Below are positions 1 through 64,000 of a stretch of 64,000 nt of DNA, piece by piece. The translations under genes were made by a program, and so were the position numbers. The notes beneath the pieces are model-generated. The model had not been told where the DNA came from. It saw only the letters and a list, made by a program, of their open reading frames with translations, and did not search any database. Within the stretch, counting starts at the first letter, position 1, and the number at the start of each line of letters is the position of its first letter. This DNA is from Nitrospirota bacterium. GTDB taxonomy: Bacteria; Nitrospirota; Thermodesulfovibrionia; Thermodesulfovibrionales; UBA6898. The stretch covers positions 83,705 through 147,704 of the forward strand of contig JACRLQ010000008.1 of the NCBI GenBank assembly GCA_016215155.1. The letters run 5' to 3'.

Positions 1-192
1 AATTACGAAACCGAAAAACCATTTATTGAAGAGTGCTACCCTAATGGTGGACAGAAGCCCGGCTTGTCAGAAAAAGAAAAGGAAATGTTGCTGGCAATTT
101 TTAAAGACAACTCTTATAAAAGCTTTCTTTCCGGGCTATTGATGGAGAGGCGCGGATCAGTTGACGGCCAGGAATCAGGCGAGGTTGGATAG
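1..192 (+). CDS. 3' end of unidentified protein (partial)
   Basis: Frame 1 is open from the window edge to a TAG at 190-192 and encodes 63 residues, ending in a hydrophilic Glu/Gly-rich tail. The stop directly abuts the ATG of the next gene (TAGATG), so the two are almost certainly co-transcribed and translationally coupled. I do not recognise a family in the visible tail. The neighbours (AlbA_2 protein, then HsdR) make a subunit of, or accessory to, a type I restriction system plausible, but this is inferred from position only. Confidence 0.6.
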   Translation, partial: NYETEKPFIEECYPNGGQKPGLSEKEKEMLLAIFKDNSYKSFLSGLLMERRGSVDGQESGEVG

Positions 193-1851
193 ATGACTAA
201 GGCCTGGTTGCAAAATAAACTCAATGACCTTCGTAGGCTTCCAGCTGAAACGGAAGTCTTTGAATTTAAAGAAGCCAAGAATGGGTACGACTTCAATAAA
301 CTTGGGAAATATTTCTCTGCCTTGTCAAATGAGACAAATCTTAAAGGCCGACCTTACTCATGGCTGATTTTCGGGATTAAAGACAAGGGCAGAACAATAG
401 TCGGCAGTCGGTTTCGTCAAAATCGGAAAGACATTGATAGCCTTAAGGGAGAAATAGCCAACAAGACCACAAACCGCATCACTTTTATCGAGATACACGA
501 ACTGCATTTACCGGAAGGACGTGTGCTTATGTTTCAAGTACCGGCCGCCCCCAGAGGAATCCCCGTTGCATTTGATGGACATTACTATGGCAGAGACGGT
601 GAAGAATTGTCGCCTCTGAATATCGAGGAGATTGAACGTATAAGGTCTCAGTCAGGCATTGAAGATTGGAGCGCTGTTCTTGTGCCGGAGGCTTCAATTG
701 AAGACCTTGATCAATCGGCCATTGCAAAGGCGAGGGAAAACTATAAGAACAAGTTCCCTGAGCATTCAAAGGACGTTGACCAATGGGATGAGATTACCTT
801 TCTGAACAAAGCCAAAGTAACAATAAAGGGGAAGATTACCCGTGCGGCAATAATTCTTTTAGGAAGAACGGAAGCGGAGCACTTCATTAGTCCAGCTGAG
901 GCAAAAATACGCTGGCTGCTGAAAGACTCAAAGGGTAATGACAAGGACTATCACATTGAAAGCTGTCCTCTACTGCTGGCGGTTGATAAAATATATGCTA
1001 AAATTCGCAATTTGAAATACCGCTACATCAAGGACGGCACCTTATTCCCCGACGAGGTTGATCAATATGAACCCTTTGTAATCCGCGAAGCTATTAATAA
1101 CTGCATCGCTCACCAGGATTACACCAGGGGTGGCAGGATCAATGTGGTCGAGATGGAAGACCAGCTTATATTTACAAATCTTGGTAGCTTTATTCCGGGC
1201 TCGGTTGAAAAAGTAGTCAAAGAGGACGCGCCGGAAGAACACTACCGAAACAGGTTCCTTGCAACCGCCATGTTCAACTTAAAGATGGTTGATACTGCGG
1301 GAGGCGGCATCAGAAAAATGTTCAATTACCAGAGGGAAAGATTTTTTCCCATGCCCGAATATGATCTGACCGAAGATAGAGTGAAGGTAACAGTTATCGG
1401 AAAGGTGCTGGATATGGATTTTGCGAGGGTACTTGCCAAAAATCCGAACCTCTCCCTGGAGCAGATTGTCATGCTTGATAAGGTGCAAAAACGGAAATCA
1501 CTGATTGAGGAAGAGTGCAAATATCTTAAAGAGCTTGGTTTAATAGAGGGAAGAAAGCCTAACTATGTTATATCCGCTAAAATAACTGCGTCGCTTTCCA
1601 ATGATGAACTTAAGGCGCATTACATTAAGCAGAGGGGCCTTGATGACGAACACTACAAAAAACTTATAGTTGAGTATCTGAAAAAGTTTGGGGATGCCCC
1701 CCGGAAAAACATTGATACGTTTCTCCGGGATAAATTGCCGGATATATTGACTGAAGCCCAAAAGAAGAACAAAATTACCAACTTGCTTTCAGCTTTAAGG
1801 ATCAAGGGGTCAATTCGGAACAAGGGCTATTCTATGTGGTCTCTCGTTTAA
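193..1851 (+). CDS. AlbA_2 (Schlafen-type) domain ATP-binding protein
   Basis: 552 aa. Residues about 18-135 look like the AlbA_2/Schlafen DNA- or RNA-binding domain (EFKEAKNGYDF, LIFGIKDKG). Residues about 290-400 resemble the HATPase_c_4 domain found in the same family (FVIREAINNCIAHQDY, then TAGGGIRKMF). The C-terminal about 150 residues are probably winged-helix. Such proteins are often annotated as putative transcriptional regulators and are common in restriction and other defence loci. The start abuts the upstream stop, with GAGG just before it. The gene is followed by hsdR after 124 nt, so it lies inside a type I R-M-like operon, where its function is not established. Alternative: an independent defence effector that travels with R-M genes. 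Confidence 0.75.
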   Translation: MTKAWLQNKLNDLRRLPAETEVFEFKEAKNGYDFNKLGKYFSALSNETNLKGRPYSWLIFGIKDKGRTIVGSRFRQNRKDIDSLKGEIANKTTNRITFIEIHELHLPEGRVLMFQVPAAPRGIPVAFDGHYYGRDGEELSPLNIEEIERIRSQSGIEDWSAVLVPEASIEDLDQSAIAKARENYKNKFPEHSKDVDQWDEITFLNKAKVTIKGKITRAAIILLGRTEAEHFISPAEAKIRWLLKDSKGNDKDYHIESCPLLLAVDKIYAKIRNLKYRYIKDGTLFPDEVDQYEPFVIREAINNCIAHQDYTRGGRINVVEMEDQLIFTNLGSFIPGSVEKVVKEDAPEEHYRNRFLATAMFNLKMVDTAGGGIRKMFNYQRERFFPMPEYDLTEDRVKVTVIGKVLDMDFARVLAKNPNLSLEQIVMLDKVQKRKSLIEEECKYLKELGLIEGRKPNYVISAKITASLSNDELKAHYIKQRGLDDEHYKKLIVEYLKKFGDAPRKNIDTFLRDKLPDILTEAQKKNKITNLLSALRIKGSIRNKGYSMWSLV

Positions 1852-1890
1852 AAGAGTTTTAAAAGAGTTTTAAATGTTGTTTAAAAGAGT
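1847..1890. repeat. Three short direct repeats at gene end
   Basis: The 11-mer TTTAAAAGAGT occurs at 1847-1857, 1858-1868 and 1880-1890. The first copy contains the TAA stop of the AlbA_2 gene. The rest of the 124-nt gap to hsdR is AT-rich, with no clear terminator. It could be slippage-derived or a protein-binding site; function unknown. Confidence 0.6.
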
Positions 1891-1975
1891 GGTTGAATTA
1901 AATATAGATAAATCAAAGAGTTGCGACATAGTACAACCAGATAAATTATTAGAAATTAAATAACAACAGGGTATA

Positions 1976-4975
1976 ATGAACAACGGAATACATACAGAAT
2001 CAACCTTTGAATCTGCTATTGTCGGCCATTTGACCTCCGACGGGTGGCATCTTGGCAATGCATTCGATTTTAGCCGTGATTTGGCATTTGACAAAAAAGC
2101 GGTTCTTTCATTCATCCAGACTTCGCAGTCCAAAGAGTGGACAAAACTTCAGTCATATTATAAAGACGACACGGGTAACAAATTCATTCAGCGTCTGTTT
2201 AAAGAACTGGATTTGAGGGGGATGCTAGATGTAATCCGTCATGGTATTACTGACAGCGGTGTGAAATTTAAGCTGGCCTATTTCAAGCCCGATAGCGGGC
2301 TCAATCCTGAAACAACTGAACTCTACAAGCAGAATAAACTGTATGTAACACAACAAGTCTATTTCTCTCAAAAAAATAGGAAGAGCATAGACCTTTTGCT
2401 TTCATTAAACGGTTTGCCTGTTGCAACCGTCGAGTTGAAAAATCATTTCACCGGCCAAGCCGTAAGTGACGCAATGGAGCAATACCGCACCAGCCGGGAC
2501 CCTAAAGAACTATTGTTTCAATTCAAGAAGAGGGCCTTGGTGCATTTTACCGTTGACCCGGATGAGGTATATCTGACGACGAAGTTAGAGTCTGCCAATA
2601 CGAGATTTCTGCCATTCAATAGAGGCTTCAAAAATGGGGCCGGCAACCCGCCAGCAAGGGATTATTCATCGTATAGGGCCTCCTACTTCTGGGAAGAAAT
2701 ATTGAGTGTTGACAGCTGGTTGGAACTGATCGGTCGCTTCATGCATATGCAAAAAGACGAGTATCTTATCGATGGCAAAAAATATTGGAAAGAAACAATG
2801 CTCTTTCCTCGATACCACCAGGCTGATGTGGTCAGAAAACTTACGTCTGATGCCAAGGCATGGGGACCCGGAAAGAACTATCTCATTCAGCACTCTGCGG
2901 GTAGCGGTAAGAGTAATTCAATAGCATGGCTTGCCTATCGACTGAGTAGCTTGTATAATTCTCAAGACAAAAAAGTGTTTGATTCCATCATCGTAATAAC
3001 CGACAGAAACGTGCTCGACCAGCAACTACAAAATACCATTTATCAGTTTGAACATAAACAAGGCGTTGTACAACGTATAGATGAGAATTCTGAACAATTG
3101 GCCGAGGCAATAAAATCCGCAACGAGCATTATAATTACAACCCTGCAAAAATTTCCTTTTGCGCTAAAGCATCTCTCAGAAATGCTGGATCAAAATTATG
3201 CCGTCATTATTGATGAAGCACACAGCAGTCAGGGCGGAGAATCAAGCCGAAAGATGACGGAAGCATTGGCTGGAAAGAATGTTTCGCTGGAAGAAGCAGA
3301 AGCGGTCGAAGGTGAAGTTGAAGCCGCTGAAGTTGATGAAACTGATTATATCCGTGAAGTTATCAAGAAAAGGGGACCACAAAAGAATATCAGTGTTTTC
3401 GCTTTCACTGCTACGCCTAAGGCAAAGACACTAGAAGTATTTGGGACTAAAGACTCCGAAGGCAAGCCGAAGCCGTTTCATCTCTATTCGATGAGACAGG
3501 CCATTGAAGAAGGGTTTATTTTGGATGTTCTAAAGAATTACATTTCTTACAAAGAATACTACGGATTCTCAAAGGCAATTGAAGATGATCCTGAGCTGAA
3601 TAAACGTAAGGCCGCAAAAGCGATTGGACGTTTCGCATCCCTGCATCCACACAGTTTGGCGCAAAAAACCGAAGTTATGGTTGAGCATTTCAGGCAGGTG
3701 ACCATGAAAAAGATCGGAGGTAAAGCAAAGGCAATGGTAGTGACCGCCTCGCGGAAGCACGCTTTGCGCTATTATCTGGAATTCAAGGATTATATCAAAG
3801 AGATGGGATATGAAAAAGAAATTCGTCCACTGGTAGCCTTTTCCGGCGCGGTAGTGGATGATTTTTACCCCGAAGGTGTAACCGAAGTAAATTTAAACGG
3901 GTTCGGTGAATTTGAGCTGCCTGGCAAATTTGCTACAGATGAATATCAGGTATTGCTCGTTGCAGACAAGTACCAGTATGGCTTCGATCAACCCCTGTTA
4001 CATACAATGTACGTGGATAAGAAGCTGTCAGGCGTGAGAGCTGTACAGACACTATCCCGACTAAATAGAACTCATCCCGGGAAGGAAGACACCTTTGTTC
4101 TCGATTTTACCAACGACCGGCAGACCATTCTTGATTCTTTTCAGCCGTATTATGAACTGACGACAGTTACCGAATCCACAGACCCAAACCATTTATATGA
4201 CCTTAAAGGAAGGATGGATGCAACCGATGTTTATTATCAGTCGGAAGTGGATGCCTTTGCCAAGGTTTTCTACAAGCCTGGCAACACTTCAATAAAAGAT
4301 CAGGGCAAAATGTATGCTTTCATTGACCCTGCTGTTGATCGTTTTAAAACCTTAGAAGAGGAACCTCAGGACGAATTCAAAAAATCAATGACCAGTTATG
4401 TCAGGCTGTATTCTTTCCTTTCTCAGATTATGCCGTTCCAGGACGCTGGGCTTGAAAAGTTGTACTCTTACGGTCGCTTCTTTCTGAGCAAACTTCCTAA
4501 ATCAGACTATACGGAAAGGTTGAAACTCGACAATGAGGTGGCATTGGAATATTATCGTCTGCAAAAAATCGCAGAAGGCGACTTGGTGCTTCAGGTGCAG
4601 GGCGAATTCGGGATAGACCCAACAACAGAAGCAGGAATCAGCAGACCCAAAGACGAGAAAGACAGGCTTTCCAATATCATCAAAATCCTCAACGATAAAT
4701 ATGGAACTGACTTTAATGATGTTGACAAACTCTTCTTCGAACAAATAGAAGAAGAACTTTATCAGGACGAAGATCTAAAAAAACGGGCGTTAAACAATCC
4801 TCTTGATAATTTCAAATATGCATTCGAAGAAGTCTTCATAAATAAACTGATTGAACGCATGGATTCGAATCAAGAGATTTTTGACAAGATCATGGAAAAC
4901 ACTGATTTTAAAAATGATGTTAAAGATTGGCTGACACAGAAGATTTATCAACGCTTTAACACAAAACAGGAATAA
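1976..4975 (+). CDS. hsdR: Type I restriction endonuclease subunit R
   Basis: 999 aa, a usual length for HsdR. The N-terminal nuclease domain shows D139 followed by E153-L-K155 (VATVELKNH), the PD-(D/E)xK pattern. The SF2 translocase motor has Walker A HSAGSGKS at 306-313, DEAH at 413-416 and motif III-like FTATPKAKT near 475. The second RecA lobe includes LSRLNRTHPGK. HsdR cleaves DNA after ATP-driven translocation and needs HsdM and HsdS. Neither is in the window; they are presumably upstream, beyond base 1. The start codon has only a weak ribosome site and overlaps a TATAAT-like string at 1971-1976. A DUF4926 gene follows after 100 nt. Confidence 0.93.
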   Translation: MNNGIHTESTFESAIVGHLTSDGWHLGNAFDFSRDLAFDKKAVLSFIQTSQSKEWTKLQSYYKDDTGNKFIQRLFKELDLRGMLDVIRHGITDSGVKFKLAYFKPDSGLNPETTELYKQNKLYVTQQVYFSQKNRKSIDLLLSLNGLPVATVELKNHFTGQAVSDAMEQYRTSRDPKELLFQFKKRALVHFTVDPDEVYLTTKLESANTRFLPFNRGFKNGAGNPPARDYSSYRASYFWEEILSVDSWLELIGRFMHMQKDEYLIDGKKYWKETMLFPRYHQADVVRKLTSDAKAWGPGKNYLIQHSAGSGKSNSIAWLAYRLSSLYNSQDKKVFDSIIVITDRNVLDQQLQNTIYQFEHKQGVVQRIDENSEQLAEAIKSATSIIITTLQKFPFALKHLSEMLDQNYAVIIDEAHSSQGGESSRKMTEALAGKNVSLEEAEAVEGEVEAAEVDETDYIREVIKKRGPQKNISVFAFTATPKAKTLEVFGTKDSEGKPKPFHLYSMRQAIEEGFILDVLKNYISYKEYYGFSKAIEDDPELNKRKAAKAIGRFASLHPHSLAQKTEVMVEHFRQVTMKKIGGKAKAMVVTASRKHALRYYLEFKDYIKEMGYEKEIRPLVAFSGAVVDDFYPEGVTEVNLNGFGEFELPGKFATDEYQVLLVADKYQYGFDQPLLHTMYVDKKLSGVRAVQTLSRLNRTHPGKEDTFVLDFTNDRQTILDSFQPYYELTTVTESTDPNHLYDLKGRMDATDVYYQSEVDAFAKVFYKPGNTSIKDQGKMYAFIDPAVDRFKTLEEEPQDEFKKSMTSYVRLYSFLSQIMPFQDAGLEKLYSYGRFFLSKLPKSDYTERLKLDNEVALEYYRLQKIAEGDLVLQVQGEFGIDPTTEAGISRPKDEKDRLSNIIKILNDKYGTDFNDVDKLFFEQIEEELYQDEDLKKRALNNPLDNFKYAFEEVFINKLIERMDSNQEIFDKIMENTDFKNDVKDWLTQKIYQRFNTKQE

Positions 4976-5075
4976 TCATGGGGCTAAACGCAAAAAATGG
5001 CCACCTCCCTATCATGGCGTTTCCAATGTTCATTGTCATCGAAGCAAGAAATGATCGATAGGAGGAAAGGAGACT

Positions 5076-5312
5076 ATGATTGGAGAATTAGATACGGTCG
5101 TTCTGACACATGACATTGATGAATATGGGCTAAAGGAAGGCGATATAGGCGCGATAGTCCATTGCTATAGTGACGGCCATGCCTTTGAGGTTGAATTTGT
5201 GACTGCGGAGGGCGGGACTATTGCAGTCCTCACCCTTACCTCAAGTGACATCCGGCTGATGCGCAACAGGGAAATCCTGCATGTGCGGGAGATTGCAGGT
5301 CAGGCGGCTTGA
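5076..5312 (+). CDS. DUF4926 domain protein
   Basis: 78 aa, acidic, beginning MIGELDTVVLTHDI and containing EYGLKEGDIGAIVHCY, the typical start of DUF4926 proteins. These are small predicted beta-rich domains of unknown function, often found next to toxin-like DUF6883 genes. No such partner is visible here; the 100 nt upstream hold only a 27-codon frame. A very strong Shine-Dalgarno (AGGAGGAAAGGAG) precedes the ATG. It could be an orphan antitoxin or immunity-like protein at the edge of the restriction island. Confidence 0.7.
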   Translation: MIGELDTVVLTHDIDEYGLKEGDIGAIVHCYSDGHAFEVEFVTAEGGTIAVLTLTSSDIRLMRNREILHVREIAGQAA

Positions 5313-5359
5313 ATTCCGGATAGGGGAGGGCTACACCCCCCGACGTGTTCAAAAAACTA

Positions 5360-5388
5360 AATCCCGCCTGAGGCTGCGGGAATGACGG
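5360..5388. repeat. REP-like palindromic repeat, short copy
   Basis: Contains CCCGC and GCGGG arms followed by GAATGACGG. Read on the minus strand it matches the start of the elements at 8636 and 60634 (GCCGTCATTCCCGC). It lies in the 144-nt gap before the efflux operon. Confidence 0.55.
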
Positions 5389-5456
5389 CAAAAAATGGGG
5401 AGCTCCTGTCGCGTCTGAACATTGACAGTTAATTCACTATTACGTTAGATTAAAAA

Positions 5457-5852
5457 ATGATGAAGGGCTTGCATCTTAAAACCTTCCCGGCCGCTTTTAT
5501 GCTGGGGTTATTCTTCCTTATGTCAGTCGTCGGCTCTGAGGGCACTCTCCTTTGTTTCGGCAAAGACGGACATGTGGCGATAGAGCTTGTCGATGCCTGC
5601 AATGGAGCTGGGCTTGGATCACAGTTAGCGGAAAGCGATGCATGCGGCCCTTGCAAGGACGTCCGGTTTCTCGGCGGCCCGGCTAACACAGGCAATACTT
5701 CACATAATACGCGAACACTCTCATTGATTTATTCATCTCCTGTGTTGTCGTCATTGCCGCAGCAAGAGTATTGCAATAACCCTTTAATTCTGCCGGTATA
5801 TTCGCACCACAAGGCTCTCGCCGGTCTGCAATCAGTAGTTCTCCTGATCTGA
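5457..5852 (+). CDS. Small predicted secreted protein, efflux-operon leader gene
   Basis: 131 aa. It has an N-terminal hydrophobic segment (about residues 8-27, AAFMLGLFFLMSVVGSEG), then a domain with several cysteines (LCFGK, DACNG, DACGPCKD) and a hydrophobic C-terminus. I do not recognise a named family. Position at the head of a TolC/adaptor/RND operon and the exported cysteines suggest a periplasmic metal-related accessory, but this is inference. Two ATGs in tandem (5457 and 5460) could serve as start; neither has a good Shine-Dalgarno. The gap to the TolC gene is 79 nt. Confidence 0.6.
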   Translation: MMKGLHLKTFPAAFMLGLFFLMSVVGSEGTLLCFGKDGHVAIELVDACNGAGLGSQLAESDACGPCKDVRFLGGPANTGNTSHNTRTLSLIYSSPVLSSLPQQEYCNNPLILPVYSHHKALAGLQSVVLLI

Positions 5853-5931
5853 TACGCCTCCTTTCCCTGTCCTGAGGTTTCCGGATAGGGACTCTTGTCT
5901 TTTTCGTATAGTTAACTAAGGAGGTTTTTTT

Positions 5932-7185
5932 ATGAATCTTATTTCCGCTCTCATTATAGTAACGTCCGCATTAATCTTAAATACATCGCCTGCCGCTGCG
6001 TCTGAAACGAAGGGGTTGACGCTTGAGCAGGCGGTCACTCTTGCCCTTGAGAAAAACCCTGACCTGCGGACTCTCAGGCTTGAAGAAGAAACAGCAAAGG
6101 GCCGCAATGAAAAGGCGCGGCTCCTGCTCATCAATAACCCTGTGATCGAAGGCAATATCTCAAAGAAGGACAGACCGGAAACAGAAGGCGGCGGGAAGTT
6201 CACGAACTACGGCGTCAAACTCTCCCAGGAATTCGAGATCGCAGGCCAGCGCAGCGCAAGGATCGATGTCGCTGAAAAAGAACTTGCCGGAGTGAAGTCG
6301 GAAATAAGAGACAAAGAAAGGGTTTTGATTTCGGACGTAAAAGACGTCTTCACTAAAACACTCGCGTTTAAGAAGAAGAGCGGCCTTGCGCAGGAGATTG
6401 TCAAATTGAATGAAGAATTGCTCGGCTACACAAAGATCAAGTTCGAGGCCGGTGATATCTCCGGGCTCGATGTCAATCTTTCAGAGGTTGAACTGAGCAA
6501 GGCAAAGAAAGAGCTTCTTCTGGCTGAACGGCAGTATAAAGAATCACTTACTGCGTTGCAGGGCCTCCTTGGCCTGGCTCCTGATATGTCCTTTGCAGTA
6601 GAAGGCGAGCTGCCGTCGGAAGTGCCGTCGCTGCCGGACAGGGGGGCCCTGAAGACATCGGCGCTGGCCCAGCGTCCTGACTCAAAGGCGAGCGTATCTG
6701 AGATGGAAAAGACGGAGGCTGCGCTGAAACTGGTAAATAAGGAGGCCGTCCCCAATATAACACTTGCGGGTTTTTACGATAGGGATGAGCGTCGCAATGC
6801 GGTGGGCCTGGCGATATCTGTCCCGCTGCCATTTTTTGACAGGAAGCAGGCCGAAAAGAAAGAGGCCTTTGCCAGGGCGGAAGGGTCAAGGATAAAGGCG
6901 GAAGGTCTAAAGAAAACCATAGACCGGGAGATCGATCAGGCGTTTAACGACATCACCTCGGCCATTGAGGAGCTCTCGCTCTTCAAAAATGAGATACTGG
7001 CAAAGGCCGCTGAAAACCTGAAGCTTCTGAACCTCGCTTTCAAGGAAGGGAAGATCGGTTTTTTTGAAGTGCGGCTCGCGCAGAAGGACACCATTGAAGC
7101 GCAGTTAGCCTATATCGAGGCGCAAACAAGGGCGCAACTTGCGCTTAACGCCATAGAAAAGACCACTGGAGGTGCGGTGAAATGA
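5932..7185 (+). CDS. TolC-family outer membrane efflux protein (CusC/CzcC type)
   Basis: 417 aa. A signal peptide (residues 1 to about 24, ending PAAAS) is followed by two TolC/OEP repeats rich in long amphipathic helices (LTLEQAVTLALEKNPDL is the family's opening motif). It would form the outer-membrane channel of a tripartite RND pump. A perfect Shine-Dalgarno AAGGAGG at 5918-5924 sits 7 nt before the ATG. The stop TGA overlaps the ATG of the adaptor gene (ATGA at 7182), consistent with translational coupling. Confidence 0.92.
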   Translation: MNLISALIIVTSALILNTSPAAASETKGLTLEQAVTLALEKNPDLRTLRLEEETAKGRNEKARLLLINNPVIEGNISKKDRPETEGGGKFTNYGVKLSQEFEIAGQRSARIDVAEKELAGVKSEIRDKERVLISDVKDVFTKTLAFKKKSGLAQEIVKLNEELLGYTKIKFEAGDISGLDVNLSEVELSKAKKELLLAERQYKESLTALQGLLGLAPDMSFAVEGELPSEVPSLPDRGALKTSALAQRPDSKASVSEMEKTEAALKLVNKEAVPNITLAGFYDRDERRNAVGLAISVPLPFFDRKQAEKKEAFARAEGSRIKAEGLKKTIDREIDQAFNDITSAIEELSLFKNEILAKAAENLKLLNLAFKEGKIGFFEVRLAQKDTIEAQLAYIEAQTRAQLALNAIEKTTGGAVK

Positions 7186-8594
7186 TTATACATAAATACA
7201 AGGCAAACTGCAGTCTGTTTAGGGTTTATAAAAAAACAACTTCCGCACAGTCCGTTCGCCCTGAGCTTGTCGAAGGGCAGAAGATCATGGTCCGACAGGC
7301 CCACCACGGGCGGATAGTTGTTCCTCCCGTTTTCAAACGGCCCCTCGCAATAATCTTTGTTGTCCTCTGTGCAGCGGTATTGCTTACGGGATGCTCTAAA
7401 AAGGAAGCGGCAAAAGAAGAAAAGCAGGTGGCGGTCGGGGAGAAGAAAGAAGCCGGCCACGAAGGAAAAGATGAAGATCAGCATGCCGGAGAACATAAAG
7501 GAGAGCACGAAGGAGAAGAGCCGGGCGTCGTGACTCTGTCGCCTGAAAAGCAGAAGTTTGCCGGAATAGAGGTCAGGAATGTGGCGCTTGAGAATGCGGC
7601 TGTTCCCCTGTCCGCAACCGCTGTTTTAGAGATAAATATGGACCGCTCCGCAAAGATCAGTCCAAGGGTGACAGGAAAGGCGGTCAGGATCACGGCGTCG
7701 CAGGGCGACAGGGTGAAGGCAGGACAGGCCCTTGCCTGGCTCGACAGCGTGGAGCTTGACCAGGCCTGGGCGGATTATCTGAAGGCGCAGGGGAAAATAG
7801 AGCTTGCGCGAAAGAACTTTCAGCGCGAGGAAACCCTGTTTGAAAAAAAGGTGGCCCCTGAAAAAGATGTCCTAAAGGCGAAGCAGGAACTGGGAGAGGC
7901 CGAGGCTGACCTTAACCTTGCAAAGGAACGCTTCAGGCTGCTTGGGGTCGATGTCTCACAGTTTAGTTCTTCAAAGGGCAATGGGAATCACCCTCTTATT
8001 CCTGTTATAACTCCTGTAAGTGGTGTGGTGCTTGAAAAAACGGTCACCCAGGGAGAGATGGTCAATCCCGAAAAGACTCTTTTTGCTGTTGCCGACCTTT
8101 CGACTCTATGGGTAGTGATCGATGTCTATGAAAAAGATATTTCCAGACTTAGGCGCGGCACCGGAGTAAAGGTGTCGGTTACCGCATTTCCTGAGAAGAC
8201 CTTCAAAGGGAAGATTTCGTATATCAGTGATGTGGTCGATGAAAAGACGAGGACCGAAAAGGCGAGGGTGACGATAGACAACTCAAGCGGAATGCTTAAG
8301 CCCGGCATGTTTGCTGCCGTGTTGACCGAGGCTGCAAGCGGCGGGACCGAACGGCTTATCGTTATTCCTGAAGAGGCGGTCATTATTGATGGCGCGAAAA
8401 GATATACCTTTATTCAAACCGCACCCGAGAAATTCCAAAGGAGAGAGATAGAAACCGGCAGATCGCTCGGGAACAGGTTGGAAGTCAAGAGCGGCCTGAA
8501 GGTGGGGGAGCCGGTTGCCGTCAAGGGGGCCTTCATCCTCAAGTCGGAGTTGAAAAAAGGTGAAATCGTCGACGAACATGGCCATGGCAAGTGA
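7182..8594 (+). CDS. RND efflux periplasmic adaptor, lipoprotein (CusB/CzcB type)
   Basis: Up to 470 aa. A lipoprotein signal ends in LLTGC (Cys71 from the ATG at 7182). It is followed by a His/Glu-rich linker (HEGKDEDQHAGEHKGEHE, probable metal binding), then a barrel-sandwich/lipoyl and alpha-hairpin region and beta-barrel, typical of HlyD/CusB adaptors. The start is ambiguous. 7182 gives the ATGA overlap with TolC, but residues 22-44 are encoded by a dispersed repeat (7248-7315), pushing the signal peptide far from the N-terminus. ATG 7287 lies inside the repeat and would give a normal-length signal peptide. The protein links the inner-membrane pump to the outer channel. Confidence 0.9.
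   Translation: MIIHKYKANCSLFRVYKKTTSAQSVRPELVEGQKIMVRQAHHGRIVVPPVFKRPLAIIFVVLCAAVLLTGCSKKEAAKEEKQVAVGEKKEAGHEGKDEDQHAGEHKGEHEGEEPGVVTLSPEKQKFAGIEVRNVALENAAVPLSATAVLEINMDRSAKISPRVTGKAVRITASQGDRVKAGQALAWLDSVELDQAWADYLKAQGKIELARKNFQREETLFEKKVAPEKDVLKAKQELGEAEADLNLAKERFRLLGVDVSQFSSSKGNGNHPLIPVITPVSGVVLEKTVTQGEMVNPEKTLFAVADLSTLWVVIDVYEKDISRLRRGTGVKVSVTAFPEKTFKGKISYISDVVDEKTRTEKARVTIDNSSGMLKPGMFAAVLTEAASGGTERLIVIPEEAVIIDGAKRYTFIQTAPEKFQRREIETGRSLGNRLEVKSGLKVGEPVAVKGAFILKSELKKGEIVDEHGHGK
7248..7315. repeat. Dispersed 'PELVEG / MVRQAHH' palindromic repeat
   Basis: CGCCCTGAGCTTGTCGAAGG followed by ATGGTCCGACAGGCCCACCA. This is the widespread repeat whose translations appear as RPELVEG, MVRQAHH and (opposite strand) FDKLRANG in proteins of many bacterial genomes. 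Here it lies in frame in the 5' part of the adaptor gene, between the overlap start and the lipoprotein signal. Confidence 0.85.
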
Positions 8595-8635
8595 ATTTAT
8601 GTTTACCAAGAAGCGCATAATAGGCTGCACAACTG

Positions 8636-8714
8636 GCCGTCATTCCCGCGAAGGCGGGAATCCATTATTTTTCACTATGTCCTGGATCCCCGGGTCAAGC
8701 CCGAGGATGACAAC
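8636..8714. repeat. REP-like dispersed repeat, full copy
   Basis: GTCATTCCCGCGAAGGCGGG, then about 20 nt, then CTGGATCCCCGGGTC and AGGATGACAAC: two palindromic halves. It fills most of the 165-nt gap between adaptor and pump genes. Related copies are at 5360 and 60634. It may form a stable hairpin in the operon mRNA. Confidence 0.8.
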
Positions 8715-8759
8715 TGATGATTCTGTTCGCAGACTTTATTTAACGGGAGATAATCGATC

Positions 8760-11700
8760 ATGTTAGAAAAGTTGATTGAATATACGTTAAAGCAGAAAGG
8801 AATGGTTATATTTCTTTCGCTTCTGATTATGACAATCGGATTTTATTCATATATGAAATTGCCGATTGACGCCTTCCCTGATGTAACAAACATTAAGGTT
8901 GAAGTAGTAAGCCATGCGGATGGACTATCCGCCGCAGAGATCGAGAGAAACGTGACCTACCCGATTGAGATGGCGATGCGCGGCTTGCCTGATATAGAGC
9001 AGATGCGTTCAGTTACAAAGTTCGGGCTCTCAATCGTGACGATAGTTTTCAAAGATAATGTCGATATTTACTTTGCGCGGCAGTTGGTGTTCGAACGACT
9101 TGCTGAAGCGAGAGAAAAGGTCCCCAAAGGCGTTGAAATTGCGATGGGCCCGATTGGCACGGCAATGGGTGAAATTTATCAATATACCCTTGAAGGAAAA
9201 ATGCCGGAGGACCCGCTTCAGAAAAAAGCTTACCTGACAAACCTGCGGACAATTCAGGAGTGGATCATAACGCCGCAGTTGAAGAGTGTTGCGGGAGTAA
9301 ACGAAATCAATTCTTTCGGAGGATACTTCAAACAGTACCAGGTGATAGTGTCGCCGGAAAAACTGCTGCAGCATGCAGTGACCGTGGACGATGTGTACTC
9401 GGCCATCGGCAGCAACAATGAAAACGTCGGCGGCAATATTCTGGAACGGGGCACTGATCAATACATTGTCCGCGGGGTAGGACTGATAAAAGATGTCAGC
9501 GACATAGAAAACATTGTGTTGAAATCTGAACACGGGACGCCGACCTGCGTCCGTGATGTCGCCCAGGTTAAGATCGGCGAAGCCGTGCGCATGGGCGCCG
9601 CCATGAAAAACGGCAAGGATGAATGTGTCGGCGGCATCGTCATGATGCTGCGCGGTGAAAACAGCCGGGATGTTGTGCGCCGGGTGGCGGAGAAAGTCAA
9701 GGAAATCAATGAAAATAATATCCTTCCCGAAGGCCTCAAGATAGCCCCTTATTACGATAGAAGTGACATAGTGAGCGCCAGCGTCAGCACGGTAAACAAG
9801 GCGCTGATCGAAGGCTCCCTTCTTGTGCTGATCGTGCTTTATCTGTTGCTCAACAGCATACGGGGGAGTATAGTTGTTCTCATCGCGTTACCGCTGTCAC
9901 TCTTAGGCACGTTCATAGTGATGAAGCTTGCGGGAATCAGCGCAAACCTGATGTCCCTCGGCGGCCTTGCAATTTCAATCGGAATGATAATAGACACAAC
10001 CATAATTCAGGTCGAAAACGTGCAGCGACATTTAAGCGAGGAGGGCGGGAAACATCCCAAATTATTTACGGTGCTTAAAGCCGTTATGGAAGTCAGAAAG
10101 CCGAGCATCTTCGGAGAGCTAATCATAGCGCTTACCTTCATCCCGATCCTCTCCCTCGAAGGGATCGAAGGGAAGATGTTCGGACCGTTGGCCTTGACGG
10201 TTGCGATTGCGCTCCTCGCCTCCCTGTTCCTCTCCGTCTTTGTTATCCCGGTCCTCTGCCTGCTGTTTTTGAGACCCCAGGCGGAAAAAGAAAGCTTTAT
10301 CATGAAGCGTGCAAGCAGGCTTTATCTGCCGCTGATTGAATATGCAATGAGCAACAAAAAAGTAATACTGGGCATAGCTGGTGTATTTTTGATAGCGTCT
10401 CTGTTTTTAGCGACAAGATTAGGGACTGAGTTTATTCCGACCATGGACGAAGGCTCCTTTGACATGGATGTGTCAATGCTTCCAGGCGTTTCCCTTGCGA
10501 CCTCGGTGGAAGTGAACCAGCGCGCAGCGGAAAAGCTGAAGGCATTTGATGAACTGGATATAGTGGTAGCGCGAACAGGACAGACCGGCATTGCCCTGGA
10601 TACCAGGGGGACTGATAAAACCGCTTATGTGGGAATATTCAAGCCGAAGAAACAATGGAAACGGGACATTTCAAAGGAAGCATTGACCAATGAGATGCGC
10701 GAGTCCCTGGAATCTATACCGGGAATCACCTTCGGCTTCAGCCAGCCGATCCAGTGCCGCATTGACGAACTCGTCGCCGGGACCCGCGCGCAGCTGATTC
10801 TCAAGCTCTTTGGGGAAGATATTGACGTACTGAGCGATAAATCGGCTGAAATTGCAAAGGTGCTTTCAACCATCAAAGGCGGGACCGATTTAGCCGCTGA
10901 AAAGGTCTCCGGGCAGCCCTATCTGACCGTAAATATAGACCGGTCCAGAATCGCACGGTATGGCCTGAATATCAGCGACGTTCAGAAGGTGATCGAAATA
11001 GCTGTTGCCGGAAAATCAGCCACCAAATTTTACGAAGAAAACCGCAGCTTCGATATATCGGTCCGCCTGCCTGAAGAAAAAAGGAATTCGCTTGAGGCGA
11101 TCAAGAATCTGATGATCACCACGAAAACCGGCAGCAATGTTCCGCTCGAACAGCTGGCAGAGGTGAAACTTATCGAAGGCCCGGTCCAGATAAGCCGCCA
11201 GGACGGGGGCAGAAGGGTCGGGATCGAGATGAACATCACCGGCAGGGACATAGGCGGTTTTGTCGCGGAGGCAAAACAGAAGATAAAAGAGAAGGTCAAG
11301 CTGCCTGCCGGATATTATCTTACCTGGGGCGGACAATTTGAAAATCAGCAGCGTGCGATGAAGAAGCTGATGATCATTGGACCTGTTGCCATCGGATTAA
11401 TACTGCTTCTTTTATACGTTACCTTCAGATCGGTCCGCCTGGCGCTGTTGGTTATTTCGAACCTGCCGTTTGCCTTGATCGGCGGGGTCTTCGCTCTATA
11501 TATATCAAAACAGTATTTATCCGTTCCGGCATCTGTGGGCTTTGTCGTCCTGTTCGGCGTTGCCGTGCTGAACGGGCTGGTGCTGGTGTCGCGCATCTCG
11601 CAACTGCGCGATGAAGGACTTGATCTGCGGGAGGCGATCAGGAAGGGAAGTGTTGACAGATTGCGCCCTGTCTTAATGACCGCATCTATCGCAATTTTCA

Positions 11701-11864
11701 GTTTAATACCGATGCTGCTTGCAGGCGGCGCCGGCTCCGAAATTCAAAAGCCGCTTGCAACGGTGGTTGTCGGCGGCTTGATTACGTCGACTCTGCTTAC
11801 GCTATTGATTATTCCTTCGGTTTACGGCTGGTTTGAAAAGAGAGAGGTCGAGGAGGAAATGTAA
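8760..11864 (+). CDS. Heavy-metal efflux RND transporter (CusA/CzcA family)
   Basis: 1034 aa, the usual RND length, with two sets of transmembrane helices and two large periplasmic loops. The N-terminus (PIDAFPDVTN, then EIERNVTYPIEMAMRGLP) is diagnostic of the heavy-metal (HME) subfamily. The TM4 proton-relay region reads GMIIDTTIIQVEN with Asp412. This differs from the DFG...DGA signature of CzcA and the AMVDAAIVMIEN of CusA, so the substrate (Cu/Ag versus Zn/Co/Cd/Ni) cannot be assigned. A moderate Shine-Dalgarno (GGGAG) precedes the ATG. The TAA stop is the first base set of a palindromic repeat. Confidence 0.93.
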   Translation: MLEKLIEYTLKQKGMVIFLSLLIMTIGFYSYMKLPIDAFPDVTNIKVEVVSHADGLSAAEIERNVTYPIEMAMRGLPDIEQMRSVTKFGLSIVTIVFKDNVDIYFARQLVFERLAEAREKVPKGVEIAMGPIGTAMGEIYQYTLEGKMPEDPLQKKAYLTNLRTIQEWIITPQLKSVAGVNEINSFGGYFKQYQVIVSPEKLLQHAVTVDDVYSAIGSNNENVGGNILERGTDQYIVRGVGLIKDVSDIENIVLKSEHGTPTCVRDVAQVKIGEAVRMGAAMKNGKDECVGGIVMMLRGENSRDVVRRVAEKVKEINENNILPEGLKIAPYYDRSDIVSASVSTVNKALIEGSLLVLIVLYLLLNSIRGSIVVLIALPLSLLGTFIVMKLAGISANLMSLGGLAISIGMIIDTTIIQVENVQRHLSEEGGKHPKLFTVLKAVMEVRKPSIFGELIIALTFIPILSLEGIEGKMFGPLALTVAIALLASLFLSVFVIPVLCLLFLRPQAEKESFIMKRASRLYLPLIEYAMSNKKVILGIAGVFLIASLFLATRLGTEFIPTMDEGSFDMDVSMLPGVSLATSVEVNQRAAEKLKAFDELDIVVARTGQTGIALDTRGTDKTAYVGIFKPKKQWKRDISKEALTNEMRESLESIPGITFGFSQPIQCRIDELVAGTRAQLILKLFGEDIDVLSDKSAEIAKVLSTIKGGTDLAAEKVSGQPYLTVNIDRSRIARYGLNISDVQKVIEIAVAGKSATKFYEENRSFDISVRLPEEKRNSLEAIKNLMITTKTGSNVPLEQLAEVKLIEGPVQISRQDGGRRVGIEMNITGRDIGGFVAEAKQKIKEKVKLPAGYYLTWGGQFENQQRAMKKLMIIGPVAIGLILLLLYVTFRSVRLALLVISNLPFALIGGVFALYISKQYLSVPASVGFVVLFGVAVLNGLVLVSRISQLRDEGLDLREAIRKGSVDRLRPVLMTASIAIFSLIPMLLAGGAGSEIQKPLATVVVGGLITSTLLTLLIIPSVYGWFEKREVEEEM

Positions 11865-11937
11865 CCCCCCAAACCTCCCCTTGACAGGGGAGGCTTAAAG
11901 GCTTCCCCCCTGACAAGGGGGGACTGAGGGGGGTTGG
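11863..11937. repeat. Solo copy of the C-tract/G-tract palindromic repeat
   Basis: AACCCCCC at the left and GGGGGGTTGG at the right enclose two smaller hairpins (CTCCCCTTGACAGGGGAG and CCCCCCTGACAAGGGGGG). It belongs to the arm family that surrounds the DUF559 gene at 59.2-60.1 kb. It overlaps the pump stop codon and ends 32 nt before the PII start, so it could modulate expression of the last operon gene. Confidence 0.8.
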
Positions 11938-11969
11938 TTTGGACTTTAATCAAACATAAGGAGAACAGC

Positions 11970-12311
11970 ATGAAAGAGATTAAGGCGATAATAAGACCGT
12001 CTAAATTATTGGAAGTAACCGAAGAACTGCATGAAATCGAAGGCTTGCCCGGCGTGACTGTATCGGAGATCAAAGGATTCGGTAAAGGCAGGGCGAAGAA
12101 CGCTAAAGACAAAATTGTTTATGAAATGGTGGAATTTATTCCTAGAATAAAACTGGAAGTTGTTGTAAATGATGAAATGGTCGAGAAAGTCATCAACGTG
12201 ATTCAGAAGTTCTCTCATACCGGCAATACCGGTGACGGAAAAATATTTGTGGTCAATGTTGAAGAAACAATAAAGATTAGAACAAAAGAAAGAGGGAAGG
12301 ATGCGATTTAA
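11970..12311 (+). CDS. PII-family protein linked to metal efflux (PII-NG type)
   Basis: 113 aa, PII length. It starts MKEIKAIIRPSKL, as in GlnB, and has the ferredoxin-like core. The T-loop region lacks the uridylylation-site context of GlnB (here GFGKGRAKNAKDKIVYEM), so classical nitrogen signalling is unlikely. A 'PII-NG' subgroup encoded beside CusA/CzcA-type pumps is known; this gene fits by sequence and position. It probably senses a small ligand or metal and modulates the pump. An in-frame upstream start (11934) would add 12 residues, but ATG 11970 has a good AAGGAG and is preferred. Confidence 0.85.
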   Translation: MKEIKAIIRPSKLLEVTEELHEIEGLPGVTVSEIKGFGKGRAKNAKDKIVYEMVEFIPRIKLEVVVNDEMVEKVINVIQKFSHTGNTGDGKIFVVNVEETIKIRTKERGKDAI

Positions 12312-12451
12312 ATTTATACTTGAGTTTTATGAGAGGTATCCGAGATTGAGCAACCATGGCGCATGATCATTGCGGATGAGCTCTGCAGGATGGAGAACGC
12401 ACCAATTTAACGCAATAATTAACAGTCGTCAATGTGCAGCCTGAAAAACTG

Positions 12452-12457
12452 TATAAT
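12452..12457 (+). promoter_or_regulatory. -10 box before the exported oxidoreductase cassette
   Basis: TATAAT 16 nt before the ATG at 12474. The predicted leader would be about 10 nt with no Shine-Dalgarno. I see no convincing -35. The 162-nt gap between the PII gene and this cassette contains nothing else I can identify. Confidence 0.4.
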
Positions 12458-12473
12458 GTGATTAAGTGATATC

Positions 12474-14342
12474 ATGAGTATTCGCGTTACCAGAAGGGAT
12501 TTTCTAAATGGCGCACTTCTTGGCGCCGGGGCGCTCCTGCTTGAGCTCCCTGCTCCATTGAAACTGTTCGCCCAATCTCAGCCGACTCGGGGCTCCGCGG
12601 GAATAGGTGATTATGCAGCTTCGAACGGGAACACTGCCCAGGTTATCAGCGCATTCAGGGCCATAGAAAAAGGTGACTACAAATCTCTGATATTGGACTC
12701 AATTGATACCGGCGAAATATACGATTTTGTAGTAGCCGGCGGCGGGCTGAGCGGATTGGGGGCGGCCTATGAGTTTAACAGGTCCTCTTCAAAACACGCC
12801 AAATGCCTTATCCTCGAAAACCACGCGATCTTTGGAGGAGCCGCAAAAAGAAATGAGTTCATGGTGCAGGGGGTCCGGCTCATCGGGCCGCAGGCCTCGA
12901 ATGCCTTCGGCGTAATAGACCGCCCGGGCGTCCCGGGATATGATATTTACGGTGAACTGGGAATACCGACGGAATTTGAATATGGAGAGTTGCCGGCCGG
13001 CCTGAAGCCGCTGGATTTTGACGCGACGAACTTTGGTTACCGCCTCTGGTTCGATTCAAAGAGCGTTGGTCACTTCTATGCGGGTAAGGGACAGGGCGAC
13101 CCCGGGTATTGGGTGGCCGGTCTTTGGGGGGACAAACTCTCCGGCGCGCCCTATTCTGAAAAGGTCCGGAAAGATTTCCTCCGTTGGCGAAATATACCGG
13201 AGCGCCGGTATAGCGGTGAAGATTACGGCCGTTGGCTGGATTCAATGACCTACAAGGATTATCTGGAAAAGGTCCTGAAGCTTGATCCGGCGGTAACGCG
13301 ATATGCCGACCCCGTGCTTGCCAGCGTGGCAGGACTTGGATGCGACGTCATCAGCGCTTACACGGCCCGTCAGGTCTCGATGCCGGGGTTCCCGGAGTTT
13401 CTGGGGCGGCGTTCATTAAAAAACAGCCACTGGCATTCATTCCCGGGTGGAAATGACGGCTTCTCAAGGCATTTCATAAAGGCACTTATCCCGGATGCTA
13501 TCGAAGGCGGCAGGAACTTCGCCGATATACACAACGGCCCTGTGCGCTTCCCCGCCTTGGACCTCGAGAAAAACAGGGTCCGTATGAGGTTGTCCTCCAC
13601 TGTTGTCCGGGTTGAGCAAAAAGACGGCCCCCGTAATGATAAAAACATAAGCATCGTGTATCTGCGGGAGGGCAGGCTTTATCGTCTCAGGGCACGAAGT
13701 CTCGTAATGGCAGGCGGCAGCCGTGTGGCCAGGAAAGTTGTCTTAGGTCTGCCTTCCGGCCATGCTGACGCCTATGCCCAGTTCCATGTAGCTCCCATAC
13801 TGGTAGTGAACGTGGCCCTCACCAACTGGCGTTTTCTTTACAGACTTGGTGTTACCGCCTGCAAATGGTCGGACGGTTTCGGTTTCGGCTGTAATATCCG
13901 CAAACCAATGTATGTTGGGGATTACCGGCCGCCGCTTCACCCTGACAGACCGATCGTTCTGACTTTTTACATTTCGTTTCACAAGCCCGGTCTCCCGATC
14001 GGGGAGCAGGGGGAATACGGGAGAAAGCAGCTCCTTGGAACAAGCTTTGCTGAATTCGAATCTCTTATAGTGGGGCAGATGAAACGACTTTTCGCGGGGA
14101 CGGGATTCGAGGAAGGAAAAGATATAGCCGGCATCATCCTTAACCGCTGGACCTATGCCTATGTAAACCCGCAGCCGGGTTTTTACTTCGGCAAAGATGG
14201 TGGAACGCCGCCACGGGACATTATTCGCAGGCCCTTTGGACATATTGCCTTCGCCCATGCCGAACTTAACGGACATCAGCATTGGGTGGCGGCCGTGGAG
14301 GAAGGCAGGAGGGCGGCCGGACAGGCGATGGAAGGGTTGTGA
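12474..14342 (+). CDS. Tat-exported FAD-dependent oxidoreductase, spermidine-dehydrogenase-like
   Basis: 622 aa. The twin-arginine signal has VTRRDFLNG (R7, R8) followed by a hydrophobic stretch and a probable cleavage after about residue 33. The FAD-binding Rossmann motif is VAGGGLSGLGAAYEF (G89-G96). It is followed by ILENHAIFGGAAKRNEF, the pattern seen in periplasmic spermidine dehydrogenase (SpdH) and relatives. C-terminal FGHIAFAHAELNGHQHW resembles the flavin-capping segment of amine-oxidase-like proteins. It would be folded in the cytoplasm and act in the periplasm on an amine or similar substrate. The next two genes, both related to spermidine synthase, support a polyamine-type role, but substrate is inferred. 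Confidence 0.82.
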   Translation: MSIRVTRRDFLNGALLGAGALLLELPAPLKLFAQSQPTRGSAGIGDYAASNGNTAQVISAFRAIEKGDYKSLILDSIDTGEIYDFVVAGGGLSGLGAAYEFNRSSSKHAKCLILENHAIFGGAAKRNEFMVQGVRLIGPQASNAFGVIDRPGVPGYDIYGELGIPTEFEYGELPAGLKPLDFDATNFGYRLWFDSKSVGHFYAGKGQGDPGYWVAGLWGDKLSGAPYSEKVRKDFLRWRNIPERRYSGEDYGRWLDSMTYKDYLEKVLKLDPAVTRYADPVLASVAGLGCDVISAYTARQVSMPGFPEFLGRRSLKNSHWHSFPGGNDGFSRHFIKALIPDAIEGGRNFADIHNGPVRFPALDLEKNRVRMRLSSTVVRVEQKDGPRNDKNISIVYLREGRLYRLRARSLVMAGGSRVARKVVLGLPSGHADAYAQFHVAPILVVNVALTNWRFLYRLGVTACKWSDGFGFGCNIRKPMYVGDYRPPLHPDRPIVLTFYISFHKPGLPIGEQGEYGRKQLLGTSFAEFESLIVGQMKRLFAGTGFEEGKDIAGIILNRWTYAYVNPQPGFYFGKDGGTPPRDIIRRPFGHIAFAHAELNGHQHWVAAVEEGRRAAGQAMEGL

Positions 14343-14497
14343 AAAAATGTTTATTAGCCGCCTGTATTTTTAGTAAACTAATATATGGCGGTTAAGACTC
14401 CGGCTTTCCCCTCCAGCCGCCTGAATATTAAGATTCGCTGAGGACCTGCCCGCCCGGCGGTAATTTGGCCGGCAAAAAAAGCGCCCAAGGAGTCGTA

Positions 14498-15418
14498 ATG
14501 GTGAAGATATGTTACCTGCTGGTTTTTTATTGTGTGTTATTCCCCTCGTCCGGATTTGCTTCCGGGTCATCTGAGAAGCTGCTGTTCGAGAAGAACTCCC
14601 TGTACCAATACATTGCCGTTATCGAGGACACGGTCAAAAAAGAGCGCTATGTCCGAAACCAGAAAAAAGAATATGCTCAGGGGGGGATCTACGTGAATGC
14701 CCCGGAAAAGCTCCTCTATGAATTTACCCAGATGGGTTTCGTGGCTCTGGCATTTATGGAGAGAGACCCGCAGGATGCGCTTTTTGTGGGACTTGGGGCA
14801 GGGGCCATGCCGAGGTATTTTAGCAGTCACTACCCAAAGGCCAATATCGACATTGCCGAAATAGACCCGGACATGCCGGCGGTAGCCCGGAAGTATTTCC
14901 ACTTCAGGGAGACTGACCGGATGAAGGTCCATGTCGATGACGGGAGATTGTTCGTCAAAAGGGCCAGGAAAAAGTATGATTTGATAGTCCTAGATGCCTA
15001 CCAGAATGACTACATCCCGTTTCACCTGACCACCCTTGAGTTTCTGAAAGAAGTCAAAAGCAGGCTTAAGGAGGAGGGCGTGGTCGTATCCAACATAACC
15101 TCTACATTCAGGAACAAGTTCTTCGATTCAATGGTTATGACATATAAAAAGGCATTCTCCAATTTCTATATTCTCAAAGGGAAAAAGTCCGGTAACTTTA
15201 TCTTTATTGCAACGGCAGGCGGTAAGATTAAGGACAAATCCAATGTTGAGGCAAAGGCCCGCAAAATCCAGTCTGACCGGAAAATGGATATTGACCTTGA
15301 AGACTTTGCGGCCCGATACGAGACGGCCGACTCATACGAGTGGGACAGGGCAAAGATACTCACCGATGACTTTGCTCCTGTAAACCTCTACCAGCATCAG
15401 AAGTCGGGGGCGCAATAA
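14498..15418 (+). CDS. Secreted spermidine-synthase-like protein
   Basis: 306 aa from the ATG at 14498, chosen because AAGGAG precedes it and a clear signal peptide follows (MVKICYLLVFYCVLFPSSGFA). The Rossmann methyltransferase-like core has GLGAGAMPRYF in place of the GGGDG loop, the acidic cosubstrate motif EIDPDMPAVA, DDGRLF, and LIVLDAYQNDYIPFHLTT at the active-site strand. The canonical aminopropyltransferase Asp motif is changed, so real spermidine synthesis is uncertain. In many bacteria this domain is fused behind an MFS-like membrane domain; here that membrane half is the next gene (12-nt gap). Exported location is unusual for an enzyme needing decarboxylated SAM. Confidence 0.8.
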   Translation: MVKICYLLVFYCVLFPSSGFASGSSEKLLFEKNSLYQYIAVIEDTVKKERYVRNQKKEYAQGGIYVNAPEKLLYEFTQMGFVALAFMERDPQDALFVGLGAGAMPRYFSSHYPKANIDIAEIDPDMPAVARKYFHFRETDRMKVHVDDGRLFVKRARKKYDLIVLDAYQNDYIPFHLTTLEFLKEVKSRLKEEGVVVSNITSTFRNKFFDSMVMTYKKAFSNFYILKGKKSGNFIFIATAGGKIKDKSNVEAKARKIQSDRKMDIDLEDFAARYETADSYEWDRAKILTDDFAPVNLYQHQKSGAQ

Positions 15419-15430
15419 GGAGGTGACGTT

Positions 15431-16054
15431 ATGATTAAGTTTGTTGTTTTTATTTGCGGAGCGGTAGTCATGTCGTTCGAAATTTTAGGCAGCAGGGTGC
15501 TCGCCCCGAATTTTGGAAGTTCTGTTTTTGTCTGGGGGAGCCTGATCAGCGTTTTTTTGGCCGGTCTCTCCACGGGCTACTACCTTGGCGGCCGGCTCGC
15601 CGACAGGACCCCATCGTCACGTAAATTGAGTCTGATGATTTTCATGCCGGGGATACTCTTTATAGCCTTCCCGCTCTATAGCGCTCCTATCGCAGACTGG
15701 ATTTTCATGAAGGACCTTGGCGTCAGGACCAGCCCGCTTCTGGCATCCGTAGCGTTATTTCTGGTCCCTTCCGTTTTTCTTGGCATCGTAAGCCCGTATA
15801 CCGCAAAACTGATGATATGCAGCCTTCATACCTCGGGCAAGACGATCGGGACGCTCTATGCCCTTTCGACGTTCGGCAGCATTGTCGGGACGGTCGCCAC
15901 ATCGTTTTATCTCATAACGGTAGCCGGCACGAATGCACTGATCATGGCGCAAGGGGTTTTGCTGATCGTGCTGGCTGTTACTCTTTATTTCATGAATTTG
16001 AGCTGCAGCACAGTGCAGGCTGGTTCGAACGGCATGATGAATGATACCAGATGA
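15431..16054 (+). CDS. Membrane protein, MFS-like half of split MFS/spermidine-synthase-like fusion
   Basis: 207 aa with about six predicted transmembrane helices. FEILGSRVLAPNFGSS, WGSLISVFLAGLSTGYYLGG and YTAKLMICSLHTSGKTIGTLYALSTFGSIVG are split here for length; together they match the N-terminal membrane domain of fused MFS/spermidine synthase proteins. A perfect Shine-Dalgarno (AAGGAGGTGA) precedes the ATG. It likely forms a complex with the secreted synthase-like protein upstream. Function (transport or anchoring) is unknown. Confidence 0.8.
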   Translation: MIKFVVFICGAVVMSFEILGSRVLAPNFGSSVFVWGSLISVFLAGLSTGYYLGGRLADRTPSSRKLSLMIFMPGILFIAFPLYSAPIADWIFMKDLGVRTSPLLASVALFLVPSVFLGIVSPYTAKLMICSLHTSGKTIGTLYALSTFGSIVGTVATSFYLITVAGTNALIMAQGVLLIVLAVTLYFMNLSCSTVQAGSNGMMNDTR

Positions 16055-16148
16055 AATGGATTTGCGGTCTGCAAGTATGCTGGGAGTGACGAACGTTGCC
16101 GTCCTATATAACCGAGTGTTGCGGATGCATAATCCCGTATGAATCGCC

Positions 16149-16154
16149 TATAAT
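16149..16154 (+). promoter_or_regulatory. -10 box adjacent to the R-M gene start
   Basis: TATAAT ends 8 nt before the ATG at 16163, and no Shine-Dalgarno lies between. Predicted transcription would begin at or within a few nt of the start codon. The -35 region is weak (TGCATA at 17-nt spacing). Confidence 0.4.
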
Positions 16155-16162
16155 ATCCCTCA

Positions 16163-19100
16163 ATGGGGCTGAAGGAATATCTACAGAAGATCGCGGATGC
16201 AGGCAGCAGGGGAGATGCTCGGGAAGAGACGTATTACCCCGTCCTTAAAGACCTGATTGAAGAATATTCCAGTTCAACCGGCAAGAGAAAGAGCCACGTT
16301 ACAGTCCTTCCTAAAAAGACGGAGGCAGGCAATCCCGATTTCAGGATATGGGACGGCAGTCAGCATATAACGGGCTACATAGAAGCAAAGGACCCCTCTG
16401 TTGAAAACCTTGACCGCATAGAGGATTCGGAACAGCTTAAAAGATACCTGCATACCTTTCCAAACCTGATACTTACCAACTTCCTTGAGTTCAGGTTATA
16501 CCGTAATGGAGAATTGACGGATAAAGTCCTTATAGGCAGACCTGTAATACTCAACAAGCTGAAGACCGCGCCACCTCTTGAAAAGGAGGCAGAACTGGTG
16601 CAGCTTTTAGAGAAGTTCTTCTCCTTCTCCATTCCGAAAGTCTATAACGCCAGGACCCTAGCGATAGAGCTTGCCAAAAGGACACGGTTCCTGAAGGACG
16701 AGGTTATATCACAGGAGTTGAGGGAAGAGGAAGAGACAGGCAAGGGTTTTATTCAGGGGTTCTATGAAGCCTTCAAGGAATACCTTATCAGCAGTCTTAC
16801 AGAGGACGAATTTTCAGACCTATATGCTCAGACAATCACTTATGGACTGTTTGCGGCCCGCACCCGTTCTGAAAACGGCTTTAACCGGAAGCTTGCCTAT
16901 GACAATATCCCCCAGACAATCGGCATCCTGAGAGATGTTTTCCAGTTTGTTTCTTTAGGCTCTCTCCCTCAGCAGATGGAATGGATCATCGATGATATTT
17001 CTGAAATCCTGGCCGTCACCGATATAAATAAAATCCTTCATGAATACTTCCATGAGGGCAAGGGCAAGGATCCCATCATACATTTCTATGAAACATTTCT
17101 TTCAGAGTATGACCCCAAAACAAGGCAGATGAGAGGAGTATATTACACTCCTGAACCGGTGGTTTCCTATATAGTCCGATCTCTCCATAGCATTCTGAAG
17201 GAGCAGTTCAATAAACCCGATGGGTTCGCAGATAAGAATGTGACCGTATTGGACCCTGCGGCAGGAACGCTGACCTTTTTAGCCGAGACGGCAAAGCTTG
17301 CGGTTGATGAATTTGTTTCCAGATACGGAGAGGGAGGCAGAAAGAACTTTATAAAAGACCATATCCTGAAAAACTTCTATGCCTTCGAATTAATGATGGC
17401 CCCGTATGCTATCGGTCATTTAAAGATGTCGTTTCTGCTTGAAGAATTAGGATACAGGCTACAGAAGGATGACAGGGTAAAGCTGTATCTTACCAACACC
17501 CTTGAGATGGAAGAACTCCCGGAAACAAGGCTTCCGGGCATGTCGTCGCTGTCCGAGGAATCGCACCTTGCAGGAAAGGTCAAGAAAGAGCAGCCGATAT
17601 TGGTAATTATGGGGAACCCGCCCTATTCAAAGAGCTCAGTAAATAAGTCGGCGTTCATTGAACATGAGATGGCTCTTTATAAAGAGGATGTTTCTGAAGA
17701 AAAGAACATCCAGCCTCTTTCAGATGATTATATAAAATTCATGCGCTTCGCGCACTGGAAGATAGAACAGGACGGCAAGGGAATTATCGGGTTGATAACA
17801 AACAACTCATATCTTTCAGGTGTAATTCACCGGGGAATGAGAAAAAAGCTGTTTGCTAGCTTCGATGAGATATATATCCTGAATCTTCACGGAAGCAGTC
17901 GGTTTGGTGAAAAGTCTCCGGACGGCGGCAATGACGAAAATGTCTTTGACATTCAGCAGGGTGTGGTCATTGCTCTTTTTGTAAAGAGAGACGATCGCAG
18001 CAGAGGGTGCAAAATATTTTATCAGGACGTCTTCGGGTTACGGGATAATAAATATGACTACTTGGGTAAGTCTGATATTCACACGACAAAGTGGAAGGCG
18101 TTAAAACCTTCAGAGCCTTATTATTTCTTTGATGAAAAGGACTTCTCCCTGCAAAGCACCTATGACAAGTTTGCTTCTATTACAAAAGTTTTCAATGTTT
18201 ATTCAAGTGGTGTAAAGACCAATCGCGACCATTTTCTAACTGATTTTGACCTCAAGGCACTTGATAGAAGGATTCAGACGATGCGGGATAATAAGTTAGA
18301 TAATGAACTTTTCAGGAAGACCTATAATCTGACCGACGGGACTTATTGGAACACAGAGCGTGAGAGGGGAAAAGTGCGGAATAACGACAATTGGCGCAGC
18401 CAATTTTATAAATTCGCGTACCGTCCTTTCGATATGCGTTGGATTTTTTATCAGCCTAATCTTATCGAAATTGGGCGTGGTGGCGCAAGCAAAGACACTA
18501 TGAGACATTTCTTTAAAGAGAATATAGGGTTAATATCCGCGCGGAACAGCAAGTCATCGATTGTAAATCATTTTTTCTGCAGCAATGCCGTTACTGACAT
18601 GAAATGCGGAGAATCTACGATTCAATCTTATGTATTCCCCCTCTACCTATACAAGACGCCGGACAAACCCAATAAACGCTCTTTTGGCCAGGCAATGATG
18701 CTGTTTGAGCCCGAGGCGGAATACGGTGTGAAAAAGCCAAACCTGTCAGCTGAGATTGTCGATAAACTGTCGAAAGCGTATAAGAAAACACCTTCTCCCG
18801 AGGAAATCTTCTATTACATTTATGCGGTCCTTTATTCGGAGACATACAGAACAAAATATGCGGAGTTCCTGAAGATAGACTTTCCGAGGGTGCCGTTTAC
18901 AAAGGACTATAAGTTGTTCAGAAAAATGTCTGAATATGGAAGCAGACTTGTTGACCTTCACCTGTTGAAATCGCGGGCGCTTGATTCGCCGATTGCACGG
19001 TTTCAGGGCGAGGGTGACAGCAGGGCGGGAAAGCCGAAATATGATGATAATACTGACCGTGTATATATCAACAAAGAGCAATACTTCGAAGGCATTTCAA

Positions 19101-19291
19101 CGGCGGTGTGGAACTACCAAATCGGAGGTTACCAGGTTTGTGACAAATGGCTAAAGGACAGGAAGGAACGGATACTGACCCTTGAGGAGATTCAGACCTA
19201 TTGCAGGATAGTCACGGCAATCGAGGAAACTATTAAAATACAGAAAGCCATAGACGGTATATATGCTGCTTTAGAAGCGGAGATTATTTAA
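16163..19291 (+). CDS. Single-chain restriction-modification enzyme (type ISP/IIG-like)
   Basis: 1042 aa. The N-terminal nuclease domain carries D59 and E74-A-K76 (GYIEAKDPS), a PD-(D/E)xK pattern. A helical linker leads to an N6-adenine methyltransferase with YYTPEPVVSYIVRS, motif I DPAAGTLTF (D364) and motif IV NPPYS (485-489). The remaining about 450 residues would hold the target-recognition domain. I see no helicase motifs, so the protein resembles stand-alone type II (IIG-like) enzymes rather than the longer ATP-driven type ISP LlaGI, although databases often label both 'type ISP'. It has no partner genes and would both cut and methylate. The gene appears intact. Confidence 0.88.
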   Translation: MGLKEYLQKIADAGSRGDAREETYYPVLKDLIEEYSSSTGKRKSHVTVLPKKTEAGNPDFRIWDGSQHITGYIEAKDPSVENLDRIEDSEQLKRYLHTFPNLILTNFLEFRLYRNGELTDKVLIGRPVILNKLKTAPPLEKEAELVQLLEKFFSFSIPKVYNARTLAIELAKRTRFLKDEVISQELREEEETGKGFIQGFYEAFKEYLISSLTEDEFSDLYAQTITYGLFAARTRSENGFNRKLAYDNIPQTIGILRDVFQFVSLGSLPQQMEWIIDDISEILAVTDINKILHEYFHEGKGKDPIIHFYETFLSEYDPKTRQMRGVYYTPEPVVSYIVRSLHSILKEQFNKPDGFADKNVTVLDPAAGTLTFLAETAKLAVDEFVSRYGEGGRKNFIKDHILKNFYAFELMMAPYAIGHLKMSFLLEELGYRLQKDDRVKLYLTNTLEMEELPETRLPGMSSLSEESHLAGKVKKEQPILVIMGNPPYSKSSVNKSAFIEHEMALYKEDVSEEKNIQPLSDDYIKFMRFAHWKIEQDGKGIIGLITNNSYLSGVIHRGMRKKLFASFDEIYILNLHGSSRFGEKSPDGGNDENVFDIQQGVVIALFVKRDDRSRGCKIFYQDVFGLRDNKYDYLGKSDIHTTKWKALKPSEPYYFFDEKDFSLQSTYDKFASITKVFNVYSSGVKTNRDHFLTDFDLKALDRRIQTMRDNKLDNELFRKTYNLTDGTYWNTERERGKVRNNDNWRSQFYKFAYRPFDMRWIFYQPNLIEIGRGGASKDTMRHFFKENIGLISARNSKSSIVNHFFCSNAVTDMKCGESTIQSYVFPLYLYKTPDKPNKRSFGQAMMLFEPEAEYGVKKPNLSAEIVDKLSKAYKKTPSPEEIFYYIYAVLYSETYRTKYAEFLKIDFPRVPFTKDYKLFRKMSEYGSRLVDLHLLKSRALDSPIARFQGEGDSRAGKPKYDDNTDRVYINKEQYFEGISTAVWNYQIGGYQVCDKWLKDRKERILTLEEIQTYCRIVTAIEETIKIQKAIDGIYAALEAEII

Positions 19292-19431
19292 AGTGAAACG
19301 GCCGATCAGGTCATCACCTTATATATAACAAAATATACCGTAATAAAAAGATACGTCTATTCGCTGGTGGAACTGAGAATTTCTAATGATAACGTGGGTA
19401 AAATAGTCAGTGTGATTGGAGAATTATTATC

Positions 19432-20238
19432 ATGAAAATGCGGACTGTATTGTTGAGTGTTGTTTTAGCACTTCTGTCCTTTGGTGTGGCTCATTCCGAG
19501 GAGAGCAAAAAAATTCAGGACAATTCTTTTTTGATCGAGGAGGCCTACAACCAGGAGGCCGGGGTAGTTCAGCATATCCAGACATTTCAGTATCTGAAAA
19601 AGTCGAAGTCCTGGATATACACGTTTACGCAGGAATGGCCCGCGCCGGCGCAGGCCCACCAGCTTTCCTATACCATACCAGGCGTTCACCAGCATGAGGA
19701 CGGGGCTACTACCGGGCTGGGAGATATTCTGATCAACTATCGCTATCAGCTTGTTTTGAAGGACGCCCTTGCCGTTTCCCCCCGCTTCTCTCTGGTCCTG
19801 CCGACCGGAAGCCATAAAAAAGGGCTCGGCGCCGGAGCTGTCGGTTATCAGATAAACTTCCCTGTAAGCATCGAGCTCTCCGAACGGTTTGTGAACCACT
19901 GGAATGCAGGCGCCACCTTCACCCCGAATGCCAAAGGACCGGGAGGCAAAAAAGCCGATACCACGGGGTATAACCTCGGAACAAGTATCATATGGCTTGC
20001 CTCTGAAAACTTTAATGTCATGACGGAGGTGGTCTGGAATTCAAGCCAGGCTGTTAATCCTGACGGATCGAAATCGAAAGACAAGAGTTTTTTCGTTAAT
20101 CCCGGTGTCCGATACGCTATCAATTTCCCCTCAGGGCTCCAGATCGTGCCGGGGATCAGCTTCCCCATTGGTGTCGGCCCTTCAAAAAAGGAATACGGAG
20201 TGTTTCTATATCTGTCCTTTGAGCACAAAATGTTTTGA
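19432..20238 (+). CDS. Predicted outer-membrane beta-barrel / transporter-like protein
   Basis: 268 aa with a Sec signal peptide (residues 1 to about 22, ending GVAHS). The mature part is built of alternating-residue strands (TTGLGDILINYRYQ, SPRFSLVLPTGSHKKG, VRYAINFPSGLQ) and ends in FEHKMF, a C-terminal aromatic typical of barrels. It resembles the 'phenol_MetA_deg'/transporter family of predicted outer-membrane barrels. GGAG precedes the ATG; a second in-frame ATG at 19438 is possible. No operon partner: 140-nt gaps on both sides with no recognisable features. Confidence 0.65.
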   Translation: MKMRTVLLSVVLALLSFGVAHSEESKKIQDNSFLIEEAYNQEAGVVQHIQTFQYLKKSKSWIYTFTQEWPAPAQAHQLSYTIPGVHQHEDGATTGLGDILINYRYQLVLKDALAVSPRFSLVLPTGSHKKGLGAGAVGYQINFPVSIELSERFVNHWNAGATFTPNAKGPGGKKADTTGYNLGTSIIWLASENFNVMTEVVWNSSQAVNPDGSKSKDKSFFVNPGVRYAINFPSGLQIVPGISFPIGVGPSKKEYGVFLYLSFEHKMF

Positions 20239-20378
20239 TCGGGCAGGGGCTTTTTCATACAGAATGGCTCGTGGACCAATTAAACAGTGCCCCCTCTCTA
20301 TCATTCAAAATCCGGCCTCAACTGGCCTGGGGGAAGAGGATATGAGTTTTTGAAAGAACGCGATAGCTGGAGCTGCTC

Positions 20379-21866
20379 ATGGTAATCTACGGCAAGGGCG
20401 CATCAACTAATATCGACCTGGACATAAGGTTTTTCAGGAGATATCCGAGAGAAATTAGTGTCACCCCTAGAATTAATGAGCGGTCTTTTAATGCCAGAAC
20501 TGTTGATTATTCTCTTATCGGCGTCGGGATTTTTATAGATGATCCCGATGTCTCCCTTAACAAAGGTGATCTTCTCGATCTCTGCATCGAAGAACTTGAT
20601 CTGCATGAGGAAGTCCGGGCGGCCTGGGTCCACAAAACACCCTCAGGCCTCAGGGTGGGGATACAAAGGATCGGGCAACTCAGCGGACATTTCGGTCTCT
20701 ATCCCGTTTCTGATATCCTGATCGGGCTTCAGAGGACCTCAAAAGAAGGCATACTAGAAGTGCGCTATCGTTCTTTAACCGAGAAGTTATTCCTTAGAAA
20801 TGGGAACATAGTCTTTGCCGAGTCTAATTACGAGAAGGACAGGCTTGGTGATGTGCTGCTCAAAAGCGGCAAGATTAACAGGAAACAGTACGCTAAGGCT
20901 GATGAAATGCAGAGGAAAAGCGGCGGCCATTACGCCGCCATCCTTGTCCATATGGGCTATGTCAAGCCGCCGGACATTCTCCATGCGGTTGGGCTTCAGG
21001 CAAAGAGGGTAATAAAGCGCCTCTTCCTGATGAAAGACGCCGAATTCGAGTTTATCGAGGGACCATTCCTCCTGAAGGATGCGATCACTTTAAAGCTGTC
21101 GATCTCGGATATGGTATATAGAGAGCTGAAGAAGAATGCGGATGTGGAGCTTCTCGAAAGTTATCTTCTGGACAGCGTCGTGTTTTTTTCTTCAAACCCC
21201 CTGAATCTTTTCAAGGGAATCCATTTTTCGGCGTTTGACAGGACCGTGATTTCCTGCGTTGACGGCAGCAGACGCATCAGGGATATCATTCACCTCACGG
21301 CTTCAGAAGGACATATAAAGCCTCTGAAGACCATTTATGCCCTTCTTGAGGCCCGTTTTTTAAAAATAAACGAAAAAAATGGAACTCCCCCGGTAATTGA
21401 TACTGGAAAAATTACCGAGACGCCGGTCATTGAAGAAGATGTTAAATTTAAGGGACCTGCTGCCGGGTCCGGGTTTGATCTGGCAAGGTTCGAGGAAAAC
21501 TCCGCCATGGCACAGCAAAAGTTCAGATATGGGAAAACGGCTTTTTGGGACAAAAATTTTGATGCAGCGGCCCGTTCATTTGCGGCTGCCATACAGCTGG
21601 ACGCCTCTGTCCCTGACTATCATTATTTCCACGGCTGCGCCCTTTTGTCACTCGGCAACACGAAGAAAGCGGTCCAGGCGCTTACAAGGGCTGACGAACT
21701 CAACCCTATGAATGCCGACATACTCGCCGAGCTGGGCCATGCCTATCAAAAGCTTGATTTCCCTTTGAGGGCCAGGGCATATTTCGACAAGGCCCGCAAA
21801 CTTGATCCTTCCAACAAAAGGGCGGTCGGAGGCAATCAGATTCCGGACAAGAATAAAAAGAGATAG
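20379..21866 (+). CDS. PilZ-DUF4388-TPR protein
   Basis: 495 aa. Residues about 15-110 look like a PilZ domain (RRYPREISV, then a D-Y-S-L-I-G-V-G-I strand), a c-di-GMP-binding fold. Residues about 115-245 form a DUF4388 domain (KLFLRNGNIVFAESNYEKDR, GYVKPPDILHAVGLQ). The C-terminal about 100 residues contain TPR repeats (YHYFHGCALLSLGNTKKAVQ). DUF4388 is common in delta-type bacteria and is often linked to signalling and gliding/pili. It is paralogous to the DUF4388 gene at 31.5-33.0 kb but with PilZ instead of a J domain. The start is supported by GGAG. Confidence 0.8.
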   Translation: MVIYGKGASTNIDLDIRFFRRYPREISVTPRINERSFNARTVDYSLIGVGIFIDDPDVSLNKGDLLDLCIEELDLHEEVRAAWVHKTPSGLRVGIQRIGQLSGHFGLYPVSDILIGLQRTSKEGILEVRYRSLTEKLFLRNGNIVFAESNYEKDRLGDVLLKSGKINRKQYAKADEMQRKSGGHYAAILVHMGYVKPPDILHAVGLQAKRVIKRLFLMKDAEFEFIEGPFLLKDAITLKLSISDMVYRELKKNADVELLESYLLDSVVFFSSNPLNLFKGIHFSAFDRTVISCVDGSRRIRDIIHLTASEGHIKPLKTIYALLEARFLKINEKNGTPPVIDTGKITETPVIEEDVKFKGPAAGSGFDLARFEENSAMAQQKFRYGKTAFWDKNFDAAARSFAAAIQLDASVPDYHYFHGCALLSLGNTKKAVQALTRADELNPMNADILAELGHAYQKLDFPLRARAYFDKARKLDPSNKRAVGGNQIPDKNKKR

Positions 21867-21914
21867 CTGCCCGGACTTTGACTGCTTCCTCTTCATAATT
21901 ACGTATTAGCACCT

Positions 21915-22070
21915 GAAGCCGTGGTCAGCCTATAGCACTGTCCACTGCTGGGGCAGAAAGATCTTTTCGTAGGTTACCAGCGCGAAACTGTCGATCATTC
22001 AGGATATTAAGTCACGTGCCATGTAGTGATCAAAACCTCCGCATGGTGCATATGACAGATGACCACGGGG
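21915..22070 (-). pseudogene. Decayed 3' fragment of a dgt (dNTP triphosphohydrolase) gene
   Basis: The stretch 21931-21998 aligns with the last 68 nt of the intact dgt (30494-30561) with only about five mismatches. On the minus strand it encodes [19 protein letters not shown] then TVL-stop, against [19 protein letters not shown] in the intact gene. Just upstream, 22022-22043 encodes CGGFDHY in the matching strand, equivalent to PGGFDHYK of the intact protein; the sequence between is deleted. Substitutions are conservative, so the fragment derives from a paralogue that diverged under selection before decay. Same orientation as the intact gene. Confidence 0.8.
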
Positions 22071-22091
22071 CCATATAAAAGCGTCGAAAAA

Positions 22092-25000
22092 TCAGCGGAC
22101 CGTAATATTTTCGATCGTCATGCTTCCGCCCTCCGCTCCTCCTATTGTTATTTTGCCGTTTACAGTCGTATGCGCGCCCGCGTTCGACGAATAGCCGCAA
22201 TCGTAGCCTCCGGTCAGGCGCACATGTTTTATACCATTGAAGAGGAGGTCTTCGGTCAAGGTAATCCCGCGGACTTTCAGGGCAGCCCCGTTTTGAGCGG
22301 CGTTATACCCGCCCTGGATGGAGGAGTGATAATTTGGCGCATTATCCACTACCAAAGAATGCGCATTGAAGGCCGCGCTTGTTGCCCTGCTGCTGTCCAT
22401 GAGGAGCGTGCAGAGACTTTCAGAGCCGGAGCATGCGCCGGTCCATCCGTTAAAATAGGAGCACGCGTCGACCGGCGTAGCGGTAAGATCGACTGAAGTC
22501 ACGGAATAATAATTTGCCGTCCCTATATCTCCGGTCCATTGCAAAACCCCTGTGTTCACCGTCACATTTCCGCTGCCCTGGCCTGTTTTGCTTACTGTCA
22601 GAGTGAAGGCGATAGAATAGTCTGCGCTCTTTATAACTTCGGAATTAGTGAGGCTGTCCGCGGAGAAGAACCTCAAAGTCGTGGAGCTTGCGACGTTTAT
22701 CGGGCCGCTGTATGGCGTCGCCGGCGCGCACGCAGCTCCGGTGCAGTAATATGTGCCCGCGCAACCGGAGCCCGAGCCGTCGCTGCATGAAAGCGTCACG
22801 CTCTGTGCGCTTCCGTATGTGCCTCCGGCCGGAGACGCGGTAGTCACCGGCGCAGTCATATCCAGAAGTATCGTGTCGCTGTATGCGCCCGACCAGTTGC
22901 CGAGGGTGTCTTTGAATTTCACGTACACGGTTTTCGTTCCATCTCCGGAACCGAGCGTCCGTGATTTGGTTGTCGCATATCCCTCTTCGACTGACCAGCC
23001 GGCGTTGTCGTCGCTGAATTTCATATGGCTGCAGCCGTTTGAATCAGAACATGTAAGCGTCAGGGTTGCGGAGGTCGAAGCAGTAGCCGCGTTTCCGGAG
23101 TTGATTGTTATGCTCCCGCTGGGGGCTCCGCCGTCGATGACGTACGACTCGGTCTTGACCGTCTCATTATTGTTGACGCTGTCTTTTGAATAGAATCGCA
23201 GAGTCGTAGTGGATGAAATATTCAGCGCGCCGCTGTAAAGTGTCGTCGGGGCGCAGGCGTCGCCGGTGCAGTAATACCTGGCGTTACAGCCCGACCCTGT
23301 GCCGTCCGAGCATGAAAGCGTCACGCTCTGTGCTGAGCTGTATGTGCCGCCTGCCGGAGAGGCGCTGCTGACGGGCGCAGTCTGATCGAGGAGGATGGAG
23401 TCATTGTAGGCTCCGGACCAGTTGCCGAGTGTATCTTTGAACTTCACGTACACCGTCTTAGCGCCGTCTCCCGAGGGAAGCGTACGGGCCTTGCTCGCGG
23501 CATAGCTCTCTTCGACGGACCAACTCACGTTGTCGTCGCTGAATTTCATGTGGCTGCAGCCGTTCGAATCAGAACATGTAAGCGTCAGGGTTGCGGACGT
23601 GGAAGCCGTGGCTGCGGCCCCGGAGTTGATGGTAATCGTCCCGGTCGGGGCGGAGGCATCGATTACGTACGTCTCTGTCCTGACCGTCTCGTTGTTTGTT
23701 GCGCCGTCTCTCGAGTAGAACCTCAAGATTGTGGAACTACCGATGTAAATTGAGCTGGTGAATGAAGTGCCTGGTGTACAGTCCACCCCGGTGCAGTAGT
23801 ATGTGTCTGTGCAGCCCGAACCGCTTCCGTCGTTACAGGTAAGCTCCACGTTTTGCTGGCTGCCGTGGGTGCCCCCGGCGGGAGAGGCTGTTGTCACCGG
23901 CGCGGTGGTATCGAGGATAATAGAGTCGCTGTAGGCGCCCGACCAGTTGCCTATGGCATCTTTGAATTTCACGTATATGGTCTTCGCGCCATCTCCCGAG
24001 GGGAGCGTACGGGCCTTGCTCGTGGCATAGTCCTCGGCTGCCGACCAAAGCGAATTGTCATCGCTGAACCGCATCTGGCTGCACCCGTTTGCATCAGCAC
24101 AGGTGAGGGCGAGCGTGACCGCCGTGGCGTTCGTCGATACTGCGCCCGAGTTGATGCTTATCGTTCCGGTCGGCGCCGAGGCATCGATGACGTATGTCTC
24201 CGTCTTTACACTCTCATTGTTGTTTGCTCCGTCTATCGAATAGAACCTCAGGGTCGTCGTACTCGAAATATTCAGCGCGCTGCTGTACAGCGTTGTCGGC
24301 GTGCATCCTTCGCCGGTGCAGTAATACCTTGTGCCGCAGCCTGAGCCGGCAGTGTCGGAGCATGAAAGTGTAACGGTCTGTGCTGTTGCATACGAGCCCC
24401 CCGCCGGGGAGGCGGTCGTCACGGGCGCGGCAGTATCGAGGAGAATCGCATCGCTGTATGCGCCCGACCAGTTGTTTACGGTGTCCTTGAATTTCACATA
24501 TATCGTCTTTGTCCCGTCGCCGGAACCGAGCGTCCGTGCTTTGGTTGTTGCATATCCCTCTTCGACGGACCAGCCGACGTTGTCGTCACTGAATTTCATC
24601 TGTGCGCAGCCGTTGGCGTCCGTGCAGGTGAGCGCCAGAGTGACCGAGGTGGAATTCGTGGCTGCGGCCCCCGAGTTGATCGTTATCGTCCCGGTCGGCG
24701 CCGAGGCATCGATGACATATGTCTCTGTCCTGATATTTTCGATGTTGCCGACGAAGTCCTCCGACTTGAATCTCAGTGTTGCGGATGCCGATATATTGAT
24801 CGGGCCGATGTAGAGGCTTGACGGCGTGCAGTCCGTGCCGGTGCAGTAATGGGTAGGGTTACAGCCGGAGCCTGCTCCATCAGAGCATGAAAGCGTGATG
24901 CTCTGTGCGGCGCCGTAGGTTCCCCCGGCTGGAGAGGCGGTAGTCACAGGCGCGGTCGTATCGAGTTTTGTATCATCAAATATCAGGAAAGTCGACCAGT

Positions 25001-28000
25001 TTCCTACACCGTCTTTGAATCTGGCGTACACCGCCTTTTGGCCGTCTCCGGGCGGTAGAATCCAGCCGCTTTTGGCACTTGAGTATGCCTCCGGCGCAGA
25101 CCATCCCGAATTATCGTTGCTGAACTGCATCTCGGAACAGCCGCTGTCATCCCAGCAGGAAACCGAAAAGTCGAGCGATATGCTGTTGGTAAAAACGGGC
25201 AGCGATATTGTCGCAATTTCGGGGCCCGTCAGGTCAAGAATTATAAAATCCGAGATCGGGTTTAAGATCGGGTCCGACCAGTTGCCTGCCGCGTCCGAGA
25301 ATTTTACATAAACGTATTTGACACCGTCGCCTCCGGAGAGAGTCCATGCTCTGCTTGTATTGAAACCTTCGGCAGGGTCCCAATCGATGCCGTCGTCGCT
25401 CAACTGCATCAGGCTGCAGGCTCCCCAGCTGTCTGTGCAGGTAAGAGACAGGGTTGCGGAAGTCGATCCTGTAGTCGCCGCCCCGGAATTTATGCTTATC
25501 GTGCCGCTTGGAGGAGTCAGATCGAGATCTATACTATCATTGAAAGTTGCAACCTTGCCCGCACTATCTCTGAATGTGACGTATACCGTTTTTGTTGCTT
25601 CGCCCGGCGTCAGTGTCCAGGACTTCGCTGCCGAATATGTTTCGAATATGTCACATGTGCTGCTGTCATTTTTTATGCACATATCGGCGCAGCCGCTTGT
25701 ATCTGTGCAGGTAAGCGTAAGGGAGACGCTTGTGCTGCCGGCATATGCGGCCCCGCCGTTTATACTTATAGTCCCGATCGGCACAACAGTATCGAGAACT
25801 ATAGTGTCGGTGTAATTTCCGGACCAATTGCCGACAGCGTCCCTGAATTTGACATACACGGTCCTCGTTCCGTTTCCGGATGCCAGGTCCCAGATTTTGA
25901 TCGTCGAGTACGGCTCTTCGGACCAGGTGCTGTTGTCATTGCTGAATTTCATATAGGCGCACCCTCCGGTATCGGAGCAGCTCAAAGTCAGGGTGACGGA
26001 TGTGGTTTCCACGTACGATGCACCTGAGTTTATAGATACGCTTCCGGTAGGAGCAATGGTGTCTAGCGTGTACGTCACGCTTCTTATCGTTTCGCTGTTG
26101 TCCGCGCCGTCTTTCGAGTAGAACCTCAGAGTAGTTGTCGTTGCGATATTGATCGCGGAGCTATAGAGAGTCGCAGGCGTGCACCCCGCGCCCATGCAGT
26201 AATACGTTCCCGCGCAGCCCGACACTGTCCCTGTGCCGTCGCTGCATGTAAGAGTGACATTCTGCGCGGCCGAGTATGTGCCTCCCTGCGGCGAGTTGGA
26301 AGTAACCGGGCTCGTGGTGTCGAGGATAATCGTATCCATGTAATTGGCGGACCAGTTCCCCGCTGCGTCCTTGAACTTTGCATAGACCTTTTTTAGGCCG
26401 TCACCCGCCGGGACCGACCAGACCTTGGCTGTTGCATAATCCTCGACAACGGACCAGCTCGAGCCATTATCGCTGAACTGCATCTCGACACAGCCCGCAG
26501 TCGCATCGGTACAGGAAAGTGTTAGGTTGACCGAGGTGGATTTAGTCCAGGCGGCGCCGGAATTTATGCTTATGCTTCCCGTCGGCAAAAAGGTATCGAG
26601 GATTATGTTATCGCTATAGCTTATGGACCAGTTCCCCGCATTGTCTTTGTATCTGACGTAAGTGGTCTTAGCGCCATCTGGGGAAGAAAGAGTATACACC
26701 TTGCTCGTCGCGTATGCCTCGGCAGTGGACCAGCTTAAGCCAGTACTGCTGAACTGCATCTGGCTGCAGCCGTTTGTGTCTGCGCAGGAAAGCGTCAGCG
26801 TGACCTCGTCGGTCGTTGAGTAACCCGCTCCCGCGTTGATACTGATCGTACCGGTCGGTAAGACCGTATCCAGTATTATAGTGTCGCTAAAGCTTCCCGA
26901 CCAGTTTCCCAACGGGTCCGCATACTTTACATAAACTGTTTTAGTCCCGCTGCCCGTGGTCAGGTCCCAGGCCCTGCTCGTCGCGAACGCCTCCGCAGCA
27001 GTCCAGGTCGTGCCGTCGTTGCTGAAGCTCATATCGTAGCAGCCGGTCGAATCGTCGCATGAGAGCGTCAACGTGACCAAGGTAGAGTTAGACAACGAAG
27101 CGCCGGAGTTGATGCTGATCGTCCCGGTAGGACCGGTCAGGTCATATACTTCCCTGAATATGCTCGCGGAGCCGATGCCGTCCGATGCTGCACCGATGAC
27201 CACTGTGGTCCCGGATATCGCTACCGAAGTGCCGAACCCGTCGCCAAGAGCGCCGTCTTCGTCCATGAACTTTCTGACCAGTCCCCAGTTGTCCGCGCCG
27301 GCCTCGTTCCGCCTGAATAGGTACGCCGCTCCCTGGTTGGTTGCCGCTCCATTGTCCGCGTGGTATGCCCCCACTACCACTGCATCCCCCGAGACAGAGA
27401 CCGAAATGCCGAAATTGTCGCTCGCTGCGCCGTCGGAAGCAGTAATTCTCTTCACCTGCCCCCAATTTTCAGCTCCTCCCTGGTTTCTCTTGAAAACATA
27501 TGCCGCCCCCTGATCCGCATACGTCACGTTGTTCAAATGAGCCCCGACTGCGATCGTATCCCCGTCTAGCGCAACCGCAATTCCGAATTGGTCCGAGGCC
27601 GCGGCGTCTGAGGCAAGCAGCTTTTTCGCCAGCCCCCAATTTTCGGCCCCTCCCTGGTTTCTCTTGAAGACATATGCCGCGCCCTGGTCCGTATTGGCTC
27701 CGACATTGGCGGCAGAGGCGCCGACCACAATGAAATCCCCTGAAATCGCGGCCGACATTCCGAATTGGTCCGAAGCCGCCCCGTCCGAGGCTGTAATCTT
27801 CGAGACACCCCCGGTCAGCAAAGGGTTGTATACGTAAACAGAGCCCTGGTCCGCATTCGCTCCGATATCGTCAAAGGGGGCCCCGATGACAAAGGTATCG
27901 CCGTATACAGCGACTGAATAGCCATACCTGTCGTCGGCCGCACCTTCCGAGGCTGTCAATGTGCCGCTGGCATCCCAGGACCCCAGAGTCCTTTGAAATA

Positions 28001-30260
28001 CATACGCGGCGCCCTTATTGGAAAAGCCGTCGACGTTGGTATCAGGCGCTCCGACGAGTATGGTATTCCCATGGATGGCGACCGAATAGCCGAAGTGGTC
28101 AAAAATTGCGGGGTTGCTCGCCTTGAGCTTCTCGACCATTCCCCAGTTCTCGAATCCTCCCTCGTTCCTCTCGAACACATAGGCGACGCCGGCTTCAGTG
28201 ACAGCACCATAGAGATTCTCGTGATATGCGCCAACTACTACCACGTCGTTTGAAACCGCAACAGAGTAGCCGAAAGATGCTACATCGGGGTCCGAAAGGT
28301 ATTCTTTGCAGGCCTGATACCACGCGCTCCCCTCGCCGTGAAAGACATACGCCGAGCCCTGGTTCGTAAATGCGATGTCGTCGTAATAAGCGCCTGAAAC
28401 AATTGTGTTGCCCGATATCGCCACCGCATAGCCGAAATAGTCGGAAGCCGCACCGTCGGAGGCTGTAAGGCTGGTAACCTCACCCCAGAGGTCTGCGCCA
28501 TCCTCATTTCGCGCAAAGACATACGCAGAGCCCTGATTTGTAGCCATCCCCTGAGACGCGCCGATCACGATAGTGTCCCCGGATATCGAAACAGAAGTGC
28601 CGAAATTATCGGAACTCGCACCGTCCGAGGCCGTAAGCTTCTTTTTCTCTCCCCACTGATTGGCTGCCCCCTGATCACGGTAATACACATAGGCAGCGCC
28701 CCTGTTTGAGTTATCACCTTTTGCGCCGACTACGATCGTGTTCCCATATACGGAGACGGAAGTCCCGAAATAGTCCGAATCAGCGCCATCCGAAGCGGTA
28801 AGTTTTTTCTTCTGGCCCCAGTTATTAACACTTCCCTCGTTACGGTAGAAAACATAAGCAGCGCCGCGATTATTCCCTCCAACCACAACATTGTGCTGAG
28901 ATGCCCCGATTACTACAATATCCCCCGATATCGAGACCGAATTGCCGAAATTATCGGTGGTTGCAGGATCTGAAGCAACGATCTTTTTCTTCTCGCCCCA
29001 GTTGTCCGCCCCTCCCTCATTCCGGTAATACAAATATGCCGCGCCATCGTCCGTTGCAGAGACAGTATGCTTATATGCGCCGACCACTATGATATCGCTG
29101 TAAATGCCGACTGAAATGCCGAAATTATCATAATTTACGGCATCGGAAGCCGCAATTTTCTTCTTCTGGCCCCAGTTATCCGCGCCGCCTTCGTTTCTGT
29201 AATAGATATAAGCAGCCCCACGGCTTGTGTCGTCGCGATTGGCCCCGACCACAATGATATCGCCGGATATCGCTACCGAAACTCCAAAGGCGTCGTCCGC
29301 CACGCCGTCCGATGCAACCAGTTTCTTTACCTGCCCCCAGAGGTCGGCGCCACCCTGGTTTCGGTAATACACATAGGCAGCGCCCGGCTTTGTGGCATCA
29401 CCCTTGGCCCCCACGACGACGATGTCCCCGGAAGCGGCAACGGAGTGGCCCATATAATCATTCCCCGCGCCGTCCGCAGCAACGAGTTTCTCCGTCTCGG
29501 TGTAGAGCAGCGGGTCGATGGTCAACGGGTACTCTGCATCTTTGTCGTCGATCTTTATCGCGACCAGATGCCGCCCCTCTATCTTCTTTACCTCTTCGAA
29601 GCTCGCTGTAAGCTCTTTGCCGGAGGCGTCGTAAACATGAAGATTGTCGTACCTGAGGGCTTTACCGGAACCGTCAACGAAGCGGACGCCCTTTCGATGA
29701 GGCAGCAGTTCGGGCCTGAGCCCCGTCTCTGCGGCTACGACAATTGTGAGCGGGGATTGGTCTGCGCCTTCGGGGGAGAAATCAAGAGTGAACCCATGCT
29801 CCACGCCCCTCCTGTCGTTTACATACCATTCGGTAATGCCGTCACGGAGATACTTGAGCCTGTTTTTTTCGTATACCGGCGCAACGGACGCCACTTCCGT
29901 AATCTTTTCACCTCTGCCGTAACCCCATAAGGACATCTGGAGATTCCATTTTTCCTTCCCCTTCACTTTTTTGCCGGAACCGGTCGGTGTCCGGGGCTTG
30001 ACTGAAAGACCGTTCTTGTCCGAGGAAATCAGAAAACCTTGCATACGATTTTGACTTTCAAAGACATCTTTTCCTGAGTTCCCTGAAATCGAGAAATCGT
30101 ATGCACTCGCGCGGATTTGGGCGGATATCTTATTCCAGCTTTTCCCGTCGATACCTTGCGGCGCCTTCTGCAAAGATGCGGAGGAAATGCCTGAAAAGGG
30201 GGCAAACAACAGAAATGTCAGGGCGATATACCCGAAACCTATTGATCCAAATCGTGACAT
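22092..30260 (-). CDS. Giant secreted FG-GAP / Ig-repeat surface protein
   Basis: 2722 aa. Signal peptide 1 to about 28. An N-terminal domain (about 40-250) ends YPLTIDPLLY. Residues about 253-1040 hold 14 FG-GAP-like repeats (FGxSVxISGDxIVVGA...GAAYVYYRN). Residues about 1040-2545 hold 11 Ig-like repeats (PTGTISINSGA...GNWS) interleaved, after the third, with 6 chitobiase-C-terminal-like repeats (PVTTASPAGGTY...YYCTG). Most Ig-like units carry a conserved Cys pair. Then comes an InlB-B-like segment (about 2550-2630) and a short C-terminal module resembling the start of a beta-helix (VRLTGGYDCGYS). No LPXTG or PEP-CTERM tail is seen. It is likely an adhesin or surface protein. Shine-Dalgarno AAGGAGGGG precedes the ATG. 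Confidence 0.9.
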   Translation of the reverse strand: MSRFGSIGFGYIALTFLLFAPFSGISSASLQKAPQGIDGKSWNKISAQIRASAYDFSISGNSGKDVFESQNRMQGFLISSDKNGLSVKPRTPTGSGKKVKGKEKWNLQMSLWGYGRGEKITEVASVAPVYEKNRLKYLRDGITEWYVNDRRGVEHGFTLDFSPEGADQSPLTIVVAAETGLRPELLPHRKGVRFVDGSGKALRYDNLHVYDASGKELTASFEEVKKIEGRHLVAIKIDDKDAEYPLTIDPLLYTETEKLVAADGAGNDYMGHSVAASGDIVVVGAKGDATKPGAAYVYYRNQGGADLWGQVKKLVASDGVADDAFGVSVAISGDIIVVGANRDDTSRGAAYIYYRNEGGADNWGQKKKIAASDAVNYDNFGISVGIYSDIIVVGAYKHTVSATDDGAAYLYYRNEGGADNWGEKKKIVASDPATTDNFGNSVSISGDIVVIGASQHNVVVGGNNRGAAYVFYRNEGSVNNWGQKKKLTASDGADSDYFGTSVSVYGNTIVVGAKGDNSNRGAAYVYYRDQGAANQWGEKKKLTASDGASSDNFGTSVSISGDTIVIGASQGMATNQGSAYVFARNEDGADLWGEVTSLTASDGAASDYFGYAVAISGNTIVSGAYYDDIAFTNQGSAYVFHGEGSAWYQACKEYLSDPDVASFGYSVAVSNDVVVVGAYHENLYGAVTEAGVAYVFERNEGGFENWGMVEKLKASNPAIFDHFGYSVAIHGNTILVGAPDTNVDGFSNKGAAYVFQRTLGSWDASGTLTASEGAADDRYGYSVAVYGDTFVIGAPFDDIGANADQGSVYVYNPLLTGGVSKITASDGAASDQFGMSAAISGDFIVVGASAANVGANTDQGAAYVFKRNQGGAENWGLAKKLLASDAAASDQFGIAVALDGDTIAVGAHLNNVTYADQGAAYVFKRNQGGAENWGQVKRITASDGAASDNFGISVSVSGDAVVVGAYHADNGAATNQGAAYLFRRNEAGADNWGLVRKFMDEDGALGDGFGTSVAISGTTVVIGAASDGIGSASIFREVYDLTGPTGTISINSGASLSNSTLVTLTLSCDDSTGCYDMSFSNDGTTWTAAEAFATSRAWDLTTGSGTKTVYVKYADPLGNWSGSFSDTIILDTVLPTGTISINAGAGYSTTDEVTLTLSCADTNGCSQMQFSSTGLSWSTAEAYATSKVYTLSSPDGAKTTYVRYKDNAGNWSISYSDNIILDTFLPTGSISINSGAAWTKSTSVNLTLSCTDATAGCVEMQFSDNGSSWSVVEDYATAKVWSVPAGDGLKKVYAKFKDAAGNWSANYMDTIILDTTSPVTSNSPQGGTYSAAQNVTLTCSDGTGTVSGCAGTYYCMGAGCTPATLYSSAINIATTTTLRFYSKDGADNSETIRSVTYTLDTIAPTGSVSINSGASYVETTSVTLTLSCSDTGGCAYMKFSNDNSTWSEEPYSTIKIWDLASGNGTRTVYVKFRDAVGNWSGNYTDTIVLDTVVPIGTISINGGAAYAGSTSVSLTLTCTDTSGCADMCIKNDSSTCDIFETYSAAKSWTLTPGEATKTVYVTFRDSAGKVATFNDSIDLDLTPPSGTISINSGAATTGSTSATLSLTCTDSWGACSLMQLSDDGIDWDPAEGFNTSRAWTLSGGDGVKYVYVKFSDAAGNWSDPILNPISDFIILDLTGPEIATISLPVFTNSISLDFSVSCWDDSGCSEMQFSNDNSGWSAPEAYSSAKSGWILPPGDGQKAVYARFKDGVGNWSTFLIFDDTKLDTTAPVTTASPAGGTYGAAQSITLSCSDGAGSGCNPTHYCTGTDCTPSSLYIGPINISASATLRFKSEDFVGNIENIRTETYVIDASAPTGTITINSGAAATNSTSVTLALTCTDANGCAQMKFSDDNVGWSVEEGYATTKARTLGSGDGTKTIYVKFKDTVNNWSGAYSDAILLDTAAPVTTASPAGGSYATAQTVTLSCSDTAGSGCGTRYYCTGEGCTPTTLYSSALNISSTTTLRFYSIDGANNNESVKTETYVIDASAPTGTISINSGAVSTNATAVTLALTCADANGCSQMRFSDDNSLWSAAEDYATSKARTLPSGDGAKTIYVKFKDAIGNWSGAYSDSIILDTTAPVTTASPAGGTHGSQQNVELTCNDGSGSGCTDTYYCTGVDCTPGTSFTSSIYIGSSTILRFYSRDGATNNETVRTETYVIDASAPTGTITINSGAAATASTSATLTLTCSDSNGCSHMKFSDDNVSWSVEESYAASKARTLPSGDGAKTVYVKFKDTLGNWSGAYNDSILLDQTAPVSSASPAGGTYSSAQSVTLSCSDGTGSGCNARYYCTGDACAPTTLYSGALNISSTTTLRFYSKDSVNNNETVKTESYVIDGGAPSGSITINSGNAATASTSATLTLTCSDSNGCSHMKFSDDNAGWSVEEGYATTKSRTLGSGDGTKTVYVKFKDTLGNWSGAYSDTILLDMTAPVTTASPAGGTYGSAQSVTLSCSDGSGSGCAGTYYCTGAACAPATPYSGPINVASSTTLRFFSADSLTNSEVIKSADYSIAFTLTVSKTGQGSGNVTVNTGVLQWTGDIGTANYYSVTSVDLTATPVDACSYFNGWTGACSGSESLCTLLMDSSRATSAAFNAHSLVVDNAPNYHSSIQGGYNAAQNGAALKVRGITLTEDLLFNGIKHVRLTGGYDCGYSSNAGAHTTVNGKITIGGAEGGSMTIENITVR
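22640..27120 (-). repeat. Tandem coding repeats of the Ig/chitobiase-like domain array
   Basis: Units of about 260 nt (Ig-like) and about 240 nt (chitobiase-like) recur, and in the distal half they alternate as a composite unit of about 500 nt. Similarity between neighbouring composite units is high at the DNA level near the 3' end of the gene (22.8-24.8 kb) and lower toward 27 kb, which suggests recent unit duplication at the C-terminal end. Confidence 0.75.
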
Positions 30261-30492
30261 AAACCCCTCCTTTATATCTGCCTGGATGTTCAGACTATAT
30301 TGGAAGTGGACTCCCGGTCTTTATCCGGACGAGTTCAGCATTCGCTCCGCCATTTCCCCTGAGAAAAAACATGCAAGATTGTGATACGAAACAGGCCGTT
30401 TTGTCAACCCTGGCCCTGGCAGGGTTCCGTCTTGACGCCAGTCGTTTCAGATTCTTTACAAATTATGTCCGGCGACACTTGCCGCTGCCGGA

Positions 30493-31530
30493 TTACAGCA
30501 CGGTCCACTGCTGGGGCAGAAAGATCTTTTCGTAGCTTATCAGCGCGAAACTGTCGGTCATGCCGGCGATGAAATCGCAGACCATGCGGTGTCTGTTTGG
30601 TCTTTTTTCGGAAGGTATGTCTCCGCATGTCTCTTCGACATGCTCCAGATAGTATTCATAAAGGTCTTTGACGATTTTTTTTGCTTTCGCGAATTCCCTT
30701 TTTATGACGGGGCTCTCATAGACGCGCTCATACAGGAAGTCCCTCAGATGATATGTGGCCGCTGACAGGTCTTCCGACATCTTCAGGTCATCGAGGTCTG
30801 TATCAAGCGAACTATAGATGAGGTCCCTGACCATGGCGTCGATCCGTTCCGCATGGGTCTTCCCGAGCAGCTTTGTTATGTCCTCAGGTATGTCGGCTTC
30901 GCTGATGACCTCCGCCCTGATGGCGTCGTCGAGGTCATGATTGACGTATGCGATCAGATCTGAAACACGGACGACCTGTCCCTCCAGAGTGTCGGCACGC
31001 TCTGATTTTTTAGAAGGGATGATGAACCCCCTGCCTTTTGAATGCTTAAGTATTCCGTTTCTTACTTCATAGGTAAGGTTCAGGCCCTGCCCGTTTCGTT
31101 CAAGGAAATCAACGACCCTGAGGCTCTGCTTGTAGTGATCAAATCCGCCGGGATGTATTTCCCTCAGAATCATCTCTCCGGCATGTCCGAAAGGGGTGTG
31201 TCCGAGATCGTGCCCCAGTGCTATGGCTTCCGTGAGGTCTTCATTAAGCATCAATGCCCTGGCAACAGTGCGGGCAATCTGGGCTACCTCGAGCACATGC
31301 GTGAGACGTGTCCTGTAATGGTCACCCCTCGGGGCCAGAAAGACCTGGGTCTTATGTTTCAGTCTTCTGAATGACTTTGAATGTATTATTCTGTCCCTGT
31401 CCCGCTGAAAACAGGTGCGAAGGTCCCCCTCCTCTTCCTGTACGGCACGGCCCCTGCTGGCGGAGCTCAGACACGCCTTGGGGTGGAGATATTTTCGCTC
31501 CTGCTCTTCGATCCGTTGCCGAATAGTCAC
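30493..31530 (-). CDS. dgt: dNTP triphosphohydrolase (dGTPase family, HD domain)
   Basis: 345 aa. The HD-superfamily metal site is visible as [13 protein letters not shown] followed by [15 protein letters not shown]. The N-terminal [20 protein letters not shown] is characteristic of deoxyguanosinetriphosphate triphosphohydrolase-like proteins. It hydrolyses dNTPs to nucleosides and triphosphate, controlling nucleotide pools and sometimes phage. The start is GTG at 31530, 2 nt after the stop of the DUF4388/J-domain gene, so it is the last gene of the mtnA operon. A 3' fragment of a second copy lies at 21.9 kb, beyond the giant gene. The 232 nt between dgt and the giant gene hold only the latter's upstream region. 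Confidence 0.9.
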
Positions 31531-31532
31531 AT

Positions 31533-32984
31533 CTATCGTTCAGCCTGCTGCAGGCCTCTGGCCGCCTTATCGTTGGAAGGATCAATCTTTAAGGCCCTCC
31601 TGAAACAGTCCGCCGCCCTTTTTTTCATCCCTGCCTTAAGGTTAATGAGGCCCAGGTTCGCATGGAAGTCAGGGTTAAAGGGATCAAGCGCCAGGGCCGT
31701 CTTGAGCGCTTCATAAGAGTCTTTAAGCTTTCCCGGGATTTTTGAAAGCGCCAGTGAAAGATAGCTCCAGTATACCGCATTGGCCGGATCGAACTCCGAT
31801 GCGGCCCTGAAATGGTCGACCGAGCCCGGATAGTCTCCTTTTTTGAAGGATTCAATGCCTTTTTTAAAGCGTTCATCGGCCTTTCCGGGGTCTTCGGGCC
31901 GGCCGGGCTTCGCGGCGACAGGGGGCTTCGCGAAATAAGCCGCCCTGCCGGAGTCGTCCTTCAGGAGGTTGTATGCCTTTGTAATCGCGTCAAAAATCGC
32001 GGACAGCTTTGCTTTGACGGTATCATCCCTCAAAGAAAAAAAACGGTCAGGGTGGAACTCTTTCGCGAGCCTGTAATAGTTTTTAGCGATGGCCTCGGCG
32101 TCCGATTTTTCATCTATATCGAGCAGTTCGGAAGGGCTCAGCGTATCGAGGACCGAATAGACTGATTCGATCCTCCTGAGCAGCGCCTCTTCCTCCTCAG
32201 TGTTAGGTTGAAGCACGTCATTGAGGGACATGGTCACGACGGGCCCCTGGGCCGGGGTCCTGGCCGCGGCCGCCGACAGTTCCACCATCCCGACCGACCA
32301 AAGGACATAAAGAATCTTCAGCGCCTCGAATGAACCGAGCCATGAATTTTCGATCACCTCCGTAATGGTCCTTTTCCCATCGACGAGCGACAGTATTTTT
32401 TTGTCCTGGGCGCTGAGGTCGATGTCCTGGAAAAGACTGAGAGGATCGGCACTCAGACTGAGCGCCGAGGAGGTGTCCGGCATTTCGCTTCTTATGCGGG
32501 TCCAGTTTTCTATGCGCTTTACGGAATCAAAGATCAGGTTGCCCATACTCATTTTAAGCGTAATGACTTCCTGAGTCGGGATACTGCCTTCGGTAAATTC
32601 ATAGACGGCGTCCTCAGCCAGGAACATGCCAGCCACGATCTCTTTTACCTGATATTTGACCCCCCAGAAAAGGTCTTTCGGGGTAAGGTACCCGAGTTCA
32701 ACAAGTATGGCCCCCTGTCTCTTCCCCGTGGACTTGAGCACCTGAACAGACCTGTCGTACTGTTCTACGGAAATCTTGCCGGCCTTAAGGAGCATTTCCC
32801 CCAGCCGGTCGTCGGGGTTCGTGGACGACGCAAAGATAACATCTCCCATATTTATAAACAGCTTTTTGACCGAGGCCTGACCGGAGAGGGTCAGTGTCCC
32901 CGTTTTTCTGCTTCTGTTGAGATACACAAGCAGTTTGACGAGGCTTACGTTTTTGATATTACCGGTTAGGGGTAGTTCCTTCAT
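31533..32984 (-). CDS. DUF4388-J domain-TPR protein
   Basis: 483 aa from ATG 32984 (AGGAGA upstream); a longer in-frame start at 33044 would overlap the upstream gene more. Residues about 1-165 are DUF4388 ([50 protein letters not shown]). Residues about 280-345 form a DnaJ-like J domain with the HPD motif ([11 protein letters not shown]). TPR repeats follow. It would recruit DnaK through the J domain and bind partners through TPRs. It is a paralogue of the PilZ version at 20.4 kb. It overlaps its upstream neighbour by 26 nt and ends 2 nt before dgt. Confidence 0.82.
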
Positions 32985-33231
32985 TAGTGTCTCCTGACTT
33001 TTTTCTGGCTGACTCCAGTTCCTCCCGAAGAGATGACTGCGCATTTTTCAGGGACTGGAGCTGCATACTTGCGCCCCTGAGTTCATCCGACTGTTTATCG
33101 ATCATGTCCCGTAATTTAAATATATAGTAACCCTCCGCCAGCACGGCCAGGACGAGCAGGGTCCCAAGGACGTTACGCGCAAAGGCCCTGGCCCTCTCAG
33201 AGGTGAAGACCACGTCGCCGTCATCATCCAT
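32959..33231 (-). CDS. Small membrane-anchored coiled-coil protein
   Basis: 90 aa. One transmembrane helix (residues about 18-38, VLGTLLVLAVLAEGYYIF) is followed by a coiled coil (QSDELRGASMQLQSLKNA). No known family. It resembles small FtsL/FtsB-like or septum-type single-pass proteins in layout only. It sits 18 nt after AMMECR1 and overlaps the DUF4388 gene start, so it is co-transcribed with them. Confidence 0.6.
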   Translation of the reverse strand: MDDDGDVVFTSERARAFARNVLGTLLVLAVLAEGYYIFKLRDMIDKQSDELRGASMQLQSLKNAQSSLREELESARKKSGDTNEGTTPNR

Positions 33232-33249
33232 GCAGGTCGTTCCGGAAGC

Positions 33250-33756
33250 TCAGGAGTATCTCACTACCGTAAACCTGAATATTTCAGGCTTTTCGCCGGG
33301 GGCTATGCCGGCCTTCATTTTTGTTATTCTGATCTGGTCCTCGACAGTGTCGACCCCTTCCAGGTCGGGCAGCAGAAGACCGCGCCTGAATCCGCTTTTC
33401 AGAATAATACCGTATTTTTTCGGATCAAGGTCATTGACGTCATCGACCTTTTCAGGCGGACCGAGTACATCGACCGAGTAATCCAGGTCGTCGAGTTCGT
33501 CCTCGGTAACAGGGTCGAACCGGGGGTCTTTTGTCGCCGCGGCGATGGCATTGGATATGGTCTCTGAAACCACATCGTCCTTGTCGGGCATGAAAGTCCC
33601 TATGCAGCCCCTGAGATTCCCGTGCTTTTTTATGCTTACAAAGACACCGGCCTTTTCAGGGACACCCGGTATATGCCGGGCGGAAATATTTAAAACCTTC
33701 CCGGCCCTGACATAGGCCTCGACTGTCTCTTTCGCTATCTCGACCAGCCTGTGCAA
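33250..33756 (-). CDS. AMMECR1-domain protein (AmmeMemoRadiSam protein A-like)
   Basis: 168 aa. The signature LRGCIGTF and the flanking fold identify the AMMECR1 domain. Bacterial versions are often encoded with a MEMO protein and a radical SAM enzyme (the AmmeMemoRadiSam system); neither partner is adjacent here. The start is TTG at 33756 with AGGGA upstream, 2 nt after the stop of the polyprenyl synthase gene. Biochemical role is unknown. Confidence 0.85.
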
Positions 33757-33758
33757 GT

Positions 33759-34766
33759 TTATTTCCCTCTATGGAGCGAATAGTCGGCTATCGAGAGCAG
33801 GGCCTCTTTGGCGGTGGACTCAGGGAAGACCGACAGGCTGTCCTTTGCTTCTTTAATAAGAGATTCAGCCTTCGCGAGAGACTCTTCTATAGAATTGTAT
33901 TTCTTCAGAAGGGAAAGAATCCTGTCGATCCCGCTGTCTGAAAAATCATTTTTAATAAGCGATTTTACCTCCAGATGTTCCTCTTCATCGGCCTTCTTAA
34001 GGAGATAAAGCAGGGGCAAGGTTATTTTGCCCTCCTCGAGGTCTTTGCCGAGTTTTTTGCCCAGTTCCGTCTGATCGGCCATATAATCAAGGATATCGTC
34101 GGCCATCTGGAACACGACCCCGATCTTCATGCCGAATTCGCCAAGGGCATTTTCAAGCTCCGGCTTGAGACCGCCGAGTATCGCGCCGACCCGGCATGCG
34201 GCGGATATCAGAGCGCCCGTCTTCGATGATATGATCTCGATATATTCGGCCTCGGTGATATCGGGGTCTCCGATCCGGTTCAGCTGCAGCAGCTCACCCT
34301 CGGTCATTCTGGTCGTCGCCTCGGAAAGGGATTCCATTATCTTCTGGTTTTTCTGCATGACCGCGTTCCTCAGGGCATTTGAATAAAGGAAGTCGCCGAC
34401 CAGGACCACCAGCTGATTGCCCCAGACCGAGTTTGCGGTAGGTTTCCCTCGTCTTACATCCGCCATGTCCACCACATCATCGTGCAGGAGGGAAGCGGTA
34501 TGAATGGATTCGATGATACCGGCGATTTCTATATCGGCATCGCCTTTGTAGCCGGCGATGTCCGCGCTGATCAAATGAAAAAGAGGCCTCAGTCTTTTGC
34601 CGCCGCTTGAGGTTATATATGAGCCGATCAAGGGGATGATGGAGGCCTTATTGCTGAAGAGTTCGCGGATTTTAGCCTCCACCAGCCGAAGCCGGGTTTC
34701 GTAGAGATCAAAGACCCGCTGAAGCGGCATCGCCTGGTATTGAGTTAGGGAAGACTCGGGAGTCAA
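33759..34766 (-). CDS. Polyprenyl (octaprenyl-type) diphosphate synthase
   Basis: 335 aa. First aspartate-rich motif [18 protein letters not shown] and second motif MADDILDY with the following [15 protein letters not shown] are both intact. The enzyme condenses isopentenyl diphosphate onto allylic primers to make the quinone side chain. Chain length cannot be set from sequence. It works downstream of the MEP pathway (ispD and ispF at 56-57 kb). It lies 13 nt after mtnA in the same operon. Confidence 0.92.
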
Positions 34767-34779
34767 GGGCGGCGTCCTT

Positions 34780-35850
34780 TCACCGGCCGTTTCCTATCCG
34801 GAACCCGCGTAAGTCCCGGTCCGGGTCCGAAAGTTCCTTCAGGTCCGACGGCCTGAAAGCGCCTTTTTCGGTTATTATCGCGGTGACATACCGGGCGGGC
34901 GTTACATCGAAGGCAAGGTTCCTTACCCTGACCCCCTCGGGAGCGATCCGGCAGGTCCCGAATACATGGGTGACTTCTTCAGGGTCCCTCTCCTCAATAG
35001 GTATAAACTCACCGGAAGGTATCGTAAAGTCTATGCTGCTTAGCGGCGCCGCGACATAAAAAGGGATACTGTGTTCTTTGCAGAGGACCGCGACGGAATA
35101 GGTCCCTATCTTGTTGGCGACATCCCCGTTAAGGACGGTCCTGTCGGTCCCGACTATCGCAAGGTCTATTTCGCCTTTTTGCATCAGGGCCCCGGCAGTA
35201 TTGTCGGTGATAAGGGTGACCGGGATGCCGTCTTCCATGAGCTCCCAGGCGGTCAGGCGCGCGCCCTGAAGGACGGGCCTTGTCTCGTCGGCGATAACGT
35301 TGAATTTTTTACCCTGTTCCTTCGCCACCCGCATGGGGGCGGTCGCGGTGCCGTAGCCTCCTGTTGCGAGAGACCCGGCGTTGCAGTGGGTAAGTACGGT
35401 GTCGCCGTCCTTAATGAACTGCGCTCCCCAGAGTCCTATCGCCCGGTTCACCTCGATGTCTTCAGCGAGCACCCTCCGGGCCTCTTCTATGAGGAGCTCT
35501 TTGAGTCTCTCCACGCTCGAGTCTCTATGGTTTCCGATGAACGCCCTGAACCTGTCGACGGCCCACCTGATGTTTACGGCGGTGGGTCTTGTCTCTAGCA
35601 ATGTCGTGAAAGCGGGTTCGAGTTTCAACCGGAAGTCTTCGACGGTCACCGCTTTTATCTCCCGGGCGGCAAGCGCGATGGCCATCGAGGCGGCGATGCC
35701 TATGGCGGGGGCGCCCCGTATCCAGAGTTTTTTTATCCCTTCAGCGACCTTGAGATGGTCCCTGCATTCTATATAGATTACTTCGAGCGGCAATTTCGAC
35801 TGGTCAAGCATTATCACACTGCCGTCAACCCAGTCTATCGTTTTTACCAT
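34780..35850 (-). CDS. mtnA: S-methyl-5-thioribose-1-phosphate isomerase
   Basis: 356 aa. The active-site Cys lies in [16 protein letters not shown], the active-site Asp in [13 protein letters not shown], with [15 protein letters not shown] following. It interconverts methylthioribose-1-phosphate and methylthioribulose-1-phosphate in methionine salvage. No other salvage genes are nearby. It is the first gene of the six-gene operon down to dgt. GGAGGA precedes the ATG. Confidence 0.93.
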
Positions 35851-35875
35851 AAATCCTCCGGCTTCTCTATTGAGT

Positions 35876-35881
35876 ATTATA
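35876..35881 (-). promoter_or_regulatory. -10 box of the mtnA operon
   Basis: TATAAT on the minus strand, 25 nt upstream of the mtnA ATG and its GGAGGA ribosome site. The -35 is not clear. Unlike several plus-strand genes here, this arrangement leaves room for a normal leader. Confidence 0.4.
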
Positions 35882-35948
35882 AACTAAATCAGGCCATTAT
35901 ACATGAAAGAAGGGCCGCGCCGGCTTTCCACATACGGACACCGGACCG

Positions 35949-37184
35949 TCAACTGCTCAGGGGGACTATCGTAGTTACTATAAGAAACCCTGTAAGGACG
36001 GTGATGGCTATGATAGTGGCCCAGGAAATGTAATTATAGCTCCTTGGGTTCACGTAATCGCCCATGAGTTTTTTGTTGTTGACGAGCAGGAGCGCAAAGA
36101 CAAGCACAAACGGCAAAAGCAGACCATTGACTACAGCGGAAAGCACCATCAATAATATCAGCGGGGCCCCGGGTATGAGCACCACGCAGGAGGCCAGGGC
36201 TATGGTTAGCGTATAGATCCACATAAACTGCGGGGCCTCGCTGAATGATTTATTTACGCCGGCCTCCCATCCCATGGCCTCGCATATATAATAGGCGGTC
36301 GCCAGCGGGACGATGATCGCCCCCAGCAAAGACGCGTTGGCCAGACATATGGCAAATATCAGGTAGGCATATTCACCCGCCAGCGGCTTCAGGGCGAGGG
36401 CCGCCTCGGCCGCCTCATTGATCCTTATGCCGTTTGGAAAAAGAAGCGCCCCGCAGGTAACGATGACGAAGAAGCTGATAATGTCGGTAATGAAGCATCC
36501 TATAATGACGTCAAGTCTCGACGCCGCGTAATCTTCCTTCTTTATCCCTTTTTCCGCAATCGAGGACTGTAGGTAAAATTGCATCCACGGGGTAATGGTC
36601 GTCCCTATTATGGCGATGCTCAGCATGATGTATTCCGAATCCCACTTCATTTGCGGTATTATGGCGCTTCTGAGGACCGGCGCCCAATCAGGCTTTGACA
36701 TCAGGCCCGAGATAACGTATCCGAAATAAAGGAGACAGGCAAACAGGAGTATCTTCTCGACAAAACGGTAACTGCCCTTCGTGACCAGCATCCATATGAC
36801 GAGGGCCCCTACGGGCACCATGATATATTTGCTGAGACCGAGGATCTCCATGCTGGCCGCCCAGCCGGCAAGGTTGGCGACGGTGTTGCCGAAGTTTGCG
36901 ACAAGGAGACCCAGCATCATAAAGAAAGCGGCCTTAATGCCGTAATTCTCCCTTATGAGGTCGGAAAGACCCTTGCCGGTAACGACCCCCATGCGGGCGA
37001 TCATCTCCTGGACCACGACAAGGGCCACGGTCGTAGGCAGAAGCGTCCAGAGCAGGCCAAAACCAAACCGTGCGCCTGCTACGGAATAAGTCGTTATCCC
37101 GCTTGCGTCATTGTCGATGTTCGCCGTGATGATGCCGGGCCCCATGATCGAAAGAAAAAGGAGAAACCTTTTCCAGCGGGTCAC
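35949..37184 (-). CDS. NRAMP-family divalent metal transporter (atypical site)
   Basis: 411 aa, about 11 transmembrane helices. The TM1 metal site that reads DPGN in canonical MntH/Nramp is NIDNDASGI (D24-D26), and the TM6 MPH motif is replaced (IIGTTITPWMQFYLQ). The Met that gives selectivity for Mn/Fe is therefore missing, as in Nramp-related magnesium transporters; Mg2+ is a plausible substrate. The GTG start overlaps the upstream regulator's TGA (GTGA at 37181-37184) with AAGGAG before it. The pairing with an MgtE-N/CBS protein fits Mg2+ regulation. Confidence 0.88.
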   Translation of the reverse strand: MTRWKRFLLFLSIMGPGIITANIDNDASGITTYSVAGARFGFGLLWTLLPTTVALVVVQEMIARMGVVTGKGLSDLIRENYGIKAAFFMMLGLLVANFGNTVANLAGWAASMEILGLSKYIMVPVGALVIWMLVTKGSYRFVEKILLFACLLYFGYVISGLMSKPDWAPVLRSAIIPQMKWDSEYIMLSIAIIGTTITPWMQFYLQSSIAEKGIKKEDYAASRLDVIIGCFITDIISFFVIVTCGALLFPNGIRINEAAEAALALKPLAGEYAYLIFAICLANASLLGAIIVPLATAYYICEAMGWEAGVNKSFSEAPQFMWIYTLTIALASCVVLIPGAPLILLMVLSAVVNGLLLPFVLVFALLLVNNKKLMGDYVNPRSYNYISWATIIAITVLTGFLIVTTIVPLSS

Positions 37185-38443
37185 AACTTTCTCCTTTTCT
37201 TCTTCGCCTCGGGAGGCAGAAGCACATCTATTATATCGTCAACCGTAATTATCCCGTGCATGTAGCCCTGTTCATCAACGACCGGCAGGGCCAGCAGATT
37301 ATATTTGGATATTATCTCCGCCGCGTCCATCTCGTCCTCTCCGGGGGACACGGTCTTTAAATTGGTCTCCATGATGTCGGCCAGGAGGTTGTCCGGCTCG
37401 GCGAGGATCAGTTCCTTCAGGGAAGCCACCCCCAGAAGTTTTTCATCCTTGTCAAGGACATAGATGTAGTAAACGTTTTCGACCTCCCTGGCGTGCTGTT
37501 TGAAGCGTGCGGATGCTTCCGAAACCGTCATGAGAGGTCCATACGCTATGTAATCGTTGGTCATAAGACCGCCCGCGGTGTCCTCCTCGTGCCCGAGCAG
37601 TTCCTGGATGTCCTCCGCCTCTTCTTTTTCGATGTTCTCGAGCAGTTCTTTCGCCTTTTCCGTAGGGAGGTCGCTCAGGATGTCCGCCGCCTCATCCGGC
37701 GGCATTTCTTCTATGATGTCCGCGGCTTTTTCCGTGTCCATGGCATTGATGATATCCGCCTGCATCTCCGGTTTCAATTCGGAGAGGGCCTCCGCCGCGG
37801 TCTCGATATCGAGGTCTTTAAAAAGATGGGCGCCTTCCTCCCTCGAGACCTGGCTTATGATGTCCGCGATGTCCGCGGGATGGAGTTCGGCTAGTATCTG
37901 CCTCGGCACCGTCAGCGTGATCGCGTTCAATTTCGGCCTGAGGGGTTGAATATAATTCCAGCTGATCAGATTATAGGGGAGCCTGGTTTTGAACATGCCA
38001 AGGAGCTCCTCACTGCCGCGTTCTATGCCCAGTCTGCGCATGATCCCTCTCATGCCGACATCCACGGCGATCAGGACCGCGTTATTGTGGTAACCTTCAA
38101 GCTTAATGTCGTTGACCCTGACGACCTTTGCCCCGTTTGCGTCGACGATCTGTTTGTCCAGGATGTCTCTGACGACCAGAAGGTCTTCCTCGTTTAGATC
38201 ATAGACCTGGAGGCTGTCTTTATATATCCTCGACGAGATGATTTTTTTATTGAAGATATTAAGGTCGGTCCAGGGCAGCCTGTAAGTCTTTTTTTTCCTT
38301 TCAATGACGAGCATCGATACGACAGGCAGCGGATCACCCTTGACGATTGCGAGGTCTTTCACCCTCCCAAGGTCTTCACCCCTGGGGTCAAGGACTGTTT
38401 TATTGATTATCTCGCTCGAATATACTTCGCCGAAAAAAGGCAT
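37181..38443 (-). CDS. PRC-barrel / MgtE-N / CBS-pair regulator
   Basis: 420 aa from ATG 38443, which has TAGGGAG at good spacing; GTG 38449 would sit on that ribosome site. Two N-terminal PRC-barrel-like domains (VLDPRGEDLGRVKDLAI, VDANGAKVVRVNDIKLE) are followed by an MgtE intracellular N domain (LHPADIADIISQV, MPPDEAADILSDLP) and a CBS pair (about 280-410). No transmembrane domain is present, so it is the cytosolic Mg2+-sensing part of an MgtE channel as a free protein. It is translationally coupled to the NRAMP gene and probably gates or regulates it. Confidence 0.88.
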   Translation of the reverse strand: MPFFGEVYSSEIINKTVLDPRGEDLGRVKDLAIVKGDPLPVVSMLVIERKKKTYRLPWTDLNIFNKKIISSRIYKDSLQVYDLNEEDLLVVRDILDKQIVDANGAKVVRVNDIKLEGYHNNAVLIAVDVGMRGIMRRLGIERGSEELLGMFKTRLPYNLISWNYIQPLRPKLNAITLTVPRQILAELHPADIADIISQVSREEGAHLFKDLDIETAAEALSELKPEMQADIINAMDTEKAADIIEEMPPDEAADILSDLPTEKAKELLENIEKEEAEDIQELLGHEEDTAGGLMTNDYIAYGPLMTVSEASARFKQHAREVENVYYIYVLDKDEKLLGVASLKELILAEPDNLLADIMETNLKTVSPGEDEMDAAEIISKYNLLALPVVDEQGYMHGIITVDDIIDVLLPPEAKKKRRKL

Positions 38444-38733
38444 TTTCACTCCCTAAGGGTTATTGTTGTAAGAACGGCGCGAAAAGGGAACTCCGACTAT
38501 AAAGTATAGCTTTATAAGTCTTTTTTCGGCAACTGGTTTCTTGAGGAATCCGGATGGGCGTTGCGGGCGGATGCCATAATTCTTTCCGACTGTGTTAGAA
38601 TAATAAACGGATTAGAGGACCCATTGACAAAAACAGAGACCAATGAACACACCTTCCTGCTTTGATCCTGCCTGCTGCGGGGTCTCTTCATGCTGTAGAA
38701 AAATGCAGATTTCTCTCCGGAGGCTTCACAGAT

Positions 38734-40137
38734 ATGTTCCATGACAAATTTCATGAGGAATGCGGGGTTTTCGGTGTTTACGGGCATCAGGAGGCGGCAA
38801 ATCTCACCTATCTGGGGTTATATGCGCTTCAGCACAGGGGCCAGGAGGGGGCCGGCATCTGTTCCTCGGACGGCAAGCATTTATATATAGAAAAGGCGAT
38901 GGGGCTTGTCGCCGACATATTCAGCGAAAAAAGACTCAAGAAACTTCCCGGTCATATCGCCATCGGCCACAACCGTTATTCCACCGCGGGCAGCAGCATA
39001 TTAAAAAACGTCCAGCCGATAGTGGCGAATTTTTCGATGGGGACCCTTGCCCTGGGACATAACGGCAACCTTGTGAACGCCGGGGAACTCCGTAAGTCTC
39101 TTGAAAATGAAGGGGCCATATTCCAGTCGACCTCTGACAGCGAGGTGGTCGTACATCTGATCGCCCACTCGAAGGGGGACAGTTTTCATGAACGGGTAAT
39201 TCAGGCCTTAAGGCAGGTCAGCGGGGCTTTCAGTCTTCTGATTCTGAGGGAGAACGAACTGATCGCCGCGAGGGACCCATACGGGGTAAGGCCGCTCTGT
39301 CTGGGAATGGTTGACGGCGCCTATGTCGTAGCCTCCGAGACCTGCGCCCTTGACCTTATCAGCGCCAAATACATCAGGGACATAGAACCAGGGGAAATCG
39401 TGATAATAAACGACAATGGGGTCACCTCACACAGGGCGCTCTCAGGCCCCAGGAAGGCCTTCTGTATATTTGAATTCATATATTTTTCGAGACCCGACAG
39501 TTATATATTCGGCGGTCAGAATGTCAACAGCATCCGCAAGGAGTTCGGAAGGCAGCTTGCCAGGGAGTCGGGCATTGAGGCCGATGTCGTCATCCCCGTC
39601 CCTGACTCCGGCGTGCCGGCGGCGCTCGGGTACTCGGAGGAGAGCGGCATCAGGTTTGATTTCGGTCTTATAAGGAACCACTATATAGGCAGAACGTTCA
39701 TCGAACCCAAGCAGAACATCAGACATTTCGGGGTGAAGATAAAGCTCAACCCCGTAAGGGAGCTCCTTGAGGGGAAACGGGTCGTCGTGATCGACGACTC
39801 AATAGTCCGGGGGACGACGAGCAAGAAGATCGTAAAGATGATAAGGGAAAACGGAGGGGCCAAAGAGGTGCATCTGAGGATAAGTTCTCCGCCGACCGTC
39901 ATGCCCTGTTTTTATGGCATCGATACCCCCACCAGGCAGGAGCTGATCGCCTCGACCCATGACGTTGAGGAGATTAGGAAATATGTGACTGCGGACTCGC
40001 TTTCATACCTCAATATGGACGGGCTCCTCAAGATTGTTCAGGGGCCGGAGGATTACTGTACCGCATGTTTTTCGAATATCTATCCGATCAGTTTCCCGGG
40101 GGAACATATGGAGCAGATGGAATTCCTTTTCAAATGA
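38734..40137 (+). CDS. purF: Amidophosphoribosyltransferase
   Basis: 467 aa from ATG 38734, which follows GGAGG; an upstream in-frame ATG at 38662 adds residues not found in the family. A 9-residue propeptide (MFHDKFHEE) precedes the catalytic Cys10 ([15 protein letters not shown]). PRPP-binding motif [14 protein letters not shown]. Cysteines in FCIFEF, MPCFYG and YCTAC match the four [4Fe-4S] ligands of the Bacillus-type enzyme, so it is probably oxygen-sensitive. First step of purine synthesis. Its stop overlaps the cutA ATG (ATGA at 40134). The 284 nt upstream hold a possible 33-codon Cys-rich frame but no clear riboswitch. Confidence 0.95.
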
Positions 40138-40475
40138 CGGCTGAGGGGTCTCCAGAGTACATCGCGGTTCTGATAACGGCCCCTGATGAACAGGAGGCCG
40201 TCCGCATCGCGGAGGGGCTGGTCAGCGAAAGGCTTGCGGGATGTGTTAATATTGTCCGGAATGTCCGTTCCATATACAGGTGGGAAGGCAAGACCGAAGA
40301 CTCTACCGAGGTCCTAATGATAGCCAAGACCAGGAGGGAACTCTTTGACCCGCTTGTAAAAAAGGTAAGGGAACTCCATAGTTATAAGGTCCCGGAGGTG
40401 ATCGCACTTCCCGTCATGCTTGGTTTTGATGATTATCTGGGCTGGCTCAGGCAGGAGACCGGTCCAATCACATAA
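40134..40475 (+). CDS. cutA: CutA divalent-cation tolerance protein
   Basis: 113 aa. Opening [21 protein letters not shown] and the following LAGCVNIV and SIYRWEGK are the CutA signature; the fold is PII-like and trimeric. Start ATG 40134 overlaps purF by 4 nt. An upstream in-frame start (40065) lies inside purF and is not supported. CutA has been linked to copper tolerance in Escherichia coli, though its general role is unclear. Confidence 0.92.
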
Positions 40476-40500
40476 CATTCAGTTCGGCAAAGGAGCGAGT

Positions 40501-41391
40501 ATGAAAAAAGTTCATGTCCTGGTAGTTATGGTCGGTCTCATGCTTTTTATGCCCGTTTTATCAGATGCCCAGCAGCAAAAAGAGATACTCATAGGCCTTA
40601 TCCCCGAGATGAACGTCTTTAAGCAGCAGGAGAGATTCAAGCCCCTTACCGAATACCTTACGAAGAAGACAGGCGTAAAGGTCAATATTACCATATTAAG
40701 CAGGTACGGAAACATAATCGAAAGGTTCACCGCTGAAAAGATGGACGGCGCGTTCTTCGGTTCTTTTACGGGCGCCCTCGCGATAGAGAAACTGGGGGTG
40801 GACCCGATAGCAAGGCCGGTAAACCTCGACGGCAGTTCCACCTATCACGGGTATCTGTTCGTGAGGAAGGACAACGGGATAAAGAACGTGTCGGATATGA
40901 AGGGAAAGAAGATGGCGTTCGTCGAAAAGGCCACCACGGCAGGATTTATATTCCCTGTCGCCTATCTTAAACAAAACGGGATAAATGACTATAAAAGTTT
41001 TTTCAAGGAATTTTATTTTAGCGGCAGCCACGACGCCTCCATATTCGCCGTGCTCGATAAAAAGGCCGACATCGGCGCCGCCAAACACAGCATTTATGAC
41101 AGGGTCAGAAAGAACGACCCGAGGGTTGATAAGGACCTCCTGATTATTGCCGAGTCCGCCAAGGTGCCTTCCAACGGCCTGTGCGTGAGGAAAGGTCTGG
41201 ACCTCGACCTGAAAAACAGGTTCAAAAAAGCCCTGTTGAATATAGACAAGGACCCCGACGGGAAGGCGGTGCTTGAGAAATTCGGGGCGCTCAAATTCAT
41301 CGAAACAACAAAGGAAGATTACAAGACCGTATCGATGATGGCGAAAGACGCAGGGATAAACATGAAAACATATGTCTATAAGAATGAATAA
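40501..41391 (+). CDS. PhnD-type substrate-binding protein
   Basis: 296 aa from ATG 40501 (AAGGAG upstream), beginning with a Sec signal peptide MKKVHVLVVMVGLMLFMPVL. The mature part matches phosphate/phosphite/phosphonate ABC-transporter binding proteins (LIGLIPEMNVFKQQERFKPL, GAFFGSFTGALAIEKLGV, AFVEKATTAGFIFPVAYL). No permease or ATPase gene is adjacent, so it may serve a distant transporter or a sensor. It is convergent with the response regulator gene, 9 nt away. Confidence 0.85.
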   Translation: MKKVHVLVVMVGLMLFMPVLSDAQQQKEILIGLIPEMNVFKQQERFKPLTEYLTKKTGVKVNITILSRYGNIIERFTAEKMDGAFFGSFTGALAIEKLGVDPIARPVNLDGSSTYHGYLFVRKDNGIKNVSDMKGKKMAFVEKATTAGFIFPVAYLKQNGINDYKSFFKEFYFSGSHDASIFAVLDKKADIGAAKHSIYDRVRKNDPRVDKDLLIIAESAKVPSNGLCVRKGLDLDLKNRFKKALLNIDKDPDGKAVLEKFGALKFIETTKEDYKTVSMMAKDAGINMKTYVYKNE

Positions 41392-41400
41392 AAAATAACC

Positions 41401-41769
41401 CTATGTCCTGTCATGCAGGGCCTGATGGACGGTGTTTTTGATCTGGTCGTGCATGACAGGCTTTACCAGGTAGTCATACGCCCCCGCCCTTATCGCCTCT
41501 ACCGCTGTATCGATCGACGCAAAGGCCGTCATTATTATGACCTTCAGGTCGGGATTGTTGTCCCTGCACCGTTTCAGAAAGGCTATGCCGTTTATGCCGG
41601 GAAGGACTATATCGCTGATGACCAGGTCATAGCGTTTTTCACTGATGGACTCAAGGGCGGTCTCCGAACTTCCGACGCCATCGACCTCATACCCTTCCTT
41701 TATAAGGACCCTTTTTAACGATTCCCGCAGGGTCTCTTCATCTTCTACTATCAACAGTTTTCCGGCCAT
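41401..41769 (-). CDS. Single-domain response regulator (CheY-like)
   Basis: 122 aa receiver domain only. Acidic pocket VEDEE near residue 9, phospho-acceptor Asp53 (VISDIVLPG), Thr in MTAFAS and Lys in YLVKPV are all present. No output domain and no histidine kinase nearby; partner unknown. A perfect palindrome AGCTGATTTCAGCT lies at 41798-41811 in its upstream region. Confidence 0.9.
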   Translation of the reverse strand: MAGKLLIVEDEETLRESLKRVLIKEGYEVDGVGSSETALESISEKRYDLVISDIVLPGINGIAFLKRCRDNNPDLKVIIMTAFASIDTAVEAIRAGAYDYLVKPVMHDQIKNTVHQALHDRT

Positions 41770-41797
41770 ATTCGTATCGTTTCCCTTGTCTAATGAT

Positions 41798-41811
41798 AGC
41801 TGATTTCAGCT
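41798..41811. promoter_or_regulatory. Palindrome upstream of the response regulator
   Basis: AGCTGA-TT-TCAGCT, 29 nt before the start codon. It has no T-tract and could be an operator. No binding protein can be named. Confidence 0.25.
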
Positions 41812-41885
41812 GGAAAATGAAAGCTTTGCTAATATAGACATAAGAAAAGCTTATAGATACCGGGTGTTATCGAATTCCCGACCCG

Positions 41886-43973
<2,088 letters not shown>

Positions 43974-44393
43974 TCATTTTTCCGGAAAGATCAGCGCCAG
44001 CTGTTTATCAATGTGTTTTCGATAGATAAGGAAGTCGGAATCAAGGGTAAAAATCCTGTGACGGCTATGGATTTCAGCCATGCGGACAAGGAAGGCATCC
44101 GCCAGAGACATCGGAACATCCTTGTATTTATCTACAAGACCCCTGATTTCAGGCAGGTGCTCCTTTAAATTAAAAGCGAGCTGCAGGGCGCCTTGCTCGG
44201 CCATCTTCATAATCTGCAGCTGATAAAACGGATAATGCGAGAGACGAAACATAGTTTCTACCAATACAGGTTCGCACACTAAAAGAGGCGGGGTTAAAGA
44301 ATCAAACTGTTCAACGACCCACTCATGATGCCTTTCCCTGCGATCAATAAAAGCCACCAATGGCCCGGTATCAACGATCGCCCGTTGAATCAC
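43974..44393 (-). CDS. vapC: PIN-domain toxin (VapC-like)
   Basis: 139 aa PIN domain. Conserved acids: D8 (RAIVDTGPLV), E41/E46 (VCEPVLVETMF), D99 (MSLADAFLVRMA) and D118/D120 (TLDSDFLIY). VapC proteins are RNases. The start overlaps the end of the antitoxin gene by 23 nt. Confidence 0.87.
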   Translation of the reverse strand: MIQRAIVDTGPLVAFIDRRERHHEWVVEQFDSLTPPLLVCEPVLVETMFRLSHYPFYQLQIMKMAEQGALQLAFNLKEHLPEIRGLVDKYKDVPMSLADAFLVRMAEIHSRHRIFTLDSDFLIYRKHIDKQLALIFPEK

Positions 44394-44655
44394 GGCCTAA
44401 TCCTTCGAGATATTTTGGATTGGTAGCAAGGTCGTCGACTCCCGAATCGATAACTCCGCATATACCCTTCATCAGGTCATAGGCAGTCGGCTGTTTTTTG
44501 TTTTTTGCCTTCTTTTTTGCCGCATGTGTCATCCGGCTCTCAAGGCCGCTCTGGAGCAAAGCGGTCATCATTTCGCCAAGCCTGCGCCGCTCCCGGGCCG
44601 CAAGCACTTTTACTTCGGTCATTAACTCATCCGGCAATTCAACTGTAGTCTTCAT
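44371..44655 (-). CDS. vapB: RHH-type antitoxin
   Basis: 94 aa from ATG 44655, preceded by GGAGGAAA. The N-terminal ribbon-helix-helix motif (KTTVELPDELMTEVKVLA) would bind DNA and autoregulate the pair; the C-terminus is Lys-rich, then acidic, and would wrap the toxin. A longer in-frame start at 44712 is not supported by a ribosome site. Confidence 0.8.
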   Translation of the reverse strand: MKTTVELPDELMTEVKVLAARERRRLGEMMTALLQSGLESRMTHAAKKKAKNKKQPTAYDLMKGICGVIDSGVDDLATNPKYLEGLGRDSTGDR

Positions 44656-44774
44656 GGAATTTCCTCCGGTCTCTATGCATCCATTTTCCCATAAAACCAT
44701 ATTTATGGTCAATATGCTGAAACGACCCTGGCCCTTTTCCTAATGCCCGTCCCAGCGCATGCACCATTGCCCGA

Positions 44775-44995
44775 GATACTTCCCGCGCAAGGACCAAGCT
44801 TCCGGTATCCTCCGGAGTTATAGTCTCGATTCTCTTATAGCTTTTCAAATCCAACAGATCGGAATCCCCTGTCACAAGGTAATCGGCCTTTTGCAGCCAC
44901 TGCACAGGCAATAATATTGTCATCATAGGCAGCACGGCAAGTGTCCTTAACTTTGATACCGCGCTCAACAAACTTTAGAGGTAAAGTAAATAATA
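44775..44995 (-). pseudogene. Broken PIN-domain toxin gene (C-terminal half)
   Basis: The minus strand encodes RGIKVKDTCRAAYDDNIIA then CAVAAK, then, one frame over, ADYLVTGDSDLLDLKSYKR then IETITPED: the C-terminal half of a VapC-like PIN protein. The frame changes within the T-run 44889-44892 (AAAA in the sense strand). The N-terminal half is absent and its place is taken by the radical SAM gene's upstream region, so it is a remnant and not just a one-base error. It accounts for most of the 386-nt gap 44656-45041. Confidence 0.75.
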
Positions 44996-45006
44996 TGAAC
45001 GCTTAT

Positions 45007-45036
45007 TTGTAACGTCCTTAGTCTATCCATTAAAAT
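45007..45036 (+). promoter_or_regulatory. Promoter of the radical SAM gene
   Basis: TTGTAA (45007-45012), 18-nt spacer, TAAAAT (45031-45036). The GTG start is 5 nt downstream, with no Shine-Dalgarno, so a leaderless message is predicted. Confidence 0.4.
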
Positions 45037-45041
45037 TCAGA

Positions 45042-46589
45042 GTGTCTATAATCCTTGTGCACCCGCCGGTTTCAAAGCCCGGAGAGCCCCCCGCCGGCAT
45101 CGCGAGACTTTCCGGCGCCCTGAAATTCCACGGAATAAAACACAGTCTCCTCGACGCAAATCTGGAGGGACTTCTCTATCTGCTTAAATCCCCAAGGCCC
45201 GATAACGCAGGGGACGTCTGGAGCGGAAGGTCCTTCCGGAATCTGGACAACAATCTCCGGCTCATAAAAAATCCTGAAACATATCTCAAAATGGACCGTT
45301 ATAAAAGGGTCGTTCGGGACCTCGGGCGGGTACTCGAAAAAGTATCGCAGGCCGGGGGCGCTGATGTCGGCCTGGCCAATTACCAGCAGGACGGACTCTC
45401 CCCGCTCAGGTCGGCGGACCTTATCGCTTCTTCCGAACGGTTCGTAAGGAATATTTTTTACCCCTATTTCAGCGCGAGACTCGCCGGAATAATTCATCGG
45501 GAGCAGCCTCAGTGGATCGGGTTTTCCCTGAACTACCTGAGTCAGGCCATATGCGCCTTCGCGATGATCGGCTTTGTGCGGCGGGAATTTCCGGACATAA
45601 AAATTGTTGCCGGCGGCGGTCTTGTCACCTCATGGGTAAACAGTCCTCTTTGGAAAGACCAATTCAAGGGAATCATAGACCATCTCGTAGCAGGCCCGGG
45701 TGAAAAACAGCTGCTTTCGCTCTTCGGGGTTTTCGATAAAGAAAATAATTATACCCCTGATTACCGGACATTGCCGGACGGAGAGTATCTTTCTCCGGGG
45801 GTCATATTGCCCTACAGCGCCTCTACCGGATGCTACTGGAACCGGTGCAGTTTCTGTCCTGAGAAGGCGGAGGGAAGCCGCTATATTCCGGTCCCGCCCC
45901 AAACAGTAATTTCGGACCTTGAAATGCTCAATGTCAGTTCATCCCCAATGCTCGTACATTTTCTTGACAGCGCGCTCAGTCCGTCAATGATGGACACATT
46001 GATAGAAAAGAGCCCTGGAATTCCCTGGTATGGTTTTGCCCGCGTGGACAAGAGACTGACTGAGTATGGTTTCTGCCGGCAGCTTAAGAAATCAGGGTGC
46101 GTTATGCTCAAGCTCGGCCTCGAATCCGGGGACCAGGGCGTCCTTGATGACATGGTCAAGGGGCTCAGTGTCGAAATGTCCCGAAAAGCCCTCAAGGCCC
46201 TTAAAAAGGCCGGCATAGCCACGTATGTTTATCTTCTCTTCGGCACTCCGTCGGAGACACCCGGCTCGGCTCGGAAGACCCTTGAATTTACGGCCGCCAA
46301 TTCAGAAAATATAGATTTTCTGAACCTTGCGGTTTTTAATATGCCTCTGGCTGCCTCAGGCTTTTACGGATTAAAAACGAGATTTTTTTATGATGCCGAC
46401 CTATCTTTATATACGGATTTTTCTCATCCCGCCGGATGGGGCAGAAGAGAGGTAAAAAAATTTTTGGATAATGAGTTCAGGAGGCATCGGGCCATAGCCG
46501 GCATCCTGAAAAATGACCCGCCTGTTTTTACTTCAAATCACGCGCCCTTTTTTGTCGGGAAAACTCCGGCAGGGTCTTTGTTAAGTTAA
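45042..46589 (+). CDS. Radical SAM protein with B12-binding-like N-terminus
   Basis: 515 aa. The N-terminal region (IILVHPPVSKPGEPPAGIAR) and IKIVAGGGL resemble the B12-binding Rossmann domain of class B radical SAM proteins. The cluster motif is STGCYWNRCSFCPEKAEG (C-x4-C-x2-C), followed by LKLGLESGDQGVLDDMVKG and TYVYLLFGTPSE. Substrate unknown. The GTG start has a -10-like box just upstream. No partner gene in operon. Confidence 0.82.
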   Translation: MSIILVHPPVSKPGEPPAGIARLSGALKFHGIKHSLLDANLEGLLYLLKSPRPDNAGDVWSGRSFRNLDNNLRLIKNPETYLKMDRYKRVVRDLGRVLEKVSQAGGADVGLANYQQDGLSPLRSADLIASSERFVRNIFYPYFSARLAGIIHREQPQWIGFSLNYLSQAICAFAMIGFVRREFPDIKIVAGGGLVTSWVNSPLWKDQFKGIIDHLVAGPGEKQLLSLFGVFDKENNYTPDYRTLPDGEYLSPGVILPYSASTGCYWNRCSFCPEKAEGSRYIPVPPQTVISDLEMLNVSSSPMLVHFLDSALSPSMMDTLIEKSPGIPWYGFARVDKRLTEYGFCRQLKKSGCVMLKLGLESGDQGVLDDMVKGLSVEMSRKALKALKKAGIATYVYLLFGTPSETPGSARKTLEFTAANSENIDFLNLAVFNMPLAASGFYGLKTRFFYDADLSLYTDFSHPAGWGRREVKKFLDNEFRRHRAIAGILKNDPPVFTSNHAPFFVGKTPAGSLLS

Positions 46590-46619
46590 AAGCTTTAATA
46601 AGGGACAGACCTCCTCCGA

Positions 46620-46643
46620 CACTGTACATATATTTATACAGTG
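46620..46643. promoter_or_regulatory. Operator-like palindrome before the lytic transglycosylase
   Basis: CACTGTA-10 nt-TACAGTG. A TTGACA follows at 46669-46674. Arms resemble an SOS box (CTGT...ACAG), but the spacing is 12 rather than 8, and there is no T-tract for a terminator. Possible repressor site. Confidence 0.3.
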
Positions 46644-46699
46644 CTATTGCAAATATGACACATTTTTGTTGACAAAAAAGCGCCAATAAAGGACAATTA

Positions 46700-48001
46700 A
46701 TGCATATGAAAAAAGCCATGACCCTCTTCTGCGCTGTTGTCTTCTTCATAATCATCAATTTTTCAACGGTATATGCCTCAGCTCCGGCGCATATTGCCGA
46801 GGACACCCAACAGGACATCGCAGAGGGGCCGGCCTTCGAAAAAGGCAATGTCCCGATCATAATCGCCATGAAAACCGACGACGCAGTCGTTGAACACGTC
46901 ACTCCCGGAGCCTCACACCTTATCGGGTCGATCGACAATAACCAGGTAGCGTCAAAGGCCGTCGAAAAAAATGTAGGGCTCTTCAGCGTAAGGATCAAGG
47001 AGAGGTTCTCTCTCTACTTAAGCAGGTCCGGGCAGTACCTTGAATTGATGAAGGGCATACTGAGGTCCATGGACGTGCCTGAAGATATCGTTTTTCTTTC
47101 TCTTATCGAGAGCGGCTTCAACCCCAATGCGTATTCAATAGCGCGGGCGGCCGGTCCCTGGCAGTTTATTTCATCCACGGCCAAACGGTACGGCCTTGAG
47201 ATCAACTGGTGGAGGGACGAAAGACGCGACCCTGTGAAATCGACCATTGCCGCGGCAAGCTACCTGAAGGACCTTTACGGGATGTTCGGGTCATGGAGCC
47301 TTGCCATGGCTGCATATAACGCGGGTGAGGGCAAGATCTCAAAGGCGATAAAGAAAAATAAATCCGATGACTATTGGGACCTCCTCGGCACAAGGCATAT
47401 CAAGAACGAGACGAAGGAGTACGTGCCGAGGTTCATAGCGGCAAGCATGATAGCCAGCAATCCGCAGGAGTTCGGGTTTGATGCCATTGAATACCATGAA
47501 CCCATGAGTTATGACGAGGTTATGCTGGAATCCCCGATTGATCTTGCGGTGGCGGCGGAATCGGCAGGGGTCGGGGTAGATGTCATAAAGAAGCTCAATC
47601 CGGAATTAAGGAGATGGTGCACGCCGCCGGACGTTCCCGCATATATACTGAGGATACCTAAGGGCACAAGAGAGGTCTTTCTGGAGAAACTGGCTTCATT
47701 GCCGGAGGAATCCAGGCTTACCATGGACAAATATACCGTGAAAAAAGGTGACACATTAAAAAAGATAGCCAAAAAAACAGGTATCCCCGAGAATATCATC
47801 CTTTCGCTTAATCTGGTTGAAAAGATTATGCCTCTTTCTGAAGGCAATTTCATATATGTCCCGCCGAAAGGTTTCTATGTTGCCGACAAGGATGACAAAC
47901 GCGTTAAGAAAGTCTCACACAAGGTCAAGGTCAAACGCAGCAGGAAGGTCTCTTCAGTCTCAGCTAAAAACCATAAGATAAGGCTTAAAGATAAGTCATA
48001 A
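46700..48001 (+). CDS. Lytic transglycosylase with LysM domain (MltD-like)
   Basis: 433 aa. Signal peptide about 1-27. SLT/GEWL domain with catalytic Glu137 (FLSLIESGFNPNAYS), AAGPWQFISSTAKRYGL and MAAYNAGEGKI. One C-terminal LysM (YTVKKGDTLKKIAKKTG) followed by a very basic tail. It cleaves peptidoglycan in the periplasm. ATGs at 46700 and 46706 are both possible; AAAGGA is close to both. A strong terminator follows. Confidence 0.93.
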   Translation: MHMKKAMTLFCAVVFFIIINFSTVYASAPAHIAEDTQQDIAEGPAFEKGNVPIIIAMKTDDAVVEHVTPGASHLIGSIDNNQVASKAVEKNVGLFSVRIKERFSLYLSRSGQYLELMKGILRSMDVPEDIVFLSLIESGFNPNAYSIARAAGPWQFISSTAKRYGLEINWWRDERRDPVKSTIAAASYLKDLYGMFGSWSLAMAAYNAGEGKISKAIKKNKSDDYWDLLGTRHIKNETKEYVPRFIAASMIASNPQEFGFDAIEYHEPMSYDEVMLESPIDLAVAAESAGVGVDVIKKLNPELRRWCTPPDVPAYILRIPKGTREVFLEKLASLPEESRLTMDKYTVKKGDTLKKIAKKTGIPENIILSLNLVEKIMPLSEGNFIYVPPKGFYVADKDDKRVKKVSHKVKVKRSRKVSSVSAKNHKIRLKDKS

Positions 48002-48006
48002 AAAAT

Positions 48007-48038
48007 GCCCCGAAGCAAAAACTTCGGGGCTTTTTTTT
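48007..48038 (+). terminator. Rho-independent terminator
   Basis: GCCCCGAAG - CAAAAA - CTTCGGGGC followed by eight T. A perfect 9-bp stem; the clearest intrinsic terminator in the window. It ends the lytic transglycosylase transcript. Confidence 0.95.
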
Positions 48039-48083
48039 ATTTAATTCCGTCATTCCCTAGGTTAATCAGGAATCTAAACTTAT

Positions 48084-48782
48084 TCAGCCGGCCTTCTTTT
48101 CGTCGACCTTGCTCTTTGCCTCATTATAGAAGGGGGAGTCCTTGAATTTTTCGGTGATCTCTTTATATTTGCCCGCCGCTTCGTCCTTCTTTCCGTCGGC
48201 CTCGAGTATCCTGGCAGACTCCATTAACGCGAGGTCCTTGAACATGTCTCCCTGAAGCGCGTAAAGAGAATCAAAGGCCTTCAGCGCGTCGGCCCTATTG
48301 CCGGCCCGCAGACGGACGCTCGCCAGCTGCCTGTAGGCGAGCGGCAGGAGATTTTTTTCCGAGGAGTGGTCTTTTATAAAGAGTTCAAGCGTCTTTATCG
48401 CCTCGGGGTAGTTTTCAACCTCGGCATAACTGCCGGCAATGTATAGCAGCAGTCTTGGCGACTTGCTCTTTGAATAGGCCTGGTTGAAGAGATCGGCGGC
48501 CTTTTTGAACTGCTCCTGTTTTGATAAAGGGGACTTCTGAAACTCGTTATGATAGACCTTGTACGCCTCATATTCAATCTGTCGGGCCTTATCGTCAGAG
48601 GCATATTTGTAAAAAACACCTCCTGAGACCAGCGCGATACCAAGCGCAGCGGCCGAGCCGTACATTACCACAGCCCTTTGTTTGCGTCTCATCAACTCCT
48701 TTATATCGGATATTCTGTCCTGGACCTCGGTCTCAACCGCGACATCCTTATGCTTCACCTTCTTCTTGATCGCCCTTGGCAT
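48084..48782 (-). CDS. Membrane-anchored TPR protein (YfgM-like)
   Basis: 232 aa. Cytosolic basic N-terminus, one transmembrane helix (about 38-58, VVMYGSAAALGIALVSGGVF), then TPR-like repeats (AYRQLASVRLRAGNRADALK). Layout matches YfgM/TPR_21 proteins that assist secretion. Its ATG overlaps the PHP gene's stop by 1 nt (TAATG). Last gene of the aminotransferase-serA operon. Confidence 0.75.
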   Translation of the reverse strand: MPRAIKKKVKHKDVAVETEVQDRISDIKELMRRKQRAVVMYGSAAALGIALVSGGVFYKYASDDKARQIEYEAYKVYHNEFQKSPLSKQEQFKKAADLFNQAYSKSKSPRLLLYIAGSYAEVENYPEAIKTLELFIKDHSSEKNLLPLAYRQLASVRLRAGNRADALKAFDSLYALQGDMFKDLALMESARILEADGKKDEAAGKYKEITEKFKDSPFYNEAKSKVDEKKAG

Positions 48783-49438
48783 TAATTCCTCCTCATCGCT
48801 TTTTCTATCAGATGTTTTGAATTTTCAAATACGGCGCCGATGCGGTTTTCATCCACGCCGGCGCCAAGCAATATCTGTGTCGCAAAATCCTTTGTGATCA
48901 GGTCCGCTGGGCCGTGGCTGTCGGTATTCAGACAGAGCGGGGCCCCGAATTTCAACGCCTCCCTTGCGACATGACCGTTTGTGAGTGAATGGCCCTTCCT
49001 GGAGGTTATCTCCAGAGAGACATTTTTTTCCTTAGCGAAAAGCACGTCCTCCGTACAGATCAATCCGGGGTGGGAAAGGATGTCAGCCCCTGCCTCTATG
49101 GCCGCCCTGTTCGTTCCTTTTGACACCGGCTCGGCGATAGTCTCCCCATGGACTATGACTATCCTTGCCCCAAGTCTCCGGGCCTCCTTCACGAGGTCGG
49201 ATATAAGTTCAGGGGGCGAGTGGGTTATTTCGGCGCCGGGCACGACATCAATAGATATATAGGGACGCACCATCTCTAAGGCCTTAACTATCCTCGGAAT
49301 GATAAGGTCGAGGTTCGACGCGTCCATGTGATCAGTTATCGCCAAACCCCTGTATCCTGCCGCCTCGGCCCTTCTGATGAGTTCGAAAGGGACAAGTTCT
49401 CCGTCGCTGAATATGCTATGAGTATGTAAATCGATCAT
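48782..49438 (-). CDS. PHP-domain phosphoesterase
   Basis: 218 aa. Opening DLHTHSIFSDGELVP, AITDHMD, VVPGAEITH and CLNTDSHGPADL supply the metal-binding His/Asp residues of PHP enzymes. It is often annotated as histidinol-phosphatase family; true substrate unknown. A 10-bp inverted repeat (49452-49461 / 49485-49494) lies between comF and this gene. Confidence 0.85.
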   Translation of the reverse strand: MIDLHTHSIFSDGELVPFELIRRAEAAGYRGLAITDHMDASNLDLIIPRIVKALEMVRPYISIDVVPGAEITHSPPELISDLVKEARRLGARIVIVHGETIAEPVSKGTNRAAIEAGADILSHPGLICTEDVLFAKEKNVSLEITSRKGHSLTNGHVAREALKFGAPLCLNTDSHGPADLITKDFATQILLGAGVDENRIGAVFENSKHLIEKAMRRN

Positions 49439-50181
49439 CTAAAAAGATTACAGAAAATGCAGCTGAAATGTAAAGCTCCCCTGATGCATTTTCTATAAAT
49501 TCCCCGCCCTGGCGAGTGTGAGCACCCTGACCTCCTCCGCCCCTGCGCCTATAAGTTCCCGAGCGCATTCCGCAACAGTGGCCCCGGTAGTCATGACATC
49601 ATCCACAAGAAGCAGTCTGAGGCCCGAAACCACGGAAGAGCTTTTAAAAGCGCCCTTGAGATTTTGTTTCCTCTTCTCTTTTGAGAGCCCCAGTTGGGGC
49701 GGCGTCTCCGAAGCTTTATAAAGTCCGTCAAGCAGGAGGGTGATTCCGGCCTCATCCGATACCGCTTTCGCAAGCAGCAGAGACTGGTTAAATCCCCTGT
49801 CTCTGATCCCCCGGACGCTTAGGGGGACCGCGATTACCGCGTCGATGTCATTGAGGTCAGCTCCAGCCATAAGGCGGCCCAAAGGCCTGCCGAGTCTTCT
49901 CGTCCCCTGAAACTTGAAGGCGTGGATGGCCGCCGCGAGAACACCTTCATAAAGTCCGAAATAAGCGGCGCCCGAGTATGCCGGGGGGTCCTCGATGCAT
50001 CCCCCGCAAAGTCCGCTATACCCGGAAGTAAACGGGGTCGCGCAGAGTCTGCAGGCGGCCCCGGAATATTTTCTGAGGCCCGACCAGCATCCAGTGCAAA
50101 ATGGGGCATACACAAAGCTGTCCGAAGGACCTTCGCACGAAGGACACGATGAAGGATACACGGCGTTTATAAGCCCTGCTA

Positions 50182-52007
<1,826 letters not shown>

Positions 52008-53585
52008 TTAAAGACTGATCTGGTTAACAGACAGTATATTCGGCAGTTTCCTGATTTCTTCCATCACCTCTGAAGACGGGGTTGAATCGACGCTGACCAC
52101 GGATATCGCTATCCCGCCGGCGGATTCTCTGCCGAAATGCATCCGTGAAATATTTATATCGTTTTTTCCCATAAGGCCCCCGATGTTGCCGATGACCCCG
52201 GGTTTGTCGTTGTTATAGATGAGCAGCAGCACTCCATCAGGCACAATTTCGACTTTGAACCCGTCTATCAGGATAATCCTCGGGTCCTTCTTGCTGAAGA
52301 GCGTCCCTGCTACATAACTCTCCTTGTTTTTGGACTTTATCCTGAGGGCTATCATGCTGTAGTAATCCCCGGCCTCGCTGCTTTTGACCTCTTTGAGCTC
52401 AATGCCCCGTTCTTTTGCGATAAGGGGCGCGTTGACAAAATTTACGGTTTCCAGCAGTATCGGCGTCAGGTACCCCTTGATCGCGGCGATGGTGATCGGC
52501 GCGCTATTGACGTTTGCCGCGTCACCGTGGTATTCAACGGTTATCTCGGTCGCCCCGCCCTCGAAAATCTGGGACGAAAAAGATCCGAGTTTTTCAGCCA
52601 GTGTAATATAGGGCTGGAGCCTCGGCACCTGGTCGCTGGGGATTGATGGGAAGTTGACCGCGTTTCTTATCGTTCCGCGCACGAGATAGTCGGCAACCTG
52701 TTCGGCAACGGCGAGGGCGACGTTTTCCTGGGCCTCTTCCGTCGAAGCCCCGAGATGAGGGGTGCAGATCAGGTTTTCCACTGTAAGCAGAGGGTTGTCC
52801 ACCGGGGGTTCCTTTTCAAAGACATCCAGCGCGGCGCCCGCCACCTTTCCGCTTTGCAGCGCATCATAGAGGGCCTTTTCATTGACAATCCCTCCGCGCG
52901 CGCAGTTGATTATCCGGACACCATTTTTCATCCGGTTTATCGTCTCGGCATTGATCAGGTTTTTTGTCTCGGCCGTCATCGGCGAGTGGACCGTGATAAA
53001 GTCCGATTCCGTGAAGATCTCATCAACAGACACCTTTTTTATCCCCAGTTCCGCGGCCTTCTCTTCGCTCAGAAACGGGTCATAGGCAATAATATTCATC
53101 TCGAGTCCGCGGGCCTTTGTCGCAACCTGCGTGCCGATCGCGCCAAGCCCGATTATTCCCAAGGTTTTGTTGAATAGCTCTACCCCCATGAATTTCTTTT
53201 TTTCCCACTTGCCCGCCTTCATGGAGGCGGTTGCGGCGGGGATCATACGGGCGACCGAAAAGAGCATTGCCATGGTGTGTTCCGCGGTCGTGACGGTGTT
53301 GCCGCCGGGGGTATTCATTACGACGATGCCCTTTTTGGAGGCCGCCGCCTTGTCAACGTTGTCGAGTCCGGACCCCGCCCTGCCTATGACCTTAAGGTTG
53401 GAGGCCGCTTCGATAATGTCGGCGGTCACCTTAGTGGCCGACCTTATTACCAGCCCCTGGTACTGTCCAATGCATGCCTTAAGTTCGTCCGGCTTCATCC
53501 CGGTCTTTACATCGACCTCAAGACCGGCCTTTTTCAGAATCTCTACGCCTTTGGAAGAGATATTGTCGCTTATCAAAACCTTCAT
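52008..53585 (-). CDS. serA: D-3-phosphoglycerate dehydrogenase
   Basis: 525 aa, the long form with catalytic/NAD domains, an ASB domain and a C-terminal ACT domain (KPGVIGNIGGLMGKND). NAD loop LGIIGLGAIGTQVA; catalytic Arg in NCARGGIVNE and His in CTPHLGASTEE. First step of serine synthesis. Its ATG overlaps the aminotransferase TGA by 4 nt. Confidence 0.95.
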   Translation of the reverse strand: MKVLISDNISSKGVEILKKAGLEVDVKTGMKPDELKACIGQYQGLVIRSATKVTADIIEAASNLKVIGRAGSGLDNVDKAAASKKGIVVMNTPGGNTVTTAEHTMAMLFSVARMIPAATASMKAGKWEKKKFMGVELFNKTLGIIGLGAIGTQVATKARGLEMNIIAYDPFLSEEKAAELGIKKVSVDEIFTESDFITVHSPMTAETKNLINAETINRMKNGVRIINCARGGIVNEKALYDALQSGKVAGAALDVFEKEPPVDNPLLTVENLICTPHLGASTEEAQENVALAVAEQVADYLVRGTIRNAVNFPSIPSDQVPRLQPYITLAEKLGSFSSQIFEGGATEITVEYHGDAANVNSAPITIAAIKGYLTPILLETVNFVNAPLIAKERGIELKEVKSSEAGDYYSMIALRIKSKNKESYVAGTLFSKKDPRIILIDGFKVEIVPDGVLLLIYNNDKPGVIGNIGGLMGKNDINISRMHFGRESAGGIAISVVSVDSTPSSEVMEEIRKLPNILSVNQISL

Positions 53586-54739
53586 CGGGTGCTTCCCTCC
53601 TGGACCATTAATAGTTCCTGGGCAACAGCGACCCCTGAACCGAGTTTAACCGGATGTCCCATTCCTTTGAGGACCATCTCGATTCCTGCGATAGCGGTTA
53701 TTACATCAAATGTGCCGGCATATCCAAGGTGGGCAATCCTGAAGATCTTGCCCTTGGCGTGCCCCTGTCCTCCGGCTGCTGTAATTCCATATTTGACACG
53801 GAGGTTTTTATATATCTCCTGCCCGTCGAGCCCCTCCGGGGAGTTAATGGCGGTGACGGAATTGCTGGGAGACTCCTTTGTGAACATCTCCAGCCCAAGG
53901 GCCTTTACCGCCTCTCGCGTCGCATGGGCCAGTCTTTCATGTCTTGCAAAGGCCTTTTCGAGGCCCTCCGCCTGAAGTATCCTGAGGCATTCGTTAAGGC
54001 CAATGATCAGGGAGACGGGCGAGGTGAAGTTTGTCTGGTTTTTGGATAGCGCCTCGCGTTCCTTTTTAAAGTTGAAATAGAAATTCGGCAGGGTTGATTT
54101 ATCCGCAAACCCCCATGCCTTTTCGCTGATACCCACGAAGGCGAGCCCGGGCGGAAGCATAAGGCCTTTCTGGGAACCGCCGATGAGGACGTCTATGCCC
54201 CATTCATCCATCTTCAGGTCGTGGGCCACAAGCGCCGAAATGGCGTCCACCACGAGGATCGTCCCCTCATATTTTTTTACGATCGAGGCAAGGGCCTTGA
54301 TGTCATGATAGACACCAGTAGAGGTCTCGGACGCCTGCACAAAGACACCTTTTATGGAAGGGTCTTTTTTCAGGGCTTTTTCGACCTCTTCCGGCTTCAC
54401 CGCGTAACCCCAGTCTATCTTTATCTCTTCCGTGCCGAGGCTGTAGGCCTTGCATATCTTGGTCCACCTCTCGCCGAAGTTGCCGCCGTTTATCACAAGG
54501 GCCTTGTCACCGGGGCTGAAGAAATTATTCACCGCTCCGACCATACCGCCGGTGCCGGTCGAACATATTATAAGCACATCATTTTTGGTCTGGCAGAGCC
54601 ACTGCAGGCCTTTTTTTGCGGAATCAAGGACAGGCAGAAAATCAGGTGATCTGTGGTGTATTATCGGCATTGCCATTGCAAGTAACGCCTCTGGTGGGAC
54701 GGGGGTCGGACCAGGGGCCAGAAGATATCGTTTTAACAT
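53582..54739 (-). CDS. Class V aminotransferase (alanine-glyoxylate / serine-pyruvate type)
   Basis: 385 aa. PLP Lys in IGGSQKGLMLPPGLAF, N-terminal LLAPGPTPVPPEALLAM. The tight 4-nt overlap with serA suggests it supplies the phosphoserine aminotransferase step, as class V enzymes do in some archaea and bacteria lacking serC; this is inference. AAGGAGG precedes the ATG. Confidence 0.88.
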   Translation of the reverse strand: MLKRYLLAPGPTPVPPEALLAMAMPIIHHRSPDFLPVLDSAKKGLQWLCQTKNDVLIICSTGTGGMVGAVNNFFSPGDKALVINGGNFGERWTKICKAYSLGTEEIKIDWGYAVKPEEVEKALKKDPSIKGVFVQASETSTGVYHDIKALASIVKKYEGTILVVDAISALVAHDLKMDEWGIDVLIGGSQKGLMLPPGLAFVGISEKAWGFADKSTLPNFYFNFKKEREALSKNQTNFTSPVSLIIGLNECLRILQAEGLEKAFARHERLAHATREAVKALGLEMFTKESPSNSVTAINSPEGLDGQEIYKNLRVKYGITAAGGQGHAKGKIFRIAHLGYAGTFDVITAIAGIEMVLKGMGHPVKLGSGVAVAQELLMVQEGSTR

Positions 54740-54881
54740 CCAAACCTCCTTTATAACTCAGGGATTTATTGGGGGACTGGTCAGGGTTGAAAGCACAACT
54801 CCGGTCTCCAAGCCTTGGTCCCGATGCTGTATAAGCCTAGAAAAGTAGCATTAGAAGGGGTTATTTGTCAAGGAAAGTCAC

Positions 54882-54910
54882 TTTACAACACCCCTGCCGC
54901 GTATTATAAT
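54882..54910 (+). promoter_or_regulatory. Promoter of htrA, predicted leaderless
   Basis: TTTACA (54882-54887), exactly 17 nt, TATAAT (54905-54910). The predicted start of transcription is about 54917, and the ATG is at 54919. No Shine-Dalgarno lies between. Confidence 0.65.
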
Positions 54911-54918
54911 TGAACAGC

Positions 54919-56388
54919 ATGAGAAATAAAGTTGTCACGGTCATCGCGGTCCTCCTCGTCGGGTTTCTTCTTGGGGGTGTGTCTTTTTATCTCCTTGGTG
55001 AATGGACAGGCAAAAACAGAGGGAGCGTCCCTTATATGGCGCCGAACGTCCCCCGGCAGATCACCGAGACGAGCAGGGCCTTCTCGGAGATCGCAGGCGC
55101 AATCTCCCCTTCCGTAGTAAATATCTCGACGACGAAGATAGTAAAAAGAGACTCCAATCCTCTTTTTGACGATCAGCTGTTTGACCTCTTTAACCCTTTT
55201 CGCGAGTTCAGGACCCCCAAGAGGTGGAAGGAACAGAGCCTCGGCTCGGGAGTCATCGTCTCTTCGGACGGCTATATCATTACCAATAATCATGTGATAG
55301 AGCATGCCGATGAAATAAGGGTCACACTGCTCGACAAGCGGTCTTTCAAGGCAAAGATAATAGGGGCCGACGCCAAATCCGATGTCGCGGTCGTAAAGGT
55401 GGAGGCAGGCGGCCTGCCTGCGGTCAAATGGGGAGATTCGGACAGATTACAGGTCGGGGAATTCGTTCTTGCTATCGGGAACCCTTTTGGATTGAGCCAT
55501 ACCGTAACCATGGGGATTATAAGCGCGGTCGGCAGGGCGAATGTCGGGATCGCGGATTATGAAGATTTTATCCAGACCGATGCCGCGATCAATCCCGGCA
55601 ACTCGGGCGGTCCGCTCGTAAACATCAAGGGTGAACTTATAGGAATGAACACCGCTATTTTTTCGAAGTCAGGAGGGTATCAGGGGATAGGGTTTGCCGT
55701 GCCCAGCAATATGGTGAAGCTTGTCATGGACCAACTGGAGAAGAAGGGCAAGGTCACCAGGGGATGGCTTGGCGTGACGATACAGGAACTCACCCCCGAA
55801 CTGTCGAAGAAGTTCGGACTCAAGGACTCGAAGGGCGCCCTTATAGGGGACATCGCAAAGGGCAGCCCGGCCGATAAGGCAGGGATAAAGCGGGGCGATA
55901 TAATAATTGAGTATAACGGCAAAGGGGTCAAAGAGGTGGGAAACCTCAGGAACATGGTCTCCCAGAGCAAGGTAGGTTCCGAGGTCGAAGTTAAGGTCCT
56001 CCGCGGAGACAAGGAATATTCTTTTAAGGTCCTGATCGCTGAACTTCCCAAAGACCTCGCTGAGTCCGGGCAGGGTCCTATGCCCGAGGAGCAGTCGTTT
56101 GAGGGGCTTGCAGGGATGAGCGTCATGGACCTGACAAAAGAGATCGCCAGACAGCTCGGTCTGCATAGAGAAGACAAAGGGGTCGTCGTTATAAGGGTTG
56201 AGCCCGGCAGTTCGGCGGAAGAGGCCGGTATCCGCAAGGGAGACGTCCTTCAGGAGATCAACAAAAAGAAGATAGAGAAGCTCGACGATTACAACAAAGT
56301 GACCGCCGAAATCCAGCCGGGGGACACGATCCTTCTTTTCGTAAACAGGGGCGGCAAGAAATTTTACGTGACCCTGAGGTCCTCCTGA
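54919..56388 (+). CDS. Periplasmic serine protease HtrA/DegQ type
   Basis: 489 aa from ATG 54919. Signal anchor about 5-28. Catalytic His125 (IITNNHVIEH), Asp155 (KSDVAVV) and Ser229 (NPGNSGGPLVN), followed by two PDZ domains (about 275-365 and 385-485). It degrades or chaperones misfolded envelope proteins. An upstream in-frame TTG (54910) overlaps the -10 box and is rejected. Confidence 0.94.
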   Translation: MRNKVVTVIAVLLVGFLLGGVSFYLLGEWTGKNRGSVPYMAPNVPRQITETSRAFSEIAGAISPSVVNISTTKIVKRDSNPLFDDQLFDLFNPFREFRTPKRWKEQSLGSGVIVSSDGYIITNNHVIEHADEIRVTLLDKRSFKAKIIGADAKSDVAVVKVEAGGLPAVKWGDSDRLQVGEFVLAIGNPFGLSHTVTMGIISAVGRANVGIADYEDFIQTDAAINPGNSGGPLVNIKGELIGMNTAIFSKSGGYQGIGFAVPSNMVKLVMDQLEKKGKVTRGWLGVTIQELTPELSKKFGLKDSKGALIGDIAKGSPADKAGIKRGDIIIEYNGKGVKEVGNLRNMVSQSKVGSEVEVKVLRGDKEYSFKVLIAELPKDLAESGQGPMPEEQSFEGLAGMSVMDLTKEIARQLGLHREDKGVVVIRVEPGSSAEEAGIRKGDVLQEINKKKIEKLDDYNKVTAEIQPGDTILLFVNRGGKKFYVTLRSS

Positions 56389-56419
56389 TCCATAACCTTT
56401 TGGAAATCAGGGTGGGGTA

Positions 56420-57118
56420 ATGGGTAAAAACGTTGTTGCGATAGTTCCCGCGGCGGGTATGGGCAGGAGGTTCGGCGAGGGTACAAACAAGACGCTTGAG
56501 ATACTGGCCGGCCGGCCCATGATGGTATGGGCGCTGGAGGCCCTTGAATCAATTGCCGAGGTGACGGAGATAATACCTGTCATCAAAGACGGGGACATGG
56601 CCTTAACCGCCGATCTGGTCGAGGAATATCACATTTCCAAAGTCAGGCGGATTGCTCCAGGGGGAAAGGAGCGTCAGAATTCGGTCTTTCACGGTCTGCG
56701 TCTTGTCGACGACAGGGAAAGCATAGTGATTGTGCATGACGGTGCCCGTCCGCTTATCGAGCCGGCTGTAATCTCCGGAGCAATCAGGCAGATGGAGGGT
56801 TGTGACGGTGTAGTCGTTGGGGTCCCTGTAAAAGACACCGTTAAGGAAGCCCGTGACGGCTTTGTCGGGAAGACCCTTGACCGGGGAGCGCTCTGGTCGG
56901 TGCAGACCCCTCAGATATTTTATTATGACGTTCTTTTCCGCGCCTATGAAAGGGCGATGAAGGAAGGATTTTACAGTACGGATGATTCGGCCCTTGTCGA
57001 AAGATACGGCGGGACGATAAAGATCGTGCAGGGTTCATACACGAACATAAAGGTGACAACCCCCGAAGACCTCAATATTGCCGAGCTCTTCCTTAAAATG
57101 CGGGAAGGCAGGCCGTGA
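56420..57118 (+). CDS. ispD: 2-C-methyl-D-erythritol 4-phosphate cytidylyltransferase
   Basis: 232 aa. CTP-binding loop IVPAAGMGRRFGEGTNK at the N-terminus; VHDGARPLI and TDDSALVER are conserved. Third step of the MEP isoprenoid pathway. Its TGA overlaps the GTG of ispF. Confidence 0.95.
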   Translation: MGKNVVAIVPAAGMGRRFGEGTNKTLEILAGRPMMVWALEALESIAEVTEIIPVIKDGDMALTADLVEEYHISKVRRIAPGGKERQNSVFHGLRLVDDRESIVIVHDGARPLIEPAVISGAIRQMEGCDGVVVGVPVKDTVKEARDGFVGKTLDRGALWSVQTPQIFYYDVLFRAYERAMKEGFYSTDDSALVERYGGTIKIVQGSYTNIKVTTPEDLNIAELFLKMREGRP

Positions 57119-57585
57119 GGACCGGATTCGGATATGATTCCCACAGGCTGGTCGAGGGAAGAAAGTTGATTCTGGGAGGCGTCGAGGTCCCGTTCGAAAA
57201 GGGCCTCTCGGGGCACTCCGACGCCGATGTGCTCACCCACGCGATCATCGACGCTATTGTCGGGGCTTTAGGTCTTGGCGATATCGGCAAACACTTTCCT
57301 GATACTGATATGAGGTGGAAGGATGCGCGAAGCATAGAGCTGTTGAAAGAGATTGTCAATATTGCGGCTGAAAAGGGATTTAACGTGTCGTGGATAGACT
57401 CGACCATCATCGCCGAAAGACCGAGGTTGGCGGATTATATCGAGAGCATGAAAGGGGCGATTGCGGAGTCCGGCATAAGCAGGGACCTTGTCAGCATAAA
57501 GGCCAAGACGAATGAAGGCATGGGGTTTATTGGCAGGGGTGAGGGGATTGCGGCTTATGCGGTATGTGTGTTGAAGAGAAATTGA
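57115..57585 (+). CDS. ispF: 2-C-methyl-D-erythritol 2,4-cyclodiphosphate synthase
   Basis: 156 aa. Metal ligands D8 and H10 (GFGYDSHRL) and H42 in SGHSDADVLTH; HFPDTDMRWKDA and TNEGMGFIGRGEGI conserved. The GTG start at 57115 overlaps ispD by 4 nt. Confidence 0.95.
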   Translation: MRTGFGYDSHRLVEGRKLILGGVEVPFEKGLSGHSDADVLTHAIIDAIVGALGLGDIGKHFPDTDMRWKDARSIELLKEIVNIAAEKGFNVSWIDSTIIAERPRLADYIESMKGAIAESGISRDLVSIKAKTNEGMGFIGRGEGIAAYAVCVLKRN

Positions 57586-57717
57586 TAGTAAAGATTGACC
57601 CGCAGGCAGCGGTTATTTTTGAGAGTCACTGAAAAAAGTAGCCTGACCCTTTCCTTCTACAAAGTGCCCATGCGTTTTATGCTGCGCGCTAAGTGAAGGA
57701 TGAATGGAGGCAAGAAA

Positions 57718-58407
57718 ATGAAAAAACTAGGTTGGGCGGTTAGCTGGTTATTGGGCGGTTTTTTTCTCCTGAATGGTATTTATATTTTATATAATAGCGA
57801 ACTGATTGATAAGGATCATCTTTCATCAATTCCATCCTTTCTTGCGGCTCTACTTCTGTTGCCACCGGTGCGAAGATTCGTTCACTCAAAGACAAACTAT
57901 AAATTTCCGCTCTATGCGAGAGTAATAGCCATAGTTATTATTTTTATAGTAGCTGTAAAAATCTCAGATAGAAATCATGTCGAATATTTCAATAACAACT
58001 CTGCAAGTATTCTTGCGGAAATAAACGATTTAATTAAAACTGGCTACTACGAGGTTGCTTTATTGAGGACGAAAAAATATGTTACTTCCGGAAATAAAGA
58101 ATTGCTCCATTTTCATAGCATAGCCAAAACTAAGACAGATGAGCTTAATGCAATAAGAAAGAAAAATGAAAGCTCGGAGAAAAGAGATGAAAATTATTCG
58201 TGGGCATCCAAGATAAGCAAAGAAAAATGTAATGAAATTGCAATGATTGGCTTAAATAAAGGTCGTCGGGACAGGGCGGTTGCAATTAGGGACAATAATA
58301 ATATGGATTTTGCGTATTCTTTTTGTGGTGAATGCAGTATTGCTGAAAAGGGTGAAATTGCTACTTGCTACGAAATTGGATACGACAAAGGCTATTACGG
58401 CAGATAA
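57718..58407 (+). CDS. Unknown membrane protein in AT-rich island
   Basis: 229 aa from ATG 57718, chosen because GGAGG lies 8 nt upstream; ATG 57700 is possible. Up to three transmembrane segments in the first 90 residues (WAVSWLLGGFFLLNGIYILY, FLAALLLLPPV, VIAIVIIFIVAVKI), then a charged helical region and a C-terminus with three cysteines (FCGECSIAEKGEIATC). No family recognised. Base composition is clearly more AT-rich than neighbours, suggesting acquisition. Confidence 0.6.
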   Translation: MKKLGWAVSWLLGGFFLLNGIYILYNSELIDKDHLSSIPSFLAALLLLPPVRRFVHSKTNYKFPLYARVIAIVIIFIVAVKISDRNHVEYFNNNSASILAEINDLIKTGYYEVALLRTKKYVTSGNKELLHFHSIAKTKTDELNAIRKKNESSEKRDENYSWASKISKEKCNEIAMIGLNKGRRDRAVAIRDNNNMDFAYSFCGECSIAEKGEIATCYEIGYDKGYYGR

Positions 58408-58487
58408 TAAATCAGCTAAAGTATTTCCTCCGTCGTATTTAGGCTTGTTAAAGCAGTAACATAAGCTGCTAATAATTCCATTGTTGG

Positions 58488-59051
58488 GTGGGAGCTTTGA
58501 ATATAGATGATGCAGAAAAGTATTTTATAGCTCGGATTGAAGAGCTAAGACGAATGTGTTCTGACGGAACACCATGGGTTTTTGTTTGCGCAGCAACCAT
58601 GATTGATTATCTTTCTAAGCTAACAAATGGCGCAGATAAAGGGGGGGATGGGTATAAGGCCTTTATCAGGGACTATATGGCTCAGGTTAGGCCGGAATAT
58701 GCGATGTTTATCTATGATGATGGGAATCAAGATTTACCTGTGCAAATTTATCATATTTTCAGGTGCGGCATAGTCCATAGTTTCAGTTTCATTCCTGATC
58801 AACGCGCTTCTGCAAAAGATGGACGGAAACGATCAATTGTCCTCTCTCACAAGCGAGAAGGGTTAGGGCACATATCAAAATACTCCAGCGCTAATGCTCC
58901 CGATTCATGCAATTTTGTCGCTGAAGATTTCATTGATGATCTCGCAAAAACGATTCACACCGTATTTGCAAAGGCTAAAGCGGATAATAATTTGAAAGAC
59001 AAAATAGAGCTGTGGCTTACACGTTATCCCCCTATAATGGGCAACATATAA
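58488..59051 (+). CDS. Unknown soluble protein in AT-rich island
   Basis: 187 aa, soluble, with no motif I can name. FVCAATMIDYLSKL and FRCGIVHSFSF suggest an all-alpha fold, reminiscent of HEPN-like proteins, but the R-x4-6-H signature is not certain. Start could be GTG 58488 or TTG 58497; GGTGGG lies between. Same AT-rich composition as the previous gene, 80 nt downstream. Confidence 0.5.
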   Translation: MGALNIDDAEKYFIARIEELRRMCSDGTPWVFVCAATMIDYLSKLTNGADKGGDGYKAFIRDYMAQVRPEYAMFIYDDGNQDLPVQIYHIFRCGIVHSFSFIPDQRASAKDGRKRSIVLSHKREGLGHISKYSSANAPDSCNFVAEDFIDDLAKTIHTVFAKAKADNNLKDKIELWLTRYPPIMGNI

Positions 59052-59204
59052 GGTTTTGTGCTAAAGCTATGGGGTTCATAAGAAGGAGACAGCATAGACA
59101 GGTCAGGCTCGTCTAAATGAAATTGATGGATAAGAGATGAGAAGACAGAAAAAATCACAACAAGTGGGGAATTGGCACAAGAAAAATAGCCGGTCCTCTT
59201 TCCC

Positions 59205-59262
59205 TCTGTGCGAGAAGAAGATCCAGGCCGCCCTTGCGCGAGTCTGGGGGGCGGGTGGGTGA
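59205..59262 (+). pseudogene. Tail of a second DUF559 gene
   Basis: This stretch encodes KIQAALARVWGAGG-stop, followed by AAGGCAT. The intact DUF559 gene ends LSARIWGEAE-stop followed by the same AAGGCAT and a matching repeat arm. About 15 of the last 24 sense bases agree. The rest of the gene (59052-59204) is not recognisable. Confidence 0.55.
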
Positions 59263-59452
59263 AAGGCATAAGGCAAAAACCAACCCCCCTCAATCCCCCC
59301 TTATCATGGGGGAAGAAAGAGCGACATCTTGACACCTCATTTGTGTGGTGACGAGAGCGATGGGGCTGAAATACCCACAAGGCAGCAAGAGGGGAGTGTT
59401 GACTCCGCCCTTGTTTCCCCCCTGATAAGGGGGGCTAGGGGGGTTGGCTGTT
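59237..59452. repeat. Left long direct repeat of the DUF559 unit
   Basis: Order: DUF559-tail homology, TGAAAGGCAT, inverted arm at 59280-59315 (CCAACCCCCCTCAATC...GGGGGAAG), spacer with AAGGCAGCAAGAG (59379-59391), forward arm at 59414-59447 (TTTCCCCCCTGATAAGGG...GGTTGG). The two arms are reverse complements of each other. The same order recurs at 59836-60081. Confidence 0.8.
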
Positions 59453-59466
59453 CCGCTGTCGAGGAT

Positions 59467-59838
59467 GTGAAACTTCCCTTCCTTCCCTACAATAAAAACC
59501 TCACCTCACTCGCTCGAAAAAATCGCAAAAATCCCACGAAGACAGAAAGCAAAATGTGGAATGAAGTCCTCAGTGTGCAGAAGTTCTCTGAGTTTAAATT
59601 TCTCCGTCAGAAGCCTCTTGCCGGCTATATCGTTGATTTCTACTGCTCAGCCCTTCGTTTGGTGATTGAAATTGACGGGGACAGCCACGCTGAGATGATC
59701 GCGTACGACGAAGAACGTACAAGAGTTCTGAACGCTTTGGGCCTGACGGTTGTCAGATACACAAACGATGAGGTGTTGAGTAACATCGGGGGCATCTATG
59801 AGAATTTGAGTGCTCGCATTTGGGGCGAGGCGGAGTGA
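59467..59838 (+). CDS. DUF559 (Vsr-like) endonuclease
   Basis: 123 aa from GTG 59467, where the family normally starts (LPYNKNLTSLARKNRKN is the classic opening). The PD-(D/E)xK-like core is visible as KPLAGYIVDFYCSALRLVIE and IDGDSHAEM. A longer ATG-initiated frame at 59329 is translated from repeat DNA and rejected. The gene is bracketed by long direct repeats and adjoins the tail of another DUF559 gene. Family members are single-domain, probably nuclease-active; biological role unknown. Confidence 0.85.
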   Translation: MKLPFLPYNKNLTSLARKNRKNPTKTESKMWNEVLSVQKFSEFKFLRQKPLAGYIVDFYCSALRLVIEIDGDSHAEMIAYDEERTRVLNALGLTVVRYTNDEVLSNIGGIYENLSARIWGEAE

Positions 59839-60081
59839 AAGGCATGGGACAAAACCCAACCCCCGAACAGCCAACCCCCCTCAATCCCCCCTTATCATGG
59901 GGGAAGAAAAAGAGACATGTTGGCACCTCCCCTGACAAGGGGAGGCTGGGAGGGGTTGGCTGTGTCTTTGACGATTTCAGAGAACAACGAGGGTAAAATA
60001 TGACCATAAGGCAGCAAGAGAGAAATCTTGACTCCTTCTTTGATTCCCCCCTGATAAGGGGGGTGAGGGGGGTTGGCTGTT
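59836..60081. repeat. Right long direct repeat of the DUF559 unit
   Basis: Begins at the DUF559 stop (TGAAAGGCAT), then CCAACCCCCCTCAATC arm at 59871-59906, an extra arm at 59924-59959 (CTCCCCTGACAAGGGGAG), AAGGCAGCAAGAG at 60008-60020, and a forward arm at 60044-60076. It repeats the left unit in order and orientation, plus the extra arm. It fills the gap between the DUF559 and EVE genes. Confidence 0.8.
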
Positions 60082-60100
60082 GAGGTCTTGAAAAGTTGCT

Positions 60101-60574
60101 TTATCTTTTTTCTTTTTCTATTTCCAAAATCTTCTCAAATTCCTCTTTTGTAACCGGCATGACCGAAAGACGCTGGCCTTTCTGCAGCACCTTCATCCCC
60201 CGCAATTCATCGACCCCCCGCAGTTCATTAAGGCTCACAATTTTTTTGAGCTTCTTTTTTGCCTTAACATCGACCATGTACCACCTTGGTTTTTCAGGCG
60301 CAGATTTCGGATCGAAATATTGAGAGCTGGGGTCCCATGACGTATGGTCAGGATATGCCTCACGGACGATTTCAGTGATGCCGATGACACCTGGGATCTC
60401 ACAGTTTGAATGATAAAAAAGCGCCAGGTCGCCTTTATTCATTGCCTTCATATAGTTTCTGGCCTGGTAGTTTCTGACGCCTTCCCAGTGGTCCGTAGCA
60501 TCGGGCTTTGCCATGAGGTCATCGAATGAAAAGACCGTCGGTTCAGATTTCATAAGCCAGTACTTTTTTGGCAT
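60101..60574 (-). CDS. EVE-domain protein
   Basis: 157 aa from ATG 60574 (GGAGGG 6 nt upstream; an earlier in-frame ATG contains that site). Signature KYWLMKSEPTVFSFDDL, VRNYQARNYMK and GDLALFYHSN identify the EVE/PUA-like family, which recognises modified bases and is often found near restriction systems. A 7-bp palindrome (60601-60616) lies upstream. Confidence 0.9.
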   Translation of the reverse strand: MPKKYWLMKSEPTVFSFDDLMAKPDATDHWEGVRNYQARNYMKAMNKGDLALFYHSNCEIPGVIGITEIVREAYPDHTSWDPSSQYFDPKSAPEKPRWYMVDVKAKKKLKKIVSLNELRGVDELRGMKVLQKGQRLSVMPVTKEEFEKILEIEKEKR

Positions 60575-60633
60575 AAGGCCCTCCATCTGTCGTTATAATA
60601 GACTATTGAAATAGTCTTATTCTGTCTGCTAAA

Positions 60634-60703
60634 GCCGTCATACTCGCGAAGGCGGGTATCCAAACGTCTTAAAAAATAGATTCCCGTCTCCACGGGAATG
60701 ACG
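60634..60703. repeat. REP-like dispersed repeat
   Basis: GCCGTCATACTCGCGAAGGC, about 25 nt, then ATTCCCGTCTCCACGGGAAT and GACG. Third member of the family at 5360 and 8636. It sits between the two minus-strand genes. Confidence 0.75.
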
Positions 60704-60725
60704 AAAAAAATCTGAAAGGAGACTG

Positions 60726-61133
60726 CTAAGGATGCTTTTGGATCTCCTCTATCGCTTCTTTTGCCAAATGCCTGACACTCTGATTGTCATCATGCAATTT
60801 TTTTTCAAGATGGGGGACAGCGGTTTTGTCCCCTATAATGCCAAGCAGGTTTGCGGCATCGCCCCGAACAACGGGATTTTCATTGTCGAGGAGAGGCAGA
60901 ATATTGCTGAGGGATGATGACACATTGGCTCTGTCGGCCACTGACAATTCTTCCATCATGGCGGTGATCCCTATCCTGACCCTGACACGCTCGTCCTGAA
61001 TAAGCGCGCCCACGAGACCATATAGTCCGCTGTCATGTTTGAACATATCGATGATATTTTCGAGAAAACCGTTTTCCATATAATCCGCTATCATGGTCTG
61101 AAGGCCGGATTCAGGGATAGTATTGTTGTCCAT
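60726..61133 (-). CDS. HEAT-repeat protein
   Basis: 135 aa from ATG 61133; the ORF extends further upstream but overlaps the divergent promoter. HEAT-like helices (VVRGDAANLLGIIGDKTAVP, LEKKLHDDNQSVRHLAKEAI). Small alpha-solenoid, function unknown. Divergent from the cysE-cysS gene. Confidence 0.75.
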   Translation of the reverse strand: MDNNTIPESGLQTMIADYMENGFLENIIDMFKHDSGLYGLVGALIQDERVRVRIGITAMMEELSVADRANVSSSLSNILPLLDNENPVVRGDAANLLGIIGDKTAVPHLEKKLHDDNQSVRHLAKEAIEEIQKHP

Positions 61134-61151
61134 GGCATATAGTTTATCACA

Positions 61152-61179
61152 ATGACGAACGCGGCTTTTATTGTATAAT
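61152..61179 (+). promoter_or_regulatory. Promoter of the cysE-cysS gene
   Basis: ATGACG (61152-61157), 16-nt spacer, TATAAT (61174-61179). The ATG is 10 nt after the -10, with no Shine-Dalgarno; the leader would be only a few nt. Confidence 0.45.
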
Positions 61180-61189
61180 AGCAATCAAT

Positions 61190-63313
61190 ATGGGATATTT
61201 CGGCCTTATAAAAGAAGATTACAGGGCAATCTTCAGGAGGGACCCTGCCGCAAGGGGAGGGCTGGAGGTGATCCTTGCCTATCCGGGGCTTCACGCGATC
61301 GTACTGCACAGGCTCAATCATATGCTATGGAATGCCGGGCTCCCCATAGCGCCGAGGTTGTTTTCGCATATAATAAGGTGCCTGACCGGGATAGAGATCC
61401 ATCCGGCCGCAAAAATAGGGGCGGGTCTAGTTATCGACCACGGCATGGGGGTTGTGATAGGCGAGACCGCAGAGGTAGGTGAAGACTGTCTGCTTTATCA
61501 GGGCGTGACCCTGGGCGGCACAGGCAAAGAGAAGGGCAAAAGGCATCCTACCCTCCGTAACAACGTTGTGGTCGGGGGCGGGGCAAAGATACTCGGCAAT
61601 ATTACCATAGGGAATAACGTCGTGATAGGCGCAAACTCGGTCGTATTGAAATCAGTGCCCGATAACTCCATCTGCGTCGGGGTGCCGGGACGGATAACAA
61701 AAAGAAAGATCATCAGGATGACGACAGAGGAAGGGCTTGTAGAGGTTACCGACTATTTCCCGGACCCTGTGTCGGAGAAGATAAAAGAACTGGAAGGCCG
61801 GATAGAGGAGCTTGCAAAGAGGCTTTCATCCGGAGCAGCCATGAACGAAAGAGGAGGACGGATGAGGATTTATAACACGCTTGCCGGGGAGAAGGAGGAG
61901 TTTATACCGGTTACCCCAGGTCAGGTCAGGATGTATTCATGCGGCATTACGGCCTATGACCACTGCCATATCGGACACGCCCGGTCGGCGATAGTTTTTG
62001 ACGTGATGAGACGGTATATAAAATACAGGGGTTACGACATAACCTACATCAGAAACTTTACGGACATTGACGACAAGATAATAAACCGCGCAAAACAGGA
62101 GGGCATCGCGTGGGATGCGGTGGCGCAGAAGTATATTGATGAGTATTACCGCGACATGGACATGCTCGGGGTCGGGAGGGCAGACGTCGAACCAAGGGCG
62201 ACTGAATATATCGCCGAGATGATAGAGATTGTAAGCGGACTTATCTCAAAGGGATATGCCTACGAATCCGAAGGCAGCGTATATTTTGAGGTCGCGAAGT
62301 TCGGCGGCTACGGCAAGCTCTCAAAAAGGGACCTCGAAGATATGCTGGCAGGCGCCCGCATAGAGGTCAACGAAAGGAAGAAAAACCCGATGGATTTCGC
62401 CCTCTGGAAGTCCTCAAAAGAGGGCGAACCGGCGTGGGAAAGCCCGTGGGGGCCGGGGAGGCCGGGCTGGCATATAGAATGCTCGGCGATGTCCCTTAAA
62501 CATCTGGGTGTGACCTTTGACATACACGGCGGCGGCGCTGACCTGATATTCCCCCATCACGAAAACGAGATCGCGCAGTCGGAGGCCTTCACCGGAAAAC
62601 CGTTCGTCAAATACTGGGTGCATAACGGTTTCATCACAGTTGACAAGGAGAAGATGTCGAAATCACTCGGCAACTTCTTTACGATTAAGGACATCCTCAA
62701 TAAATTTGATTCAGAGCCTGTCAGGTATTTCCTCCTTTCGACCCACTACCGGAGCCCGATAGAGTTTTCGGACGAGCAGTTAAAGGAGGCGGAGGCCTCC
62801 ATAGACAGATACTATACGACTGTGCTCCGGACCAGGGACTTCCTCGCCCAGGCCGTGACGGTCGAGAAATCCGCTCCGGACGAAAAGGTCCTCGAGGACC
62901 TTTTGGGCAGGTTCATCCCCGGCTTCATGGAGGCGATGGACGACGATTTTAATACGGCCCTTGCGATAGGCGGGATATTTGAGCTTATCAGGGTCCTCAA
63001 TAAATATATGGACGGGAAGCCTGCGGGCGCGAAGGCCTCGTCGTTGATAAACAGAGCTCAGGACCTGCTGAAAGAGGCAGGGGGAGTGCTTAATATCTTC
63101 AACCGCACCCCTGAGCAATGGTATAAGGCCCTTATGGTTTCAAAGAATATTTCTTTGACCGAGGCCGACATAGAGGCAAAAATTGCAGACCGCAGGAAGG
63201 CCCGCGCCGACAAGGACTGGACAGCCGCGGACCTGATAAGGAAAGAGCTTGAAGAGAAGGGCATCATTTTGGAGGACAAAAAAGACGGCACGGGTTGGAA
63301 GGTGAAGGTCTGA
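61190..63313 (+). CDS. Serine acetyltransferase - cysteinyl-tRNA synthetase fusion
   Basis: 707 aa in one open frame. Residues 1 to about 195 are a complete CysE (LTGIEIHPAAKIGAGLVIDH, GVTLGGTGKEKGKRHPTL, left-handed beta-helix hexapeptides). Residues 225-707 are a complete CysS: MRIYNTL, YSCGITAYDHCHIGHARS with the zinc Cys and HIGH, FPHHENEIAQSEA, and KMSKSLGN. A linker of about 30 residues joins them. Just before Met225 is GAGGAGGACGG, a strong Shine-Dalgarno, with ATG at 61862, so free CysS could also be made. CysE makes O-acetylserine for cysteine; CysS charges tRNA-Cys. Adjacent cysE-cysS genes occur in Bacillus; fusion is unusual. Confidence 0.9.
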   Translation: MGYFGLIKEDYRAIFRRDPAARGGLEVILAYPGLHAIVLHRLNHMLWNAGLPIAPRLFSHIIRCLTGIEIHPAAKIGAGLVIDHGMGVVIGETAEVGEDCLLYQGVTLGGTGKEKGKRHPTLRNNVVVGGGAKILGNITIGNNVVIGANSVVLKSVPDNSICVGVPGRITKRKIIRMTTEEGLVEVTDYFPDPVSEKIKELEGRIEELAKRLSSGAAMNERGGRMRIYNTLAGEKEEFIPVTPGQVRMYSCGITAYDHCHIGHARSAIVFDVMRRYIKYRGYDITYIRNFTDIDDKIINRAKQEGIAWDAVAQKYIDEYYRDMDMLGVGRADVEPRATEYIAEMIEIVSGLISKGYAYESEGSVYFEVAKFGGYGKLSKRDLEDMLAGARIEVNERKKNPMDFALWKSSKEGEPAWESPWGPGRPGWHIECSAMSLKHLGVTFDIHGGGADLIFPHHENEIAQSEAFTGKPFVKYWVHNGFITVDKEKMSKSLGNFFTIKDILNKFDSEPVRYFLLSTHYRSPIEFSDEQLKEAEASIDRYYTTVLRTRDFLAQAVTVEKSAPDEKVLEDLLGRFIPGFMEAMDDDFNTALAIGGIFELIRVLNKYMDGKPAGAKASSLINRAQDLLKEAGGVLNIFNRTPEQWYKALMVSKNISLTEADIEAKIADRRKARADKDWTAADLIRKELEEKGIILEDKKDGTGWKVKV

Positions 63314-63339
63314 AGGGGCCGGACAGCCCGGCCCTTCAG
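63310..63339 (+). terminator. Hairpin at the end of the cysE-cysS gene
   Basis: CTGAAGGG...CCCTTCAG arms with an inner GGCCGG/CCGGCC part; the stop codon is in the left arm. The following T-tract is weak, so termination efficiency is uncertain. Confidence 0.45.
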
Positions 63340-63418
63340 CTTTCATCATATACGCGCATTCTGTTATTATTACCTTCCGTTATTGAATATTGAGTTTTGT
63401 TTTCAAAGGAGAGAAGCC

Positions 63419-64000
63419 ATGTCCGACCTGAAAAAGATGTATAAGACCATAATGGATGATAATTTCCCTGATGATATGACCATTACCTTTGGGGGCCAGA
63501 CCCTCGTATATAAGAAAAGGGCATGGAAAATACCCGATGAAAAGACCGGGGAACTTATCGAAAAAGGGCTGAGGTATGGAGAAAACCCCGACCAGCAGGC
63601 GGCGCTTTTTGAACTCGTAAACGGAAATCTTCTTCTTTCGGGATGTCAATATATCGCCCCGGGCAACGGGCTTGTCTCGGCGATTTCCGAGGCCGACATG
63701 ATACAGGCCGGCAAACACCCAGGCAAGACAAACCTTACTGACCTTGATAATGCCCTTAATATACTGAAATATCTCACTGACAGGCCTGCTGCCGTGATAT
63801 TGAAGCATAACAATCCCTGCGGGGCTGCCTATGGGAAAAGCGTGTTCGAGGCATATGACAGGGCAAATATGGCGGACAGGATTGCCGCCTTCGGGGGATG
63901 CCTTGTCGTAAACAGGGCCATGGACAAGTCCACCGCTGAAATGGTTTCGTCCAACTACCTTGAGGTTGTGGCCGCCCCTGAATATGAGGACGGGACGGTA
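63419..64000 (+). CDS. AICAR transformylase, stand-alone PurH-type (partial)
   Basis: The open frame runs off the window end after 194 codons. AAAGGAG precedes the ATG. LRYGENPDQQAALFE and ILKHNNPCGAAYGKS are the AICARFT signatures. The N-terminal MGS/IMP-cyclohydrolase domain (about 190 residues) is absent; the RYGENP motif comes at residue 53. So this is a formyltransferase-only version, often mislabelled 'IMP cyclohydrolase', and a separate IMP cyclohydrolase is expected elsewhere. It complements purF and purA in the window. Confidence 0.88.
   Translation, partial: MSDLKKMYKTIMDDNFPDDMTITFGGQTLVYKKRAWKIPDEKTGELIEKGLRYGENPDQQAALFELVNGNLLLSGCQYIAPGNGLVSAISEADMIQAGKHPGKTNLTDLDNALNILKYLTDRPAAVILKHNNPCGAAYGKSVFEAYDRANMADRIAAFGGCLVVNRAMDKSTAEMVSSNYLEVVAAPEYEDGTV

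Follow-up and report, generated by a model that had tools for sequence, protein, structure and literature searches.

A candidate extracytoplasmic modification cassette in Nitrospirota, with a split spermidine-synthase-fold protein and a predicted Tat flavoenzyme

The fungal NHMT (AN4663) joins seven transmembrane helices (7TM) to a spermidine synthase (SpdS)-like domain, carries I in place of the D/E of motif I and adds a methyl group to the N-terminal His of LPMOs that are exported; its authors called the 7TM unique to filamentous fungi (PMC10349129). According to passages of PMC1282579, the motif I Asp shrinks the pocket, making it too small for the AdoMet carboxylate. METTL13 is described, in parts of PMC8624817, as a protein N-terminal methyltransferase acting on eEF1A. 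The spermidine dehydrogenase SpdH has His54 and His562 as its haem b ligands (PMC12564564). No paper on the cassette considered here was found in the open-access literature.

Gene order and conservation of the cassette

The window (the whole stretch of 64,000 nucleotides analysed, from a Nitrospirota bacterium) contains, at 12474-16054 on the + strand, all three open reading frames claimed by the initial annotation: a FAD oxidoreductase gene, a synthase-like gene and a membrane gene (Table 1). The listed TTG start of the synthase-like gene lies at 14465, but the ATG at 14498 was preferred, because it is preceded by a ribosome-binding-site-like AAGGAG and fits the N-termini of the orthologues. 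The RND gene upstream scored 1153.7 bits, over the TIGR00914 cut-off. A promoter and terminator scan was uninformative (9 promoter-like elements versus 4.3 expected; 2 terminator-like elements versus 4.6 expected).

Table 1. Positions of the cassette genes, their sequence motifs and the upstream genes in the window
Feature	Position	Strand	Length or basis
OEP / CusB-type HlyD / CzcA-type RND metal-efflux genes, then P-II protein; directly upstream	5932..12311	+	Pfam
Tat-exported FAD oxidoreductase (predicted), spermidine dehydrogenase family, haem-less clade	12474..14342	+	622 aa
Twin-arginine motif RRDFLNG	12492..12512	+	Sequence; invariant over 27 aligned rows
SpdS-fold, AdoMet-methyltransferase-like protein, predicted exported	14498..15418	+	306 aa; NF037959 C half, PF01564, AF2 model
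Predicted signal peptide, cut likely after GFA	14498..14560	+	Hydrophobic residues 4-22
Motif I (GLGAG), lacking the acidic residue found in spermidine synthases	14789..14803	+	Residues 98-102; 39 aligned sequences
DAYQND, which aligns to the region of the catalytic-strand Asp in SpdS and METTL13	14993..15010	+	Residues 166-171
Membrane half with six predicted helices, half-MFS-like; pairs with the synthase-like protein	15431..16054	+	207 aa; NF037959 positions 2-182

The initial annotation had made its proposal depend on the genes being conserved together, and this is what was found. The synthase-like gene lay within 3.5 kb of the FAD gene in all 30 Nitrospirota genomes with a FAD gene of at least about 50% identity, and within 0.8 kb in 28 of them; the adjacency was kept even where the FAD gene was inverted. 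The membrane gene followed the synthase-like gene after 14-36 bases in 29/29 genomes. Given its recurrence in 30/30 genomes, this neighbourhood is not due to chance. The count leaves out the distant FAD matches of G257, G260 and G393 (29-32% identity), in which no synthase-like gene was detected at E 1e-35. The pair of synthase-like and membrane genes stands without a FAD gene in four genomes (G010, with a FAD remnant only, G039, G049 and G085); a FAD step is therefore not strictly required. Conversely, the FAD relatives in Gemmatirosa have no pair within 8 kb, and G390 carries a second FAD copy away from its pair. In a PADLOC search for a role in phage defence, which was rejected, the FAD protein and the membrane half gave no match, and a weak 'mad2' match covered the methyltransferase core.

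The synthase-like protein and its membrane half

The initial annotation had regarded the two genes as a split form of a fused family, and each indeed exceeds the cut-off of NF037959 ('fused MFS/spermidine synthase', cut-off 40) over its own half: the synthase-like protein with 120.5 bits over positions 250-478, and the membrane half with 119.1 bits. The single chain of that family is replaced by two genes here and in the orthologues. The split is not a novelty, since split pairs carry the name 'fused MFS/spermidine synthase' twice in RefSeq; such pairs also occur in Proteobacteria (on plasmids of Pseudoalteromonas, Xanthomonas, Pseudomonas syringae, Sphingomonas and Aeromonas), with no SpdH-like gene annotated near them in the stretches examined. 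Of 150 related genomes, 73 gave a SpdS-domain match (E 1e-10), and many of these matches are fused frames of 500 aa.

The claim that the synthase-like protein is exported is supported by the hydropathy of its N-terminus; most orthologues have an A just before the likely cut, at -1, and in some it is part of an AxA. Its AF2 model (pLDDT 79) has the SpdS fold, with SpeE structures as the top Foldseek matches (3gjy, 1uir) and METTL13 (5wcj) only at rank 12; in a profile search of solved structures, METTL13 5wcj came first. Its score against the speE model (TIGR00417) was 54.8 bits, versus a cut-off of 249.55. None of the 39 aligned sequences has an acidic residue at the spermidine-synthase GxG(D/E)G position of motif I, and the ribose-binding-type acid is kept (E in 38/39, D in 1/39), the combination seen in NHMT. 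GLGAG and DAYQND, initially read as deviant motifs, are both normal for the family in this alignment. Judged by sequence, motif I is of the AdoMet type and not of the decarboxylated-AdoMet type.

Six helices were predicted for the membrane half, both from hydropathy and in the AF2 model (pLDDT 75.8). Its best Foldseek matches were MFS transporters, with an E value of only 0.04, and it had no solved sequence relative in the PDB. Hydropathy placed seven helices before the domain in four fused relatives, and six helices plus a signal peptide in the split form; the comparison with the seven helices of NHMT is likewise by hydropathy alone. By sequence, the SpdS-fold protein is predicted to be exported, and a six-helix membrane protein accompanies it in every case.

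The FAD protein and the metal-efflux setting

The FAD protein begins with MSIRVTRRDFLNG, which includes the twin-arginine motif (Table 1), in support of the initial assignment to export. Similarity to the P. aeruginosa SpdH chains (PDB 7d9j/7d9i/7d9f) is full-length (residues 5-615, E 2.6e-48), with a Pfam NAD_binding_8 match. The haem ligands were scored in an alignment of 33 rows, 31 of them different (two identical pairs), from which partial genes were dropped (kept if query start ≤30 and end ≥600) and L112, for which the ORF filter gave none, was left out. At positions 54/562, neither ligand is present in the window's protein and 19 relatives, both are present in 13, and no row has one alone; on this alignment, the window's clade has lost both haem ligands. 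Residues D282 and Y443 of SpdH, which differ between chains 7d9i and 7d9j (presumably active-site mutants), are not kept, either one, in any of the 32 non-Pseudomonas rows. The description of this protein as spermidine-dehydrogenase-like stands in that SpdH is its closest relative by sequence, but not for D282, Y443 and, in this clade, the haem ligands.

CDF and P-type ATPase genes are also found in cassette neighbourhoods. An RND or CDF gene lay within 6 kb in only 8 of the 23 cassette genomes among 61 genomes examined (G000, G004, G007, G008, G013, G022, G024 and G039; a hand count leaving out weaker RND matches), versus about 0.85 expected from RND/CDF density, a rough estimate over which shared synteny inflates the excess. 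A small His-rich gene lies 53-112 bases upstream of the synthase-like gene in 15/15 genomes with a strong match, and is absent from the window's cassette. The protein carries HxH/GLSPP and has no Pfam or NCBIfam model, a scan of these collections giving two weak sub-threshold matches; the genome from which the window comes, like G100, has relatives of it ahead of CzcC-CzcB-CzcA. This setting of CzcCBA, CDF, P-type ATPase and HxH/GLSPP protein suggests that the system serves the envelope under metal stress.

Possible function and comparison with known systems

We propose, with moderate confidence, an extracytoplasmic modification cassette composed of an exported methyl-transfer enzyme, its membrane partner and a flavoenzyme, probably linked to metals. 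The two halves would rebuild the '7 TM + SpdS-like domain' architecture, the signal peptide replacing helix 7, and it is for this reason that we place the catalytic domain outside the inner membrane; this natural split, with a predicted signal peptide on the catalytic half, would be direct sequence evidence for that location. The domain would move the AdoMet methyl group to an exported protein or metabolite, like NHMT in the ER, and the Tat FAD protein would oxidise a C-N bond of an amine-like kind, in that substrate or in one linked to it; in the window's clade it would hand electrons on with no haem b such as SpdH has. Least certain are the substrate, where AdoMet would come from on the far side of the membrane, and whether the membrane half serves in transport or anchoring. 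We know of no AdoMet supply to the periplasm and, to our knowledge, AdoMet chemistry is not expected outside the cytoplasm. That the solved structures nearest in fold to the synthase-like protein are aminopropyltransferases also speaks against the proposal. A more specific version, which we consider quite unlikely, is that the split enzyme writes an N-methyl group that the Tat flavoenzyme removes or further oxidises, such that metal binding in the envelope is tuned by reversible methylation; the targets would perhaps be exported proteins that bind metals, methylated at their N-termini or at histidines, with the small HxH protein as a candidate.

It is rather unlikely that the pair and the FAD protein are joined by regulation only, as members of a metal or stress envelope regulon with separate substrates: the four pairs lacking an intact FAD gene and the separate FAD genes of Gemmatirosa and G390 are consistent with such a link, but in the 30 Nitrospirota genomes the FAD gene is never without a nearby pair, and their adjacency outlasts inversion. 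A periplasmic polyamine cycle, with the synthase-like protein as the extracytoplasmic source of a polyamine that the SpdH-like protein would then oxidise, is improbable and was rejected. The SpdS fold, the fact that SpdH alone among solved structures is related to the FAD protein and the presence in the genome of an AdoMet decarboxylase (PF02675, over the cut-off) argue for it; the polyamine link of the initial annotation is nevertheless not supported: the decarboxylated-AdoMet acid is missing, the score lies far under the speE cut-offs, D282/Y443 are replaced in 32/32 relatives and the haem ligands are missing in 20/33 rows, and decarboxylated AdoMet arises in the cytoplasm. The new extracytoplasmic chemistry raised by that annotation is possible, with AdoMet methyl transfer likelier than polyamine chemistry. 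Synthesis of a metal chelator by nicotianamine- or staphylopine-like aminocarboxypropyl transfer, finished by the FAD enzyme and moved by the membrane half, would suit the metal-efflux setting and an AdoMet-sized motif I, and nicotianamine synthase is described in passages of PMC1282579 as a Rossmann-fold aminoalkyltransferase. We regard it as improbable, as no nicotianamine-synthase family was among the reported Pfam/NCBIfam matches, no chelator-uptake-like system was seen in the neighbourhoods examined, and an extracytoplasmic synthesis would be unusual.

The 7TM/spermidine-synthase family is common and is named for a reaction that is probably not its own; if the proposed methyl-transfer cassette is real, many annotated 'spermidine synthases' would become candidate exported methyltransferases. 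The constant flavoenzyme partner, in haem-bearing and haem-less versions, gives a practical starting point for identifying the substrate.

The pair shares with the NF037959 family six or seven helices, a SpdS-like domain and similar motifs, but consists of two genes with the synthase half first, whereas the membrane half comes first in the proteobacterial split pairs. The PspA-CesT/Tir operons with a 7TM-SpdS fusion share the fused-family architecture and an envelope-stress setting, but their protein is fused, and the passages of PMC11237479 that describe them do not mention a SpdH-like gene. SpdH of P. aeruginosa (7d9f-7d9j) resembles the FAD protein in end-to-end similarity, Tat signal and FAD motif, and differs in both haem b ligands and in residues 282 and 443. 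The C-terminal domain of METTL13 is the best sequence match to the synthase-like protein among solved structures; unlike that protein, METTL13 is human and cytosolic and has no membrane partner. With NHMT, the cassette would share the 7TM plus SpdS-like methyltransferase design, the lost GxG(D/E)G acid, the AdoMet-binding Glu and the extracytoplasmic side; it differs in being split and bacterial.

Conservation of the three-gene set

The three open reading frames were found as the initial annotation had described them. The FAD protein contains an RRDFLNG motif, and its match to the P. aeruginosa spermidine dehydrogenase (PaSpdH) spans residues 5–615; the best start of the synthase-like protein is an ATG at 14498, giving a hydrophobic N-terminus, and the membrane protein has six hydrophobic helices. 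The synthase-like and membrane proteins match the C and N parts, respectively, of NF037959, confirming that the membrane half of one fused family is here a separate gene. The genome holding the window is 3.43 Mb in size, and its sequence relatives are Nitrospirae/Nitrospirota, one of them a Thermodesulfovibrio sp.

The FAD gene was present in 25 of 150 relatives, and the synthase-like domain in 73 of the 150, in many cases as long fused frames. Among 395 genomes drawn from the phylum, 26 carried the FAD gene (three at 29–32% identity only). The two sets together provided 30 genomes whose FAD gene shows at least about 50% identity, and conservation of the genes together, as previously proposed, was upheld: the FAD and synthase-like genes lay on the same contig, no more than 3,453 bases apart, in all 30, and no more than 755 bases apart in 28. 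Other genes intervene in the two outliers, a restriction-modification gene in G022 and a second ORF set in G008. Between the synthase-like gene and the membrane gene (hereafter, the pair) there are 14–36 bases in 29 of 29 genomes. In several genomes (L069, L074, L079) the FAD gene is inverted yet still adjoins the pair, a link that thus goes beyond a shared transcript. The pair occurs in the absence of the FAD gene in four genomes (G039, G049, G085 and G010), the last retaining a fragment of that gene. Conversely, FAD relatives on Gemmatirosa plasmids (43–45% identity) had no pair within 8 kb, and G390 has an additional FAD copy distant from the pair. The cassette is a well conserved pairing of known kinds of protein, its single parts ordinary and the set unusual, and the pairing was previously unremarked within the open-access literature searched.

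Coordinates of the cassette and of associated features (bare coordinates, window; L-numbers, loci from compared genomes)
Feature	Location	Strand
FAD gene	12474-14342	+
Synthase-like gene	14498-15418	+
Membrane gene	15431-16054	+
Type ISP/IIG restriction-modification gene, after the cassette	16163-19291	
76% identical copy of this gene, G022 (same gene as L084)	L036:1630-4830	
Schlafen AlbA_2-type protein adjoining type I restriction R-like protein	193-4975	
Open frame of 2722 codons	22092-30260	-
Tandem FAD paralogues, one of haem type and one haem-less, G008	L081:3358-7323	
Broken-looking cassette, synthase-like gene in two frames; could be an assembly error	L050:1984-2876	
Broken-looking cassette, FAD and synthase-like genes shortened; could be an assembly error	L051:3782-5510	
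HxH/SGLSPP protein ahead of CzcCBA, window's own genome	L119:3486-3902	
HxH/SGLSPP protein ahead of CzcCBA, G100	L122:6167-6601	
Synthase-like gene overlapping lgt by four bases, genus g51	L079:3802-5489; L078:7342-9032	

Residues of the synthase-like and FAD proteins

DAYQND had been read as a deviant catalytic strand, a view not borne out, this motif or a close variant being the rule among relatives. None of the 39 aligned synthase-like relatives has an acidic residue at the spermidine synthase D/E place. This absence matters because the invariant Asp of spermidine synthase is described as leaving a pocket too small for the AdoMet carboxyl group (PMC1282579); its replacement is also put forward as the argument for the fungal exported protein NHMT being a methyltransferase rather than a spermidine synthase (PMC10349129). 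The best solved relative by sequence profile was the human methyltransferase METTL13 (5wcj, E 4.1e-22), whereas SpeE structures came first in the fold ranking and 5wcj twelfth, so fold alone is not decisive. The acid of the AEID motif (E in 38 of the 39 aligned relatives, D in one) aligns with a METTL13 acid that we take to be its ribose-binding Glu. Three synthase-like relatives (L072, L075 and L077; 40–45% identity) have neither signal peptide nor membrane partner and look cytosolic. The window's genome encodes an AdoMet decarboxylase. It gave no speE match above the curated cut-off, which is strict (passed by 4 of 14 control genomes), and this result does not, therefore, show polyamine synthesis to be missing.

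PaSpdH is reported to hand electrons on from its FAD to haem b at the protein surface, with His54 and His562 as the haem ligands (PMC12564564). Both ligands were found in 13 aligned rows (PaSpdH, two Gemmatirosa and ten Nitrospirota) and neither in 20, including the window; no row had just one. The 20 haem-less rows formed one group (support 100/100), a pattern that fits a single loss of the ligands. Positions 282 and 443 differ between the deposited chains 7d9i and 7d9j, presumably as engineered active-site mutants, and the D and Y of PaSpdH at these positions were kept in none of the 32 other aligned rows. Given these differences and the loss of the haem ligands in the window clade, the FAD protein should not inherit the name spermidine dehydrogenase, although an amine-like substrate remains the default guess for the family.

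Neighbouring genes and a small His-rich protein

The window's cassette lies directly downstream of OEP, CusB-type, CzcA-type and P-II genes. The membrane gene is followed by a cation diffusion facilitator (CDF) gene in L044, L050, L051 and L070; its family was checked for L070 and, as the G013 gene, for L044. In L071, a heavy-metal P-type ATPase is encoded nearby. An RND or CDF gene was present within 6 kb in 8 of 23 cassette genomes (hand count; 61 genomes searched), so the metal link is real in part, but not universal.

In many relatives, the space separating the FAD gene from the synthase-like gene encodes a protein about 135 aa long. Its N-terminal hydrophobic helix precedes HxH, HLH or HPH stands at the centre, and the C-terminus carries SGLSPP or SGVSPP. 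Strong profile matches were obtained in 15 of 150 genomes, the gene lying 53–112 bases upstream of the synthase-like gene in all 15. It is placed this way also in G039 and G049, both without the FAD gene; it is absent from the window's cassette and reduced to its last 25 residues in G022. For the cassette version, neither Pfam nor NCBIfam yielded a model. Two weak relatives ending in SGLSPP lie directly upstream of CzcC-CzcB-CzcA; two further weak matches (L120, L121) do not. In genus g51, the lgt gene of L079 matched TIGR00544 (241 bits), its overlap with the synthase-like gene hinting at work on envelope protein N-termini.

What the sequences show of the cassette is its export signals, its pairing, the residue losses and the neighbourhood. 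In the mechanism we propose, the split pair would transfer AdoMet methyl groups outside the cytoplasm, the flavoenzyme might act on the pair's substrate or on one linked to it, and the cassette may have a role under metal stress.

Split and fused forms

In four fused relatives, the SpdS-like domain comes after seven hydrophobic helices, whereas the split form has six, with a signal peptide on the catalytic half instead; hydropathy therefore suggests that this domain lies outside the membrane in both forms. The split itself is already known in deposited genomes: adjacent halves, both named 'fused MFS/spermidine synthase' in RefSeq, occur on plasmids of Pseudoalteromonas, Xanthomonas, Pseudomonas syringae, Sphingomonas and Aeromonas, the membrane half coming first in these five plasmid groups. 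Halococcus has the fused form, and a 7TM-SpdS fusion in PspA operons has already been published (PMC11237479).

Follow-up and report, generated by a model that had tools for sequence, protein, structure and literature searches.

DUF559 nuclease genes lie between BoxC-type triplex-motif repeats and may form with them a two-part selfish element

Why should one small nuclease gene lie between two repeats built of short palindromic arms, and do gene and arms make up a single mobile unit? The question is raised by a locus in a stretch of 64,000 nucleotides of Nitrospirota DNA (the window, to which the positions below refer), which comes from a genome of 3.4 Mb. The gene (59467..59838, + strand) encodes a DUF559 nuclease of the PD-(D/E)XK type with a length of 123 aa and matches Pfam PF04480 with 109.5 bits against a cut-off of 20.6 (E=1e-31). 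Comparison with relatives suggests that its start is the GTG at 59467, just past an arm.

To the left of the gene, the outer arm (59280..59314, − strand) comprises tail CCAACCCCCC followed by hairpin TCCCCCCTTATCATGGGGGAA, and the inner arm (59415..59453, + strand) comprises hairpin CCCCCCTGATAAGGGGGG followed by tail GGGGGGTTGG, which faces the gene. Both have a triplex tail score of 1.0 (locus L003). The shared word AAGGCAGCAAGAG lies between them at 59379..59391 (+ strand). On the right, three arms were delimited by sequence and triplex tail scoring: a first arm (59870..59905, − strand; tail then hairpin, with the tail facing the gene), an extra arm (59926..59963, + strand; CCTCCCCTGACAAGGGGAGG followed by tail GGGAGGGGTTGG) and a last arm (60044..60081, + strand; hairpin then tail). 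The second copy of the shared word is at 60008..60020 (+ strand), and the + strand of the window contains no copies beyond these two. The original prediction had described two repeats of the same order around one DUF559 gene, composed of C-tract/G-tract arms, their reverse complements and the shared word, with an extra arm in the right repeat; every one of these components was located. The direct repeats fall into three families (78 nt, 86%; 64 nt, 91%; 54 nt, 76%). The flanking layout is far beyond chance, with a reversed-pattern control giving approximately 0 arms per genome.

Upstream of the left arms, the left repeat begins in 14 in-frame codons at 59218..59262 (+ strand; KIQAALARVWGAGG, then stop) that remain from the C-terminal end of another DUF559 gene. 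The intact gene ends in a similar sequence (YENLSARIWGEAE, then stop), and the two make up direct repeat D3 (76% over 54 nt). This fits the decayed second gene that had been proposed. The accompanying proposal, tandem duplication of the whole arm-DUF559-arm unit, is possible as one route among others, with nothing specific in its favour. The ORF list contains no transposase ORF inside the unit. No clean empty site was found at the window locus; in two relatives (G002 and G003) the space from ispF to the EVE gene is taken by a glycogen-phosphorylase-like gene. Divergence between orthologous intergenic regions of the relatives is too great for reading exact junctions or target duplications. The corresponding interval of the window (57586-60100, ispF to EVE-domain gene) holds two ORFs without a Pfam match (57700-58407 and 58488-59051) plus the DUF559 unit. 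Further along, the 707-aa translation of a single ORF (61190-63313) looks by eye like an in-frame fusion of a CysE-like serine acetyltransferase with a CysS-like cysteinyl-tRNA synthetase.

The invariant residues of the DUF559 family (R, E, D and ExDGxxH) are all intact in the aligned window protein, which is therefore probably active. Its structural model (pLDDT 87) was searched with Foldseek and matched 3hrl (a gonococcal DUF559 protein), the catalytic domain of I-Bth0305I (3r3p; E ~1e-4) and, more weakly, Vsr. The 3r3p match groups it with homing-endonuclease catalytic domains. The HUH Y1 tyrosine transposase that marks a RAYT was not found in the window gene, which is a DUF559 gene of Vsr/I-Bth0305I fold.

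Each arm consists of a pyrimidine/purine hairpin and a G-rich tail that mirrors the arm's own 3' stem, and a hairpin with a mirror third strand fits 94 of 109 arms. For scoring, A was read as A or T, as is permitted in a purine-motif triplex. Tails scored 0.90 against their own stem mirrored, compared with 0.77 for the same stem in direct order (p=4e-10) and 0.76 for the stems of other loci (p=7e-15). The tail of the gene-nearest arm points toward the gene in a ratio of 55:7, so the two flanks are inverted. From their mirror symmetry, the arms are predicted to be triplex-forming palindromes.

Hairpins with a stem-mirroring third strand define the BoxC / PIT / intrastrand-triplex motif, and the arms are members of this repeat class. 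BoxC-type repeats have been known for decades, in E. coli since the 1990s. The original prediction knew of no established system of this kind; as regards the arms this has to be withdrawn, as they belong to a motif class already described (Holder et al. 2015, PMC4666352). That study reported 23 motifs in MG1655, including five inverted pairs, found the motif in >260 genomes, demonstrated triplex folding of the E. coli motif in vitro and tied the motifs to genome instability. By its authors' account, mobility functions near the motifs were never found, and neither ycjD (the E. coli DUF559 gene discussed below) nor the word endonuclease appears in its main text (PMC4666352). Our search of the open-access literature, with preprints and most subscription journals outside its scope, returned no paper linking DUF559 or ycjD to triplex repeats.

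Pairing of gene and arms extends well beyond the window. DUF559 genes are present in 28 of the 61 relatives' genomes, and 44/45 strong DUF559 loci have arms no further than 300 bp away, a set that omits one strong match (L023) whose imperfect arms are missed by the strict detector. No arms accompany the matches (L038, L040-L042) in which DUF559 is one domain of a very long ORF. When the scan was widened to many phyla, an arm was found within 250 bp in 68/80 DUF559 loci, and arm density was 3.86/kb near the gene versus 0.08/kb beyond 800 bp, a 47-fold local enrichment. Another listing gave 112/115; since loci already known to lack arms had been excluded from it beforehand, this figure is biased and the 68/80 scan is relied on. 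The genomes used are mostly single species representatives, many of them draft assemblies. One in-gene insertion (L012) sits in a variable linker and gives no evidence either way. C-tract hairpin repeats were also seen near the DUF559 genes of Neisseria gonorrhoeae (L127), the Picosynechococcus plasmid pAQ6 (L128) and Sinorhizobium (L129). As a control, loci of ParE from the same set of genomes had an arm in 1 of 30 cases (Fisher p=2e-18), and the idea that arms flank any small mobile gene was rejected.

Arm abundance was compared between genomes using the pattern CCCCYYYTTN{1,6}AARRRGGGG, which covers part of the arm types only; overlapping matches to one arm were counted separately, so that counts are of matches and not of elements. 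Among the 61 relatives, genomes with an intact DUF559 gene have a median of 20 matches versus 0 in the others (p=1.8e-6; within-family permutation p=5e-5). The same holds for 148 genomes of the phylum (9.5 matches with DUF559 versus 0 without, p=1.4e-13), where at least 5 matches occur in 30/54 genomes with the gene versus 8/94 without it. The harsh correction of deducting four arms per gene leaves p=2.5e-5 overall and 0.07 within families; within genera the association is then not significant among the 148 genomes, in which few genera vary. At the extreme, one genome (G083) has 11 DUF559 matches and 236 arm matches. Two observations had been named in advance as evidence against the prediction, namely arms equally common in genomes without DUF559 and DUF559 genes elsewhere that are never near arms; the genome counts are contrary to the first and the locus scans (44/45 and 68/80) are the opposite of the second.

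Exceptions occur in both directions. Some genomes have DUF559 and zero pattern matches, in part because not every arm type is covered by the pattern. Others are rich in matches without an intact DUF559 gene at the cut-off used (G152, 66; G037, 24; G039, 20), and of these G039 retains a DUF559 fragment. In these three genomes, either the nuclease was lost or another agent moves the arms. The second option is part of a different reading, according to which DUF559 behaves like a homing endonuclease: by cutting at triplex motifs it would insert itself, through break repair, into repeats already there, and the arms would be landing sites distributed by another agent. Arm-rich genomes without the nuclease fit this reading, as does the identity of the nearest solved functional relative, the I-Bth0305I catalytic domain. 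Pre-existing sites would however be expected in genomes without DUF559, and these are mostly armless; nor was a nuclease-free site seen with a single intact arm that the gene interrupts.

The comparison of arms between loci bears on the same reading. Median arm distance is 0.095 for pairs of DUF559 genes of one clade (≥60% identity) in different genomes (n=84 pairs), versus 0.278 for pairs of different clades within one genome (n=38 pairs; p=6e-13, which is indicative as the pairs are non-independent). Arm distance also follows nuclease distance in a Mantel test (p=0.002). Arms therefore travel or descend with the gene and not with the genome, and the notion that they are a property of the host genome was discarded. 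Because, between genomes, arms track the clade of the nuclease, spread into landing sites made by another agent is considered unlikely. Association and co-inheritance of DUF559 and arms extend across phyla. Co-inheritance could also arise by hitch-hiking of the whole unit, which counts against a two-part element: the arms would be termination, insulation or mRNA-structure elements around an often-transferred gene, and DUF559 would have no action on them. Clade tracking would be produced equally by such co-inheritance, and the arms are indeed strong hairpins near gene ends.

Arms located away from the gene argue against hitch-hiking. In the source genome DUF559 is present as three intact genes and one decayed copy, each flanked by its own arm type (CCCTCTCCC at C86, CCTCCCCTT at C22 and C44, CCCCCCT at the window). 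Six further places in this genome have arms but no DUF559 gene, and four of these are clear doublets; the solo doublets have their tails outward. One of them (11861..11952, + strand), with an efflux-pump gene on one side and a P-II-like gene on the other, shares 95% identity over 79 nt with a doublet of a Deltaproteobacterium (L053) that adjoins a DUF559 gene. The window doublet lies far from any DUF559 gene, and the L053 doublet belongs to another phylum. The arm at this place is absent from four of six aligned loci in relatives. Furthermore, termination has no need of a mirror-symmetric tail, and ParE, another small mobile gene, lacks arms. Promoter and terminator tests cited by Holder et al. 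(PMC4666352) reported neither activity for the motifs. With E. coli doublets that are present or absent at orthologous sites (below), these points make hitch-hiking improbable, more so than landing sites. The proposed arrangement of a palindrome family with one Vsr-like nuclease, resembling REP/RAYT, is strongly supported by arms flanking nearly all stand-alone DUF559 genes examined and by dispersed solo copies.

The E. coli K-12 genome contains the same pair. The gene ycjD (1,351,407-1,351,760) is a DUF559 gene, its product has been assigned to the PD-(D/E)XK superfamily, near Vsr (PMC1189080), and motif 9 of Holder et al. (1,351,204-1,351,239) lies 168 bp from it. Two degenerate and one intact BoxC copies were recognised on the 3' side of ycjD and none on the 5' side. 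The ycjD region is present in 3,366/5,426 complete E. coli genomes. In other genomes the eef efflux operon occupies the ycjD site (PMC12817139), for example after sapF in B2 and O157 strains; the sapF locus of these strains was accordingly rejected as a simple empty ycjD site. At sapF-fabI (L130, L131, L216), ycjD and the eef operon are alternatives at one site, and loss of eef might have come with the arrival of the ycjD unit.

For 60 genomes drawn from along the ranking, BoxC places were counted, using as a proxy for ycjD that the best BoxC match is a full ycjD-locus copy. Proxy-positive genomes have 9-26 BoxC places (median 17), and the 25 proxy-negative genomes have 1-25 (median 8), approximately half of them with 1-4 only. 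The larger number in proxy-positive genomes is suggestive only, being phylogenetically confounded. All E. coli phylogroups have some BoxC, including strains without a ycjD-locus copy, as would be expected of landing sites spread by another agent. Individual doublets are present in some strains and absent from others. The full fepB-entC query is spanned in about half of the genomes; others lack ~186 bp containing the doublet, with the junction GTTAA / TAATGC allowing a target duplication of 3 bp at most. At hrpB-mrcB, the doublet is missing from several strains including UTI89 and ~12 bp are replaced. Tails at both loci point inward. The alx-sstT region of E. coli W4 and E08 was excluded as an empty site, as it reflects an internal deletion between arm copies.

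Transposon ends were also considered as carriers. Two copies of one DUF559-arm unit in the source genome (L002:1405-1890 on C22 and L004:985-1325 on C44; 91-94% identity) are bounded by putative ISL3-like inverted ends GGTTCTTCAGGGTTTTGTATGGG / CCCGAAAGAACC. The L002 copy has an 8-bp near-duplication (TAAATAAA/TAAATATA) and the L004 copy has decayed through internal deletion. One relative (G043; L019:1400-1890) likewise has a DUF559 unit between ISL3-like ends (GGTTCATCCGGGTTTTGTGTGG / CCACACAAAAGCCGGAAGAGCC). These loci would fit a cassette that is a passenger of transposons with such ends, the transposons being the true movers. A simple motif scan, however, detected paired ends at just one further locus, arms stand alone at most loci read, and the solo doublets lack such ends. 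Passenger transport is therefore very improbable, and ISL3-like ends, seen at L002, L004 and L019 only, were dismissed as a general carrier.

Since the DUF559 gene is nearly always found between BoxC copies, both are probably parts of one minimal selfish element. We favour this two-part, REP/RAYT-like element with a probability of roughly 0.6. DUF559 would recognise the arm, perhaps after single-stranded DNA has folded into the hairpin or triplex, and would nick or cut at or near it. Repair would then copy the doublet (as in REP/RAYT), or doublets together with the gene (as in homing), into new and mostly intergenic sites, and solo doublets would be non-autonomous copies. The more specific proposal that DUF559 is a structure-specific nuclease for intrastrand-triplex or hairpin DNA, spreading BoxC-type doublets by cutting, is tentative, ranking below the two-part element and above the alternatives.

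BoxC/PIT/triplex repeats are widespread and DUF559 is a common nuclease family. The pairing suggests which enzyme may act on the repeats and which substrate the enzyme may have, and is open to test in E. coli K-12 with ycjD and 23 motifs. If DUF559 does spread BoxC doublets, a new class of minimal mobile element would be defined and an orphan E. coli repeat family explained. Nuclease and palindrome systems of the REP/RAYT type would then have arisen at least twice, from unrelated nucleases, and intrastrand triplex DNA would acquire a biological function, that of a substrate for mobility.

Known systems share parts of this arrangement. RAYT is thought to copy REP sequences into new sites, and a GTAG-type tag is described for REPs. 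Like REP/REPIN-RAYT (REPtron), the arms are short imperfect palindromes, dispersed and mostly intergenic, in inverted doublets; one small single-copy nuclease gene lies between inverted repeat copies, solo copies are scattered elsewhere, and the repeat type matches the nuclease clade. The DUF559 nuclease is however a PD-(D/E)XK enzyme and not an HUH Y1 transposase, and its arms have, besides a pyrimidine/purine hairpin, the third strand of a triplex, and lack a GTAG-type tag. The arms are BoxC / PIT / TM repeats (Holder et al. 2015, PMC4666352) by their hairpin and mirror third strand, inverted pairs and mostly intergenic location, and the E. coli copies are identical to them; no nuclease or mobility gene was linked to BoxC as published. 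The EDxHD homing endonuclease I-Bth0305I and Vsr share the fold of the DUF559 catalytic domain, but DUF559 lies outside introns and inteins and has cognate palindromes alongside, of which many solo copies exist as well. No precise empty target was found, so the gene is not classed with the homing endonucleases. Like MITEs and ISL3-like non-autonomous elements, the arms occur as short non-coding doublets that are polymorphic in presence, and two DUF559 units lie inside ISL3-like ends; unlike in MITEs and IS elements, no constant target duplication was seen for the arms and no DDE transposase in the unit. The DUF559-arm unit would work like REP/RAYT and, having no HUH transposase, is not a member of that family.
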